This document shows, piece after piece, positions 1 to 64,000 of a DNA stretch of 64,000 bases (position 1 is the stretch's first letter; every line of letters starts with the position of its first letter). The stretch is taken from contig LGRX02035290.1 in the NCBI GenBank assembly GCA_001247695.2, forward strand, positions 1 through 64,000, given 5' to 3'. Made by a program: the position numbers and the translations under genes. Source of the stretch: Cymbomonas tetramitiformis (taxonomy: Eukaryota; Chlorophyta; Pyramimonadophyceae; Pyramimonadales; Pyramimonadaceae). The notes under the pieces were generated by a model, which was not told the origin of the DNA, did not search any database, and saw nothing but the letters and a program-made list of their open reading frames with translations.

Positions 1-2066
1 GTATTTCTTGAGCCAGGCGACGACCGACTCGCGTTTCAGAGAAATCTTGCGGTTGTCCTCCTCGTACGTCAATCCATGAACAAACGTGTGTCGGCCCTCG
101 AGCACGCGTGTCCGACAGTCGTGAAGATACCCGTAGCTGATGCCGTAAGCCATATAGTAGAACTTAAAGCACACCTGTTACAAAAAAAACCGTCACTCAA
201 AAATTAATAACACATTATCTAGAAAATGCATAAGGGTTTTGGTAGGTCATGCCAATTTAAGACGCTTGGGAGACACCCCCAACACTGCACGTCTGCAGGC
301 GGGACGGCCGTCGCATGCTCGTCAGCACTCTCCAAACCACGCCTTAAATCTGCGCAACCTAGACCCTCAGTGGGAATCGAACCCACGAGTGCGAGGTTCA
401 TAGCCTAGCGCCGTACCAACTCGACCAACGCGTCGCGAATGTACTTTAAGAAATTTATTTAGAAATTTATGATACAATATTCCACATTCCTGTGATGACA
501 TTACACAATCTATCACAAGGTCCAAGAAAAATTTCGCTTTGGCCAGAGGCCGTTCATTAGCTAATGAACGGTTCCCGCAGCCAAAGTGTCTAATTGTGAG
601 TCACGCTTTGGCCAGAGGCCGTTCATTAGCTAATGAACGGTTCCCGCAGCCAAAGTGTCTAATTGTGAGTCGCGCTTTGGCCAGAGGCCGTTCATTACGC
701 TAATGAACGGTTCCCGCAGCCAAAGTGTCTAATTGTGAGTCGCGCTTTGGCCAGAGGCCGTTCATTAGCTAATGAACGGTTCCCGCAGCCAAAGTGTCTA
801 ATTGTGAGTCGCGCTTTGGCCAGAGGCCGTTCATTAGCCAATGAACGGTTCCCGCAGCCAAAGTGTCTAATTGTGAGTCGCGCTTTGGCCAGAGGCCGTT
901 CATTAGCTAATGAACGGGACCCGCAGCCAAAGTGTCTAATTGTGAGTCGCGCTTTGGCCAGAGGCCGTTCATTAGGTAATGAACGGTTCCCGCAGCCAAA
1001 GTGTCTAATTGCGAGTCGCGCTTTGGCCAGAGGCCGTTCATTAGCTAATGAACGGTTCCCGCAGCCAAAGTGTCTAATTGTGAGTCGCGCTTTGGCCAGA
1101 GGCCGTTCATTAGCTAATGAACGGTTCCCGCAGCCAAAGTGTCTAATTGTGAGTCGCGCTTTGGCCAGAGGCCGTTCATTAGCTAATGAACGGTTCCCGC
1201 AGCCAAAGTGCCTAATTGTGAGTCGCGCTTTGGCCAGAGGCCGTTCATTAGCTAATGAACGGTTCCCGTAGCCAAAGTGTCTAATTGTGAGTCGCGCTTT
1301 GGCCAGAGGCCGTTCATTAGCTAATGAACGAGTTCAAAAAAAAACATACCTGCTTCTTGCCCAAAAAGTATTTGAAGTCGAACTTGTCCTCAGATCGAAA
1401 GCTGTTTATTAGCAAGTCTTTGATGAAGTATTCCTTTCTATCTTTTTGCGACATACTGAAAATATTTTCGCGAAAAGACTGAATATCTGCGGATGAGAAA
1501 GATAGACAGCAGTGCGACTTGCAATTGCACTTAATGGTTTCTGCCATTGATATACTGTCAGCCTGCAAACGTCGCTGCTTAATACTAATTACGCCCGTAT
1601 ATTGTTTCTTGCGTATGTCGGATTCGTACGGTTTGCGCACGACAATCTGCTTGTTTACTTCACCATTTAAACAAACAAGAGGGTCTTCATTCCTCAAGTC
1701 CAAACTTGTCTCTGAAAATTCTGTATCAAGTCTGCTTTTTATCTCTTGTAAGTCAATTTCGCGCAAAGCGCGTGACCCGGAAACGCGTGAAGAATTAGAG
1801 CTAACTTCCGATCTACACGTCAAAGGCGCGTTCCAAAGAACCAATTGCGTATTCGCGCTTGGGGCTGTGCTTGGAATTGGCTCATGATTGAAAAAGTCAG
1901 CCCCTATTTCCATGGAATCTTCAATAACTATTCCCGGGCACGGTTTGCAGATAATCTCGCAACCTTCATCGAAAGGAATAGAAAACATATTTTCGTCAAA
2001 ATTAGCCGTCATTAGCTTATGAAGCCGTTTTTTACGTTCTAAAAATGATATAGACTTGCGAGTCAA
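1..2066 (-). CDS. Two-exon mobile-element-type protein with CxC cysteine cluster (partial, runs off left edge)
   Basis: Exon 1 is 2066-1350 (239 codons) and exon 2 is 174-1 (58 codons, continuing beyond the window). The donor at 1349 reads CAG|gtatgt. The acceptor at 175 reads ttttttttgtaacag. Both are phase 0, so the frame continues cleanly. Residues 180-187 hold a CNC-x3-CC cysteine cluster, then a helical stretch, then F-L-G-K-K-Q joined across the intron to V-C-F-K-F-Y-Y-M-A-Y-G-I-S. The order 'Cys cluster, charged helix, G-x-x-VC-x-x-x-F, G-I-S' is one I associate with DDE-type or orphan transposon proteins of eukaryotes. I cannot name the family and no catalytic core is visible. It is divergent from the gene at 2337, 270 bp away, and the two are probably a pair from one element. 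Confidence 0.6.
363..434 (-). pseudogene. tRNA-like sequence (pseudo-tRNA or SINE head) inside intron
   Basis: Read on the minus strand, the segment has a perfect internal A box (TGGTCGAGTTGG), a perfect B box (GGTTCGATTCC) with a closed T-arm (GTGGG/CCCAC), and an anticodon-like stem with one mismatch. The putative acceptor strands (GACGCGT and TGAGGGT) do not pair, so this is not a functional tRNA. It lies in the 175-1349 intron, beside the palindrome array. Confidence 0.55.
536..1330. repeat. 12-copy tandem array of 69-bp palindromic units, inside an intron
   Basis: Core palindromes start at 551, 620, 689, 759, 828, 897, 966, 1035, 1104, 1173, 1242 and 1311, so the spacing is 69 bp (70 once). 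Each unit centres on CCGTTCATTAGCTAATGAACGG and has an outer CTTTGG...CCAAAG inverted pair, so each can form a hairpin. The array ends about 10-20 bp from the donor at 1349. Copies are almost identical. Because 69 is divisible by three, the array is open in frame on the plus strand as a 23-residue repeat, which is a by-product. Confidence 0.95.
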
Positions 2067-2336
2067 CCAAGAATTTCTATCTTACTGAATCGATCGATCC
2101 TCGATTTCAGCGCAAATGACACCAGGATATCTTAAAATCATATCCTTGATCTGAACAGACCGAATCAAAAAGCGACAGCGCATGTCATTTTTGATTAAAA
2201 TTGACATCGATATTCGACATGTCATTTTTAGCCGCCAGAAATGACTTTTATTATTGTGCTAAAGTTACATCACTTTTTCAAAGTTCTTTCACACACACCC
2301 CTTTCACAGTTGACAGCCAATTTCTCTCATTTCGCA
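2067..2336. promoter_or_regulatory. Shared divergent promoter region
   Basis: These 270 bp separate the start of the minus-strand gene (2066) from the start chosen for the plus-strand gene (2337). The sequence is AT-rich, with two closely related segments around TCATTTTTGATTAAAATTGACAT and a CCAATTTCTCTCATTTCGCA leader just before the plus-strand ATG. No definite TATA box is assigned. A bidirectional promoter is inferred from geometry only. Confidence 0.4.
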
Positions 2337-5300
2337 ATGGCGACACTCGAAACATTTCAAGCACTGAGGGCTCAACATATTTTCCAGCTCTATCTTGGTA
2401 ACAAGTGGAGCATTGTTAGAACCCTTGAAGCCGACGATCCTTCGGACAGTCTGCAATTACTGATTCACTCTGAGGACCCTTCCGAGCAAAATGAAGAAAT
2501 AATTTTTAGTTTTCCTAAATTTTCCTCTTCGACTGTAACCGGGGGTAGCCTCGTTCCTGAGAAACGCGTAGCGTACAGTATCATTGAGAACGAGACTCCA
2601 ATTATGTATTTCGTCGCGTACAGAAACAGAAAGCTTACTGTGATCGAATTAGACAGCGCAAACTTTGAGGAAGCCTTGAGCCTTCCAAAGCACACAAATC
2701 GGCTGTTGGCTTTTCAAAGTTTGAAAACTAGAGCAGCAGACGAAAATAAAAGCAAAGAATTCTATCTAGCGAGCTATGTAAACCAGGCGTGGAAAGCGTC
2801 GATTACAGCTCCTTTCTGGCAAAGCAGGAGACCAGCGCCAGTGATCGATGACCTCGGACTTGCTGGCGAGGTACCATTTGTAGAGGCTTCGGTACGTCCC
2901 TTTCATGCCCTGCGCCTGGACTGGGGCGGAAAGCGTTCATTAGCTAATGAACGCTTTCGGCCTCGAAACGCGCGCCCTGAGCCTAAACTGGGGCGGAAAG
3001 CGCTCATTAGCTAATGAACGCTTTCGGCCCCGAAACGCGCGCCCTGAGCCCTGACCGGGGCGGAAAGCGTTCATTAGCTAATGAACGCTTTCGGCCTCGA
3101 AACGCGCGCCCTGAGCCCTGACCGGGGCGGAAAGCGTTCATTAGCTAATGAACGCTTTCGGCCCCGAAACGCGCGCCCTGCGCCTGGACCGGGGCGGAAA
3201 GTGTTCATTAGCTAATGAACGCTTTCGGCCCCGAAACGCGCGCCCTGCGCCTGGACCGGGGCGGAAAGCGTTCATTAGCTAATGAACGCCTTCCGCCTCG
3301 AACCGCGCGCCCTGAGCCCTGACCGGGGCGGAAGGCGTTCATTAGCTAATGAACGCCTTCCGCCTCGAACCGCGCGCCCTGAGCCCTGACCGGGGCGGAA
3401 GGCGTTCATTAGCTAATGAACGCCTTCCGCCTCGAACCGCGCGCCCTGAGCCCTGACCGGGGCGGAAGGCTTTCATTAGCTAATGAACAGTTTCGTCTTG
3501 TCCCAGGCTGCCAGGAGAACGGATGTGCAGCGTGCTGCCGAACGCGCCCTTCAAGGACCTAGTGGCTCCAGAGCTTTTACTGGAGCGGGCGCCAATGTGG
3601 ATATGTCTCAAGTGGCCACCCCATCTGAGGCAAGGAAGGCAGCCGAGGTGGCTGCACATGGGTGGCACGCTAAGCTAACAGTGGAGCATGCAGCAAAGAT
3701 GGATTTTGAGGAGAAAGCAAAGCTGTGCAGGCAAATCGAGATGGAGCACCGGTGGCCGAACCCGATGTCGACCGACGAGGCGGCGGAGCAAGGGAGTGTG
3801 TTTCGTCTCCCCATTGGATGCCTGTACCACGCGACGGGGTACGAGGCCTGCCGGGATCAAGAGAGGGGCTGGGTGAACGAGATCAAGAACAGCAGGAAGG
3901 AGAACCCGTGGGCCCCTTTCAATGCGGGTCTTGTTGCGATCGACGATGTCAAAACCCGTGCCGAATTCTCCATAAAAAAAGCTCTCGCGGGAAAATACAG
4001 AGGCAAGGTTTTTGGGCACCAGCACTGTTATCAAGCCACCGACGAGTGTCACGAGGAAATCCCGTTGGAGATAGCTTTCCAGTTCTTCGAGAGCAAGATC
4101 TACATCGGTCTCACGCCTGACATGATTCGGTTCTTAGGCGAGATGCAGAACCAAATCGACCAGAAGACGAAAGGCAAAGACCACACTCAGTTCATGCAAG
4201 GGCTTCGTTCGACCCTTTTCGAAAAGAATGGGGTCGTGTACAAGGTTTACCGAGATGCGTTGATCTCCGAGTTCGTCGCCGGTGTCCCCGAGGACACCGA
4301 AGAGGGTACCTCTTATCAACCTGGGTATTACGAGGTCGGAGGGCTGGTGCAAAAAATGGCGGAGTTCGAATCAGAGCATGGATTTGCAGTCCCGGATATC
4401 GAGAAATATCCCAAGGGATTCCAGTACATCGAGGATGTGGAGACGTCTGAGCGCGAGGGAGACCTTGAGACCCTCCCTGAGGTAGACGTGACGGTGAAGA
4501 CGCTGGAGGATGACATCAACGCTCACCTCGATCGGGTCACAAGTTGGTACCCCGTAATGTCTCACTTGAACCAGTCGATGGAGACGCATGTGAAGGAAGT
4601 AGCGATGTCCAAGCATTCTGTGTTCGGCGGCGTGCAAATCAACCACTACTTCATGCACTGGACAATTGCCAATTTCCGGCCGCAGACGTGGGACCTCTGC
4701 GTTAAGATCATGGAGGCTTACAGAAGGTTTGACCTGAAGGGCATGAAAAACCCTTTGGCTTCGAAGACCAAAAAGCGCAAGGCCTCATCTTCGCCCGCTA
4801 AGGGACCCGCCAAGAAAGCTGGCAAAAAAGGCACCTCCAACCGACAGGTAAATTACTTTTTACTTTTGCTTCAAACAGTGTTTACCCCCCCAAAGCATCC
4901 TTTTCTATATTTTAAGACATTCTAAAAATGTTTTTTTTACTTGCAGATGGAAGACGAGGTGCAACGAGGAGGCGGGGACCACGGAGCGGGCTCGTCTAAA
5001 GGGGCAGGCATTTTGGTGGAAGAAGCTCAGTTTCTCCACAATGCCAAATCCATGGGTATGACGTTCTGGATTAACTTGGGCGGCTTGGCGGGGGAGGCGG
5101 AGTTCGACAAGGTGGACACGTATCTGCGCCTGATTATTCAGAAGGAGTTGTCAGTAAAAGAGGGGGGCCTGATGATAAGCCAGTTCAAGAAGGAACGCAT
5201 GGTGCAGAAGCACTTGGTGTCCGCGGCGGGATTGCAAACCTGGGACGCATTCAAGGCCGAGTTCACCCCCTACTGGAGCTCCCAAGAGAAAATCGAGTCG

Positions 5301-6455
5301 GTGATCGGCTGCTTACCTTCAACTCAGGGGGGAGCGCGCCGGGGGGGGTCTGGGGAAGTTCCGCACGCGATCTTGAATTACGTCGAGAACGCGCGGGCGA
5401 ATCTCCAAGAAGCGCAGGCGCCACGCGCGGGGCACATCCTAGGCTTGCAACAGGTCGAGGTGAAAGTCGACATCAAACTCTATCGGGAGGCGCGGACCGA
5501 GGGGCCGGAGCTTAAGGTTCCAGGAGAGGCAGGCCTTGAGGAGGACGAGCCCACACATGAGACGAACGTGCCGATGTTCCCTCGTTGGAAGATCGTCAAG
5601 GGCAGCATGAGCGATATGAAGGACGTCCCGAGGCTGCCCTTCACGGGGACGATCATCGACTGCAATTACGCCCTTGACAAGGAGAAGACTCCCGACGCGA
5701 TGACCAAGGAGGAGGTGCAACCGTTCCTGGAGTCTTTCAACGCCAAGACCACCGCCCCGGCATGGACTATCGCTATCTTTTGCGGTTTCGTCCAACAAAG
5801 CGATTTCCTGGAGGTGATTGACAATTACTGCTCCGGCCGCGCGGAGCGGTTCTTCTGGCACAAGCAGAACGTGAACATGAACCCCAACAGGACCGTGCGC
5901 TACAATGACGTTGAATGTGGCGTCCTGGGGTACCATGTAAAGAGCGATGCCCAGGGGGAGTCTACTAAAAAGCCGGAGTGGATGTTCAACTTTGATACTG
6001 GAGAAGGTGAACGTGTGAGCCGCGCGTCACTTTTGCGCGGCTTCCCGGTTGTGCACCAGATGTTCAAACGCGACAACAAAGCCGTGAATAACCATCAGAA
6101 ACCCCAAGCTCTGTTGATGGAGCTGATCCAGTGCCACATGCTCGGTGACAATCCGGGCAAGATGGATGAGAACGGCCATCCACTCAACTGGATTCTCGAC
6201 GCTTGCTGCGGCGTCGGCTCGACGTCCATGGCCGCCATGAGGTGTGGTATGAACGCGATCGGCTTCGACCACGACCAGTTCATGGTCAGCTCTGCGCAGC
6301 AACGGCTGATCAATTTCGACAACGAGCCCGATCAGGACGCCGAGACGAAGCCAAAACAGAAGAGCGAACCGACGGCGAAGGGCAAGGAAGCGGCCACTGC
6401 CGAATCTGAGGAAGAAGAGAATGATGCAGATGAGGAAGATGAGAATGATGAATAG
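2337..6455 (+). CDS. Three-exon 1134-aa protein with C-terminal beta/gamma-class DNA methyltransferase domain
   Basis: Exons are 2337-2891, 3507-4847 and 4947-6455, all phase 0. Introns begin TCG|gtacgt and CAG|gtaaat and end ttgtcccag and ttacttgcag, giving 185+447+502 residues. The C-terminal third has the permuted layout of N6-adenine/N4-cytosine DNA methyltransferases. A hydrophobic strand ends in I-I-D-C-N-Y (residue ~870) where D-P-P-Y is expected. Then come R-F-F-W-H-K, N-H-Q-K-P (~1015, motif X) and L-D-A-C-C-G-V-G-S (~1050, SAM-binding motif I), followed by a lysine/acidic tail. The changed motif IV may mean altered or lost catalysis. The end of exon 2 is a Lys/Ser-rich tail reminiscent of nuclear proteins. 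The N-terminal 600 residues are unrecognised. The start at 2337 is preferred over the upstream ATG at 2241 because of composition. Confidence 0.75.
2926..3487. repeat. 9-copy tandem array of 67-bp palindromic units, inside intron 1
   Basis: Cores start at 2934, 3001, 3068, 3135, 3202, 3269, 3336, 3403 and 3470, exactly 67 bp apart. The unit centres on a palindrome of up to 30 bp whose inner 18 bp, GTTCATTAGCTAATGAAC, are the same as in the array at 536-1330. The flanking sequence is different and GC-rich (GCGCGCCCTGAGCCC). The arms change in concert across the array (GGAAAGC...GCTTTC to GGAAGGC...GCCTTCC), so pairing has been kept while sequence drifted. The array fills intron 1 and stops next to the acceptor (3506). 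Confidence 0.95.
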
Positions 6456-6726
6456 AATAGTAGGATTTGTCGACCGCCCTGACTGATAGTATCAGTCATG
6501 CCTCGACGGTATAGGGTGAAAAGTACTCTACTCGTAAACATTTGAATAAAGAATGATACATGTATGCATATTTCGGTGTTTTCATTGTACGCATACTGCA
6601 CTTTTCTACCGTGTTGCCTTTATGTATCCCTATTTCGCGCATAAATATCACTAAACCCTGATTTTTTTGAAATATATATAAATCCAAAAATGACATATGA
6701 TAATATCATTTTCATCGAATAGTGTG

Positions 6727-9029
6727 TTAGTCGCTGGAGTCACCGGACCCGCTGCTGTCGCTGCTGGGAGGGAAACGAGGAATTGGTGAGAAGCCTGGGG
6801 GGTATGCCAATCCGCATCTGGGTATTTCCTCCCACTGCGGCACGGATGGCTGCCTTTGGGCCTCTGCTGGGGCTGCTGAGAGTGCTGTGAAGCGATCCGA
6901 GAGTGCTGAGAAGGCGTTGTGGGTGGGGGTCGCTCCTCTTTCCTTAACACGTGCTCTGCCAAAGTTCACTCCTGCAAAGAGTTTCTTTGGTAGCCCTTCC
7001 TGGTGTAACAGAGTCCCGTGTTTGAGGGCACGCCTGTATTCCCTCTCTGTCACTCCTGCCTGTAGCACAGCCAACTCCTGCGGGGAGGCCGGATGCCAAA
7101 GGATCTTCCCGCTCCGGGTGCGTGGCTCATTGTAGAACCACTGTGTGAGGGTTTTCTTTTCCCCAGCTGACAGTGCAACTATCTGCAACCTCACGGGTGC
7201 TGAAGCCTGTGATTCCGCGCTGTCCCCACTGTGGTCGCTCCACGCAGTGCCGACTCCCTCTATCCATCTGATCACCCGGACTTTCTGGTCCTTCCCGCAC
7301 TTGCTGTACGCACGGTCCAGGGCTATTTGCTCTGGCGATCGGGAATCCTTCCTTCGGTCTGGCGATCTCTGCCTGTCCCTTTGAGGAACTGAGGGCTGTC
7401 CAGCTGGCTGAGCCGGCCGAGCTGGCTGAGCTGGAAGCTCTGATGCCTGGTGACTGGCTGATTCTCTCAAAGCTCGAACAGACCGCGCTCCTTCCCTCAG
7501 CTGCGGTCCGACTCTCTCCAGGGCAGCCACCAACTCCCGGCTGACCAAATCCCCTCTGGTTTCCATCGCTGGGCGCGTCCTCTGCGGAGACACTGGGATT
7601 TGGCAATACAAAATCCACGTGTTGAAAAGCTGACGCTGGCTGAGTCGGGTTCTCGCCAGCACCTCCGGCGCTCAGGACAGGTGAGGGATTCTGGTCGCGA
7701 ATCGATGGGGCTGCGCTTGCTCGGGCGACTGGGGCCACACCTGCCTTGGCCGCTAAGGCAGCGGTTGCTGACTGTTCCGGCATTGAAGATGAGGATGCCG
7801 TGGCAGTCGAGCTAGAAGACGCTTGACCAGTCGCAGGCTGACTGACAGCGGCTCTGCTGCGCTGGATCAGGAGCTCTGTACGCTCTGATAGCTTCCTGGT
7901 TCGTTCAGCGCGCCCCTCGCTGGCTACTGCCAGTCCTCCCAGCGTCGTCGTCGAGCCAGTTCGTGTGTCGGTAACAGCCGTATCTCCAGCCACCGATGAC
8001 GTTGTAACAGCCGTACCTTCAGACACCGATGACGTTGTAACAACCGTATCTCCGGACACCGATGACGTTGGCAGGCGTATCACTCGGACACCGATGACGT
8101 TGGCAACAGCCGTATCTCCGGAACACCGATGACGTTGCAACAGCCGTATCTCGGTTCGATGACGTTGAAATTTGGCCAGAGCCTCCGGCGGAAAGGGTCG
8201 ACGTGGGGACCCTATCCCCCACCATTGGGCAAGTAACAACAGTGGCACTTCCAGACACCGATGACGTTGAAATTTGGCCAGAGCCTCCGGCGGAAAGGGT
8301 CGACGTGGGGACCCTATCCCCCACCATTGGGCAAGTGACAACAGTGGCACCTCTAGACACCGATGACGTTGGAATTTCGCCAGAGCCTCCGGCGGAAAGG
8401 GTCGATGTGGAGGCCCGATTCCCCGCTTTCGGGCAAGAGGTCGCAGAAACGGATTGTGCTGCCAGTGCTGCCATGTTCATCCGTTCTAAGTCCTGCAGCT
8501 TAGTGGCAATCGGAGCTAAATCCTCACGGGGCTGCGGCGGCTGCCAAAATTGACCGACTGGCGTTGTCATAATTGGGCTGCCGTTGGAGTTGCGCTCGTC
8601 GCACCCACTGTGGGGGCCAGAAAAATTGTACGAATTCCGCGGAAATTGCGGCGGCGCCGTCATAAAATTACGCTGCGGCAGTTCTTGCAAAAATCCGTAC
8701 GCAGAATTTACATCAAGCTGCTGCGTTGAGCCAACATACGAGAGCCCCGGTTGCGTGTGCGCAGCCGATTGCGGAAAGGTGTGTGAAACAATTCTGGGGT
8801 CGAGTGATTCGGAGTAATTCGCCGCCGAAAGAAACTGCGATTGCCCCGTGGAAGCGTGGAAGTCGCTACAGCCGTGCGCGGCGGAATTCCATGCTGAAAG
8901 TCCATGACTGCGTTGTGAGTGAACGCACGTTAACGGCAGTGAACTCACACAGTACGGGCGATAAATTTCTGCCGATTGACGCCGATTTCGGTTGAACAAA
9001 AGGCAAATCCCGCAGAAAGGCACCTGCAA
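6727..9029 (-). pseudogene. gag-position ORF region of a minus-strand LTR retrotransposon (frame-disrupted)
   Basis: The reading starts ~225 bp downstream of a primer binding site, where gag is expected. 9029-8019 encodes a Ser/Pro/Gln-rich segment that runs into tandem repeats. The frame then shifts through the repeats. 7662-6727 resumes as a 311-residue segment that is basic and proline-rich, then a mixed helical domain (Q-W-F-Y-N-E-P, L-K-H-G-T-L-L), and ends in an acidic Ser/Asp tail and stop. No zinc knuckle, protease or reverse transcriptase is seen, and the element stops near 6.7 kb, so it is truncated. Identification as gag rests on position, not homology. Confidence 0.4.
7975..8420. 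repeat. Nested tandem repeats in the gag-position ORF
   Basis: Two units are present. Several ~33-36-bp copies of ACCGATGACGTTGTAACAGCC-like sequence lie at 7990-8160. About three ~118-bp copies built around GAGCCTCCGGCGGAAAGGGTCGA and CACCATTGGGCAAGT lie at 8160-8420. Copies differ by small indels, which explains why three frames open and close across this stretch. Confidence 0.8.
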
Positions 9030-9268
9030 AGACGAATTACAATCGCACTTGTACGTGCGGTATATGCATTCAGGAACAGTGTATGATATATTTTCCGTCG
9101 ATATTCGCAGCCCTGACGAAAGGCAGACGCAATTAAGCGCGTTTTACATCGTTGTCTTCAGAATTCTTGTAGGAACTCGCGGAAAGGCCTCGCGGAGAAG
9201 TCGTGTGCCGATAATTGTACACCCGAAGTTGCAGTCGGCACAAACAGGTCGCGTCTAACGCAACCACG

Positions 9269-9277
9269 CTGATACCA
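9269..9277 (-). other. Primer binding site (tRNA-iMet type) of LTR retrotransposon
   Basis: On the minus strand the sequence reads TGGTATCAG, the first nine bases of the widely used TGGTATCAGAGC site complementary to initiator tRNA-Met. It starts two bases after an LTR-type terminus ending ...CCCCCGAACA at 9280. This fixes the element's direction (minus) and its 5' LTR end. Confidence 0.7.
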
Positions 9278-9279
9278 GT

Positions 9280-9453
9280 TGTTCGGGGGTGCTCTCTAAG
9301 AGCTTCTAAGACTACTGTGCTTACACAATGCAGGGAACCTAGTTCAATCCTACAAAGAGATATATATTGCTGTAAGCATGATACATATATGTGAATCGGA
9401 TCTTTCTTTAATGTCGGGGTTACAACAGCCAGGTGTGGCTGTTCACAGTAACA
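9280..9453 (-). mobile_element. Probable 5' LTR (outer limit uncertain)
   Basis: The inner end at 9280 (minus-strand ...AACA) abuts the primer binding site. A minus-strand TGTTAC at 9453 would give a 174-bp LTR with TGTT...AACA ends and an internal TATATAT (9360-9366) as a possible promoter. No second copy was found in the window, so the outer boundary is a guess. The LTR could be longer, reaching towards 9860. Confidence 0.4.
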
Positions 9454-9862
9454 AATTCAAAACTGATTCATTCAGCCTGCTCGGCTGCTTTATGCCATGG
9501 TTTCCGATCTCGAACTTTCGAACATAACTCGATGTCGACTCCTGTCAGGTCCCATCATGCTTCATGAGAACTCGATCTGTCACATCATAGAATCTGCCGA
9601 CTAGCCCAGTTATATCATCACTATATTCCGAGCCACTCCATATCACTCTGAATAATTATAACTGTGCTGACTCGGCAATATTGGAGGTCTACCAGCTTTC
9701 CCTCCAATTTCTCTGACTGCTGGTTTTCCCACCAAAACTCACTTTCGGGTCAGGCATTTCTGTCAGTCATTTCTGTCAGACCCTCTTGTCATCTGGTCAC
9801 ATAAATTATGCCTGTCACTGGTGACTGTCATAGTACCCGTCACTCGTAGCTCTGACGCGCCG
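9454..9862. other. Non-coding stretch between LTR and next minus-strand ORF
   Basis: AT-rich sequence with repeated CTGTCAGTCATTTCTGTCAG / CTGTCACTGGTGACTGTCA words near 9750-9840, several of them short inverted repeats. It may be the 5' part of a longer LTR. No gene is seen. Confidence 0.3.
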
Positions 9863-10578
9863 TCATTCTGTCTCGTGACTTACCCTAGCACAGTATGACT
9901 CAATGTCATTTGGATGGGGAGGGTCTTGAGTGGGCCATGGGCAAAGAGAGGAAGGAAGAACCTTGTCTCTCTCATTAATAGTTTCTTCCCAGATATCAGG
10001 ACTAACTCCGGTGTATTCTAATCTCTTTTTTGTGATTTTGGACTTAGGGAGAACATTTAAAAACCATTTGGCAATCTTTCTTTGTGTGGGCCTCCAATCA
10101 AATGCTGGTTTGGTGTCATTAGGTGCACTGTCTATGGCTATAATGACAACATCCGAATCATCATTCTTATAGCATCCACCACCTGGGAGAACATAGGGGG
10201 CATCACCCGTCCAATAGCCATGTGGGATGAATGGAATGGTGTTGTGCGGGAATCTGAAAACAAGTTTAAAGCCTTTATCAAACCACCTCTTTTGGTTTTT
10301 AGGAGACAACGGTAAGATCCATGTGTCGCAAACACATGCATATCATGGGCAATGATAACATCATTCTCAAGTACTGCATCAGTGAATACACTCCTGCCCG
10401 AAATCATATACTCACAGTTGATATAGCAAACATGAGCACTGGTCAGCAGCCCGCTGTATACGATAAGCACCAAAAACTTTTTAAAATCTTCGGAACTCAC
10501 AACATTATACAAAGCTCTAACATGCAAGCCCAGATTTCCAACATGAAAAAGATATGAAGAACCAACAAAATAAGCCAC
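9863..10578 (-). pseudogene. Unrecognised mobile-element protein, split by a frameshift
   Basis: Two overlapping minus-strand frames make one protein-like reading. 10578 to ~10315 contains V-I-I-A-H-D-M-H-V-F-A-T. A one-base shift near 10310 leads to L-S-P-K-N-Q-K-R-W-F-D-K-G-F-K, F-I-P-H-G-Y-W-T-G and I-A-I-D-S-A-P-N-D-T, ending at 9863. Strand alternation and composition look genuinely coding. I do not recognise a fold. It follows the methyltransferase-like ORF at 11287-11958 on the same strand and may have been a second accessory protein of the same element. Confidence 0.4.
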
Positions 10579-11250
10579 AAATAAGAATATATCGCAAATA
10601 TGTTAACCAAAATGCACTTCTGTTTTAGCAGTCCGAAATCTGTTCAGAATTCCAACGGGCACTTCACAGGTTGCGAAAGCAAAGCAATAATGAGTCCACT
10701 GCCCATTTCGACAGTGACCAGGTATATGTACCACCTGGTTCACCTATGCATCTGCCATCTACCTATTTATCATGTAACCTTTATCTACCAATAGGATTGC
10801 AGAACAGCTGCACAGATTGTCCAATTTGAACATATAACATTCCTGAGCTGCCACCTCAGTGACAGCGAAGAGAATCTGAATTCTACATCTCGATTAAATA
10901 TCCTGTCAAGCTCCATGACAAATATCTATCTCTGTCACCATCGCGCAGGTCATCACGCGCGAGCTCGGCAATGTGTCATCAGCTGTGCAAACCGGTGACT
11001 GTCCCACGAGGAACCAATGTTTGTTACAGCTGTCGCAAACACATGCATATCATGGGCAATGATAACATCATTATCAAGTACTGCATCAGTGAATACACTC
11101 CTGCCCGAAATCATATACTCACAGTTGATATAGCAAACATGAGCACTGGTCAGCAGCCCGCTTTATACGATAAGCACCAAAAACTTTTTAAATCTTCGGA
11201 ACTCACAACATTATACAAAGCTCTAACATGCAAACCCAGATTTCCAACAT
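10320..11250. repeat. Direct duplication of ~220 bp, copies 712 bp apart
   Basis: The segment starting TGTCGCAAACACATGCATAT occurs at 10324-10545 and again at 11034-11250 with only a few differences. The flanks of the two copies are unrelated. The left copy is part of the ORF at 9863-10578. The right copy lies just downstream (minus sense) of the methyltransferase-like ORF. Sequence between the copies (10550-11030) has no coding evidence. Confidence 0.85.
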
Positions 11251-11286
11251 CCCCCATCTGTAGCTACTGCTTGCAGTGGCACAGAC

Positions 11287-11958
11287 TCAAATGTGGATTT
11301 GCTCAGCATATAGCGTCGTAACACCATCGTCCTTGAACTTTCCCAAGCTGAAAGTAAACATACCAATTCCATCTTCTTCACCTCCTCGTAGCATACGCGC
11401 TCGTACCAGAGGATTCTTAAATACCAAGATCCACATGCATCTTCGCCCAACTGGACCATGTTCCAGATGACTTATCACATGCAAGCGGCCCGCACGGCTC
11501 AATCGTCTAAAATACGCAGCCCTGCTCTCTGTCATGTCTGTCAAGTAGTAAGAGGGCACATGCACACATGCCACCAAGCGGCTTGCCATCACGGCCAATG
11601 GTATTGCTAAGTCCGACACCGCAAACCACGGAGATGTGATAATGGCATCACACACACCATACTTCTCCTTCCAAATACGATAATTTCCTGGTTGTAATGC
11701 ATCACGTGCCTCTGCCCAGCCTAACTGAAGGTTCCAGTCATTGTTCATGACCTTCAAGTGAGGCCAGTGGTCCATCATGACCTCGCCTATGACGCCCACA
11801 CCTGCCCAGGGGTCCCATACACTTTTGATCGACTTCCAGTCAACCTCTGATGCCAAGCGTTTCACCTCTGTGGGAACAGTGATGTTCAGCTCCAGGCCCC
11901 AGTCCATCTGGCTACTATCCAAATTAACAGTCCTTTCATAAGGACTAAGAGTCAACAA
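11287..11958 (-). CDS. Methyltransferase-like protein of a retrotransposon, 223 aa
   Basis: Uninterrupted ORF. Residues 48-54 (W-D-P-W-A-G-V-G) match a SAM-binding motif I of amino-methylating DNA methyltransferases. ~50 residues later a strand ends in C-D-A-I-I-T-S-P-W-F (residues 103-112), which corresponds to catalytic motif IV (D/N/S-P-P-Y/F/W) with W for the second P. The order I then IV is the alpha/zeta type, unlike the gene at 2337. It lies downstream, on the same strand, of a Ty3-type integrase, so it may be an accessory ORF near the 3' end of that element. Activity is unproven and the recognition domain is not evident. Confidence 0.55.
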   Translation of the reverse strand: MLTLSPYERTVNLDSSQMDWGLELNITVPTEVKRLASEVDWKSIKSVWDPWAGVGVIGEVMMDHWPHLKVMNNDWNLQLGWAEARDALQPGNYRIWKEKYGVCDAIITSPWFAVSDLAIPLAVMASRLVACVHVPSYYLTDMTESRAAYFRRLSRAGRLHVISHLEHGPVGRRCMWILVFKNPLVRARMLRGGEEDGIGMFTFSLGKFKDDGVTTLYAEQIHI

Positions 11959-12562
11959 TCAATATTGGGCATCGTTTGTGGCCAATGGGTCCCAAAGTGT
12001 GTTTCCGCATCATATTTATGGGTCAAAGCAATGTTAAGAGATATTGGTACAAGCCTCAAGTGAATATAGTGTTACTGTTTAATGCGACGCTTTGGGGGTG
12101 TATTTCTGCGGTTTTCGATGAAAAAATCCCAGTCCTTTCACAAGGACTAAGCTATTTGCTGTGCTACCTAATTCCTTAAAGGTCCCATGAAAATTCGGAG
12201 GCCTATGTTGTCAAGTTCTCGAGCTGCTCTTTCTGTAGTGTCTTGTCAAAATTCTGATCCGAGGTCATCTCGGCCTTCAAAATATCGGTTGAAGTAGCAT
12301 AAATGACGAATAAATTATATTCCGGCGAATGACAAGAAAACGTGGAGAAAAAAACGCGTACCCCCATGGAAAACCTCGACTGTGGCGGTCAACATGCATG
12401 CCACTTGACATTGTAGGACGGAGCCTACCAAACTTCAAGTCCTGACGGAATTTCCGCCCGGGGGGCAAGCATGTCGGAGCTCGTTAAGGCATCGGAAAAA
12501 ATTATTGAAAAGTCGGTCCTTGTGAAAGGACTGTCGGCAACTACAGTCCTGTCACAAGGACT
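11929..12562. repeat. Four dispersed 18-bp hairpin repeats
   Basis: AGTCCTTTCATAAGGACT lies at 11929-11946, AGTCCTTTCACAAGGACT at 12131-12148, the reverse form at 12515-12532 and AGTCCTGTCACAAGGACT at 12545-12562. Each is a 7-bp stem with a 4-base loop. They surround the 5' end of the methyltransferase-like ORF and the gap before the integrase. Confidence 0.8.
12180..12310. repeat. Dispersed ~120-bp repeat, copy 1
   Basis: The sequence around GGAGGCCTATGTTGTCAAG, CTCGAGCTGCTCTTTCTG and ATCGGTTGAAGTAGCAT recurs at 36600-36720 and 36780-36915. Copies differ at roughly one base in ten by eye. The function is unknown; it is probably a non-autonomous element. Confidence 0.75.
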
Positions 12563-12590
12563 GCCGGATAGTAGCCACATCGCACTAGCC

Positions 12591-14416
12591 TCACGAACCT
12601 GAGACAGCTGGTGATGCGTGTCGTAGAGGCTCCCCCTCTTTGACAATCCTGTACGGCCCCACATCTGCGGGTAATAGCCGCATGCCTTCCTGCAAATCTG
12701 CAGACAACTGCCCTTCCTTCATCCCAAGCTTGTCCTGCAGCTCGCTGGACTCGGCATTCACCTCAGCCAGAGCTGCCCCAATCCTAGTGCCTGAGCACTT
12801 AGGACATTGCCACTCTCCGCTTGGTACCTGCGTCAGCGCTGGCTGGAAGCACCAAATGTGGTAACCTCGATTGCAGGTGTCACAGAGTAACATCTCTGCT
12901 TCACCATCCTCCCTGCAACACACCTCACATGCATGATGCTTGCCAGGGATCGCAGCACTACAGTCGTACTGGTCCTTAACTTGAAGGTGACATGGCGCGA
13001 TGTTCTGCACCGTGCTCTTCTCCCTCAGTTTGGTGGCATCCTCCAACGTCACCACTCCATCGCGTTGTATCTTCACCAGCTTGAGGATAGCAGGTTTGGT
13101 AGCTACCTCCATTCCTGTGCGAGGCTTCTGTCTGATATGTACGAAGTCCCCAACCTTAAACTGGTGTGGCTTCGGTCTATGACCACCACCACGCCTTCCT
13201 TCATACAATAAAGTATCTCGATGCTGTGCAATCTCCAGACTGCAACCTGCGCTTATCATGAGTCTGCGCACCAATGCTGCCCTGCGCAACAAGTCCTTGA
13301 CACGCGAGTCCTTCTCGCTGACCACTTCCTCTTCGAAGTTCAGACTGGGTGCTTTTCTCAAATCAGGTGGCCCCACTGCCTCCTGTGCGAATAGCAACGT
13401 GAAAGGTGCTACTCCGGTTGACTCCTGTCTCGCCGCATTGTAGCTCAGGACCAACGACCATAATAGCTCGTCCCATTCATAGTCCAACCCTTTCTCCAGG
13501 GCAAATTCTTGAAGCAAAATTTTATCGTGCGTACGACCCTCTCCGGGTGCCTTCGGGTGAATCAGGTGATATTACACGTCGGTCTATCAAACAGTCCCGA
13601 CACAGCTGCTCGAACTCACCTTCGAATTCTTTGCCTCCATCCACCAGACACTCTGCCGGCGCACCAAAGACAGACAAAACACGATTGCGGAATGCCGCCG
13701 CAATGGTGCTAGCCTCCTTGTCCAGGATGGGCACGCACACGATGAACCTGGTGTAGTGCTCAGTCATGATAAGCACCCGGCTATTACCAGACCTAGTCAC
13801 TCTTCTGGTCGGCCACGCCAAATCCAGTGACCACCGATACATGAAAGATTTTAATTCCAGGCAGGGGGGTCAATACTGCCTCCTCTCTGGCATAATGGGT
13901 CTTCACCCGCTGGCAGGTCTCGCATTGAGTCACCACTGCCTCCACGTCCTTCTTGAGGTCAGCCCACCAATGTCGCTGCCACAGAAGATTCTTTGTCCGT
14001 CTGATTCCCCAATGACCTGTTCGGGCGTGGTATTCGCGCACCAATGCTAAATGGTCCTCTGGCTTCGGTATCCTCAACTCCTTGCCTAGAGGGGTAATCA
14101 TGTAGATCTCGTCAGTTGCCTCATCCCATCGGTGACGCTCTGCACGCCTCTTTACCCGACGAGCCTCAGTCTCCGGCAGCTCAATATTGCCCTTGGACCT
14201 CAGCCACCTAAGGCACCAATCATCAGAATAAATGTCTCGATGCTGCTCTCTGTCAGCATGCTGTTCGGCGACACTAGCCATCAGCTCTGTGAGTCTGACG
14301 GTGGATTCGAGTCTGGGCAACCTCATCGCCCCTTTCCCGCCTGGCGGACTCCATGCCGGAATCGCAACGCTGTGCTGCGAGGTCTCACCTTGCTTGACGA
14401 AATGACTCCCATGCAC
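12591..14416 (-). pseudogene. Ty3-type integrase with C-terminal PHD finger (frameshifted)
   Basis: 14416-13793 carries an integrase zinc-binding motif H130-x4-H135...C165-x2-C168. After a +1 shift near 13850, 13842-13522 carries the core, with D in S-L-D-L-A-W-P-T and D in L-V-D-G-G-K-E-F. After a second shift near 13540, 13517-12591 carries the end of the core (S-Y-N-A-A-R-Q-E-S-T-G), a basic segment, and a C4HC3 PHD finger at residues ~197-241 (C-E-V-C, L-C-D-T-C, Y-H-I-W-C, C-P-K-C). A PHD finger here replaces the chromodomain often found after such integrases and could read histone marks to target integration. Two frameshifts and no reverse transcriptase make it non-functional. Confidence 0.8.
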
Positions 14417-14424
14417 TCCTACAA

Positions 14425-14500
14425 AGAATTCCCTAAAATTCCCTAAAATTTCCCTAAAATTTTCCTAAAATTTTCCTAAAATTTTCCTAAATATGACATT
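14425..14500. repeat. Short AT-rich tandem repeat (TTCCCTAAAA-like)
   Basis: About seven imperfect copies of TTTCCTAAAA occur. They resemble CCCTAAA telomere-type words but the unit is 10-11 bp and irregular, so they are treated as low-complexity DNA. Confidence 0.7.
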
Positions 14501-14654
14501 ATGACACATACTTAAGTATATAAACTATTGTATGTAAACATTGGGTCCTCCTAAAGTTGGGTAAATAGTGATTGGACAAGGTAAATGTATAAATTAAGTT
14601 TTAGGGAAATGACATAATATAAACCACTTCCATATTTAGGAAATCTGACGCGTT

Positions 14655-15120
14655 GCTATTGGCTAGATATTTAGGAAAACAGAATATACTGCTATGTTAT
14701 TGGTCCAATATTTAGGAAACCATAGGCACGGTGCTCTGCTATTGGCTAGATATTTAGGAAAACAGAATATACTGCTATGTCATTGGTCCAATATTTAGGA
14801 AACCATAGGCACGGTGCTCTGCTATTGGCTAGATATTTAGGAAAACCTAAAATACTGCTATGTTATTGGTCCAATGTTTAGGAAACCATAGGTACGGTGC
14901 TCTACTATTGGCTAGATATTTAGGAAAATCTAAAATACTGCTATGTTATTGGTCCAATGTTTAGGAAACCATAGGCACGGAGCTCTGCTATTGGCCAGAT
15001 ATGTAGGAAAACCTAAAATACTGCTATGCTATTGGTCCAATGTTTAGGAAACCATAGGCACGGAGCTCTGCTATTGGCGAGATGGATTGGAAACCCTAAT
15101 TTGCAGCTCTGTCATTGGTG
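14655..15120. repeat. 83-bp minisatellite, ~6 copies
   Basis: Units start near 14655, 14738, 14821, 14904, 14987 and 15070. Each has CTATTGGCTAGATATTTAGGAAAA, ATTGGTCCAAT and GGAAACCATAGGCACGG. The array sits immediately 3' of the Tnp2-like transposase, where CACTA-type elements carry subterminal repeats. That role is inference. Confidence 0.85.
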
Positions 15121-15179
15121 CATACTGTATGAGAAACTCCTTCACGGGCTCCACGCACAGGCTCCTCTACAACGATCAG

Positions 15180-18100
15180 GCAATTGTGCAATACGTCAGT
15201 GAAGTTTCGCTCAACTTACTGGATGGTGTTGGAAGCTGACCACGCTGGGCATGATAAGGTGAATCCGGCGGTCCCGTTAGTAACTGCCCGTGCGTACTTG
15301 ATGATAAAGGTGCATGACGTGGTAGTGTTGACTTCCAGGGAGATCAAGGAACATGGCTTTCGTGAGGATGGCGGCACATGGGACGATGAGATCTACACCG
15401 TTCTTTTTGTCCACCATCGTTACCCCTTGCTTTGCGTAGTACTCGTCTTCGACTTCTCTGTATGCAACGACCCGTGCCAGGCGACACACCACCCGCTGTG
15501 TTGCTGAGTTTCTCACAAGGTAGTATGCGAGAATTTTTGCGTAAGGGTAGCCTGGTGGTAGACCAAGCTCGCCGAACCCACTGACGGTACGAGAGAGAGA
15601 GAGACGTGGTAGGAGATTCGCTTGCTGGTTCGCATGTACTGGGAAGAATGCATCACCTCTTTGTCTAGGGACATCCTGAGGTAGACCATGATATCATAAT
15701 CCCCAGGCATTACATGCGCGTAATTTGACACCAGGCTATCAAGTTGCAGGCGCAGGTTGCATGGAAGAGTTGTGGGAGATAGGTGCCTCCCTGCGCCCAG
15801 GAAATAGCAGGGCGCATCCTCATCTTCTGCCGCGGGATCCGTTGCACGGCTGACAGCGGTCTTGCCAAATAAATTCGCCGCGAAGGCATACAACCCGCGC
15901 ATGTTAGGATTTCTGTAACGGTAGTCGTCTAGGGCATCGTCGTCACATATAGAGTTCACGATAGCTTCCACAGGCCTGTTTTTCACGTGCGTATCCTTTG
16001 CCACACCCTTTAGACGCTGAATGGCACGCTCCACCCACATCTCCATGGCGGCACCAACCTCACCCAAATAGTGCTCTTACTTGTCGAAACAGGTACACCA
16101 CTGCCAGCCTCAAGTTGTATGTCAGCAGCTTTAATATTCCTGTTTTTTCCAGGATATTTGCATGCTCTCGGAGGTGTTTGCCTGCTGCCGCTCTAGCTGC
16201 TTCCACGTCCGCAGTAGTCCACCCAGCAGTGTGCGTGCCCGAAGCTCGTACATAGTGCAACACCCCTCGGCGCAGGTGCTGCCAGGCATCCTCCATCGCC
16301 ATATTCCATTTTGCGAGTTGATCACCGATCACCAATGGGCTGTAGTAGATGACCCAGTTCAAGACATCCTCCATTGTGTACATGCCTGTCACTCAGGACC
16401 AACCTAGGTGCTTTAGTATGAGACCGTGTACGCATAGGTCTCCTAACGTCCCTCACAGCAAGCTTAACAACGTAAACCGTCTCAGGAATACTACGTGGCA
16501 CACGCCCCGGCTCTGCCTACTTCGCACACTCACCGAAATATTGCACAATATCGTTGTACTTGCGTATCACGTCGTGCGGAGGTTTCACGAGCTTCCCCCG
16601 AGCTTGCATTTCGTCCACAATCGTCTTAGGCAAAGTGAACGTCGAGTCGGGTACCCCTGACAATTTGCCCATCAACAGCTTCCAAAATCTCTTCACTACC
16701 CCGTATAAGACGCAGTGACCAAAGGGGACGGCGTAACCAAGCATGGGGTCGAAGTATGGGATTAGCTCGAGCGCCCCACGCCCGTGCCGTCCAGTAGATT
16801 TCGGGGATTCCCCTCCATCAACGGTTCTCGAAACCAACGCTTCATGCTCGTCTTTAGAAAGCATGAGCAGCTCTTCATCGGCATACACCTCAAATTTCCC
16901 CTGCACATTTGTCATTTGTAGTTTGACCGGCTTGGCATACCCCTTGAAATACATTCCCTTCCCGCCGGGGCCGCTCGTCCCTTCAAACAGGCTGTACGCA
17001 TCCACCCGGTAGCTGCCGACTCCCATTGTGATCCGCATCACCGAATCCGCATGCACCATTCCTAATAATACTTTCATCGTGTACGTCCTTTTGAGGAAAC
17101 TGTCGTACACGTCAAATCCCTGCCCAAGGCGTCGCATCTCGCTCTCGAATTGCGCCCATATCACAAGAGGGTGCTTCTCCTTCTGCCGAGGGCCGCGTGC
17201 GAGCCACAGAATGCGATGCCACGCGTCACGTTGCCGTACCTGCAAGCATCCAGTTCGGGTTTCCTTACACAAAAACACATGCTTCGGAGATAAGCCGACT
17301 TGCACCTCCCCATTTATCCCTCACGGCGTGTCATGCCGACTTGCATAATGTGACGAATGATGTTTGTGATGTTCTATCGACATTCATGTGTGCCTCGCAT
17401 ATTGCCAATCATGTGTGTGTGTGTGTGTGTGTGTGTGTTTATCCTTGGACCGACTCCTTTGGTACCCCGTAGCCACAGAAGATCGGCTGCACTATGTACC
17501 CACGCCGGGGATCAAAGAATTCAACACACATTCCGGGACACGTATCCGGAATCTCCGGAGCTCACTCGTGAAGAATGGGACCCCCTAAGCCTGTGTGTGT
17601 GTGTGTGTGTGTGTGCGGCTCACTGCATAGCCTACATTCAAGGTTTGTCGCCCCATAGGCCTACCCGCGCGCCACTGCATCGACATTCTGATTGGGCTTA
17701 CCGTGATGTGCAGATCATCGCACGTAAGCACACCAACGCCCATGGAGTATGACCTGCTCGCAATAAAAGCATTTGTCACTAGATTGATACGAAGGAGCTG
17801 TGAAATACAACAACCGTGCTGGCCGATGTCGCACCCGATGTCTGAGTTCCATACTTGGGCGTCATCCGCCCCGGGTGAGATTACCATCGAGCGGTGCTCC
17901 GCATACTCCACACCTGGATCCCCCCCTGCGGTGGAGGCTCTTCGGCTGTAAACGATGCCGGCGAAAGCAAGGCACCTCCGGCGACCTGATCGATGCGCTT
18001 GGCCAACGCTGCCGTCCAGAAGTCACGTCCCGTTCGGGCATCCCGCCGGGCCCGTTGCTTACAGAACTCCGGGTCACGCATCCAACGTCGTATAGTACGC

Positions 18101-19090
18101 TCCGGTGCAAAGTGATAATACCAATCCCGTGGACGGATCTCCTCTCCATGCGCGGTGCGTATGACCTCGAACCGTTTCTCCTTGCACGTACGCAGTGCGA
18201 CACCCTCGGAGTCCGTTTCCAATACGGTGTCACAGATTTGGTTCTTGTCCCAAGAGCTCGGATTCTCGCCTGGGGGGTAATGCCGGCACCAATTCACGCA
18301 TACATGCACCGCATGCTCCATGTGCGACCTGGTCTTCAAAAACTTCCTCATTCTATACAGACTTCCAGGAAGATTGCACTTTCCGGGTCCCCCCATGAGC
18401 ATGATCATGGCCTTCAAAAACCTATCAAATGATGGCCTCGACCAATTCTCCGCCCTTCGCAGCTCCATAAAGTAGCAGACCGCCTCACCCACTGTCAAGC
18501 AGCCGGCATCCGTATCCCCTACGAATAAGGGGTCATCGGCCGCTGCATCCAAAATAAGCTCCGTTTTTTCAGGCAGGAATGCCTCCAGCTCCGAGGAGGC
18601 ATCGCTCCACAGATCTTCTTCCTCGCAGTTGTGTTCTTCGAATATCTACATCCAATGGCAAGTGAACACCCAATGGTCGTGAGCATTAGGAAGCGAGTCT
18701 CAAAGGAACCACGTGGCATATCGAAGGGTGGCCACGGGGGGCCTGCCTGCTACCTGCTTAAATACACTTGTGACCCGCTCGTCCTCCGCATCCGGGGCGT
18801 CCGCAGCTGCATCAAGCAGTTTCTCTACATCTATTCCGTCGTCCTCCTCGTCTGACTCCTGCTGGTTGTCCAATAATCTTGCCTGCTCCTCGTCGAAGAA
18901 TACGTCCACCTCAGGAGGGAGTCCATGTACAACATAATCCCTGTTTCCAGAACTTGGCAGCTCCATCACACGATACCGATTGTCCATGCCCCGCATGAGC
19001 TCGTCCTCCATGAACGTCACCGATGACCAGCACTCCTGTGTTCCTGCGCAGGTGCCACAACTCAACACGCTTCCAGGATATATTACAGTA
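15180..19090 (-). CDS. Tnp2-type (CACTA-like) transposase, multi-exon, partly decayed
   Basis: Best exons: ~19090-18754, 18645-17914, ~17880-17640, 17239-16534 and 16385-~15190. Good splice sites are TTTAAGCAG|gtagca (18754), ggatgtag| (18645), ATCCAG|gtgtgg (17914), gcttgcag| (17239), TTTCG|gtgagt (16534) and gagtgacag| (16385). Tnp2 hallmarks in order: a conserved L-P-G-S-L-Y-R-M-R-K-F-L segment followed by a Cys/His region; Y-H-F-A-P-E-R-T-I-R-R; S-Y-S-M-G-V-G-V-L-T; L-I-P-Y-F-D-P-M-L-G-Y...H-C-V-L-Y-G-V-V-K-R-F; T-Y-N-L-R-L-A-V...V-R-A-L-F; and E-M-W-V-E-R-A-I-Q-R-L-K. A one-base shift near 16066 and a (TC)n slip near 15595 break the last exon, so this copy is probably inactive. An acidic stretch precedes the core. 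Confidence 0.7.
17411..17620. repeat. Two (GT)n microsatellites in a transposase intron
   Basis: TG dinucleotide runs of ~28 bp (17411-17438) and ~26 bp (17592-17617) lie in the interval between the 17914-17640 and 17239 exon blocks. They are consistent with intronic sequence. Confidence 0.85.
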
Positions 19091-19099
19091 ATCACTCAC

Positions 19100-19777
19100 T
19101 TTTAAGAAAACCCGACGTTAAGAAACCACCAGCGTTTGGGGGGGTGCCAACTCGATGAGTACGGCTGGTGGCCTTTTCGGTAAGAAAATTTAAAAAAAGC
19201 AACCTTTGTCTTTGGCGCCGCGAAGGCGCCTGAAATTATGGCCGCTTTAAGCGTTTATCAATGAAAAATTAAGAAAATAGCTGGCTAATTGAAGAAAATG
19301 GCTTACTATTCTTCAGGTTCTCTTATGACGCTGACGCTGGCGGGGGGGGTTACCCAACTCGATGAGTACGGCTGGTGGCCCAAAATCACTGTTTTCTTAA
19401 ATATGGGCGATTTGTAGTTACACTCAGCTCCCTGTTGACAGGATCGACTCTTTTTGCAATCAATGCGCCCCGCTCCCTGGCAGCACAGCCAACAATGAAG
19501 TTATTGCATTTCCAGTTAGTTCAAATTACAGCCGTCACGCTAAAATGTTGTCCTTCCTTCCTTCACAAACGAAAACTAAACTCTGTGAGTTCCTAATTCT
19601 GCTCAAGGGCAGGCTGCTTCCCCACGGAATTCTTAGCACTTTGCACTGTATTCTTTTTTATTCGAATCATATGCTGGCAGACGGCCAACTCCATGTGTGG
19701 AAGGCACGGCGTCGAGGCGCGCGATATAAAAACTTTTGACAACTGTTCAGACTTTCTTGTCGTTCCGCACAGGGCTA
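19100..19777. other. Non-coding gap with a repeated 27-bp word
   Basis: CCAACTCGATGAGTACGGCTGGTGGCC (two pieces here: CCAACTCGATGAG and TACGGCTGGTGGCC) occurs at ~19148 and ~19353, each preceded by a G run. No convincing exon is seen in the rest. Confidence 0.5.
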
Positions 19778-22700
19778 TCATGGCGTCCAAAAATGCCGTG
19801 CGCGCAGCGCCGGAATCCGGTCCATGCCGAAGTTGCCACGGCACTCTGCCACGTTCAAAGCGCCACGTTCTATGCCAGCCTCGTCCGTCCACGCGACCTC
19901 GTAGTTCCGTTTCACTGAGATAGCCGGAACGATTTTCATATTCATGTCAACCAGCTCCTCCAACGTCCAGGACTCCACCTTAAAGTCGCCGTGAAAAATG
20001 CTGTAGTCGAACCTTGCCAGTGGCTCCACCGTGCCTTCTTCATCTCCGTCGTCCGCCGCCACTAGGTGGCATCGCATTATCTCCGGATGTCCCATCGTGC
20101 GCCAATGTGATGCTGCGCCGATGGTCTCGTGTTCGATCACCGTTTGTCCCACGTAGACGTCCACCTCTCGCTCTGTACCCTCCTTATCGTTCACCACGGC
20201 CCCGAAATAGTCACCAAACGTGGTATGCGAATCGGTCTCGAACGCTTCGATTGCGTCATCGGTGTGGACTTTTTATTACCATACACTTTCGTTTTGCCGT
20301 CGCGGTCATCGACGTTCTCTTTGTGAGCACCCCCCTTCCGGTTCGGATCACTTTGCACATGTCATCCTCGGCATCCTCTGCCATGCTTTGCCCCGTTCGG
20401 GCTGCACGTTTAGGGCGCGGTGCAACAGATGCTGCCGCTTCCTGCGCGTCCGGCTGCGACGCACTCACTTTGAAAGCAGCACTCAGAGTCGGACACTTCT
20501 TTGCGCGCTTTCGCAGGTCCTTAGTCCACTGCTCACATCTCCTTCAGGGCGTCCTTACGCCATCCTTCCGTTCCATGTTGCGTTCCAAATACCGTGTCCT
20601 CTTTATTGATTTTATCCCCCCCTCCCGGCCAGCAATAAAGTATTTTCAGCAATAAGGGTTTGAGCACGAAAACTTATTTAAATTCGGTATTCTTATTTGT
20701 TTTATGATACCTACGACCAAGTTATATTTATTTAATTATCCGACTTTATTGTTTGTTGTTTATCGATTCACAATATTTGCTACCAAGACTTAATTACATT
20801 CGATCATTGTTGTTAGTTTTTTGTTTGTTGTCTGTGGCCACAAATAACGGTAAATATAAATAAATATTCATACCTCAAATCTAATCTTCAATACTCCAGC
20901 ACAGCATAGGCACTATGAACACACGAGAGACACGGAACGAATAAATCAAATCAATATTGGTCGACAATATGCACCTGTGGATGATCCATGCCGACACCGT
21001 ATACATTTCGGTTTTGCACAGTGCAGAATTTAATCTTCAATACGCCAGCATAGCAGAGGCACTATGGACAACCGAGAGATACGGAACGAATAAATCCGTC
21101 AAATCAATAATTTTGGCCGACAATATCAGTGTGTCTGCAAAATACATAGAAGGTCTCCCAGCTACCTAGCACTACTATCATAGTTATAGTAGCTAGTAGC
21201 TTTCGGGACCGCCTGGTCTCCATCTCGAATGAAAATGGTCTCCATCTCATACGTATGGATACACGTATGGGAGATCTGCCGTACCCGTATTGTTGAACCC
21301 AGATTTAATTATCGCTTATTTTATGTTTATCATTGAGTCGGACATATCTTTATATATTTACCCACTTTATTGTTTTATACACTCGCGAGCGTCGGATATT
21401 TAAATATTTTTGTAACTATTCCTTGTTTTATTGCTTTTAAATGCGAAACATTAATTTATTTTCTTAACTATTCCTTAAGACGTAGAAAAATCCAAATATT
21501 TATTTAATTTTGAAAATCAATAAAGAGGACACGGTACTTTAAACCCGGGCATTGGTACCACCTCAAAGACGGTCTGGGCTGTCATGTGAACTCGTTTGCG
21601 AGTCTCCCGCGCTACGCGCTGCACGTGCTCAACCAATGCCTTCTCATCCAAATGCTGAACTTGCGGGAGTAGCTTCTGCTTTTCCCGCATCAAGTCTTCG
21701 TATGCTGTTGGAACCATACCGAATGCTACGCTCAGCTTGCGCTTGTTGCCTGACACCGCAATAAGCAAACCCCCCGCCAGCGCTCGCTCGCTGCTCCGAC
21801 GGCGATGCAGGTACGAATATATGCAGGTATGTTTCCATGTGCTGTAGGTGTACAGGCGAGGGGCACACATGGATAAGGCACCTACCAGCAATCGTGTTCT
21901 CCCTCTGCTGTTCATATTGCGTCAGCTCCGGTGCCCTTGCTTTAGGTCGAGGCGCTGCTGCCGTTAGTGGCGCTCCTCCTGGTGCGCAGCGCACTCCTGG
22001 GCTACCCCGTTGCGGTCTCCCGGCAGCCTCTGGTGCTGGTGCGGTAACCGTGGCGTGAGTTCGTGGGCTCCGTCGAGGCGCTGGCGCCGTTAGTGGCGCT
22101 CCTCCCGGTGGCAGCGCACTCCTGGGCTACCCCGTTGCGGTGTCCCGGCAGCCTCTGGTGCTGGTGCAGTAACCGTGGCGTGAGTTCGCGGGCTCCGTCG
22201 AGGCGTTGCTGCCGTTAGTTGCGCTCCTCCTGGTGCGCAGCGCACTCCTGGGCTACCCCATTGCGGTGTCCCGGCAGCCTCTGGTGCTGGTGCAGTAACC
22301 GTGGCGTGAGTTCGTGGGCTCCGTCGAGGTGCTGCTGCGCCGTTAGTTGCGCTCCTCCTGGTGCGCAGCGCACTCCTGGGCTACCCCGTTGCGGTGTCCC
22401 GGCAGCCTCTGGTGCTGGTGCAGTAAGCGATATCGCCAAGTCCGGGCGTTTTTCTCGGACTCCTCCTATGTTAAATGCCTGCACCGCCTGTATGTCACTG
22501 TTTTGACGCATTTCCGTTGTCGTGCCCTTCGGGCCCAGATTACGTCGGTTGTTTAGACGTCGAATAATCTTCGTCTTTGCAGTGGCTTCATCCAGCTCGG
22601 GATGCAGCTCTCGCAGCCCCTTCACACACATGTCAAAACGCTCTTGGGCCGCGGAGTCCTTTACCCAATACGCACTCGTGGTTTTGTCCACAATCTGCTT

Positions 22701-23121
22701 AGCCACCACGTCGAATGCCACGGGGCATTTCCGTATGCAAATTTCTACTTTCAAATGTGGGCCGTTTCTCACACGTTTCCTTCCTGATTCGACCACCAGT
22801 GCCTCATCATCAGGGTTTTTGTAAGATCGTCAGAAGATCACAGGGAGGGGGCACGTGTTCAAAGGTAGTGCACACCATGGGACCAAAGGCATTGCATGAG
22901 AACACTGTACCTTTTGCTGCCGTCTGTTCGGCTCCCTCCGCCGGCTGCATACTTGTCGCTGCAGGAATGACATTGCCCTCCTTCTGCTGAGGCGGTTCCG
23001 TCTCCGGCGCGCTCGTTTGTGGGATCTGGCTTGGCGCGAACTGCACATGCCGGGTTTTGGGTAGTACCCCTGCTTGATGACAGATTGCCTTTGTAGCCTG
23101 CGAGGCCGCAACACGTTTCAT
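19778..23121 (-). CDS. Candidate upstream exons of the Tnp2 gene or a separate accessory ORF
   Basis: Minus-strand coding-looking blocks lie at 23121-22810, 22796-~22430, ~21740-21537, ~20590-20560, 20468-20256 and 20197-19778. They are basic/Ser-rich, then helical with charged residues (D-E-A-T-A-K-T-K-I-I-R-R-L), then a compact beta-rich block at 20197-19778 with V-D-V-Y-V-G-Q-T-V-I and W-T-L-E-E-L-V-D. No family is recognised. Same strand and spacing suggest the N-terminal part of the Tnp2-like gene, but the joins are not resolved. The block at ~21540 is interrupted by the insertion at 20592-21534. Confidence 0.35.
20592..21534. mobile_element. 943-bp non-autonomous element with 22-bp TIRs and TA target duplication
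   Basis: The ends are CCGTGTCCTCTTTATTGATT... and its inverted copy (22 bp match), flanked by TA on both sides (20590-20591 and 21535-21536). The interior is AT-rich with a repeated ~100-bp segment (20885-20960 and 21030-21130) and no transposase. TA duplication fits the Tc1/mariner superfamily. Removing the element and one TA leaves an open minus-strand frame across the site, so it landed in an exon. Confidence 0.75.
21950..22430. repeat. ~126-bp tandem repeat, 4 copies
   Basis: The marker CGCTCCTCCTGGTGCGCAGC recurs at 21971, 22097, 22222 and 22350. The unit is GC-rich and ends in CTCTGGTGCTGGTGCAGTAA-like sequence. It abuts the coding block at 22796-22430. Confidence 0.9.
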
Positions 23122-23122
23122 A

Positions 23123-23340
23123 TGTTCACATGTTGGTGGCTACTATGCACAAATACGTAAGACGCACGCCGTATGATAGAATAATATGTTCACATGTTGG
23201 TGGCTACTATGCACAAATACGTAAGGCGCACGCCGTATGATATAATAATATGATTGCTCACATGTAGGTGGCTACTATTCACAAATACGTAAGACGCGCG
23301 CCGTATCATATAGTAATATGTTCACATGTTGGTGAGGAGG
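23123..23340. repeat. ~65-bp tandem repeat, 4 copies
   Basis: TGTTCACATGTTGGTGGC recurs at 23123, 23187, ~23251 and 23319, each followed by TACTATGCACAAATACGTAA and CGCCGTATGATA. Confidence 0.9.
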
Positions 23341-23530
23341 AAGGGCGTCGGACAGCAAGCCTCTCTGTCCGTTGGGTTTGCCCACCAAGAATCTCACCCT
23401 GTCGGGTGCCAGTCGATCATAACCCAACCGGAAGTTGCTGCAGAGGGCGCTGTACTCGTACCTGGCCACGAACACCGTCAAAGACGACTGGTTGAGTAGC
23501 TGCCGCACTTGATCAGAGCTTAGGGTAGGC

Positions 23531-23625
23531 TATTTAATTTAGAATATTTTTTCATAATTTTAGAATAACCCATTTTCATCGTTAATTTAGAATAAGTTTT
23601 CTTGATGTCACCCGGCTATGACCGG
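23531..23625 (+). repeat. Left terminal inverted repeat of the Mutator-like unit
   Basis: It contains three spaced TTAGAATAA-type words, then TTTTCATCGTTAATTTAGAA, TTTTCTTGATGTCA and GGCTATGACCGGT. The ATG within GGCTATGACC (23618) opens the frame of the transposase gene. Confidence 0.85.
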
Positions 23626-23710
23626 TGCATGCATCCATGACGTTGTACCTGTTGAGCTATCGCCATGTCATGCGAAGAGTTGTCGCGTAGCCAAACGAGA
23701 GGAAAGTAAC

Positions 23711-26350
23711 ATGGCCGAGCCCGACGGCTTTGAGTTCACACGCCCGGGCAAAAATGTGGACGATATATATCCTTCGGAGGGAGAAGAAGAGGAAGAAGAG
23801 GACTTCCTCGTTGCACCTAAGGGGAAGGGGAAGCGTACCCGTGTTCCCATAGTGTGGAGTACGGTCTTGAACGGTGTATCCTATGTAGAGTGCCAAGAGA
23901 TGATGGCAACCTTGAGCCCTGAGGGTGTGACCATGGCTAACAAGCAATATAAGTCGAAAAAAACCTCTGCCGTGACTCAAAACTCCAAGTGTGCTTTAAA
24001 CTTTACTCACGGTTGTGGAGTTCACTATAAAATTGTCAAGGGGACGACCTCAGGCCCTACTGTTGCATGCAACTTGTACTCCCGTGGTACACACGGCCAT
24101 ACTAATTTCATAGGAAAGGGTATGTCGAATACTGTAAAGGACAAGTGTAAGGAGGCGATCCACGAAAAGCTTCCGCCTAAAAAAGCCATTTTTAAGAAGC
24201 TTAGTACCACAGTCACCACAGCCATGGAAGCCGATGATGACCTTGATTACAAGGTCATAAAAAACTTTGTGTACAACAATCGCAAACAAATCTTGGGGCT
24301 TAAAACCATAAAGACTTGCGGTCAGTTCATGGAGGTTTGCCAGACCTCCAACTTGTTGGCCATCCCCGTGACCGATCGCAAAACGGCGGGGACGCTTTGC
24401 ATGTTTGAAGGACAAGTACTCAATCCGAGCGGCTTCGAAACCGTGGAACATTACGCCGAGAATTCCGCGAACACCCTGCCTCCTATTCCTTTCGAAGCCC
24501 AAGCAACCCAAGATGAGCTTAATACTTGGAAGGTGGCGGGTTGGAATGAAGACTTTTCCGTTTATGAACGGAACCTTCAAGCACATTTCAACTCAATTCT
24601 TGCTTGCGAGTCTGCTGAGTACTTCGTGCATATCTTAGAGAACATGCTTGTCGTCCAAGGGTGGAGTACGCGTTCGAAAAGGTTTTACAAAGGGAAGTTG
24701 AACTTGCGTGCCCTGTACAAGAACTACTGTACACCGAACTCGTCAACGATTATGTCGCAGCGCAGAAACGCAAAAGGTGGTGCGTGATTTACACCACTTG
24801 GGGGAAACTCGAGGTACTTCTCGCAAAGGATCACCGCTCACGCGACGACACGTACAAGACGAACTGGCAAGGCTTACGTCTTGAATGCAACGGGTCTTCC
24901 TACTTGGATAAGCGTTTTCGTCTCGGGGCGCTCGCCATCAAATCGCACGAGGACGCCTATGCTTCGCAAATAGTGGACTTTTGCTTGATCGCGGCTATGC
25001 AACTTGGTTTCCAGAAAGTGTGGCAACCTCGTTATCATACTTTGGATCACTCCCTCGCTTTCTTCAACGCTAACGCCAAGCTTCCGGAAACCATCACGCA
25101 CGTTCTAGAGCATTTGAAGTTACCAACGGACCACTGTACACTTGTCGCGGAAGAGATTAAGCAAGGGATATGTTGGTCGCATTGCATGATGAAGCTTAAC
25201 GAGAAGACCGCGCTATTCAACGACGCTCATAACGTTAACGGCTTCAAGCATGGCGTTACGGAAATACACAACATCACCATCGTTGGTGCTCGTGATAGTG
25301 CATTCAAGCTCTTCATCGAACTATACAAGCGTGATGAAGAGTATATTTGCAACTGGTTCGTGGAGACTTGGTGGGGCAAGTGGGGTGGGTGGGTTCTCGG
25401 CTTCATGCCAGAAGGGATCCAATCTACGCAGAACAGTCCCGAGTGCGTGAATAGACACGTGAAAGACGAGATGACAATGCGTAAGCAACTCCAACTCGAG
25501 GTATTCCATCCTTCTGCGCTAAAATACATGCACGAGGAGACGATATACGACGGGCAACACCCAATACCTACGACTCCAGTTATCACACAAGCTATTTGGC
25601 GGGAGGCGCTACTTATGATTGACAACAACATGCTCGAGCTTATGACGCGCACGACTGGCGTCTTGGGGGTTACAGACCGTCCTTCATATGTCGTTCCCTC
25701 CCTTAAGACCTTCGATAAGTTGAGTGGTTCCACTATCGCGGATAAAAGGAAATAGATTGCTCCCCTTGTGGTAAAGTTCCTCGCCCTTATGCGCGACCCT
25801 GAACACCCTCCAGCGACGGTTGTCACCTTCGAGCAGTTCATGAACACCTACAAGTCTTTTGTGATCTTACGACCTTTGGACGCTAATAAGGTCACCGAAT
25901 ATGGGCACCACTGGTGTATGTGCCCTATCTACGCGGAGAGCGTCACGTGTGCATGCTGTATTGCTGTTGGCTTATTCAAAGGGAAGTTTAAGGCGCCTCT
26001 TGAAAAACATCTCGACATAATTGGCCGACACCCACAAGTGGGACGCCCGAGAAATTGCCCGAGAGATTGGCGCCTTGAAAAGGCAACCCCTTGGGAAGAT
26101 CACCGCGAAACTGAAACGGGAAGCATCCAAGCGAGCGCGCGAGATGGCAGAGCTAGACATGGAAGCAAGATGCTCGCAGCAAGTTCCTAAAAGTTTGTCG
26201 TGCGAACTGTGCGGTGAAGAAGACAACGGAGATGAAATGCTGTTATGCGACGTGTGCAATAAGGGCTTCCATATTTTTTGCTTGCGTCCAAGCCTAAGCA
26301 AGATCCCAGCAGGAACATGGTTGTGCGGAATATGCGTAGCTAAGGAATAG
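23711..26350 (+). pseudogene. MULE transposase with SWIM zinc finger and C-terminal PHD finger (interrupted)
   Basis: The frame opens at 23618 in the TIR; 23711 (M-A-E-P) is the likelier start. Segment 1 (to ~24660) has an acidic N-terminus and a FAR1-like Cys/His region (C-A-L-N-F-T-H-G-C-G-V-H-Y). After a frameshift near 24600-24690, segment 2 (to 25755) has the MULE DDE core: R-D-D-T-Y-K-T-N-W-Q-G, then T-L-D-H-S-L-A-F-F-N-A-N-A-K-L-P. A TAG at 25753-25755 interrupts, and the same frame continues with a SWIM finger (W-C-M-C-P-I-Y...C-A-C-C) and an AT-hook-like G-R-P-R. A final shift near 26050 leads to a PHD finger (C-E-L-C, L-C-D-V-C, F-H-I-F-C, C-G-I-C) and stop at 26350. Three lesions suggest an inactive copy unless some are introns. 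Confidence 0.8.
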
Positions 26351-26467
26351 ACAATTTTCTTCAGGTGTACATAAGTGTATGTAATAGCAAGTATTAATAT
26401 TTTGTGTACACACTATTATCAAGTATATTTTTGAATCAATCTAGCAACCTCTTTACTTTGCTTTACT

Positions 26468-26755
26468 TTATAAAATAAAATCCCACTTGGCCCAGGAGGT
26501 GAAGTAAATATCCGTGGTAGCATGTGGTAGCCAAATGTTCGTGAAGCAACTTTTGCAAGTGAGCCGGTCAGGTTGTGGCAAGGGAATATCGGCTAGGTCC
26601 CTACCCACTACCGCCCACCTTGCAAGGAACCGCTCGTGGTCGGCGTATCCTTCAAAATTGTTGGCGAAAGCTTGTTGCAGGTCTTGCAAGTCCCGGTTGA
26701 ACCGAGCGCGGAGCCACGCTTTCCGTTCGCAGTGGTCGCAACATGGTTGGGGCAT
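26468..26755 (-). CDS. Small Cys-rich (zinc-ribbon-like) protein, 95 aa
   Basis: It begins M-P-Q-P-C-C-D-H-C and ends near C-K-S-C-F, giving a CxxC...CxxC pair that could bind zinc around a helical middle. An in-frame upstream ATG at 26863 would add a 36-residue leader that is less convincing. It lies between the transposase and gene 26964 on the opposite strand. Function is unknown; it could be a DNA-binding accessory of the transposon. Confidence 0.5.
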   Translation of the reverse strand: MPQPCCDHCERKAWLRARFNRDLQDLQQAFANNFEGYADHERFLARWAVVGRDLADIPLPQPDRLTCKSCFTNIWLPHATTDIYFTSWAKWDFIL

Positions 26756-27357
26756 ACTTGTTTCGTACTTTAACAAAGTTTCCTTGGGTCGATAAGTGAT
26801 AGTAAGATGCGAACACAAGGGAGTATGTATGCGAACAACGTGATATGTTATTATATAGTACACGCTATACGATATCTTATACCATATACGTTATAGACGC
26901 TATTGTATTTGACTAAACCTATTTGACTAAGCATAAACCTAGTCTTAGCCCGCAAATAAAAAAATGAACAGAGTAATAAATAGGGACGAGGACTATCAAT
27001 CTTCCAGAGGCTACCTACCCGCCCCATACAATTGCCCAGCGCTTTGGCAAAAGCACGTCGTGGTCCGCGGGGAAGACGAGAACCCTACGAAGGATCCCCA
27101 CTATGGACTCACTCGCCCCAACAAGCGGTGCGAGTTGCATAAGGTCCTCATATGCATGGTTGAGTATGGGGAGGCTGGCGTTTGGCCATTAGAGTTTCCT
27201 TTCGATTGGTTCCCAATGCTCGACCACTACGCTGTCGACAACCGCAAGCAGGGTGCGTGGGTGTGGTGCGAGGAGATCGCAACCACTCGCATTGCTTTCC
27301 ACGACCATGGAAACGACGACGATGGAAGATTCATCTCCCGTGTGTCGTACAAGTTGT

Positions 27358-28632
27358 CAGAGTGGAGACTTACGGCGTAAATACGCCGTAAATACGCCGT
27401 AGTGCACTGTCGAGGAGCTCGTATTTTCCCCCTGAGCCAAATTTGCGTAAATACGGTAAGTCATACCGTATTTTCTCAAATCTGTCATCCGCCTTCGTTC
27501 GTTTCACTTTTTGAGGCATATTTTTATGTTTCTTCGTTTGGCAGATGGGACACACCTTGCGTGGGCAAAGTTTACTATAAGTTTTTCACTCTGGTGGCTG
27601 CTTTTGACACCATACCTGGGCTCACTGCAGTACGTAGGACTTCTCTTAAGTTGCTGGCTAAGCAGCGCTGGGAGTTTGCGCATTCTGACTTACACTACTC
27701 CGCCGGCTTTTGTGTGGATCCTGAGTATTGGGATAGTGACTATGGTCAAGAAGCAAACCACGAAGTGATGACCGGCTTTCGCAACAGTGTCAAACAGTTA
27801 ACTCTCAGTTCAGAAGAAAGCGCACGAGTGATGGACCAGTGGATCCGGTTTCGTATGGCAGAGGGTTGTTTCGCAGACGAGCATTGTCTCGTGCAAGCAA
27901 AAATACTTCCAGGATACAAGTGGTGGCTGGCTTGGGGAAGTATGACCCCAGACCTGCAGAGGTTTGCTATCAGGGTTCTGTTTCAAGTTGCATGCTCCAG
28001 CTCGTGCGAACGTATCAACAGCGAGGCGGATCACATTAAGTCCAAGAAGCGCAATAGGATGAAACATTCCACCCATGAGCGTGAGATTTATGTCCATCAT
28101 AACTTGCAAGTGCTTGACAAGTTAGAAAATTTAGAGTATGAGGAGCCGGTTATCCTATGGGATGCTGACATTAACTCAGAGGAGAATACATCCGATGAGA
28201 AGGAAGCAGCGAAGGACAGTGATTAATAATATATGTTGTGAAGAATGTTATCTGTTTGGAATAATGTTATCTGCTGTGAAGAATGTTATCTGTCTTGAAT
28301 AATAATTTCTGCTATCAATAATGAAATCTGTCTGGAATAATTCTTTTTTCCCCTTTCTCTTTTCCCTTCTCTCTTGGTTATTACATCTCACCGCGTTATT
28401 ACATCTCACCGCATTATTACATCTCACCGCCTCCAGGGCTCCGCGCCTTTCTCTTCTCTGCGCCCCCCCTGTTTTCAGTTCTTCGCTCGGATTTTCACCT
28501 TTTCTCTCGCGTCCTATCACCGTAAACCGCCGTAATATCCTGCGTTACGCCGTAAATACGCCGTATATACGCAATACGGCGATTTTGCCTCGCCGTAACC
28601 GTATTCACCGTAAGCCGTAAGTCTCCACTCTG
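27358..28632. mobile_element. 1.27-kb hAT element with 8-bp target duplication
   Basis: The ends are CAGAGTGGAGACTTACGGC and its inverse. The target duplication CAAGTTGT lies at 27350-27357 and 28633-28640, exact. Subterminal regions contain repeated CGCCGTAAATACG words. Only the 3' part of a hAT transposase remains, so it is a deletion derivative. TATTACATCTCACCGC is repeated three times at 28380-28432. Confidence 0.9.
27546..28226 (+). pseudogene. hAT transposase, C-terminal part only
   Basis: The ORF includes Q-R-W-E-F-A-H-S-D-L-H-Y-S-A-G-F, then W-W-L-A-W-G-S-M-T-P-D-L-Q-R-F-A-I-R-V-L-F-Q (written in parts: WWLAWGSM, PDLQRFAIRVL), S-S-S-C-E-R-I-N-S and a charged C-terminus. These are hallmarks of the hAT dimerisation region. 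The zinc-finger and most of the catalytic domain are missing. A TACG|gtaagt donor at ~27462 upstream suggests the original gene was spliced. Confidence 0.75.
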
Positions 28633-28933
28633 CAAGTTGTGCAGCAAGTGCGCTAAAACTTGTCAGAGGATGGCGGTGCCTCTCGAGAGGCACGAGCGCA
28701 ATGCAAGTTTGAATATTTATGAACGTTTGAACGTCGAGTTCGAGCTAATGTAGAATATAACGAATTAGCACAGACTAGTAACGATAACGAGCAAGTAAAA
28801 CAAATAATATTTGTTTGCAAAAACAAGTAATGATATGCATAAACTTGTAAGTGTAATACATGTTTTTTCACCTATTGAGCTAGTGTCCAAGCATGGCATA
28901 CACGTCTCGAAAGTACAGCATTATGTAAGCCTA

Positions 28934-30169
28934 TTATGTACGCTTTCGCTTGGCTTGTTCCTTCCCTACGGGTCCCTTCGCGGCTTTGTCTAAGGCTTTC
29001 TCAACATCGCGTGCCAAAACCTTCAGGGCTTTCTTATGCTCCTCGTCCACCGTGTTCGTGAGGTCTGTGCCCGCTAGAAAGTACTTCACGAACTCCTTCG
29101 TAACGAAGTCGAGATAACCCCAATGTAAGGCCGAGTTCACGGGGTTCAGCTGAACATCAGGGTCGTAGGAAGCCACGCCCTTCAACGCCAAGTTCGCGGA
29201 GAACACCACCCGGGGCGTGCCATCCGCATTGGCCACCCCTTGGTGTACCCCTCCCACCACCGCGCAGTCGCCCAATCCCACTTTCTCCTTTCCCCCAACG
29301 TTCCTTGCATACGCGTCGAGGGTTTCCTTCGAGAGCATGAGGGCGCGCTGCTCGTGGAACTGGACATCGCAGTTCAATTGCAATGCCCCTTGCGTCGATT
29401 GGCCTAGGAGCTCAACCGACGCATCGAAGGACGGTGTTGGTGCACAACACAACCTTGTTGGGGATGATGGGCCAAGGTAGGCCACAATGGCCAAGTGATG
29501 AGGGGGTTCGGTGAGAGGTTGGTTCAGTGGCTGGTCCAAGTGCCAAGGTTGCCACCCCGTAAGGGAGGAGAGGACCTTCCCCGATTTCTCCGCAACCAGG
29601 TTGTCGTTGATTAAAAACGCTTGGTTCTCGACGGTGTACGAGTTACGTAGGTTTTCCAATACCTGCGTCTCCACCTCGTTGACGAAGACGTTCAAGTGCT
29701 TCCGATCTTCGTCGTCGAGGAAGTTGTCGTAGAAGTCCGTCAATATTTCCCCCCCCCCGTGTTTCGCGGTTTCATGAAACACCTCTAGCTTTCCTCCGGT
29801 AAGGGTTACCATTCCGCTAGGAAGTTTGTCCCAATCCGGCACCTTGTTCAACGCTTCACGCCACATAAGCGAAGAGCGCATTTCCAGATGTTGTCGCGTG
29901 TCTTCGGGTAACGACACCACGAAGTTGTTTGCGAAGCCTATTGCTCGCGTACGATCGAAGTCGTCCAAATATTTTTCTTTGCCTCTTGCGGGTTTCTTTG
30001 ATTGTCCGCTGCATTTTGCGCAACGCAGCTCGCCTTTGCCTCTTTTTACCCGGGTGCAGCGTTTGCCCTCGTGGTCCATAGTCGACGGGTCTTGCTTGCA
30101 TTCAATGAGCTTTCCCTTCTTGTTTAACTGTCCGCATTCGCAGATCTCGGCAAGTGTTGATTGTTCCAT
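28934..30169 (-). CDS. 2-oxoglutarate/Fe(II) dioxygenase-like protein with N-terminal Cys cluster, 411 aa
   Basis: Intact ORF. Residues 10-53 form a Cys-rich module (C-E-C...C...C...C-A-K-C). The catalytic signature is complete: H210-x-D212 in W-Q-P-W-H-L-D-Q, a distal H309 in V-V-G-G-V-H-Q-G, and R320 in T-P-R-V-V-F-S-A-N. That is the Fe(II) triad plus the 2-oxoglutarate-binding Arg at the expected spacing. The tail is lysine-rich (nuclear-like). Substrate is unknown; the setting inside a DNA transposon beside a methyltransferase-like ORF makes nucleic acid or histone a plausible target. The region between 28760 and 28933 has no gene. Confidence 0.65.
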   Translation of the reverse strand: MEQSTLAEICECGQLNKKGKLIECKQDPSTMDHEGKRCTRVKRGKGELRCAKCSGQSKKPARGKEKYLDDFDRTRAIGFANNFVVSLPEDTRQHLEMRSSLMWREALNKVPDWDKLPSGMVTLTGGKLEVFHETAKHGGGEILTDFYDNFLDDEDRKHLNVFVNEVETQVLENLRNSYTVENQAFLINDNLVAEKSGKVLSSLTGWQPWHLDQPLNQPLTEPPHHLAIVAYLGPSSPTRLCCAPTPSFDASVELLGQSTQGALQLNCDVQFHEQRALMLSKETLDAYARNVGGKEKVGLGDCAVVGGVHQGVANADGTPRVVFSANLALKGVASYDPDVQLNPVNSALHWGYLDFVTKEFVKYFLAGTDLTNTVDEEHKKALKVLARDVEKALDKAAKGPVGKEQAKRKRT

Positions 30170-30177
30170 AGTCGTTA

Positions 30178-30566
30178 CGATTTACGTTCGGGTTATAATA
30201 AATTTCGACTTTCACGAAAGGAAATAAAAGCGCCACTAACTTGCATATTCACGGCCGTGAATTCCAGATTCACGGCCGTGAATTCCAGATTCACGGCCGT
30301 GAATTCCATATGTCCGAATGGAACCGAAAGCCGTTCGATTAAAATCGAACGGTTTTTTGTTCCATTCGGAAAGATTCACGGCCGTGAATCTAAAATTCAC
30401 GGCCGTGAATAACAGGGATATATGACCGACCTGTTTTCATCTCATGCCCTTCACACGGGTGCTATGTCACGCGACGGGGAGTTCGGGACGACGGCGATAA
30501 ACGTTAGATAGCGGGCTCGAGGTATGCTGTGATAGGCATAATACAATAGTAGCTTACGACGCATGG
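30178..30566. promoter_or_regulatory. Divergent control region with five 16-bp palindromes and a large hairpin
   Basis: ATTCACGGCCGTGAAT is repeated exactly at 30247, 30268, 30289 (21-bp pitch), 30374 and 30395. Between copies 3 and 4 lies a long hairpin, 30312-30370, with outer arms TCCGAATGGAAC/GTTCCATTCGGA and inner arms CCGTTCGATT/AATCGAACGG. The block separates the minus-strand dioxygenase (starts 30169) from the plus-strand ORF (starts 30567), so it could hold operators for both. The 21-bp pitch places three sites on one face of the helix. Confidence 0.7.
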
Positions 30567-31533
30567 GTGGACGAAATCTTTTATTCAATACAGTCGCCAA
30601 CACTCTCCGAGATATGCCAACCTACTGAACCCATAGGGCAAAACAATGTGAACGCGGAGGTTGCGACATGCGACGAGATTGAACCGTATGAAACAACGGA
30701 GCGCGTTGCGGACGACAATGCGAACGACAATGCAAACGACGACAACGCGAGCAAGTTGTTTCCGAAACGAAAACGGAGTGCGTTGTCAACGAGGTGTGCT
30801 CCTCTGAAAAACTTACCATTTAAAATAACGATACCAAGGGTATGTGATAAAGGCACTAGTTTTTATCCCACAATCGCACAACAATACACGCCTCTATTAG
30901 CAGTTATTGGCAATTTGTTTCACGGAAAAAAAAAATGGCGATTTTTGCTGCGGTAAGGGACCTCGCTACGTTTACAACAACCGAGTTCGGTTCAAACCGA
31001 AGACGATCTTTCTGAGCGATAAGCATCCTGCGAAAGGCATAAGACGCCTAGACTTAGAGAAAATCAAGTGGGAAGAATTCAACCCGCAAGTAGACATCAT
31101 AATATCGTCCTTGCCATATGCAAGAGGGAAGTGCGAACCTTTGTTAGCTGCGTGTCTTCAATCCAACGCCACGATCGTGTGTTTGAAGCTATTGCATTCG
31201 TTCGAACGTCCTGTGGTGGGGGATAGTAGAGCTAGTGCGTTCCAAAGGCTTGGCTTAAAGATTTTGCTACCGCCTGCAAAGTATCCGGGGTTCGATCGTA
31301 GTTTAGGAGAAGTTGAAGCCTGGTAAATTCTTTTCAACTTAGCGACAACAAAAGATTTACTAAAGAAAAGTGTCAGTGAGTTTCACAACTTGTTGTACGA
31401 AGACAGAGGATACCCGGAAAGTGCTGGGAGCGTACCTTTTATTTATTCTGGCGTAGAGCACAACGTTGCACCTTTCAAGGATCGAGGACTTATTTTGTGG
31501 GATTCGCGGAAACAGGCGGCCGGTGCTAATAAG
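30567..31533 (+). pseudogene. DNA methyltransferase-like protein of the Mutator-like unit (frameshifted)
   Basis: 30567-30940 encodes an acidic N-terminus with a K-R-K-R signal-like patch. The frame changes in a run of ten A at ~30930. It continues through ~31326 with P-Q-V-D-I-I-I-S-S-L-P-Y-A (SLPY at 31105-31119), which resembles catalytic motif IV of amino-methyltransferases, followed by K-L-L-H-S-F-E-R-P. A TAA at 31324 interrupts, but the same frame stays open to 31533. A clear SAM-binding motif I is not seen. Adenine or cytosine-N4 methylation is inferred only from motif IV and context. It could be a fusion partner of the following dioxygenase. Confidence 0.45.
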
Positions 31534-31593
31534 TGATAACCAAAGGTTGAAGGTACTACTCACGGAATTTGAAGCAACGTTGCATGCACAAAC

Positions 31594-32226
31594 GTGCAAG
31601 ATAATAGAGCGTGGCTGCGCAAACGAGGCAAAACCGCAAAAGGCAAGAAAGGAGGGAAGGAGGGTTGGAATGTTGGGTGGTGGTTTAACATGGGGAGAAC
31701 AGTGCAGCAAGAGGGGTTTGCCCCTAAGCTAGATGGAACATGTGCTTTCGGGACGCCCCACCCTTGGCACAAGAAAAAAGGTGTTTACATGGACGATCCG
31801 CTAACAAGTGCAAGCAAGCCGTATTGGAAGAAAGAACTTTACATCCTAGCAGGTGAAATCTTAGAAATAATAGACGCGGATCACAAGAGAGACGGCGATT
31901 GGTGCTTGTATGTGTCGTGCATGCTAGCCGGTAAGTGCGAAGTGAAGCGACACGAGGACAGAAAAGATGTGTCACATCAATACATAATCTTTCTTGGAAA
32001 CTACAAGAACGCGGTTTTGGAGATGGAGTCGCCCAGAGAGGATAGCAATGGCACCCTTCTGCAATTCTCTGAAAGCCATAAGGTTTTAAAGTGCGATGCG
32101 CGGTGCAAACATAGAGTAGCATCTGCAGGTTTTGAGGGAGTGCGCTATTGCGTTACTTTATACAAAATGTATGACAGGCGTCTAACCAAACCAGCCCCGG
32201 TGTATTGGCCACCACATTATATTTAA
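31594..32226 (+). CDS. TET/JBP-like 2-oxoglutarate/Fe(II) dioxygenase domain, 210 aa
   Basis: Residues 120-122 are H-E-D (HxD). A strand-turn follows (I-I-F-L-G-N-Y-K-N-A-V-L-E-M), then H173 in C-K-H-R-V and R184 in G-V-R-Y-C-V-T-L-Y-K-M. HxD...G-x-x-x-x-x-x-L...H...G-x-R-Y is the arrangement seen in TET/JBP-type nucleobase dioxygenases of algae and phages. The upstream frames at 31466-31730 overlap and may be an upstream exon or a frameshifted N-terminus, so the true start is unclear. If active it would oxidise a modified base, opposing a methyltransferase. Assignment within the dioxygenase superfamily is inference. Confidence 0.6.
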   Translation: MQDNRAWLRKRGKTAKGKKGGKEGWNVGWWFNMGRTVQQEGFAPKLDGTCAFGTPHPWHKKKGVYMDDPLTSASKPYWKKELYILAGEILEIIDADHKRDGDWCLYVSCMLAGKCEVKRHEDRKDVSHQYIIFLGNYKNAVLEMESPREDSNGTLLQFSESHKVLKCDARCKHRVASAGFEGVRYCVTLYKMYDRRLTKPAPVYWPPHYI

Positions 32227-32235
32227 TGTACAACA

Positions 32236-32601
32236 GTGGAAGGTGAGTACGCCTTTGCGAAATCAGGAGAGTCAACCATAACGTGTTTGCATAGACTCAC
32301 CCCCGTAATAACGTCTGAAGCACACCATTCGTGCCTTAAAACGTACCCCCTATTGTGCACAGTTAGTTATGAAGCACAACTTGCACATAGTTTGCCAATA
32401 GTGTTTCCACATTGCCTAATTGTAAGAAGCATAGCGCCCGCTGAGCAATGGTGGACGCTACGGTGCTCCCTAGTAGCTAATAGTGATAACCAATACAAGA
32501 ATCGAGCCATGTATGACATGTTTTTTGCCCGGTTGTATAACACCGATAAGAAAGGTTGCATAATATCGTCGAGTTGCCACCCTGCACCATGGTTTGTGTA
32601 G
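32236..32601 (+). CDS. Hypothetical 121-aa protein
   Basis: The ORF starts 10 bp after the dioxygenase stop. It has a Cys/His-rich C-terminus (S-S-S-C-H-P-A-P-W-F-V). No family is recognised. The opposite strand is also open here, so coding strand is uncertain. Confidence 0.3.
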   Translation: MEGEYAFAKSGESTITCLHRLTPVITSEAHHSCLKTYPLLCTVSYEAQLAHSLPIVFPHCLIVRSIAPAEQWWTLRCSLVANSDNQYKNRAMYDMFFARLYNTDKKGCIISSSCHPAPWFV

Positions 32602-33052
32602 TGAAACAAGGGAAACGATCCAGAAAACAAGTGTCGCTGGCACGGTGAATATCCCCAGTTCCCACGTGAAGGTATAACCCCTCCCCAAGGCATACCCTCC
32701 GTGTATTCGAGATACACATAGCGGTTATGAAAGTCCCATATAGGGTTACCGTCACTATCGTCACTCTCCCATAGGTTCAAAGTGTCTGTATACTTTAGCC
32801 GGACGCCAGTTTCGACATACTCGTTGAATACAGTGCCTTTGAAAGCGGTGGGTTGATAGTGGGGGGCCTTATTTTCAAGCGGAACACACGCCGTGAGTGC
32901 CTATTACAACGGCGCCCACCATTATCACAAGTGAGACAAACCTTCTTAAAGCTTTTCGGAGGCTTCCTCATGATGGCAATAAGCGGGAACGAGAGCGTTT
33001 GACCTGTGTGCACATTATTTGAACACGAGTCGTGAAAAGGACCACCGGTCAT
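32600..33052 (-). CDS. Terminal Cys-rich ORF opening in the right TIR
   Basis: The frame opens with ATGACCGGT inside the right inverted repeat, exactly as the transposase frame does on the left. 33052-~32900 encodes a basic C-L-T-C-D...R-R-C segment. After a shift, ~32890-32600 encodes T-A-C-V-P-L-E and later N-L-W-E-S-D-D-S-D-G-N-P-I-W-D-F-H. A candidate acceptor (ttgtaatag) sits at the frame change. No family is recognised. Confidence 0.35.
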
Positions 33053-33140
33053 AGCCGGATGACATCAAGAAAACTTATTCTAAATTAACGATGAAAACAG
33101 GTTATTCTAAAATTATGAAAACTTATTCTATATTAATTAT
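33044..33140 (-). repeat. Right terminal inverted repeat of the Mutator-like unit
   Basis: Inverse copy of 23531-23625. The two match over TTCATAATTTTAGAATAACC, TTTTCATCGTTAATTTAGAA and GTTTTCTTGATGTCA, with ~6 differences in ~95 bp. Confidence 0.85.
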
Positions 33141-33306
33141 TTTTCCCTTTCCCCGTGCCTTTCCCCATGCCAGCATCAAGTGCCCTACCCGACACGTCGC
33201 TCGGTGCTTGGCTCCCCCTTCGGTGTGGAACGGCCAGGTGCGCAGGCGCGGCAACCCGCTTCTGCAAGGTGTAGCCGTCAGCCAAATCCGACCTCATGCG
33301 CTTCAT

Positions 33307-35020
33307 TCATGAGGCCCCTTTAGACGCAATTGTCGCATGCGGTGTATCCTCCGTGACCGTATCCCCCTCGGAACCCGCGCCCCCACGGCTAGGGGCAACC
33401 GGTGCCGCGTCCTTGTCCACGAAGAGGTAGTCGTCACGGGTAACGCTCGCTCCTAACTCCACCCGGTCCGCAGTATTCACCTGCCTCAACGGGGCCGTCA
33501 CCGACACGCCCTCCTGCAAGCCCTTCGCTTTTTCCACCGCAATCTGTTGTGGCACAAACTTCCTGAGGACCTGGAACACTTGGTCGATCTTCTCATTGTC
33601 ACGGAAGTAAGCCTCCCCTCGGGCTTTATCTGTTACGCCCACGTTCAGCTTGTTCACGCGGAAGGTGTGAAACATCTCCGGGTCCGCGTTCGGCCCATCG
33701 ATTGGCCCCCCGCAATGGACAAACCACCCTTTATTCTTTATGTGCAGGATTGAGCCTACCACATACCCCCCCGAGTGACCCTGGTGAAACACCACTCCGC
33801 CGTACGAGAATTTCCCGTTCGATTTCTGGGCGTATCCCTCCTTATCACCAAAGCCGTCGCCATACACATACCGCGGCCTATAATTAATGTACATGTTGTA
33901 CTCGTGAACACGTTGCGGCAGATCCATGTCCTTCCACTGACTGGTCTTCCGCTGACGGTCACCGTACGGGCAATGCCTGTGCGGGAGTGTTCGTGGGTTG
34001 CTCCGCCGCTCCCGCTTCAACAAGGGGCGGGGGCGCCGATGCCAACGGCTCCGCAACCAAGGGCAAGGCAGGTGCCGGAGTGTCCGCGGGTTGCTCCGCC
34101 GATCCCGACGGCGCGTCCAGTACCACCCCCGCGGTCTCGGGTGCGGGCACCTCCGTGCTCGTGGGGGCGGGAGCATCCGCGGGTTGATCCGCCGCTCCCG
34201 ACGGCTCCTCTACACCCCCCTGAACGACCTCGGGTGTGGCCGCTTCAAGGGGCGGGGGAGCCGATGCCGAGAACTCCGAGAGCATGGACAAGGCAGGTGC
34301 CGGCGTGTCCGCGGGTTGCTCCGCCGATCCCGACGGCGGAGCAAGTACCACCCCCCGGCGGTCTTGGGTGCGGGCACCTCCGTGCTCGTGGGGGCGGGAG
34401 CATCCGCGGGTTGCTCCGTCGCTCCCGACGGCGCGTTCACTACCGTACTCGCGGTGTCGGGTGCGGGCACCTCCGTGCGGGGCGGGAGCATCCGCGGGTT
34501 CTTGCTCCGCCGCTCCCGACGGCTCCTCTACACCCCCCTGAACCAGGGAAGATATCTTACCCCGATTGGCCGGCCCCGGGCCGAACTGATGAGTCACCAA
34601 AATGAGGCCCGGGCCGAAGAGGGGCCGAAAGAGAAATTGCCTTGGGGCCGAACCAATTTGGCGCAAACTTCTAAAATTTTGAAGAATTTTTGCGATTTTT
34701 GCATTTTCACATACTTGAGATTAAAATTTTCGCGCCTGCGGCGGGCATTTTGTAGTGTGGGCCGGGCGGGCCGAAGGCGGGCCGAACGCAAACTTGACTT
34801 GGGGCCGTGCCAGCTCAACGGGAAGATATCGTTCCCTGCCCTGAACGACCTCGGGTGTGGCCGCTTCAACAAGGGGCGGGGGAGCCCATGCCGACGGCAC
34901 CGCAAGCAACGGCAAACTCTGCTGCAACGCGCTTTCCAGCAGCATGGCACCTTTTTTTGCCAGAGCGTCTTCCTCCGCTTGCGAGGTTGGGTATGGTAGG
35001 CCGTGCGTTTCGCCATGCAC
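33307..35020 (-). pseudogene. Pro/Ala-rich repeat protein with C-terminal globular domain, interrupted by a MITE
   Basis: It starts M-H-G-E-T-H-G-L at 35020. It enters a long low-complexity region with repeated V-E-E-P-S-G-A-A-D-Q-P-A-D-A-P-A-P blocks (~34200-34540 and earlier), then a one-base shift near 33965. It ends in a ~210-residue mixed domain (Y-N-M-Y-I-N-Y-R-P-R-Y-V-Y-G-D, S-Y-G-G-V-V-F-H-Q-G) with stop at 33307. Function is not recognised. The repeat region probably is a flexible linker. A hAT MITE lies inside the coding sequence at 34544-34838 without a stop in the relevant frame. It lies outside the 23.5-33.1 kb unit. Confidence 0.45.
34544..34838. mobile_element. 295-bp hAT-type MITE with 8-bp target duplication
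   Basis: The ends are CAGGGAAGATATCTTACC and, inverted, CAGGGAACGATATCTTCC. The duplication CCCTGAAC lies at 34536-34543 and 34839-34846, exact. Outside the element the host repeat sequence continues uninterrupted (compare the uninterrupted copy at ~34213), which confirms insertion. The interior has several GGGCCGAA words and no ORF of its own. Confidence 0.9.
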
Positions 35021-35040
35021 TCCGGCCTACCACAGCAGCT

Positions 35041-35535
35041 CACCTCTTCTATGCCCTTATAGCGGACCCCGCATACGCGAAACCCCTGCTCTCACAGCCA
35101 ATATCTCACCCGCCAGCAACCCTAAAACCCTAAAATCTTGGCTATGCAACTTTCTAGTGCCTTCAACTAACTTGGTGCACCTTCCCAAACTCGGCGATGA
35201 CCTTTTATCAACACATTCACGTGACGCGCATGCATGCCAAGTGCAAGACACGATTTCCTGCGGTTTGCAGTGACCAAAATGGCCCCGCACGATTACTCCT
35301 AAACCCTAAATGTCAAAATTTTACATTTTTGAGTTTTTTCAAACCTTCTCCAAACTTCTCCAAAAATATCAAGCCGTATAATAACATTTACCGAAATTAT
35401 GCACTTAAGTATGTAACCCCCGTCCACCCACGCGTGCCACATGCCTCCGAAAGATCTTCAACCCATCCTTATCCTAGAGGCCGTAAGCAGCTCGCTAACA
35501 GCCTTAGGGTTTGATGTACGGTATTTTTTTCTTTG
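35041..35535. other. Non-coding region
   Basis: No supported gene. Short CCCTAAA-type words occur at ~35120 and ~35300. A pyrimidine-rich tract before 35545 could be a splice acceptor for the ORF fragment that follows. Confidence 0.4.
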
Positions 35536-35544
35536 TTCTGAAAG

Positions 35545-35997
35545 TGGTGAAGAAAGGAATAGAGTCTCAGGATGTCGAGGAACGGAAGGAGTTGTACAAG
35601 AAGTATGGGATCAATTGCAAGGGCAAGTATCTGACCGGCATTGAGTACTCCATTTATTGTCAACGTCTTGGTTTCATCAAGGATGTCATCGAATCTGCGA
35701 AAGACATGTTTGCCTCACTGCCGAGTGGGAATGAATATCCAGATTGGTACCAAAAAGGAAATAAAGGGTATCGAGCACGTCGATGATACGATGGGGGACA
35801 GTATACTCCAACTAACTTCTGATAATCCTTGGGCAGCCTATGATTTTGATGAAAAATCGTACCGTGTATCGCAGCATATGGTGTGCGTGCACAGAAATCA
35901 CCGAGCACTAGTGCCTATTCTGCCGAAATTAGGGGTAAATGATATTGGGCACGAAGTGGGAACTGATTCCGCGCGATCGAGAGGTCATCAGACCTGA
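35545..35997 (+). CDS. Unrecognised ORF fragment
   Basis: 35545-35786 encodes a charged helical segment (E-E-R-K-E-L-Y-K-K-Y-G-I-N, L-G-F-I-K-D-V-I-E-S-A-K-D-M). A second frame from ~35750 to 35997 continues with D-N-P-W-A-A-Y-D-F-D-E-K-S-Y-R-V. A frameshift or small intron near 35750 would join them. A TTTTTTTCTTTGTTCTGAAAG acceptor-like tract (two pieces of one run) precedes. No domain is recognised. Confidence 0.3.
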
Positions 35998-36049
35998 GAC
36001 AGGTCGTCATCGTCTCTTCGCCGGAAATTTCCGGTGAAATCACATCAAC

Positions 36050-36180
36050 ACATTGCATGCCGCCGAGCGGAGGGCAGGTTGCATGCTGGCGTGGGGAAGG
36101 CAAATTGCATGCTGGGGAAGGCAGGTTGCATGGTGCCGCATGGTGCCGAGAGCAGGATGCATGCTGGGGAATAGTTTTCA
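36050..36180. repeat. Short tandem repeat of TTGCATGCTGGGGAAGGCA type
   Basis: About five imperfect copies of a ~22-bp unit containing GCATGCTGGGGAA. No coding evidence. Confidence 0.6.
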
Positions 36181-36548
36181 GAAGCATATGAAAAACATTC
36201 TATTGCTTCTAAAAACTATTCCTACTTATTATATATCATAAACCCTTTGCCTTGCCCTTTACCGCTGCACGCGACCGGCAAGCATCTTTGAAACTTCCGA
36301 GTTTCAAAGATGCGTTTTGTATTTTGGGTGCACCCTAAAATTACAAAACAGCCGAGCGCTTCACGTTTGTGCGGGATATGCACATTTATTCCATGGCATA
36401 TATTTCATATGAAATATACACATAAGCACGAAGGCATCGGCCACGCATCTTTGAAACTAACGAGTTGTGTGCGATCGATGTTCGATGCACAACAGACCAC
36501 GGATGATGACCGTGATTCGGTCCGACCTCAGTGCCTATTACCCGCAGC

Positions 36549-37165
36549 TTAAGGTGGCTTAAGCCACCTTAACTTAAAGGGCTCATGGGGGCTTCTTCGG
36601 CGGTGCTTTCAAAATTTGGAGACCTATGTCGTCAAGATCTTGAGCTGCTCTTTCTGCAGTGTCTTATCAAAAGTTTGATCTGAGTTCATCTTGACCCTCA
36701 AAATCTCGGTTGAAGTGGGGTGGGTATTTCCCAATTTTTCTTAAGATGGCTTAAGCCACCTTAAGCTAATTAGCTCACCGGGGGCTTCCTCTAAGACGCT
36801 TTCAAAATTTGGAGGCCTGTGTTGTCAAGATCTCGAGCTGCTCTTTCTGCAGTGTCTTGCCAAAAGTTTGATCCGAGGTCATCTTGACCCTCAAAATCTC
36901 GGTTGAAGTAGCATGGGTATGCAAAAACCGGGAAAATCGCTCAAATTTTACTAAATGTTGCACCCTCTTGGATACTTCCCAAAATTGCTCACCGGGAACT
37001 TGGGCTCGCCTAATAGTGCACACAGTGTCGAAAAGAAGACAATGTCGCCGTCATTTTGAGCTAAAAAAATCTAGCTTCCGGTACCGACAACTCCCGTAAT
37101 GATTGAAAACGTTAAGGTGGCTTAAGCCACCCTAAATCGCTGTTAGGGTGGCTTAAGCCACCCGA
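36549..37165. repeat. Palindromes GGTGGCTTAAGCCACC and two copies of the dispersed ~120-bp repeat
   Basis: The palindrome (or one-mismatch form) lies at 36553, ~36743, 37116 and 37147. The dispersed repeat seen at 12180-12310 recurs at ~36600-36720 and ~36780-36915. Each of these two copies is preceded by a palindrome, so palindrome + repeat forms a ~185-bp composite unit. No genes are seen from 36000 to 37465. Confidence 0.75.
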
Positions 37166-37465
37166 AGGGTAATAGCCATCAGAGTCAGAATAGAGAGAAC
37201 AACATTTCATGTTGCCACTTTGAATTTCTTATTTTTCTTAAAGTAAATGACAAGGGACAAGGGACAACACTAGAAAAAAAACAAAAAAATATCGATGGAT
37301 GCGCAAAGCGTTAAATTATTAGTTGGTACATTGGTATAAAAAACTAATGTTATAATGCCCAAAATGCCTTCGGGAAGTCTTAGTTTTGCCCAAAATACCC
37401 CCCGCGCAAGCGCATATCATCATCGGGGACCAATTTTCAGACGTTTCAGACGTTTCAGACGTTTC

Positions 37466-38204
37466 TGTCAGATATATAGTGCCGACTATATATTGTGGAA
37501 AGAACTCAGAATGCTTTCACTTAAGATAACATAAGCAGTCCGTTAGATTGAGTGAAACTCGGCTTATTAACCCCTTAGCTGCCAGCTGATGGACATGTCC
37601 ATCAAACACTCAAAACTGATTTTCTCGGCGACAAATAACTCAAATTCACTTTTGAAGACAGTTTTGAAAAGCTCTTATCGAGCCGCGTGCAGCCATGCAC
37701 TTGGGAGCAACCATGTTGCGACGATGCTCTAAATATTTCCCCAGACGCACTCTATTTTAGCTTGACCATAATGAGTCACATTTAGGGCACATGTGCCATA
37801 GTGTTACAAACCCCTAATAATATAAGTAGCCCTAACCGCATGTTGAGCACTTGGTAAGATTATACCTGGAGGTATAGGGTCAATATTAGGGCTTACATTG
37901 TTAACGATGTGCACATCCATCAACATTTTCAGTTGACAATCACGTCATCGGTATCAAGTGTCATGTATTTCTAACGTTTGCATGTGATTCGCCTTGAGAA
38001 GACCTTTCCGACACTATTTTCAAAAGTTGAGGCAGGACCCTTATGCCAAAGTTATTGCAAATAAACCAAAATTTTCAAAACCCCGAAATTCCTCCGGCAA
38101 CTAAGGGGTTAAGCCGAAAACCCTAAACCTGCGTGGCAGCCGTACTGTACGGGGTACTAGTACAGACAAAGGATTGTGACACACACGGGGTGTCACATCC
38201 AGCA
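37466..38204 (-). repeat. LTR (3' relative to gag) carrying a MITE
   Basis: It matches 41327-41517, for example CAGATATATAGTGCCGACTA, CTTAAGATAACATAAG and GGATTGTGACACACACGGGG. It is interrupted at 37567-38108. Confidence 0.9.
37567..38108. mobile_element. ~542-bp MITE with TTAACCCCTTAG termini inserted in an LTR
   Basis: The ends are TTAACCCCTTAGCTGCC and the inverse of TTAACCCCTTAGTTGCC. The other LTR reads CGGCTTAAGCCG where this one is split, which gives the empty site directly. A TTA duplication (37564-37566 and 38109-38111) fits PIF/Harbinger-type insertion. No ORF. Confidence 0.85.
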
Positions 38205-38422
38205 CACCACCCTGTAGTATTACGGAGGAAGAGTTAGGGTGGAGCAGGCAGATTGTTAGGGGAAACAAAACACACCATCTCAAGCGGTGGAAACAATTTT
38301 CTAGCGAGGGCCTGTGCTCTTGGCCAGGGCGGTCCCAATTCTAGCTGGCACTACACACTGAAGGCTGCCGTGCCTGTGGAACAGATCTAGTTATGCTACT
38401 AGCAAGGCTTCTCAAAGCAACT

Positions 38423-40761
38423 CTAGCCACCTCGAAAGTGGTCCACAGAGTAGAGTTCACATAAATTGTAGTAGTTGTAGTACTCAAATTGAAAGTCCAG
38501 ACTGTAGATGCCGAAACAGTCAGAGTCCAGGAAACCGGAGTCCAGATTGAAGATGTTGTAGGAGTCAGCCGGTCCAGTGTCCAGAAGGTCGGGGTCAATG
38601 AAGTAGTCCACTGTGCAATTCTGATAACCAGAGCAGTGCCCGTACACCACCGACCGTGGAGCAATTTTCACATCACAACGTGTAGTGGCGAAGACGGTGT
38701 CGATCAAGGCGATGCACACACACAGAAACGGAGCAGGAAGTGCTGCTGCCGCGAGAAAGGTGCCGATTGACGGTGTCCGTACACCACCAACCTGTGGAGG
38801 GGGTGGTGGGACGGCATCATGCAAGTCCTCGTCGTCGGTCTCCGTGTCAGCCACGCAAGCTGAATCATGCGTGGAAGAAATGTACGGAGGCAGAGGGGTA
38901 AAGGAATTAGCCGACACCTCTGGTTCGGGCTCAAAGAAGCCCAACTGCACAGACATGTTGTCCATGAAAGATTTCTCGAAGGCTGGGGGGCTCGTTGTCA
39001 ATGAACTGCTTCGGGTAAAGTACCACGTCCTCTTCGGTCTCGATCGCCACTTGCGGCTCACGTTCCACGACGGCCTCGTCGATCACGGAGGGCGTGGCCG
39101 AGCCGAAGTGCACCATCGGAAAGTGCTGGGAGTCGGACCCAGCACCACCAGCCACCTGCTTGAGCTCACGGAGAGCGGTGCGCGCCTCATGCACGCGGGT
39201 AGCAAGGAGGGAGGGTTGGGATGGCGTTAATCCCGCGTACTATGCACGGAGCCCCACGTTAATGTGCTCGGAGAACGTGAAGGGCTCCTCGTCCTGCCGA
39301 ACCAAGGGATGATCATGTTCGGCACAGAGTCGAGCAAAGGCCGTGTCGTCCTCAGTGTCGAACGCGGTCTGGAAGGCGGACACGAGGCCGCCGGCATCGT
39401 CGGCTTGCTCAATCACGCATGCGTCGCACTCGATGTCGGCGGTGGGACAATTCGCGGAGTCATGCCAAAATCCCGGAGGGCAACGGACACACTCCGGAAC
39501 GAAGGCTTTGGAGACGACGTGGAACGACACGGAGTAGTGCATACCGAAGTGCCTGTCGTCGTGGCGTCCACGTTGCTGATTCCAATTCCCGCCCTTGGCG
39601 AGGGGCGAGGCGGCAAAGCGGTACAGTAGTGCCGTTGTCGGCCATGAAACTTCCCATCTCCTCGACGATTCTGACGGTCACGCCAGGATGAAGGGGGGAA
39701 GTGCACACCTGGCTTGCCCGTGGGCTTGCCCGAATACGGAGCCGGCCATCTCGTCGCCGGCTCGTCGTTCGCATTCTCGTCGAAGAGTGAGGCAAGGACC
39801 TTGTTGGCGGCGTCGATGTGAAATTGAAAGTCCTTGATGCGGGCCTTGACGTCGACGTCGGACGGTTGACCGGAGTACAGAACGTTGGACTTGTCGCAGG
39901 AGGGTACGGACTGCTTGAGGCGGCCGGCGTTGGCTTGCTCCCAGACTTCAAGAACGAACGTGCGCGAAGATGTCCTGGAGCTCGACATCGACTTTGGCCA
40001 ACTCAACGTCCAAACGAAGTGGTGTAATGACCTTGTCGTAGAAGTCAGTGTCGAGGGAGGCCAACAACCGCTTCTTGGCCATCATGTCGTCCAGAGGCCC
40101 AAAAGCCCCGTTGCTAATTGCAGTCAGACAGGCGTCAAAATCTTGAATCAGTGGGTCGGGGTCCTTCTTGTAGTCGAAGAAAATGCCCTGAGTATGCCAC
40201 GTCACCAGTGGTTAGCTTTGCCATAATAAACTCCGCCCAAGTGAGTTCAACCGTAAACGAAACTCTGATTTCACATCCAAAGGCGCGCCAACAGAACTCC
40301 AACGGATGAAGTTTATGATGGCAAGTCTGTCGTATGAGGTAGTAGAATACTAACCGACCAGACCATCTAGTACGACCAGACCATCTAGTACTAGATGGTC
40401 TGGTCGGTTAGTATTCTACTACCTCATACGACAGACTCGGGTTCGATTCCCCGTTTGGTGCTATGGCTCTGAGTATGCCACGTCACCAGTGGTTAGCTTT
40501 GCCATCAGATGTCAACGATGCCAAAGTCGAAAAGAGGATGCCATTATAGATGTCGTTCACCTCTTTGGTCGTCGCATCTGCCATATCAAAAAGAGCGGCG
40601 TTGTTGGGGTCCTTCTGCTCGAACGCGTGTTGTAAAGACTTGACGATAGACGTCCGGAGAGTGTTGCGGTTGGTTTCATCCCCACGAAAAGAGATGTCCT
40701 TGGAACCCAAGGCGTCGCGCGAAATCCTCTTGATGATGTCGATGTCCCAAGATGAATTCAA
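38423..40761 (-). pseudogene. Gag of the non-autonomous retrotransposon (several frames)
   Basis: Minus-strand order: 40761-40483 (M-N-S-S-W-D-I-D-I-I-K-R and Y-N-G-I-L-F-S-T-L-A-S-L), an insertion, 40205-39948 (capsid-like helices, L-L-A-S-L-D-T-D-F-Y-D-K-V), ~40006-39640, then 39542-39240 with a zinc-knuckle-like C-V-R-C-x5-H-x4-C, and an acidic end at 39061-38423. The arrangement of helices followed by a knuckle is that of a Ty1/copia-type gag. Frames change at ~39960 and ~39640, so the copy is decayed. Confidence 0.6.
40189..40506. repeat. Insertion with tRNA-like sequence and ~47-bp inverted repeat, flanked by a 36-bp direct repeat
   Basis: CTGAGTATGCCACGTCACCA followed by GTGGTTAGCTTTGCCA occurs at both ends (~40189-40224 and ~40471-40505). 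Inside, 40327-40373 and 40388-40434 are inverse copies. The right part continues as a tRNA-like sequence with an A-box-like TGGTCTGGTCGG (40396) and a perfect B box (40440-40450). It splits the gag reading. Confidence 0.7.
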
Positions 40762-41326
40762 GACCGCAGCTTGGCGCGAGTCCGGTCCGGAGCCGTGAGG
40801 GCAACCCCGGGCGAATTTGGCGTCGGCCTGTAACGAGACCCGACGTCACGAGAAAAAATGGTGTCTCGACGGATACGATTGTGAGCCCCCATGAGGGGCG
40901 TGACGTGATAAGATACACTCATGATGAAAATCCTGTAGGTGGCAGCGTCGGGGTAAAGGGGCGATGCCGAATAGCACGGAAAAGCGAATTGCCGAGAGCG
41001 TGGGATGCAGTTCCGGAACGGATAAATTTCGGGAAGCCGTAACTGTGAAATTGCAAAGATCGTAACGCGTTGGCCAAGGAGTTCCACGACAAAAATTGAT
41101 CAAGTTCTAGTCGAATGAAATCCAACGCGGACAATACAAATAAACCCAGGTAGGCGCACGCTGCAACGAGTCCGAAAAGTAATCCGCCCGTGACTTGCTC
41201 TCAGCCGCAACTGCGAAAAATCACGACATCAGACTGGGCCCCCGACGCCCCACCAAGCGGAGCGGCTTAGCCACACATGTGATCAAAAGGAGTGGAGGGT
41301 GCCTGGTGCACCTCTGCACCATAACC

Positions 41327-41517
41327 TGTCAGATATATAGTGCCGACTATATATTGTGGAAAGAGCTTTCACTTAAGATAACATAAGAAGTCCGTTAGAT
41401 TGAGTGAAACTCGGCTTAAGCCGAAAACCCTAAACCTGTGACAACCGTACTGTACGGAGTACTAGTACAAACAAAGGATTGTGACACACACGGGGTGTCA
41501 GCGTGTCACATCCAACA
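41327..41517 (-). repeat. LTR (5' relative to gag), 191 bp, with MITE empty site
   Basis: Minus strand begins TGTTGGATGTGACA and ends TATATCTGACA. A TATATA word sits near the end. The GGCTTAAGCC at ~41413 is the unoccupied target of the MITE in the partner LTR. Confidence 0.9.
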
Positions 41518-41639
41518 GTTTCAAATAAGATCAGACATTTCAGATCTGAATTCAGATCTGAATTCATCTGATTGCCAACCTTGGTTTGGGTTTGGGTTCG
41601 AACCCAAACCCAAAGATGCCAAACAACCGAGGGCTTCCC

Positions 41640-42018
41640 GTGCGTCCTAGAGCACGAAACTTGGCACAAATACTGCCAGCGCATCCGCCAACGGGACTCT
41701 CCCGTCGTCGCGGGGTTGTTGTGCATTGCGCTCGGCAGGCACCTTCAGCGCCCCCGCACCGTGCGCCGGCACTTGCGCATCTGCCGGCAGGACTCCCCCG
41801 CCGTCGTGGGGCTGCTGTGCACGGGGCTCGCCAGGCACCTCCAGCGCTCCCGCACCGTGCGCCGATCGTCGCGTCGCGTCGACGGTCCGGGTGACCATTC
41901 TCGATTCTGTAGACTAAGACTTCTATCTTCTTTGATCTTTCTTTTCGTCGTCGCGCCAGCGCCAGTGCGATTAAATCGTCGTATGACGTCGCGTCGCGTC
42001 GCGTCGTATGACCTTTAA
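41640..42018 (+). CDS. ORF with two 32-residue repeats
   Basis: The frame 41640-42018 contains two copies, 96 bp apart, of a segment with D-S-P-x-V-x-G-L-L-C and R-H-L-Q-R-x-R-T-V-R-R. Many differences between the copies are at third codon positions (GTCGTC versus GCCGTC, CTTCAG versus CTCCAG), which suggests selection as protein. The family is not recognised; the end degenerates into CGTCG repeats. No start is assigned. Confidence 0.35.
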
Positions 42019-42199
42019 ACTTTTAAAAAAAACTTCCAATGTAGAGACCAATACTCTACTTGACTCCCGTCCGTTCATCTTTTTACGAGGCCCTCTCCAG
42101 AGATAGACTGCTTATCGATTGAAACGCTAAGCGCTAGTGCAGGTGCGTGGTGCAGGTGCACGACGCCATAAGAAGTACTCCAATTGGAATATACGGGTA

Positions 42200-42420
42200 A
42201 TTACCTACACGCATTGCAAAACAGCGACTTCGGTTTAACGGTCTTCGGTAAACGTGGACGGCTCAAGCTATCGTCCTCCTGCTTGTCGTAGCACCAAAAC
42301 GACCGCTTAGGATACTCGTCCATGTTTCGTTCGTTTATGATACATACTTCACAATAATTCTTATCAGATAAGCTGTGGACTGAGTTGAACCTTTGCCGTT
42401 CACCTTTATTGTCGTTACTC
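42200..42420 (-). pseudogene. Exon with zinc-binding Cys pairs, piggyBac-C-terminus-like
   Basis: The minus frame contains N-Y-C-E-V-C-I-I-N, K-R-S-F-W-C-Y-D and S-L-F-C-N-A-C-R, ending at a TGTAG|gtaatt donor (~42199). The Cx2C...C...Cx2C spacing resembles the C-terminal finger of piggyBac transposases, but no catalytic part is present. Weak call. From 42420 to 43520 nothing else is supported. Confidence 0.3.
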
Positions 42421-43522
42421 CCTGTGCTGGCCTTGCTGTACTGTGCGAGTTCCATATCCAACCTCTGCGTTTGTTTTCCGCGCCTTGTATATAGGTGGGG
42501 GACGCAGTCCCTTGCCTGCATACGGGCTTGCAATTTTTGTGCTACCGCAGTCTTGTCTCCTCGTTATGCGTTGCCCGTGCACACAGAGCATCTCTGAGGA
42601 ACAGAAACGCACAGGTTGTGACCCGTTCCCCATGCAGAGCAAATATTCGCCTTCACTGTAGGTTCTAGTGAAGATCAAGTCCTAGTGAATAGAAGCTGGC
42701 CGGAGAAGCTCCAGGCAGACGGCCTATCAAAGGCGGGCTATCCGCAGGCCGACTTGTCGACATCTCTATGGCCAAGTCGCTTTGTTCCGCAGACGGATTG
42801 CTTGTTCCCAGTGTTCAGGACACATGGTTCACGTTTTTCGTGTTCCAATAATCTCCTCGCGCTAGCGTGGGGTGTTTCCCCGCGATATTCTTGGCTTGGT
42901 TGCCAGTAAAACATGCCTCGGGAGCATCGATGTGCTTGCCCGCATTTCGTTTTCGAAATACTGTTAGTGAAGGGGGCGCACTTGGGGGCGACGGCTTCGG
43001 GACAGGTGCCTTGCGCAACGATATCAGCGTTTTCTTCATAAGTTCTCAACCAAGTTTTTTCATCTTCTCCTGTTGATTTGCGTTCGGTGGCAGTTGAGGC
43101 CATCACGTTCACCCGTCAGTTTGCGGGCCGGGCATCTCCGCTGCAGCGTGCTGGCACGCGGCCATGGGTTGCGGAGCGTCCACAAACAAGCCCCCAGCCG
43201 CGGGGGGCGCCGATTCATCTGCAGCGCCAGCGGATCACACAGGTGGGGACGTTTCAAGTCAAACTGCAATGCCGTTTAGAAACGGGGTTCTTACGATGGG
43301 GTTATCCTCGCATGCTTGAAATAAAACTTGCATCTGCGAGACATAAACCGTCCAGATACAACGACGGATGTCATCACGGACTCATAAACGCTCAACTTAC
43401 AATCCAGCGTGTTCACTCCCGTGAACCCACAACCCTCAAATCTACCGCGCGCACAGCTGCGGATGAACCCTAGTTCTGAGCTGAACCCAACCGCGGCTCC
43501 CCAATGTTGATATGCAGACGAG

Positions 43523-43725
43523 CTGAAGCTGCTGGAGGCACCGAGTGACCCTAAGGAAACGATCGTGAAGCTGCCGGAAGCTCCAGATGTGTCGCCGCTG
43601 CTTGCGCTCGAAGCGCCGCCACCTGCTTCGGATGGGAAGCTGTTAGGGCTTTCTTGGGGATATGGTGCTAAGGACGAGGAGGCCGCGAAGCCCTCGGATC
43701 CTGGTGCGACACAGCCTTGCAGTAG
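43523..43725 (+). CDS. Candidate exon at the start of the GC-rich host region
   Basis: After ...acgag, an open frame reads L-K-L-L-E-A-P-S-D-P-K-E-T and L-G-L-S-W-G-Y-G-A-K-D-E-E-A-A. It ends near GCGACACAG. No family. It may belong to the long plus-strand gene or a different one. Confidence 0.3.
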
Positions 43726-43999
43726 AAATTTGCGGCGCTGCTGCACTTATAATTCAGCCCGCTGCACATTGCTGCAAACGCAATGCAACACAGCTTGATA
43801 TGTCAGACCCTTCGTGGACGCAGATTGTGCATCCAGCACGCCGTCTTCCGGACGCTGACTGTTCGTTCGCACAGCAAGGATGTTCGTTAACTGCTCTGCG
43901 AGGTGTGTCCGCGTCGCCTCGGGAAGGGGCTGGGCGCATTTCCGCGGGAAGCATGCTCCCGCTCGCCTTTCTCCCGAGGGTGGCCTTCGCTGACCCCGA

Positions 44000-44745
44000 C
44001 TGAGGCAATGCCGCTGGCCAACCCCCGCCAAGCCTCTCACTGCGGCAGCCGCTGACCAACCCCCGCCAAGCCTCTCGCTGCGGCAGTGCTGCTGGCCAAC
44101 CCCGCTAAGCCTTCGCTGCGGCAGCCGCTGGGCCAACTCCCGCCAAGCCTCTCGCGCGGGGCAGCCGGGCACAACTCGTTTGCTCCCCGCTGCGGCAGCC
44201 GCTGGCCAACCCCGCTGCCCTCTTCACAAGTGGCAGGAAAGTTGCTGGCTGCCAACCTCCGCTAAGCCTTCTGCTATAGCCGCTAATAACCCCGCTGCTC
44301 TCGCTGCGCTGGCCAACCCCGCCACCACGGCAGTCGCCATTAACCCCTCGCCTTAAGCTCTCCCAGGCAGTCACGTCAGCCTCGCCAAGTCGCTGCTGCG
44401 GCAGCCGTCGTCACCCCCTCGCCAGGTGCCTGGCTATATGCACAGCCACAACCCCCGCCAAGCCTTTGCTGCAAAGCCGCCAAGCAAACCCCGCTAAGCC
44501 TCCCGCTGCGGCAGCCGCTGGCCAACCCCCGTTAAGTTTCTGCTGCGCAGTGCTGGCCAACCCCCCGTCAAGTTTCGTGGGCAGCAGTGCCGCTGTCACC
44601 CCGCTAAGCTGCCAGAGTCACGGCCAACCCCCGCCAAGCCTCTCGCTGCGGCAGCCGCTGGCCAACCCCCGCCATGCCTCTCGCTGCGGCAGCCGCTGGC
44701 CAACCCCCGCCAAGCCTCTCGCTGCGGCAGCCGCTGGCCAACCTT
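44000..44745. repeat. ~36-39-bp GC-rich minisatellite
   Basis: Many copies of CAACCCCCGCCAAGCC followed by TCTCGCTGCGGCAGCCGCTGG. They are degenerate in the middle and near-identical at 44625-44740. It lies between candidate exons. Confidence 0.9.
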
Positions 44746-44939
44746 TTGAGAGAGTTTAGAAGTCTGTGTGCTGGTCTTTCGGGGTCCGGAGGGGGTCCTC
44801 CTAGGTTGCTTGATCTCCTTGCAGCTCATTTTTCGGACGGGAGGGGTTCCTTCCGGTGTGGGTGCACGGCACCCTGGCGACGCCCTTTCATCTGCGGCTC
44901 TGTTGTGCTCGGACGAGGCGTGGCGTGCTGGTGCTGGAG

Positions 44940-45105
44940 GGGGCGTCCAGATGGCATCACTCCGCTCAAGGAGGTGGGGAAGCTGATGCACACGCTGACG
45001 ACCAACTTCACGAGCATGCTCTTTGACGGGGAAGAGGAAGCGGAGGAGGAGGAGGAGGCCCTGCGAGAGGACAGCCCGCGCTATCCATGGGCGGCAGGCG
45101 CCAGG
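44940..45105 (+). CDS. Candidate exon with acidic run
   Basis: The frame reads D-G-I-T-P-L-K-E-V-G-K-L-M-H-T-L, T-N-F-T-S-M-L-F-D-G and a run of Glu. Third-position GC and lack of stops support coding. No domain. Confidence 0.35.
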
Positions 45106-45407
45106 TCAGGAGCATGCCCGGGCAGTGCACGGGCTCTAAGTCTTCATCCTTCCGCCATGCCTCAGGGTCCCATGCACGGCTCGGAACTCTGAGCAAAGAT
45201 CTGGCGTCAACTGTCCCGAACCCATCCGGAGCCGGCACGCCGTCTTCCGGACACTGACTGTTCGCACAGCAAGGATGCTCGTTGACTGCTCTGCAAGATG
45301 ACCCGATGTACCCGCGTCGCCTCGGGGGGGGGGGATGAGGGCTGCCTGGGGTTGGGGCCTGCAGGAGCGGCGAAGACTCAGCTCGCGAGTTCCAGGACAA
45401 GAGCAAG

Positions 45408-45537
45408 TCTCTGTGCACTGTGGACGATGTGCTCGCTCTCAGGTGGGAGTTTCCCGAAGGCTGCGTGCGCCTCGTGCCGTGTGCGCCCCATGCGATGCGA
45501 CCTCGTGAGACCAGAGATCAGCACCGTTCCCGTGGAG
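45408..45537 (+). CDS. Candidate exon, unknown
   Basis: The frame reads S-L-C-T-V-D-D-V-L-A-L-R-W-E-F-P-E-G-C-V-R-L and P-H-A-M-R-P-R-E-T. It is short and no clear splice sites were confirmed. Confidence 0.3.
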
Positions 45538-45705
45538 TAAAACTTCAAAACCGCCTATTTGTCCGACCGATCAGTGCTCGTTCCAGGTCTGCCTTCGATG
45601 CGGGCCTAACTGGGGCCCTCGTGCCGGGGAGCGCAGGAGCCAGCAGACGCAGACGGCTAGCTCGGAACACTCAGCGCTCAAGGAGGTAAGCCAATGAGGG
45701 GCGCA

Positions 45706-46645
45706 TTCACAGGGAGCTGTGCCCAAGCACGTGACATGTGAGAATATTTCCAGGCTGTGCCAAAGCACGCGACATGTGAGAATATTTCCAGGCAGTGCCA
45801 AAGCACGTGACATGTGAGAATATTTCCAGGCCTGTGCCAAAGCACGTGCCATGTGAAAATATTTCCGGGAGCTGTGCCAAAGCACGTGACATGTGAGAAT
45901 ATTTCCAGGCTTTGCCAAAGCACGTGACATGTGAGAATATTTCCAGGCTGTGCCAAAGCACGTGACATGTGAGAACATTTCCGGGAGCTGTGCCAAAGCA
46001 CGTGACATGTGAGAATATTTCCAGGCTGTGCCAAAGCACGTGACATGTGAGAATATTTCCAGGCTGTACCAAAGCACGTGACATGTGAGAATATTTCGGG
46101 AGCTGTGCCAAAGCACGTGACATTTGAGAATATTTCCAGGCTGTGCCAAAGCACGTGACATGTGCGAATATTTCCGGGAGCTGTGCCAAAGCACGTGCCA
46201 TGTGAGAATATTTCCAGGCTGTGCCAAAGCACGTGACATGTGAGAATATTTCCGGGAGCTGTGCCAAAGCACGTGACATGTGAGAATATTTCCAGGCTGT
46301 ACCAAAGCACGTGACATGTGAGAATATTTCCGGAGCTGTGCCAAAGCACGTGCCATGTGAGAATATTTCCAGGCTGTGCCAAAGCACGTGACATGTGCGA
46401 ATATTTCGGGAGCTGTGCCAGCACGTGCCATGTGAGAATATTTCCAGGCTGTGCCAAAGCACGTGACATGAGAATATTTCCAGAGCTGTGCCAAAGCACG
46501 TGACATGTGAGAACATTTCCGGGAGCTGTGCCAAAGCACGTGACATGTGAGAATATTTCCAGGCTGTGCCAAAGCACGTGACATGTGAGAATATTTCCGG
46601 GAGCTGTGCCAAAGCACGTGGCATGCGAGTATATTTCCGGGAAAT
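45706..46645. repeat. 38/40-bp minisatellite, ~24 copies, each with CACGTG
   Basis: Unit: CTGTGCCAAAGCACGTGACA then TGTGAGAATATTTCCAGG, alternating with a GAGCTG...CCGG variant two bases longer. Degenerate copies continue to ~46810. Long reading frames across it are repeat artefacts. Confidence 0.95.
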
Positions 46646-47244
46646 GAGGCCTTGGCCCGAGCATGTATACTGCCAGGAACTATGCTGTTGGCCCAAGCAC
46701 GTGGCATGTGAAAATGTTGCTTGGAACTGCATTGCCCCAAGCACGTGGCATGCGGGATTGTTTTTTTGGGAAGCTGTGCTGCTGGCCAAGCGGGTGACAT
46801 GCGAGAATATTGCAACAATCAAGCGTATTGCCAGGATCTTTGCCGTTGGCCCTCGAACGTGTTATATCAGAATATCATCACGAAAGATCTATTCCAGTGA
46901 AGCTCGTCTGGTCTGATCCGACACATCGATGTGCACACCTTTATCTGTACGGTCACATCGATATGTGGACAAACTTGTGGTCGCCCACGTTGGTCTGCGG
47001 ACGATCTCCTGGTTGAATCATCCGAAGGGACTAAAACCGGAACATCACTGAGAGCACTGCTGGAGGGCGCTCCTTGTCTTGGGCCGCATGAAGCGAGCGC
47101 GCTGCAAGCTTTAATGCGGAGAGTCTTCTCGGATCAGCAGCTCCGAAGCAAACAGCCGCCCTGCACTCGTGGCAATGGCCCTGTGCCGTGTTCTTGGCAA
47201 TAAGAGGCAGGTGCCGGGGCGTGAGCAGGCCCTTGGGGGCAGCG

Positions 47245-47394
47245 TCGGGGGGGGTGGACTTAACGTTGAGGCAATCCCGGAGGCCATCCTAGAGCGCTGG
47301 AGACAAGACAACATCCCGGAGGTGACCCCCCGCATGCAAGCAGGGCTGTGGACAGACGTGCAGCCAGCAATCATCACCCTGTACTCGTCCTGAG
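47245..47394 (+). CDS. Candidate short exon or 3' exon upstream of the kinase-STAND gene
   Basis: The frame reads L-N-V-E-A-I-P-E-A-I-L-E-R-W-R-Q-D-N-I-P-E-V-T-P and ends in a stop at 47394. It could be a terminal exon of a preceding gene, whose candidate exons are at 43.5-45.5 kb and ~47025-47200. No family is recognised. Confidence 0.35.
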
Positions 47395-47597
47395 GGCGGG
47401 GCGTGCAGCGACAGAGACGTACTGTACGATGAATGGGTGTCTTCAGCGTGCCGTCGCTCGAGGCTCCCTGAGTTCCTCGTGTGCTCCAATGAATGGAGGA
47501 GAAGCGCGGCTCACAAGTGTCGGAGACAGCTCCTTAGTCTACCCTCGAGGAGTCAGGTCCGACGGGCGGAGAGCGGCGCGGGCGGGGGCTCGGGCAG

Positions 47598-47669
47598 GTG
47601 AACGGGGAGGACATTCACGCCGAGGAGTTTGAGAATGAGCTGGACGAACTGGTGGAGCAGCTCATGATG
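47598..47669 (+). CDS. Small exon, helical acidic
   Basis: Acceptor cgggcag|GTG and donor ATG|gtgctg. 24 residues: V-N-G-E-D-I-H-A-E-E-F-E-N-E-L then D-E-L-V-E-Q-L-M-M. No domain call. Confidence 0.4.
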
Positions 47670-50600
47670 GTGCTGGCTTGCCTACGCCCCTGCCCCCCAT
47701 CTCGGCACCGGTTTCAGCCCCTGCCCTGTGCTGGAGTGCGGACGAGATGGCTCAATGACGGCCATTAATCAGCTGCGAGCGCAAGCAAGGTCGAAGGGCC
47801 CTGGCGCTGACGTGAAGTGGGGTGCGCCGGCTTGGCGCCGCGCAGGAGGAGGAGCAGAACTGCCAGCTGGTGGACTCCTGGATCGGCGCTCAGCCTCCTC
47901 CTCCTGAAAAAGGTGCCTTGCACCCTGTGCCCGCTACCCCTTGGTGTCCACCCTGCCTCCTGGGGTCTCCCTTTCCTTCCTGGTGTCCGCCACAAAAGAG
48001 GGTCGCCCGCTTTGGTGTAAGGCGTAGGTGGTTTCGAGTTTGGGGTTAGAGCTGGGACGGGGGACGTGCTCGAGGTCAACGAGCATCAGCATACTCGCCC
48101 CGGATGTAGGCGCGCAGCACGAGGGGTCCTACGAGGGTGTACTGATCCTACTATGTTGGGGGCGGAGGGATGCCAATATATTCGTATGCTGCCCTCGTAG
48201 GAAACGCTTTCGGCCGAGTGATGCGGGCCTTCCATCCGGTTGCACTACCGGTCCGCTTGTGTTGGGGGTTACTGGCCGTCCTCTCTTGACGGCGCGGAGC
48301 AGACAGATGACAGTTACCAGGGATGCAAGTTGGCCGGAGACGGCGCGGAGCAGACAGATGAAAGTTACCAGGGATGCAAGTTGGCCGGAGACCGCGCGGA
48401 TCAGACAGATGAAAGTTAGCAGGGATGCAAGTTGGCCGGAGATGGCACGGAAGGCGTAGACAGCAGATGGACCGGTCTGCTCATCACCTGTGTTACAGTC
48501 ATTATTTTCTCGGCGAAGGTCGAGCGCTCGTCGTGGAATGCCAGCTTGGATGCTCGCGCACTCGCTCCGAGTGCCTCCTTGTTACTAGCATGGTGGTGGT
48601 GGAACCTCCGGTGGTCTCGTGGCAGGGGCTCTCACATGAAGCGGGGGTTGATTTGCAGGCGTGGTAGATCCCTTGGAAGAGGTGCCCGCCGAGGGAACGA
48701 AGGCACTGCTGGAGAAGAACTCACGCTGGAGAGTTCTGCGAACATTGCGGCGTGTAGCTGACCTCGGTCTGCATCCTGGCACCCCTTCCACTGTGCCGTG
48801 CAATGCCATCCGGCATGTGCCATGCTCCGAGGCCCCCCATCCTGCGCAACCTCGAGTCATGCCCCGAGGCCCCCATCCCGCGCAACCTCGAGTCATGCTC
48901 GAGGCCCCCATCCCGCGCAACTCGAGTCATGCCCCGAGGCCCCATCCCAGTCAACCAGCCCCATGCCTCGAGTCATGCTCCCCATCCCGCGCAACTCGAG
49001 TCATGCTCCGAGGCCCCCCATCCTGCGCAAACTGTAGTCATGGCGCAATTCTCCTCCCATGTAACACGCATTCATTCTATCTGATCTGGTGACGTGGCAA
49101 TCCTCCATGCATGTGCCACTGAGGAGGCAGCATGGGAGTGTGTGGCTGTTCCGAGACAGGTAACAACGTTAAGAAAGAGGAGCTCAAGCTGGCGGCGCAG
49201 GTGTGGCCGGCGTAAAGCTGCCCCTGCTTAAGCATATCGGTTCGCAGCCGTTGACCTTGGTTACTGCTCTGAGCTGACGTGTCGCTTTAAAGGAGCGCGC
49301 GCTCGGCTCAGTGCTGCAATGCTGCCATGCGCTGACGTGTCGCTTTAAAGGAGCGCGGCCTCGGCGCAGTGCTGCAATGCTGCCATGCGCTGACGTGTCG
49401 CTTTAAAGGAGCGCGCGCTCGGCTCAGTGCCGCCATGCTGCCATGCGCTGACGTGTCGCTTAAAGGAGCGCGCGCTCGGCTCAGTGCTGCAATGCTGCCA
49501 TGCGCTGACGTGTCGCTTAAAGGAGCGCGCGCTCGGCTCAGTGCTGCAATGCTGCCCTGCGCTGGGCCCCTGGGTGAGAGTGCAGGGGTTTGGGTGATGG
49601 CTGAATTTTGCGGGGTTTGCTCAGGACGGGTCTTTGCTGGAGGACTGGGCACAACCACTGCTGAACCAGCTCTTCCCCACAGCCTCAGTGCTGCTCTACC
49701 GCACCCTCCAGCGCGGCAACGATGGCGACCGCACCACGCGCCTGCTCCAGGTGTGCCATGCGCTTCTTTCTCCTTCGTCCCCTCCCCCCTCTCCCCTCCC
49801 CTCAAAGACCACACATTTGACCTGATCCACGATCCCTCACCCCTCCTGTCAGGGTGACAGCGGACGGTGACTCGCCCACATTCACGCTACACCCTCACAC
49901 CGCCTCGTCAGTTTGGCAGGGAGGGTTACCACAGCATCCGCCACCTCTACCTCCGTTGATGACAAGCTAGCGTGCGCCGCCATGGCTCGTCATGGGGCTT
50001 GAGCCCCGCATCTGGCGCTGACTGGTGCCCAACTATGTGCATTGCAGGGAGCAGCGCTCATCTTACGGGGGTGAGATTTTGGGGGATGGGAGGGGATGCC
50101 AGGTGCGAAGCTACAGCGAGGCCAACAAGAGCGAGGAGCCAGTGCTGGTGCGCCTCGCTCGTAAGGGCTACATCATGGAGCGCCGAGAATGCAACGAGCA
50201 CGCCAACAGGGTCTTCTCTGCGTATGTGCCGAGCCTCCTGGCGGGGCCCGCCTACATCGACGTCGACCTGGACGTGGTAACCAAGGAGGCGGGCACGCCC
50301 CCAGACGCGCCCGTCAAAAGGGTGACGCGGCGGAAGGCCTCCCTGGCGGACAAGGAGGTGTTCGGGGCCTCTGTGCTGAACATGCCGGGCGCCTGCTGGA
50401 TGCTGAGTACGCTGTCGGAAGCCGAGGCCCTCGGCACCCTTTTCACCTTGAAAGAGCTCTACGCCTGGTACAGCGACCTCTGCAACAAGGTGCGCCCCCC
50501 CTTGCGGCAGCTCCCTCATCTCGCCCTCGTCCATCGTCCAACTGGCTCATCAACCATAACGCATCAATCCAGCATGTCAGATCTCCTCAGCATGCCAGAT

Positions 50601-53600
50601 GATCGGTCAGTGATTTTTCAGCACTCGTGGTCAAGGTCTTAGCCTCAGAGACACTCGCAACACCAGGTGTATTGGCGATACACGACGATTCTAAATCCGC
50701 CGTTGTCTTTTTTTTATGGACGCCTTAGCTAAGATTAATAATTCCAAATAAATGAGACTCCCTTTTCAGCGAGGGGGCTATTATTTACAAGGGAGCCGAG
50801 CCCTCTCTACTTATCACCACTGTTGAGATGTAACGAATATGCACTCGGATGCATATGCCTCACAACTAGAGAACTAGTGGAATACGGGCAGCAGCCGCTG
50901 AAGATCCTACGGCCAGGTCTAGACAGCTCTCCTGTCCACAGAGATTCCAAGCTGGGTGCGGCAGGTAAAGATGTGGAAGAGGATTGCTTTAAACAGTCAA
51001 CCGCTACCCCGCAGATCATAAGCTTGCGGCGGTGGCTCTAAAGTAGGTTGTGGGATTTGGGTTGCCGAGAGTCCCCGCGGCCCCAAAGATGTGACATCTT
51101 GAACCGCCAAAAAACAACAAAGATCGAACCGCTGGAAAAAACCTGTCTCTGATACTGACACTGCTCACACAAGATCCTGCGGTGATTCTGGAACGTGTTT
51201 TGGCTCCGAGTCACTTTTTTCAGCACGTTCCTTTCCCTTGCGAGATGTACGACGCTGCTTGCGTCTGAGGGTTTTTGCGCTGGGACCCGTACAAGATGTG
51301 GTGTCTACAGCCTCCTGTGCGCGCTCAGATTCTTCACTTGGCTTATTTGAGATGAGGGCCCTTTCTGCCGTGGTAACTGTCGCATGCGCCTTCGCTTCCA
51401 CTAGCCTGATGGTCTCGAGCAGATTTTTCGTCAAAACTTGCGAGTCAGAGAGTGTCGATAAGAGTGATTCCACAGGCTGAGAGAGCGCGCAAACTCACGC
51501 GAAAGCGCGGTATACTTTCCCTTCGAATTTTTCAACAAGTGCAGGGCAGATGAGACACTTCCCAACACCTGTCGCAACTGTATCTCAAGGCTCGCAAAAA
51601 GCGGCTCAGTCGGCTGATTTTTGCGACCAGATTTTTGAACCATACTGAACGCTGCTCTCCTCAAAACGCGTATCAAAATACACCTGAAACATACAGTAAT
51701 AAAACCATACAAGCGAAACAAAATGCCACTCATTATCATAAATTTATCGCAATAAAAAACAATAAGGGCGGCTGGAAAATTTCCGGAGAGGTGCATGCGT
51801 TAGCCGGTCAGCGAAAAGTGTCTTAACTAAGACTGCTATCTTTCCGACTCTCACACTGAAAATCCAAGGGTCGTTAGCTCCGATCAAGTCTGGGAACAAC
51901 GGCCGAGCACGAATCCGAGCCTCCAAGTGGCAACTTTCCTGCAGCGCGGTGAGGAGCAAGCACTTTCCCGGCCAGCGGCCTGCCCCGTGCTTCGCAGTGG
52001 CGCGCCCGCAGGTGCGTCCGGTCTGCGGCAGTGCGTCAGCCCTGACCGCCAGGCAGCAGATCGCCATCTGCGTCCAGTCACTGTTGTCTAGGTGGGGTTG
52101 GGCGGGCGGGAGGCGAATGTGCTGAGAGCTAACACTGGATGCGAGGCGCAGGAGTCGGGCGTATCCTGTCCGGTGACGGTGACGCTGGACGAGGCCATCA
52201 CGTACATCTGCGGGAAGGGCGGCCTCCTGTACCGCGCCACGCTGCATGGGCTTCACGATGACGAAGCATCCGAGGAGGAGGAGGACTTGTTCGGGCTGTG
52301 CAACACAGCCGCTTGCCTCCGGAGAGAGCTGCTCGTGGAGGAGCTGGATGACCTGCCCAGCGAGAGCATGTTCCGTGCCAACCCCGGGCTGTGGGAGGAT
52401 ACCTGCACTGTGTTCCAAGAGCTGCTTGAGACCATCCAGAGCAAGGGCCCGGACATTTGCGAGGGCTGGGGCACCCCTGTGGGCTGGACCCACGGCGCGC
52501 TGCATGCGGGCAACATCTTTGTCGACCGCCTCGGGGGGCCCTGGTGCGCGCCCCTCACAACGGCCATGGGGTGCCCCGTGGGCACTGCCCGCGGCTCCTA
52601 CGGCGAGATGCTTGTGCGGCGAGATGCTCGTTCTTGCGCCAGATCCTCGCAGAGAGCGGCCGGCGCAGGGCATTCGTTTGGGGACCCTGATACGCGCCGC
52701 TCATCGATCTGGTGGTGCAGAAACTCCTCTGCCACCGTGTGCTATCGATCTGGCGGTGCAGAAACTCCTCTGCCACCGTGTGCCATCGATCGGCGGTGCT
52801 CCTCTGCCACCGTGTGCTATCGATCTGGCGGTGCAGAAACTCCTCTGCCACCGTGTGCCATCGATCTGGCGGTGCAGAAACTCCTCTGCCACCGTGTGCC
52901 ATCGATCTGGCGGTGCAGAAACTCCTCTGCCACCGTGTGTCATCGATCTGGCGGTGCAGAAACTCCTCTGCCACCGTGTGCCATCGATCTGGCGGTGCAG
53001 AAACTCCTCTGCCACCGTGTGCGGCGGCGCGCCGCGTTCTAGCCCACCACCTGCACTGGTCGGGCGCGCTCTGGTGCGCGTATCCTGCGCGCACCCGGTG
53101 CGAGACTCCGATGCACTCGTGGCCTGGGGAGGGATGCCTGGCGCAGGGTGATCAACCTGGCGCCGGAGAGCATCGTCAAGCAGCACTTCTTGAATGACCT
53201 GGCAGGGCTGGAGGCCAGCCTATTGTTCGAATGCACCCCCTTGCCGGTCTCCCTGGAGGACGTCGCCCGAGGCCCGGAAGACCCGCTCGCTCTCAGCCTG
53301 TGGCTCGGAGTTCCAGTGAAGGTGGCTGAGGGGGTGCATGCCTTCTGTAAGGCCATCGCTGATCAGGACGCTGAGAGGTGCACCCTCCCGCCCCGCTGCA
53401 TTGGAGGCCGCCCGTGTCCCGGTCCCGGTCCTCGTGTGCCCACGCCATCCACTATATTGCTCGTTCTCTTGACCCAACACCTCGTTGGGAGTCACGCTGC
53501 TGTTGGTGTCATCGGCATGATTGCCATTGGCGTCATCGGTGTCGTTGCGGACACGTCCAAGGGGGCACTTAACGCAGGACCGCGGCTGACGACCCGCCCC

Positions 53601-56600
53601 CACGTGGCTTGCAATCATTGGATCTCGGAGGGTGTGGGGAGGGGGGCCTCGGGTCTGCTTCGTGCGTGCGGCTGAGTGCGGCGGCGCCCCTTGCGAGTTC
53701 AGGCGGGCCCAGGCGGGTGCAGGCAAGCCTGGGCTCGCGGGCATGCGGTTGTGAGAGTGCGGGGTGTGGCGGCGCTCGCAGCATCAAGGAGGGCCACGCT
53801 CCCATCACCCCGCGGAATCTGGACCTCCGCTGGAAGGAGTACTTGCGGGCGCATGTGGGGCGGCACGCGGAGCGGGTGCAGCTGATGAAGATGCTCACGC
53901 CGTCTCCGGGGAAGGCGCGGAGCCGCCTGGACCTCGCGTTCCGGCTCACCGACATGCTGACGGAGAAGGTGAACCTACGCGACCTGCCGAGCAAAGACAG
54001 CGAGCTGGTCAAGAAGCTGCCGTCCCAGATGGCCTACACCTTCGGCGCGGTGTACCGTATCCGCCTCTGCATGATCGAGTTCCTCAACGAGAAGGCACGC
54101 CCCTCCCGCTTCCTTGGGGTGGCCTGATTGGCGCGCCCCTCCCACTCCCTTGGGGTGGCCTGATTGGCGCGCGCCTCCCGCTCCCTTGGGGTGGCCTGAT
54201 TGGCGCGCCCCTCCCGCTCCCTTGGGGTGGCCTGATTGGCGCGCCCGGCTCCTGGCAGCACTGAGCCCTCGACATGCATCCCTGGACACGGCGCAACCGC
54301 CAGGGACACGGTACGCCACAACTGCAGTATTCGTATTTTCCGGGGCGCTTCGTTGACCATCCACAGAACAACAATGGCGATGGCATGCTGTCCAGATTTA
54401 GTGTGACGACACCACGCATAGTGTTTTCAAATCCAGGTAATGTGGAAGATACATAATTTCTATGCATTGCTGTATTTTCAGTGTATACTTATGCATAGCA
54501 TATGCATATGTATGTGCATACATTTAGTGCGGCAGCGAGTATAGAAATATGCATACATATATGTATACGACGATTTGATATCATATATATTCGTGTTCTA
54601 ATTGCGCGTAGGCGATGTTTCTATCGATTGGGATGGACTCCGCAACTTTAAAGCGGTCGAATTGTTGATTGAAAATGGTACGTTTAACATGCCGGGCGCC
54701 GTTCCTGCCGATGATAGTTCTTGGCGTGCAACATGGGGTGATACGGCATCCATCGATGAGAATGGTTTCACAGTCCTGGACACTATCTTGGGTACCTTGT
54801 TTGTCAAATTATTCATGGATCAACATTGCATCGACCACCGATCGTCTGAGCCTGGCACAACGCCGGAGGTGATCTTGACAACTTTACCCGCTACATATCA
54901 GTTTGACACGGAGTTGCTCCCTGGTCAGACATTTTCATCATCACAGGCCTTGGAACATATAATGCAGGAAATATGCAATACCAAAAATGCAATAAAGCGC
55001 TCGTTTAAACTCCACACACTTTACGAGCGCTTTATTGCATTTTTGGTATTGCATATTTCCTGCATTATATGTTCCAAGGCCTGTGATGATGAAAATGTCT
55101 GACCAGGGAGCAACTCCGTGTCAAACTGATATGTAGCGGGTAAAGTTGTCAAGATCACCTCCGGCGTTGTGCCAGGCTCAGACGATCGGTGGTCGATGCA
55201 ATGTTGATCCATGAATAATTTGACAAACAAGGTACCCAAGATAGTGTCCAGGACTGTGAAACCATTCTCATCGATGGATGCCGTATCACCCCATGTTGCA
55301 CGTCGAGAACTATCATCGGCAGGAACGGCGCCCGGCATGTTAAACGTACCATTTTCAATCAACAATTCGACTGCTTTAAAGTTGCGGAGTCCATCCCAAT
55401 CGATAGAAACATCGCCTGCGCGCAATTAGAACACGAATATATATGATATCAAATCGTCGTATACATATATGTATGCATATTTTTATACTCGCTGCCGCAC
55501 TAAATGTATGCACATACATATGCATATGCTATGCATAAGTATACACTGAAAATACGGCAATGCATAGAAATTATGTATCTTCCACATTACCTGGATTTGA
55601 AAACACTATGCGTGGTGTCGTCACACTAAATCTGGACAGCATGCCATCGCCATTGTTACGTCTTCGTAACAATATCGATCTTCGTTGACCATCCACAGAA
55701 TGGTCACCCGGTGCTGACGCCTCCTTGCCCGGGCTTGACGCACAGGAGGTGGAGGAGACGTCGATGGGCGCGCACGCCCTCGGCCACTGGCTGCTGCTGC
55801 TGAACTACACCATGCAGACGATGCGCCGGCTGGTCTGTAGCCCGGCTCAGAAGCAGTGGGCCCTGTACACTGCGCACCGCCTCGCGGAGCTTGTCCAGGG
55901 CGTTCTCCGAGAAGAGGCGCGCACCTAGCCCTCCCTGCCCCTGCGCGCCGTATACTCAAGCTCCACAGAGGTCACGCCTGTGACGTCCGGCTACCTCCCG
56001 CACCTCGCAGCCGCTCGCTACTGAAACGTACCTGCCAGGGCGAGACGGAGAGGCAGGCGATCTTGGCCACGCTCCGTGGTGATGCTCGGGCCTCCACTCT
56101 GCCGCCTGCAGCCTGCTCCATGCCGCGCCTGAGCCTCTGCGTGGGGAGGTCCCGAGGAGCCGAGAGTAATGACCACGGGACCCAGCGGCATGCCTGAGGC
56201 TTGTCGGTGGTCAACGCCGGGCGGGGGCGCAGAAAAAAGAAGCCAAGGATAACCTGGAGCACACCAACAAGCGCCGCCGCAACAAGAGCAATCAACTCAT
56301 GCCAGCGGGGAGCTACAAACCCCACGATCGCCAGCGATCACCGGTGGTGCTGGAGGCCGGAGCTCGCATTCAAGTCTTTCAAAAGCCGAAGTGGGTCAAC
56401 GTCACTGTCGATGAGTACAGCGCTGGCATCGGCCTCCACAAGTGCGGCGCCCGCGGTCCCCCGCCACGGCCGCAGCCACCACCAACCACCCGCGCACACT
56501 GCAAGATTGGCGGCAGCGGCTGGAGGGAGGGAGGGAGAGCCGGGAGCACGTGGCTGTGCTTGCTCGGAGGGTGCAGCTTCTGGTGACGCAGTGCCTTCGA

Positions 56601-59600
56601 CCGCAGAATGCGGCCTTTTGTTCTCTGTTCGGTTGCTACAGTGTCTCTCTTTCGGAGTGGTACGGGGGGTTCAGGACTCGATCGGTGTGGCACCGAGGAC
56701 TGTGTGCAGCTGGCAAGTCCCCCGCAAGAGCCTGAAGGCCTGCAGGGCGGAGCGCGCCCCGTGGGAGGCGTCCCTGCCGCACGATCGGCGGCTGCCACTG
56801 TGAGATATCTAGCGCCATGCGTGAGGGGGGGGGAGGGGTGGGGTGGAGTTGAATGGCAGATTCGGGCCGCGCGATGACATAGGCTACGAGAACTTGGAGA
56901 GGCAGCCGTGGCGGCCATGCAGCCGGTGGCCGATATTGGACGAGGGGACGGCCGGATTCGGCTTCCCCTTGCACGTCGTGGAGGAGCTGCCGACGATGAG
57001 TGAAGCGGTGCAGGCGCCGAAGGAGATGATGCAAGCGCTGTTTGCTCGACAGAAGGAGCACTGCCACGCCCTGTACCGCGCCACGCCCGATGGCGCTTAC
57101 GCTGGCTGCCAGGTCCACCTCCGCACTATCAAAGGTGGCCCCCGCCCCGTTCTGCGCCGCCTCCCCTCGGCTAGCCTCCTCTCCAAATTGTCCAGTACTG
57201 CTGGCTCTCAGCGCATCGAATGGCCTTGCCGAGAGGATCGCCCTGGGAGCCTCTGCACTCACTGGGAGCAGCAGGGGTCGACCTGCGCGAGCCTCCTTCA
57301 CAGCGGCAATGTTCGATCTCGACGGTGCTATTTTCAGCGTGTGTGGAGGGCGCGGGACGTATGAGCGCTGGCCAGGCCGCCGCTTCAAGACGCTGCTCAG
57401 TACTTTGAAGCCGGGAATGTTGACGATGGCGATGTACCTCGACACGCTTTATGTCGGGGAATGCGAGGTGGAGGTGGTGGCGCCCGTCAAGGATGTCCCG
57501 CCGCCGCCAGGGCAGGGCAGCGGAGCCGAAGGGGAGGAGGCGGAAGGCGCGGGGCAACGTAGGGGGCGGTCCACGCGAAGGCGATCCCGGCGACCTCGAA
57601 ACATGTCACAACTGGTGAGGGAACGCGCCCGGGGGCGCGGAGGGGCACTGCGTGGCTTGCGAGGCCTGTTCATGGAGGGCCGCAGGAATAGCGCCTGTGG
57701 TGCGTGCCTCTAGGGTCCCCAAAGGCATTGGGGGAGCCTTGGCGGTGTTGGAACGGGGGGTTCGCGGGGGGGGGGAGTCCGCAGTGATTGAAGGGTGTGG
57801 TTGCCCTCGGCCCCGCAGCACAAAAGGGCCCTTTCGCCGGCGATGTCGGACGATGGCGGCCACGACTTCAGAGTTGGGGAAAACGCCGAAGAGGATGAGG
57901 ATGATGATGCTGAGGATGAGGAGGAGGTCCCTGCTTCCTCCTCAGATGACAGTGAAGACGAAGCTTATGAAATGCTGCATTTGAAGCTGAGGGGTGTCGG
58001 CGGAGGGGCTACCTCACCTCTTCAGGAGCCTCCCGCTGACTCCCCTCGTGAGCCCCCCAACGACGCGCATTCGGCGGTGCTTGTGCCCTTGGAGGGCGAC
58101 CTTCGACCGGCCTGGCTCGATGGTGCGCAACGTTGGAACATCGTGGGGCTGGACGGTCAGATCAACGTCACCCTCAAGGCGTACGGCCCGCTGTTCAACT
58201 ACCGTGCCGGCCAGGTAGGTCCCACGCCGCTCTCCGGCTGTCCCACCGGTCAGCTGTATCACGCTCCCCCTCGTCCACTGCCTTGCCGGCCCGGTGACCA
58301 GCACGACTCGCCTGGGAAAAGTGTCAGCGCAATGCGCCCATCTTCATTGCCAACCAGTTCAACGGGTCGCTGTGTGGCCGCGTCTTACAGCCACGCCATG
58401 CATCCTGAAGTAACGCTCCACGTCACAAAGACGGGCAGCCCACGCCTGCGCCTCCACGTCACTGAGACGGGCAACCCGCGCCGTTGCCTCCAGAGAGGCA
58501 GCCCCTGCTGACGAACTCCATCGGCGCATGTGCTTAGGCTTTACACCAATGTTTATGGCGACCAGCACCGTGGCTACGTGCGGGCTTTTGGAGAGCTCAT
58601 TTGCGTGGACGTCATGTGTGTGGGCCTGGCCTTTCGCCGACTGCTTTCACAGCCGGCTCCAGACTTTTTCAGAAGCCCGACCGGACGGCGCTTTGCTCCA
58701 GACTTTTTCAGAAGCCTGACCGGACGGCGCTTTGCACCAGACTTTTTCAGAAGCCCGACCGGACGGCGCTTTGTAACCGCACGGGTGATCGAAGGCTTGG
58801 TCTTGCCGGGTGTACGTAGCCTTGCGCCAGCTTGACACAAAAACTCACACATATGCGCGCCGCGCTATACATTCCGCCGATTTGATTGGAGCGTCAGCAA
58901 GTGCTGGAAGGCTTGGGGGGGCGCCAGTTGTTTGACCGTGCAAGCCCGGGGAGCGGACCCATGCCACGGTGTCTCGCAGAGGCTGATCCACAAGCCGGAC
59001 AGCGGGATCCACGCGACGCGTAACTGCACCGTCATCGATTTTGACACACACACTGGGATGTACGTCATAAGGTACGCTGCGCGCAGCCCCGCGCACGGGC
59101 CTGCCAGGTCAACACGCGGGCTCCATGCCGTGCTCAACGTACACAAGGAATTGCATCCGATGCTCAGTACCTCTAGATCCGATGAAACCGCGCATTGCTG
59201 TAGAACGGAGTGGCTCCTGCCGAGGTTGCACACGGCAGCGGCAACCTCGCGCTGCGCTGAAGCATGCCTCGGGCCCTGCCGCCGCCGCTCCGCCGCCGAT
59301 CGGGGGGCATGCACTCTGAGGTGGGGCCGGCAGATCCCGAGTGGCGAGCGGCCTGCAAAGGGCGCGGCCACTGCACAGCCGTTGATTGCGTAGGGGGGAG
59401 AAAGAGCCGGACGGTCCTATTGCTGACGTGGCACTCATGGTTCCACCGGATGCCTGGGTTTCCGTACAGGTTGAGACTTGAGAGGGAGGGGGGGAGTAAG
59501 CAGGAAGGACGGGGAGCGTGTGAACTGGAGCCCCTGGGGCGGATTGTTCCTGAGAGTGGAGAGGGAGCGGGGGAGAAAGCAGGAATGATGGGGAGCGTGA

Positions 59601-62600
59601 ATTGGAGCCCCTGCGGCCGACGTTCCTGAACCACGCCGTGATCCCGGCATACAGCTACTCGCCAGGGCAGCAGCTGGTGCTGAACACCGGTGACACGTGG
59701 CAGGACGTGGAGCTTGTGGAGGGCGCTACCCCACAGAACCGGTTCCAGGTGCCGCTCCCCCCCGCCGTCCTGCGTGCTGCCCCCGGCACTCGAGCCCAGG
59801 CCCCGGCTGCCTCCCGGCTGCGCTCTCGCTGCACCCGGCCCGCTCCTAGGAATCGACGGTGCGCCCCCTTGACGCTTTTTGTTCATATTGTTGTGTTGAC
59901 AGGGCAACTGATCTCTACGGTTGTGATTAAACCTGCTGTCAGATTTATTCCTTCGAGAGAGCATTTGGATCAGCTGGATCCAATGGGTGTGCACAGAGGC
60001 GCTCCGTAGCAATGGGCGATCCCTTGCCGTGTATCCAGGGCGGCCCTCGCACCGAGCTCCGTGGGAAGGCTTGCCCGGGCTCCCCTCATGGCGGTCAGCA
60101 CGCCTTGGCCGCAGGGCCACCTTCACCCGGCTCAGCACACGGCGATGGGGATGCTTGGTACCGGCTGCAGGCAGCAGATAGACCGCCCTGAGGGAGAGCC
60201 GCAGGGCCGTGGTCTCTTGGGTCTTCCAGGAGGGGGTTAGGTGGGCGCTCAGGGGATTGGTGAGGGTTGCGGTGAGCAGGTCAAGGCGAAGGTCACGTTT
60301 GCTGAGGTTGGAGCGCTTTGGTACAATCGCACGGTGTGCGCGGACCTGAATGAGTACAACCACTCCGTCTGTTTGATTGGCAAGAACCAGTACGCCTTCT
60401 GCCGGCAGCTGTACCGGCGCACGGCGGTGAAGGATTTCGGGCTGGTGCCGGACCAGCTGACCGGCATGATGATGAAGATCTCCGACAATGTGGTGAACGC
60501 CCGCGAGGTGGACCTCCACGCGGTGCGGTCGATGTGGCAGGAGGCCGCGGTGAAGAACCAAGAGAACCAGAGCGCTACCGCGTCGCTCGCACCGCACGAC
60601 GGGGCCATAAGCGCCGAGGGTGTGCACGTATCGGTTGCTGACGCGGGGCCGCCGTTCGACCTCGAGGCTTTCTTCGCGCCCTCTCGGTGGCGGCACCACG
60701 GCGCGCACGATCATCCCATGTGGTTAATGGTGGGCGATTTCGCCACGGGTAAGAGCAGTCTGCTGCGGCAGATCCACGTGGAGTGCTCTCAGAACTTGCA
60801 CACCGAGTTTGACACGCTCCTGGTGGACATGGTGCGCATGGACCAAGCCTTCCAGGTCATGCGCAAGCAGCTGGCCACCCGGCAGCTGGACGATCTATCG
60901 CAGCGGATCTCCATGGTGACCACCCCGGATATTGGTGATGAACATCGAGTGCACACGGAAACCCCGATGACCGCGCAGGAGTTGGAGGACCTGCAGAACG
61001 TGGAGAGCGACCTGGTGCGCCGCCGCTTCCTGCTCGAGCTTGCCACCTCAGCGTCCCCTGTCGTCCAGTCGCCTCCCACACGCCTTCATGGTTGTCTTCG
61101 AGTGCCGCCATCTTCACAGACGCAGGCCGACTCGAGAGTTTGACCTCCTTTGTTGCCCAATGCACTGCGCGGCGGGTTGGCGGCCTAAGGAGGCTCCTGG
61201 AGGCGGTTGTGCGTGTTAGGTTCTCGGGGGTTTTTGGATGCACGCTGTGGACAGCGGCTGTGGAAGGCCCAGGGCAAGTGTGGGGTTGAGATGTGTATCT
61301 CCATATTCGCACTGCGAGCACAGTTGTCATAACAGCAAGCGTTGCATGATATCCTTCGGAGACGCACATCCAGGGCTAGTTTCCTTCGGAGACGTGCATC
61401 GAGGGCTAGTTTCCTTCGGAGATGCGCATCGAGGGCTAGTTTCCTTCGGAGATGCGCATCGAGGGCTAGCTTCCTTCGACGCGCATCGAGGCTAGTTTCC
61501 CTCGGAGACGCACGAGGGCTAGTTTTCTTCGGAGACGAGCATCGAGGGCTAGTTTCCTTCGGAGACGTGCATCGAGGGGCTAGTTTCCTTCGGAGATGTG
61601 CATCGAGGGCTAGTTTCCTTCGGAGATGCGCATCGAGGGCTAGTTTCCTTCGGAGATGCGCATCGAGGGCTAGTTTCCTTCGAAGACGCGCATCGAGGGC
61701 TAGTTTCCCTCGGAGACGCGCATCGAGGGCTAGTTTCCTTCGGAGACGAGCATCGAGGGCTAGTTTCCTTCGGAGACCAGCATCGAGGGCTCGGAGACCA
61801 GCATCGAGGGCTGCGCTTCACCCGCTCGCTTCGCGGTATAGGGCCTCAACGCGGGGCTGGCGCAGTTGTGCTGTGGTGCACGCACAAGACGAGAATCCAA
61901 ACATGCCTCCGCCATTTTTCGATTCTGCTATTATCCTGCCGCTCGGCCCAGTTGCCACGTCACGCCGGGGCCTAATAGGATCTGATTGGACCGCTGTGGG
62001 GATTGGATGTGCCAGGTGGATTCGCCAGATCCACTGGACGTATACCTGCGGTTTGCACAGCACGGCAAGGATCCATACGAAGTGACCTTCCTGCAGCAGG
62101 CGGCGCGCACGAAGCGGCTCGTCATTCTCGTGGACGGGGTCGACCAGGTGAAGAAGTATCGCCCGCTCTTCTTGCAGTTTGTCCTCAACGGCCTCACCAA
62201 ATCGGCAAGACGCCCACCCCCCTCCCTTTCCCCCTCGCCATCCTGGATATTCTGGAAGCGCTCTTCTCTCTCTTTTTCCGGGGGCTAACTGCCACGCCTC
62301 GTCAGCTGATGCCACCTACCGTTGGGGAAGGCCTTGCCATCGCTCCTGATCTTAATTTGCGCATCTGCGCCACCGATTAGCACCCTGCAATCCCTCCGCC
62401 AATCCACCACCCGTCCCCACCCCCCTCCCCACCTCGCTGACCCTTGGGCACAGAGCGCGAGGCCACTGCTATTCGCTGGGCATGCCGCCATCGTTTTGGG
62501 CAATGCTTGCTCCCCACGAGCAGAGCAGGGAGCGCAGGTTACCAGCCTCGCTTGTGGAGCTCCTGGCTGAGGAGTGCTTGTGGGCTGCTTGGGAGACGCC

Positions 62601-64000
62601 GGGAGGGGGGGCTCCAGTCACGCCTGCTTGCGCATCTACGGTTGCAGGGGGTGCCAGTGTGTGCCCGGGTGGTGAGAGGGCTTTAGGTTGCCGAGCTCCA
62701 TTGGTCAGTGCACTTTCGCTGGCGGCGCAGCCAGCGAGTGAGAGGTGCGCGGCATTGAGGGGGAAGGGAGCTGTTGTTCAGGGGCATCGCCTGATGATCA
62801 CGACGCGGAGTTTGGGCTTCGACTTGTCCCTGATAGAGAAGCAGCAGCTGCGCTACTTCAGCATGGTGCCCCCGACCCACACGCAGATCCGCCAGACGGT
62901 GGATAACCGCATCACCGCCAGCGCCCGCCAGAAGTTCCTCAAGCGGGTGGAGCCCTTCAGCGGCCTGCTGCGGAACCCGATGATGGTGTCCCTGCTGATC
63001 TCCATCTTCCAGGTTCTACCCCCCCCCCCTCCTCTCGACTCCTCCCGGTCGCTACAGCTTCCGGAACGCGATCTGCATTCCGTAACGCCAATTTCAAAAT
63101 CCCCACGTGTGCACTCGGAGGCAACGGGGAGGATTTGAATCCTATGGCTCTCCCATTCCCGCTCGTACTCAGCCCGCCTCCTGGGTGTCCGACATCATTT
63201 GTATTCAAACATTTGATACACAAATTATGTGAGCCGCAGACTGACCCGAGCCCACCTCCCGGGTGTCCACGTGGGCCGCAGATAGACCTGAACCTGCCGC
63301 GGAACATGGCGCAGCTGTACACGGTGGCCGTGCGCATCATGCTCGCGCGTTGCTCGGAGCTCAATGGGGAGACTCCAGCCACGGAGGTGCGCCTGCTGGT
63401 CGGAGGCGGCCCGTCTCGGTGGCCGCGCGGCGGGCGCCCACTGCTGCCAAAATGCACTATTTTTTTACAGCCCTCCACCGGTGTCGCTCCGCCTCTCCCT
63501 CTGCCGAAGATCCTGAAAAAGCAGAGTCCTGCCAATGCGATGCGAATCTAATGCGCAAAGCGGAGTCCCTCCGACGCGGGAGCCGCCGGCATGCGGAGCC
63601 CCGTGGCCCTGGATCGCCAGGCAGCCAGTGCCGCGACTGACCAGCGCTCGCTGCAGCGCCCACTGTGAGGTTGCTGAGCTGGCAATGGGGAGGCTCTTTC
63701 CGGACAGCGTGCGCTCGCCACGCGCGCCATCAGGCGAGAGGCGCGTACGGCGTAGGCTTGCTCTCCAGGTCGCTTACCGCGGTCCAGTGCAGGCATTGCC
63801 TCTCTTGCTCGCATAGGGGGGTCCATGTGGGTCGAGGATGCGAGGCCTCTCAGCCTAGGGGAGCGGGGTTTGGGAGGGGCTGGGGGATCCAGGATGACGT
63901 GTCCCCGGCGGGGGCAGGGCCCAGCAGCATTGAGTACACGCTACAGGAGCTCGCGTACCGACACTCGCTGGCTGAGTCGGTGAACATCGCCGAGGCGAGC
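47598..64000 (+). CDS. Multi-exon kinase + STAND (NACHT-like) NTPase gene, runs off right edge
   Basis: Plus-strand exons with consistent GC-rich codon use lie at 47598-47669, 49625-49750, 50103-50489, 52152-~52610, 53147-53377, 53782-~54094, 55746-~55925, 56233-~56442, 58083-58214, 60280-~61014, 62016-~62204, 62782-63012, 63282-63386 and 63928-64000+. In order they give an unknown N-terminus, an aminoglycoside-phosphotransferase-like kinase block, beta-rich repeats, then a STAND NTPase. STAND proteins with such kinase modules are signal-transducing, often immunity-type switches. One gene is inferred from strand, order and domain logic; more than one is possible, because the exon ending at 55928 meets an in-frame stop. 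Each intron carries its own minisatellite. Confidence 0.6.
48290..49565. repeat. Three successive minisatellites
   Basis: (a) 48290-48460: ~48-bp unit GCGGAGCAGACAGATGAAAG / TTACCAGGGATGCAAGTTGG, 4 copies. (b) 48825-49035: ~37-bp unit CCCCATCCCGCGCAACCTCG / AGTCATGCCCCGAGG, ~6 copies. (c) 49270-49565: ~57-bp unit GCTGACGTGTCGCTTTAAAG / GAGCGCGCGCTCGGCTCAGT, 5 copies. All three are in the gap between exons 47598 and 49625. Confidence 0.9.
49625..49750 (+). CDS. Exon of kinase-STAND gene
   Basis: Acceptor ttgctcag|GAC and donor CTCCAG|gtgtgc. 42 codons, phase 0: D-G-S-L-L-E-D-W-A-Q-P-L-L-N-Q-L-F and L-Y-R-T-L-Q-R-G-N-D-G-D-R-T-T. Helical; no named domain. Confidence 0.65.
50048..50489 (+). CDS. 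Exons of kinase-STAND gene (23-bp micro-exon and 129-codon exon)
   Basis: A possible micro-exon, 50048-50070, lies between attgcag and |gtgagat. The main exon 50103-50489 has acceptor ggatgccag|GTG and donor AACAAG|gtgcgc, 129 codons without stop. It contains a basic patch (K-R-V-T-R-R-K) and alternating helices (A-C-W-M-L-S-T-L-S-E-A-E-A-L). No named domain. Confidence 0.65.
50640..51830. mobile_element. AT-rich island in a host intron, candidate insertion
   Basis: Base composition drops sharply against the GC-rich flanks. It holds a minus-strand coding-like unit (51165-51655). Possible degenerate inverted ends (GTCTTAG...AGAGACAC near 50638 and its inverse near 51820) are too weak to define boundaries. 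No target duplication was found. Confidence 0.4.
51165..51655 (-). CDS. Small coiled-coil protein, two frames
   Basis: 51643-~51480 encodes M-V-Q-K-S-G-R-K-N-Q-P-T-E-P-L and a leucine-rich helix (L-E-I-Q-L-R-Q-V-L-G). After an apparent acceptor (ctctctcag, ~51480), 51473-51165 encodes E-S-L-L-S-T-L-S-D-S-Q-V-L-T-K-N and a lysine-rich tail. Heptad-like spacing suggests coiled coil; the origin is probably a mobile element. Confidence 0.35.
52152..52610 (+). CDS. Kinase-like exon (aminoglycoside-phosphotransferase fold)
   Basis: After gcgaggcgcag, the frame gives V-T-V-T-L-D-E-A-I-T-Y-I, an acidic run, W-E-D-T-C-T-V-F-Q-E-L-L-E-T-I and W-T-H-G-A-L-H-A-G-N-I-F-V-D. The last motif is the Brenner-type H-G-D-L-H-x-G-N-I-x-x-D loop of APH-like kinases with A in place of the catalytic D, so the kinase may be inactive. 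The following W-x-I-D-F strand is not visible before the repeat array; it may be on the next exon. Confidence 0.6.
52700..53030. repeat. 41-bp minisatellite, ~8 copies
   Basis: Unit ATCTGGCGGTGCAGAAACTC / CTCTGCCACCGTGTGCCATCG. Anchors are at 52751, 52826, 52867, 52908, 52949 and 52990, plus a shortened copy. Because 41 is not divisible by three, all frames stay open on both strands, which makes spurious ORFs. Confidence 0.95.
53147..53377 (+). CDS. Exon following the kinase block
   Basis: Acceptor ctggcgcag|GG and donor TGAGAG|gtgcac. It reads V-I-N-L-A-P-E-S-I-V-K-Q-H-F and D-L-A-G-L-E-A-S-L-L-F-E. The 'F-x-x-D-L-A-x-L-E' pattern is what follows the catalytic loop in kinase modules attached to STAND genes (from memory of that family), supporting the preceding assignment. 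Confidence 0.6.
53782..54094 (+). CDS. Helical exon, possible GC donor
   Basis: Acceptor cgctcgcag|C. It reads I-K-E-G-H-A-P-I-T-P-R-N-L-D-L-R-W, D-L-A-F-R-L-T-D-M-L-T-E-K-V-N-L and M-A-Y-T-F-G-A-V-Y-R-I-R-L-C-M-I-E-F-L-N. It ends GAGAAG|gcacgc, which would be a GC-AG intron. A 36-37-bp repeat (CCTTGGGGTGGCCTGATTGG, 4 copies, 54112-54245) starts at once. Confidence 0.55.
54370..55657. mobile_element. Foldback element, two 635-bp arms around 18 bp, carrying an exon-intron-exon fragment
   Basis: Arm 54370-55004 is the near-exact inverse of 55023-55657. The spacer is TTAAACTCCACACACTTT-like. A 21-bp direct repeat (CTTCGTTGACCATCCACAGA + A) lies at 54348-54368 and 55680-55700. Each arm holds a captured gene piece: V-T-T-P-R-I-V-F-S-N-P-G|gtaatg...cgtag or cgcag|D-V-S-I-D-W-D-G-L-R-N-F-K and on to E-H-I-M-Q-E-I-C-N. 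Spliced, the frame is continuous. The few arm differences include one Trp/Arg change (TTCTTGGCG versus TTCTCGACG) and the acceptor base. AT-rich against GC-rich host. Confidence 0.9.
55746..55928 (+). CDS. Exon, helical, ends at stop or unrecognised donor
   Basis: Acceptor ttgacgcacag|GAG. It reads E-V-E-E-T-S-M-G-A-H-A-L-G-H-W and M-Q-T-M-R-R-L-V-C-S-P-A-Q-K-Q-W, then R-L-A-E-L-V-Q-G-V-L-R-E-E, with TAG at 55926. Either a terminal exon or a GC-donor exon (GAAGAG|gcgcgc). Confidence 0.5.
   Translation, partial: EVEETSMGAHALGHWLLLLNYTMQTMRRLVCSPAQKQWALYTAHRLAELVQGVLREEART
56233..56442 (+). CDS. Exon with basic stretch and SH3-like beta segment
   Basis: Acceptor gggcgcag|AAA. A Lys/Arg-rich stretch (T-N-K-R-R-R-N-K-S) is followed by G-A-R-I-Q-V-F-Q-K-P-K-W-V-N-V-T-V-D-E-Y. 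A similar 'W-x-D/N...V' beta pattern recurs at 58083-58214 and 60280, so these are probably repeats of one small domain. Confidence 0.5.
57400..57520 (+). CDS. Candidate exon, beta-rich
   Basis: The frame reads P-G-M-L-T-M-A-M-Y-L-D-T-L-Y-V-G-E-C-E-V-E-V-V-A-P-V-K, then a Pro/Gly-rich linker. Another candidate lies at 56880-57110 (E-G-T-A-G-F-G-F-P-L-H-V-V). Splice limits are not settled. Confidence 0.35.
58083..58214 (+). CDS. Exon with SH3-like repeat
   Basis: It reads L-V-P-L-E-G-D-L-R-P-A-W-L-D-G-A-Q-R-W-N-I-V-G-L-D-G (written as LVPLEGDLRPAW and LDGAQRWNIVGLDG), then N-V-T-L-K-A-Y-G-P-L-F-N-Y, with a strong donor GCCAG|gtaggt at 58214. An acidic stretch at 57840-57970 may be its upstream neighbour. 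Confidence 0.5.
58655..58775. repeat. 37-38-bp repeat, 3 copies
   Basis: CAGACTTTTTCAGAAGCCCG / ACCGGACGGCGCTTTG repeated three times. It lies between weak exon candidates (58530-58650; 58960-59160 with T-V-I-D-F-D-T-H-T-G-M-Y-V-I). Confidence 0.9.
60280..61014 (+). CDS. Large exon: SH3-like repeat plus Walker A of STAND NTPase
   Basis: Acceptor gtgagcag|GTC. The first third is beta-rich (V-T-F-A-E-V-G-A-L-W-Y-N). The middle is a linker. M-W-L-M-V-G-D-F-A-T-G-K-S-S-L-L-R-Q at 60718-60770 is a P-loop (G-x4-G-K-S) in the form typical of NACHT/STAND NTPases, followed by helices to a likely GACCTG|gtgcgc donor at 61014. The P-loop Lys is intact, so nucleotide binding is expected. Confidence 0.75.
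61340..61812. repeat. 30-bp minisatellite, ~16 copies, between Walker A and Walker B exons
   Basis: Unit TTCCTTCGGAGATGCGCATC / GAGGGCTAGT. Some copies are shortened. As 30 is divisible by three, long frames cross it on both strands; these are artefacts. Confidence 0.95.
62016..62204 (+). CDS. Walker B exon of STAND NTPase
   Basis: Acceptor gatgtgccag|GTG. It reads V-D-S-P-D-P-L-D-V-Y-L, then R-L-V-I-L-V-D-G-V-D-Q-V-K-K, the hydrophobic strand plus D-G-x-D of STAND NTPases (second acidic position Q), and L-F-L-Q-F-V-L-N-G-L. It ends AAATCG|gcaaga, a GC donor with otherwise good consensus. Confidence 0.75.
62782..63012 (+). CDS. Sensor-1 / helical exon of STAND NTPase
   Basis: Acceptor gttgttcag|GGG and donor TTCCAG|gttcta. 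It reads H-R-L-M-I-T-T-R-S-L-G-F-D (the R-x-x-I-T-S/T-R sensor strand), Y-F-S-M-V-P-P-T-H-T-Q-I and L-L-R-N-P-M-M-V-S-L-L-I-S-I-F, which is the 'N-P-L-M-L' helix seen after the NACHT core. It gives the strongest family evidence in this gene. Confidence 0.8.
63282..63386 (+). CDS. Winged-helix-region exon of STAND gene
   Basis: Acceptor gggccgcag|ATA and donor ACGGAG|gtgcgc, 35 codons. It reads L-P-R-N-M-A-Q-L-Y-T-V-A-V-R-I-M-L-A-R, the segment following the NACHT core in related NTPases. Confidence 0.65.
63928..64000 (+). CDS. Partial exon at right edge
   Basis: Acceptor ggcccagcag|C. It reads I-E-Y-T-L-Q-E-L-A-Y-R-H-S-L-A-E-S and continues beyond the window. Confidence 0.5.

Follow-up and report, generated by a model that had tools for sequence, protein, structure and literature searches.

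Transposons that carry a single epigenetic enzyme are already known. DNA transposons of fungi encode a TET/JBP-type dioxygenase, which is thought to aid escape from methylation-based silencing, and the lineages listed in the abstract of that paper include none of the Mutator type (PMC12730594). Retrotransposons with DNA methyltransferases have also been described, i.e., DNMT in Symbiodinium and charophytes and a Dam-like enzyme in DIRS elements, and the word "TET" is absent from the main text of the source (PMC5890265). Among the Mutator-like elements (MULEs), the VANDAL elements of Arabidopsis encode their own anti-silencing factor, VANC (PMC5735166, PMC10398659, PMC12730594), and the source passages on VANC describe sequence-specific anti-silencing proteins, not base-modifying enzymes (PMC5735166, PMC10398659). 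The Phytophthora MULEs carry a SET domain, an epigenetic writer that acts by histone and not base methylation (PMC6446971, PMC12730594). The Rehavkus elements of arthropods and annelids, described with one ORF and a minisatellite, have a 9-bp duplication and a PHD finger in the transposase (PMC6446971).

The element analysed here occupies positions 23524-33149 of a 64,000-nt stretch of the Cymbomonas tetramitiformis genome (the window). It resembles the fungal elements as a DNA transposon with a candidate dioxygenase, but adds a predicted methyltransferase in the same gene and a second, PhyH-like oxygenase, and the candidate dioxygenase is TET/JBP-like by residue spacing only. With the methyltransferase retroelements it shares a putative base methyltransferase; those are retroelements, however, and their enzymes are C5 or Dam-like. 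It would also be comparable to the VANDAL and Phytophthora elements as a MULE with its own anti-silencing factor or epigenetic writer, and to Rehavkus in the 9-bp duplication and the PHD finger, the comparison with Rehavkus being one of described features. Among the open-access papers searched, no autonomous element was found to combine a methyltransferase with two oxygenases and a transposase that bears a PHD finger. The features in the window are as follows.

23524-23627, +, left terminal inverted repeat, starts GGTAGGC
23651-26350, +, Mutator-like transposase gene, broken in the window copy; encodes a PHD finger at the C-terminus
26201-26335, +, PHD finger of the transposase (Pfam PF00628, E 6.2e-13)
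26468-26890, -, small CxxC/CxxC frame Y; 140 aa here, 139 aa in copies L041 and L048, 125 aa in L049
26949-27357, +, frame of protein Z, cut here by the hAT insertion; 173 aa in L041 and L048, 165 aa in L049
27358-28632, +, nested hAT element with 22-nt inverted ends, hAT dimerisation domain and 8-bp duplication
28937-30169, -, first dioxygenase (putative PhyH-like 2OG oxygenase), an open frame of 411 aa that is rich in Cys/His at the N-terminus
30246-30411, no strand, array of palindromes ATTCACGGCCGTGAAT, flanked by the divergently oriented first-dioxygenase and methyltransferase genes
30501-30793, +, what remains of exon 1, which the putative methyltransferase and second dioxygenase have in common; this copy lacks the N-terminal ~100 aa
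30794-31515, +, putative methyltransferase core in a GT-AG intron (GTGTGC ... AAACAG); broken here, open in L048 and L049
31516-32226, +, exon of the putative second dioxygenase, with H at 31951-31953, D at 31957-31959, H at 32110-32112 and R at 32143-32145
32231-33001, -, gene X, broken here; encodes a Cys-rich protein (252 aa in L049)
33043-33149, +, right terminal inverted repeat, ends TTATTTTTCC

Mutator-like elements have long terminal inverted repeats and target duplications of 8-11 bp, mostly 9 bp. Inverted repeats of ~95 bp had been proposed to bound a single transposon here, and this was borne out: the window copy has arms of 106 nt (23522-23627 and 33043-33148) that are 90% complementary, the same ends recur, and 9-bp duplications flank copies elsewhere. 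The first 170 nt of the element gave at least 42 matches in the 852-Mb genome, with 40 of 1839 candidates scored. The alignments of most copies ended at ~23524 on the left and ~33146-33151 on the right, the right-hand limit being earlier in L015, L030 and L034. A perfect 9-bp target duplication was present in five of the six copies read at both ends, i.e., ATTCTTTGA in L039, TAAGAAACA in L041, CTTCTTCCT in L043/L025, CATATCTAC in L048 and GTGTACAAG in L049. The exception was the window copy, which has no target duplication at its ends, as would fit two unrelated insertions whose ends are paired by chance. However, L041, L048 and L049 share ends, gene order and perfect duplications; that reading is already refuted for the family and its probability is negligible. 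These copies show a single transposable unit that has ends of its own and duplicates 9 bp of target.

A search for intact copies with the same termini, suggested in the original prediction, yielded two complete ones, L048 and L049 (~8.8 kb, terminal arms of 97 nt), in which the gene order is kept. Their gene set comprises the transposase with PHD finger, the PhyH-like oxygenase, the methyltransferase, the second oxygenase-like protein, the Cys-rich X and the small frames Y and Z. L049 has an open frame for each of the seven genes, and L048 for each except X. In the genome search with the second dioxygenase (769 candidates, 150 matches scored), 129 of the scored matches had no stop. With a piece of the transposase (2979 candidates), 76 of the 78 scored matches were free of stops, 57 lay in frames of at least 900 aa (one of these with an internal stop), and 49 were followed on their strand, at no more than 9 kb, by a scored second-dioxygenase match. 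The transposon family is abundant in this genome, and the window copy is a decayed member.

The transposase is open over 916 aa in L048 and L049. The strings D.TYKTN, LDHSLAFF, CWSHC, NSPECVNRHVK and CxC-x8-CxC follow in this order, also in the window copy, and we take them to be the D/D/E-type catalytic motifs (D.TYKTN, D, C..H, E) and a SWIM-type finger. In the SWIM-like CxC-x8-CxC, the last ligand is Cys in place of His. The transposase did not match the Pfam transposase models up to E 10, either because its divergence exceeds what HMMER detects or because it belongs to none of these families. The proposed MULE transposase with SWIM and PHD fingers is supported by the PF00628 match, the ordered motif strings and the SWIM-like signature.

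The methyltransferase, which is 441 aa long in the complete copies, contains a motif I, DFCCGKG, from 30940 and a motif IV, SLPY, at 31108-31119, versus NPPY of the class. No credible match was obtained in Pfam, PHROGs, NCBIfam or PDB. When its profile was compared with 283 E. coli ORFs, RsmC ranked first (66%, score 37.7) with motifs I to IV aligned, and TrmN6 second (24.7) with motif IV alone; PrmC aligned at motifs I and IV. The best matches of the control profiles (one reversed, three shuffled) scored 19.1-24.4. The comparison shows homology of the predicted protein to class-I amino-methyltransferases of the NPPY class, in agreement with the methyltransferase that had been proposed from SLPY, and the target atom would most likely be adenine-N6 or cytosine-N4. 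A C5 signature was not seen by eye.

An m6A-type writer and eraser of RNA, acting on element or host transcripts, would also fit the two highest matches, RsmC and TrmN6, which are RNA methyltransferases. SLPY, too, is reminiscent of the NLPY in RsmA-type enzymes. On the other hand, RsmA ranked only 51st and RlmF 76th, and we regard this explanation as unlikely. The test has little power to tell RNA-modifying from DNA-modifying enzymes, because the sole DNA methyltransferase in the set was HsdM, at rank 151. A programmed frameshift at the A-run of the methyltransferase was dropped because 9 or more of 29 loci have one continuous frame there.

The methyltransferase and the second oxygenase appear to be made alternatively from a single gene. 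The GT-AG junction was found, with the frame preserved, in 26 of 32 sequences, and also in L046; joining GTGTGC to AAACAG in L044 reproduces the junction of the NCBI gene model P0004. The joined frame is open through HxD to its end in L041, L044, L046, L048 and L049. The predicted intron is conserved and in frame, and we infer that it is used in the cell. Since the methyltransferase core lies inside this intron, its retention or splicing would yield either enzyme on one N-terminal module. If true, this is an unusual packing of two opposed enzymes into one gene.

In the second dioxygenase, HxD...H...R with ~50 residues from D to H was invariant in seven aligned sequences; the gene models P0003, P0004 and P0006 were divergent or ended before some of these positions. 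We take the spacing to be TET/JBP-like. The protein had no match in Pfam (TET_JBP family included), PHROGs, PDB or the E. coli 2OG proteins, its predicted model was useless, and its profile placed YbiX, YbiU and AlkB at ranks 85, 128 and 167 of the 283 E. coli ORFs by hhalign. Thus, for the proposed H120-x-D122/H173/R184 protein of TET/JBP-like arrangement, the ORF position and the spacing stood, but a fold or family match was not obtained; the protein is TET/JBP-like by the motif alone and would be a 2OG enzyme.

The first dioxygenase is 417 aa long in complete copies. H210-x-D212 is encoded at 29542-29534, H309 at 29245-29243 and R320 at 29212-29210. H210, D212 and R320 were conserved in at least 90% of 10 sequences (fragments included), and H309 in all eight rows covering the position. 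No credible sequence match was found in Pfam (PhyH included, up to E 10), PHROGs or PDB, and hhalign ranked YbiU 74th, YbiX 78th and AlkB 120th among the 283 E. coli ORFs. In a fold search with a weak model, the first 45 Foldseek rows were of the 2OG-oxygenase superfamily, as were all 50 VIA rows among the matches listed. The model weakly suggests the 2OG-oxygenase double-stranded beta-helix fold and resembles PhyH-type enzymes rather than TET/JBP. The predicted Fe(II)/2OG dioxygenase was therefore retained in its position, its HxD...H...R and, by the weak model, its fold, but as a PhyH-like and not a TET/JBP-like protein. The element probably encodes two Fe(II)/2OG dioxygenases.

MULEs are prone to capture fragments of host genes (PMC6446971), and the methyltransferase is broken in many young copies, as would be expected if these genes were passengers without function for the element. 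However, a diverged family, about 49-64% identical, retains the cassette of the methyltransferase/second-dioxygenase gene with its antisense neighbour X. Synonymous change is saturated or high in this comparison, amino-acid change is much lower, and the splice positions are identical. Together with the open frames of L049, these findings make mere passengers very unlikely.

We give about an even chance to an autonomous Mutator-like DNA transposon whose gene set, including an amino-methyltransferase and two probable dioxygenases, changes its own base marks to resist silencing; we infer DNA as the substrate and anti-silencing as the purpose. The methyltransferase would place on the element's own DNA a mark taken by the host for an active or harmless state, the dioxygenases would oxidise the silencing mark used by the host, and element copies would remain expressed by their altered base marks. 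The PHD finger may anchor the transposase on chromatin, and the intron would set the balance of the enzymes, giving methyltransferase when retained and dioxygenase when spliced. A more elaborate version is possible but doubtful: one gene would be both writer and eraser or converter of base marks via intron retention or splicing, a permissive mark such as 6mA being written on the element's DNA, the host's repressive mark stripped or converted by the two oxygenases and chromatin read by the PHD finger; the transposon would then be a complete and portable set of writing, reading and erasing functions. A search for a CpG deamination footprint gave a negative result. The Cymbomonas genome was obtained from nanopore long reads (PMC10675990), and with an open-frame copy at hand, modified bases could be searched for at intact copies if the raw signal is available.

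The palindrome array is probably a promoter region common to the first-dioxygenase and methyltransferase genes. Such a shared array, and the presence of a methyltransferase and oxygenases in one element, would also suit enzymes that act one after the other to make an unusual base, by which the element DNA is shielded against nucleases or made recognisable to the transposase, for which base hypermodification in phages is a precedent (PMC12730594). The phage pathways, however, as the source describes them, begin with C5-cytosine methylation (PMC12730594), the signature not seen here, and glycosyltransferase families had no match among the element ORFs scanned. We consider this self-hypermodification quite unlikely. 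Relatives were not found in viral contigs and phages.

Gene X had no credible match in Pfam, the sole database used for it. In the window copy, the first oxygenase is the only large gene with a whole-length open frame: besides the broken transposase and X, the methyltransferase has lost its N-terminus and its frame, and the spliced second-oxygenase frame meets a stop 74 residues after the start of the junction region, the catalytic part being open at 31573-32226. The flank at 500-13500 was considered as a second MULE and dropped because its PHD ORF adjoins an integrase ORF. The hAT element, which had no match in L041, is nested and foreign to the transposon family, and its insertion duplicated the 8 bp CAAGTTGT at 27350-27357 and 28633-28640.

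In L044, a copy of the diverged family, the junction of the NCBI gene model P0004 is reproduced when a GT donor within the methyltransferase ORF (GTGTGC) is joined on paper to an AG acceptor (AAACAG) ahead of the second dioxygenase. The identical peptide results from five cuts close together at this position, one of which is GT-AG. Of 32 sequences, 26 have a comparable junction that stays in frame for some 30 residues; the donor is GTGTGC in 25 of them and GTGTAC in one (L011). The other six copies (L013, L026, L029, L033, L039 and L046) gave no such junction; that of L046 was later located, with the acceptor AGACAG, and a renewed look for a splice junction in L029 was without success. The candidate intron measures 703–731 nt across copies, and the junction is in frame throughout. 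In L041, L044, L046 and the complete copies L048 and L049, the joined frame remains open past the HxD motif and up to its end; in the window copy it stops after 74 residues. As judged from the sequences, the methyltransferase core is a predicted intron of a gene common to the methyltransferase and the second dioxygenase. Retention of this intron would give exon 1 plus the methyltransferase, and its splicing would give exon 1 plus the dioxygenase.

The intact methyltransferase has 441 aa, and was found at 9 of the 29 loci L010–L038 as well as in L048 and L049. Motif IV is SLPY in all seven sequences of the alignment A6, from three lineages. When a profile of the methyltransferase core was compared with 283 E. 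coli ORFs, RsmC ranked first (66%, score 37.7, 83 columns, motif I to IV) and TrmN6, aligned over 16 columns at motif IV, was second (24.7). PrmC aligned at both motif I and motif IV and came 22nd; RsmA ranked 51st, RlmF 76th and HsdM 151st. Because one reversed and three shuffled control profiles peaked at 19.1–24.4, the RsmC match is clear and the TrmN6 match marginal.

In the second dioxygenase-like protein, H104, D106, H157 and R168 (numbered from window 31642) are invariant in all seven sequences of the alignment A7, from three lineages. Their spacing resembles that of TET/JBP proteins, and the motifs suggest a TET/JBP-like dioxygenase. The predicted structure of this protein was too poor to be of use. 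Its later portion is divergent or absent in the gene models P0003, P0004 and P0006, which we take for gene-model errors or deletions. For the first dioxygenase, 101 of 658 candidates obtained with P0013 as the query were scored; one was 98% identical and the others 66–69%. Two relatives that were fetched, L045 (4480–5763) and L047, lie in another abundant repeat, adjoining long tandem repeats, and have neither a methyltransferase nor a second dioxygenase within their 9 kb. The first dioxygenase is therefore part of a wider repeat-borne family.

The PHD finger was the only part of the transposase above a Pfam cut-off, and the scan matched no transposase model. The L049 transposase has, in order, D.TYKTN (418), LDHSLAFF (484), ICWSHC (526), NSPECVNRHVK (614) and CMC-x8-CAC (774), which we presume to be the MULE D/D/C..H/E residues plus a SWIM-like finger. 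The genome searched comprised 851.7 Mb in 25,745 contigs, with the window on contig C25106; the genome of the green alga Cymbomonas tetramitiformis is estimated at 850 Mb–1.2 Gb (PMC5741210). Eight of the 15 listed relatives of the window's proteins bear an organism label, in each case that of C. tetramitiformis. The transposase piece was stop-free in 76 of 78 scored matches (from 2979 candidates), and the second dioxygenase in 129 of 150 (from 769). Transposase frames of at least 900 aa were present in 57 of the 78, one of them with an internal stop. In 49 of the 78, a scored second-dioxygenase match followed on the same strand, no more than 9 kb downstream; the remaining 29 include matches lying close to the end of a contig, as well as copies for which the second dioxygenase may fall outside the 150 scored. 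The terms methyltransferase, dioxygenase and Mutator do not occur in the main text of the genome assembly paper (PMC10675990).

The diverged family (L044/L046) keeps the gene order and strands of the main family at identities of 49–51% for the methyltransferase, 61–64% for the second dioxygenase and 49–55% for the Cys-rich antisense protein X. Synonymous change between the families is near or beyond saturation, with dN of 0.29–0.47 for the methyltransferase and second dioxygenase; where computable, dN/dS was 0.16 for one methyltransferase pair and 0.16–0.22 for X. The first dioxygenase gave 0.20–0.26 against L045/L047 and, within families, 0.27 for the window copy and L041 and 1.38 for L045 and L047 (few changes). 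Within-family values were 0.10–0.21 for the second dioxygenase, 0.42–0.64 for the methyltransferase and 0.42–1.39 for X, so that recent spread depended less clearly on the latter two.

An array of the palindrome ATTCACGGCCGTGAAT is flanked by the divergent first-dioxygenase and methyltransferase genes, and the palindrome is also present upstream of the diverged L046 cassette. We take the array for a putative shared promoter element. Counted genome-wide irrespective of the element, ATTCACGGCCGTGAAT occurs at 3134 places, as compared with 0 for the control. Another perfect palindrome, GTTCATTAGCTAATGAAC, is arrayed in 16 copies at window 552–1312 and 2935–3404, near a DNA methylase-like gene of a separate repeat, reminiscent of the array in the MULE. 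The mutation spectrum was taken from 27 aligned copies, which have a mean identity of 98.2% and a CpG observed/expected ratio of 0.90. Transitions were found at 7 of 214 CpG sites versus 36 of 805 other C or G sites. The per-base C-to-T value was 0.0084 at CpG and 0.0064 elsewhere, and that of G-to-A was 0.0007 and 0.0062. No clear 5mC footprint was found in these copies, a result compatible with a lack of 5mC, with a young age of the copies or with protection.

In the best reading, the element would direct base modification at itself and thereby stay active. According to PMC12695648, whose main text does not mention Cymbomonas, 6mA is associated in several eukaryotes with chromatin of a permissive kind, so that an adenine mark would be plausible as the modification. 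The closest precedents are the fungal TET/JBP-carrying transposons (PMC12730594), VANDAL MULEs, SET-carrying MULEs and methyltransferase-carrying retroelements (PMC5890265). Within the reach of these literature searches, both the enzyme combination and the predicted nesting of the methyltransferase in an intron are new.

Other repeats showed the following features:
Window 4926–6452 (+), the methylase-like protein, whose match to Pfam N6_N4_Mtase (E 1.8e-5; 25.3 bits) falls slightly short of the cut-off of 26.7; the DNA of its repeat is also in L039 1962–4361
Window 4327–6729, 95% identical to an insertion inside the MULE copy L039
Window 11290–14464 (-), a retroelement integrase ORF (H2C2, E 7e-17) adjoining an ORF with a PHD finger; beside it, a 223-aa frame with methyltransferase-like motifs by eye (VWDPWAGVG, IITSPWF) and no match in the Pfam scan
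L039 5471–6748 (-), inside the MULE copy, a frame with Pfam matches to a Tf2-type SH3 domain (E 3e-9), a chromodomain (4e-7) and a C5 cytosine methylase (4e-6)

Judging by the last frame, methyltransferase-like genes occur in Cymbomonas in repeats of more than one kind. The DNA bordering the window copy on its right (33147–33637) is 93.8% like that to the right of L025, where it lies about 88 nt further out; with this flank, yet without a target duplication, the window copy is perhaps a recombined one. Three tandem repeats of about 64–68 nt lie immediately left of the element (window 23123–23334).
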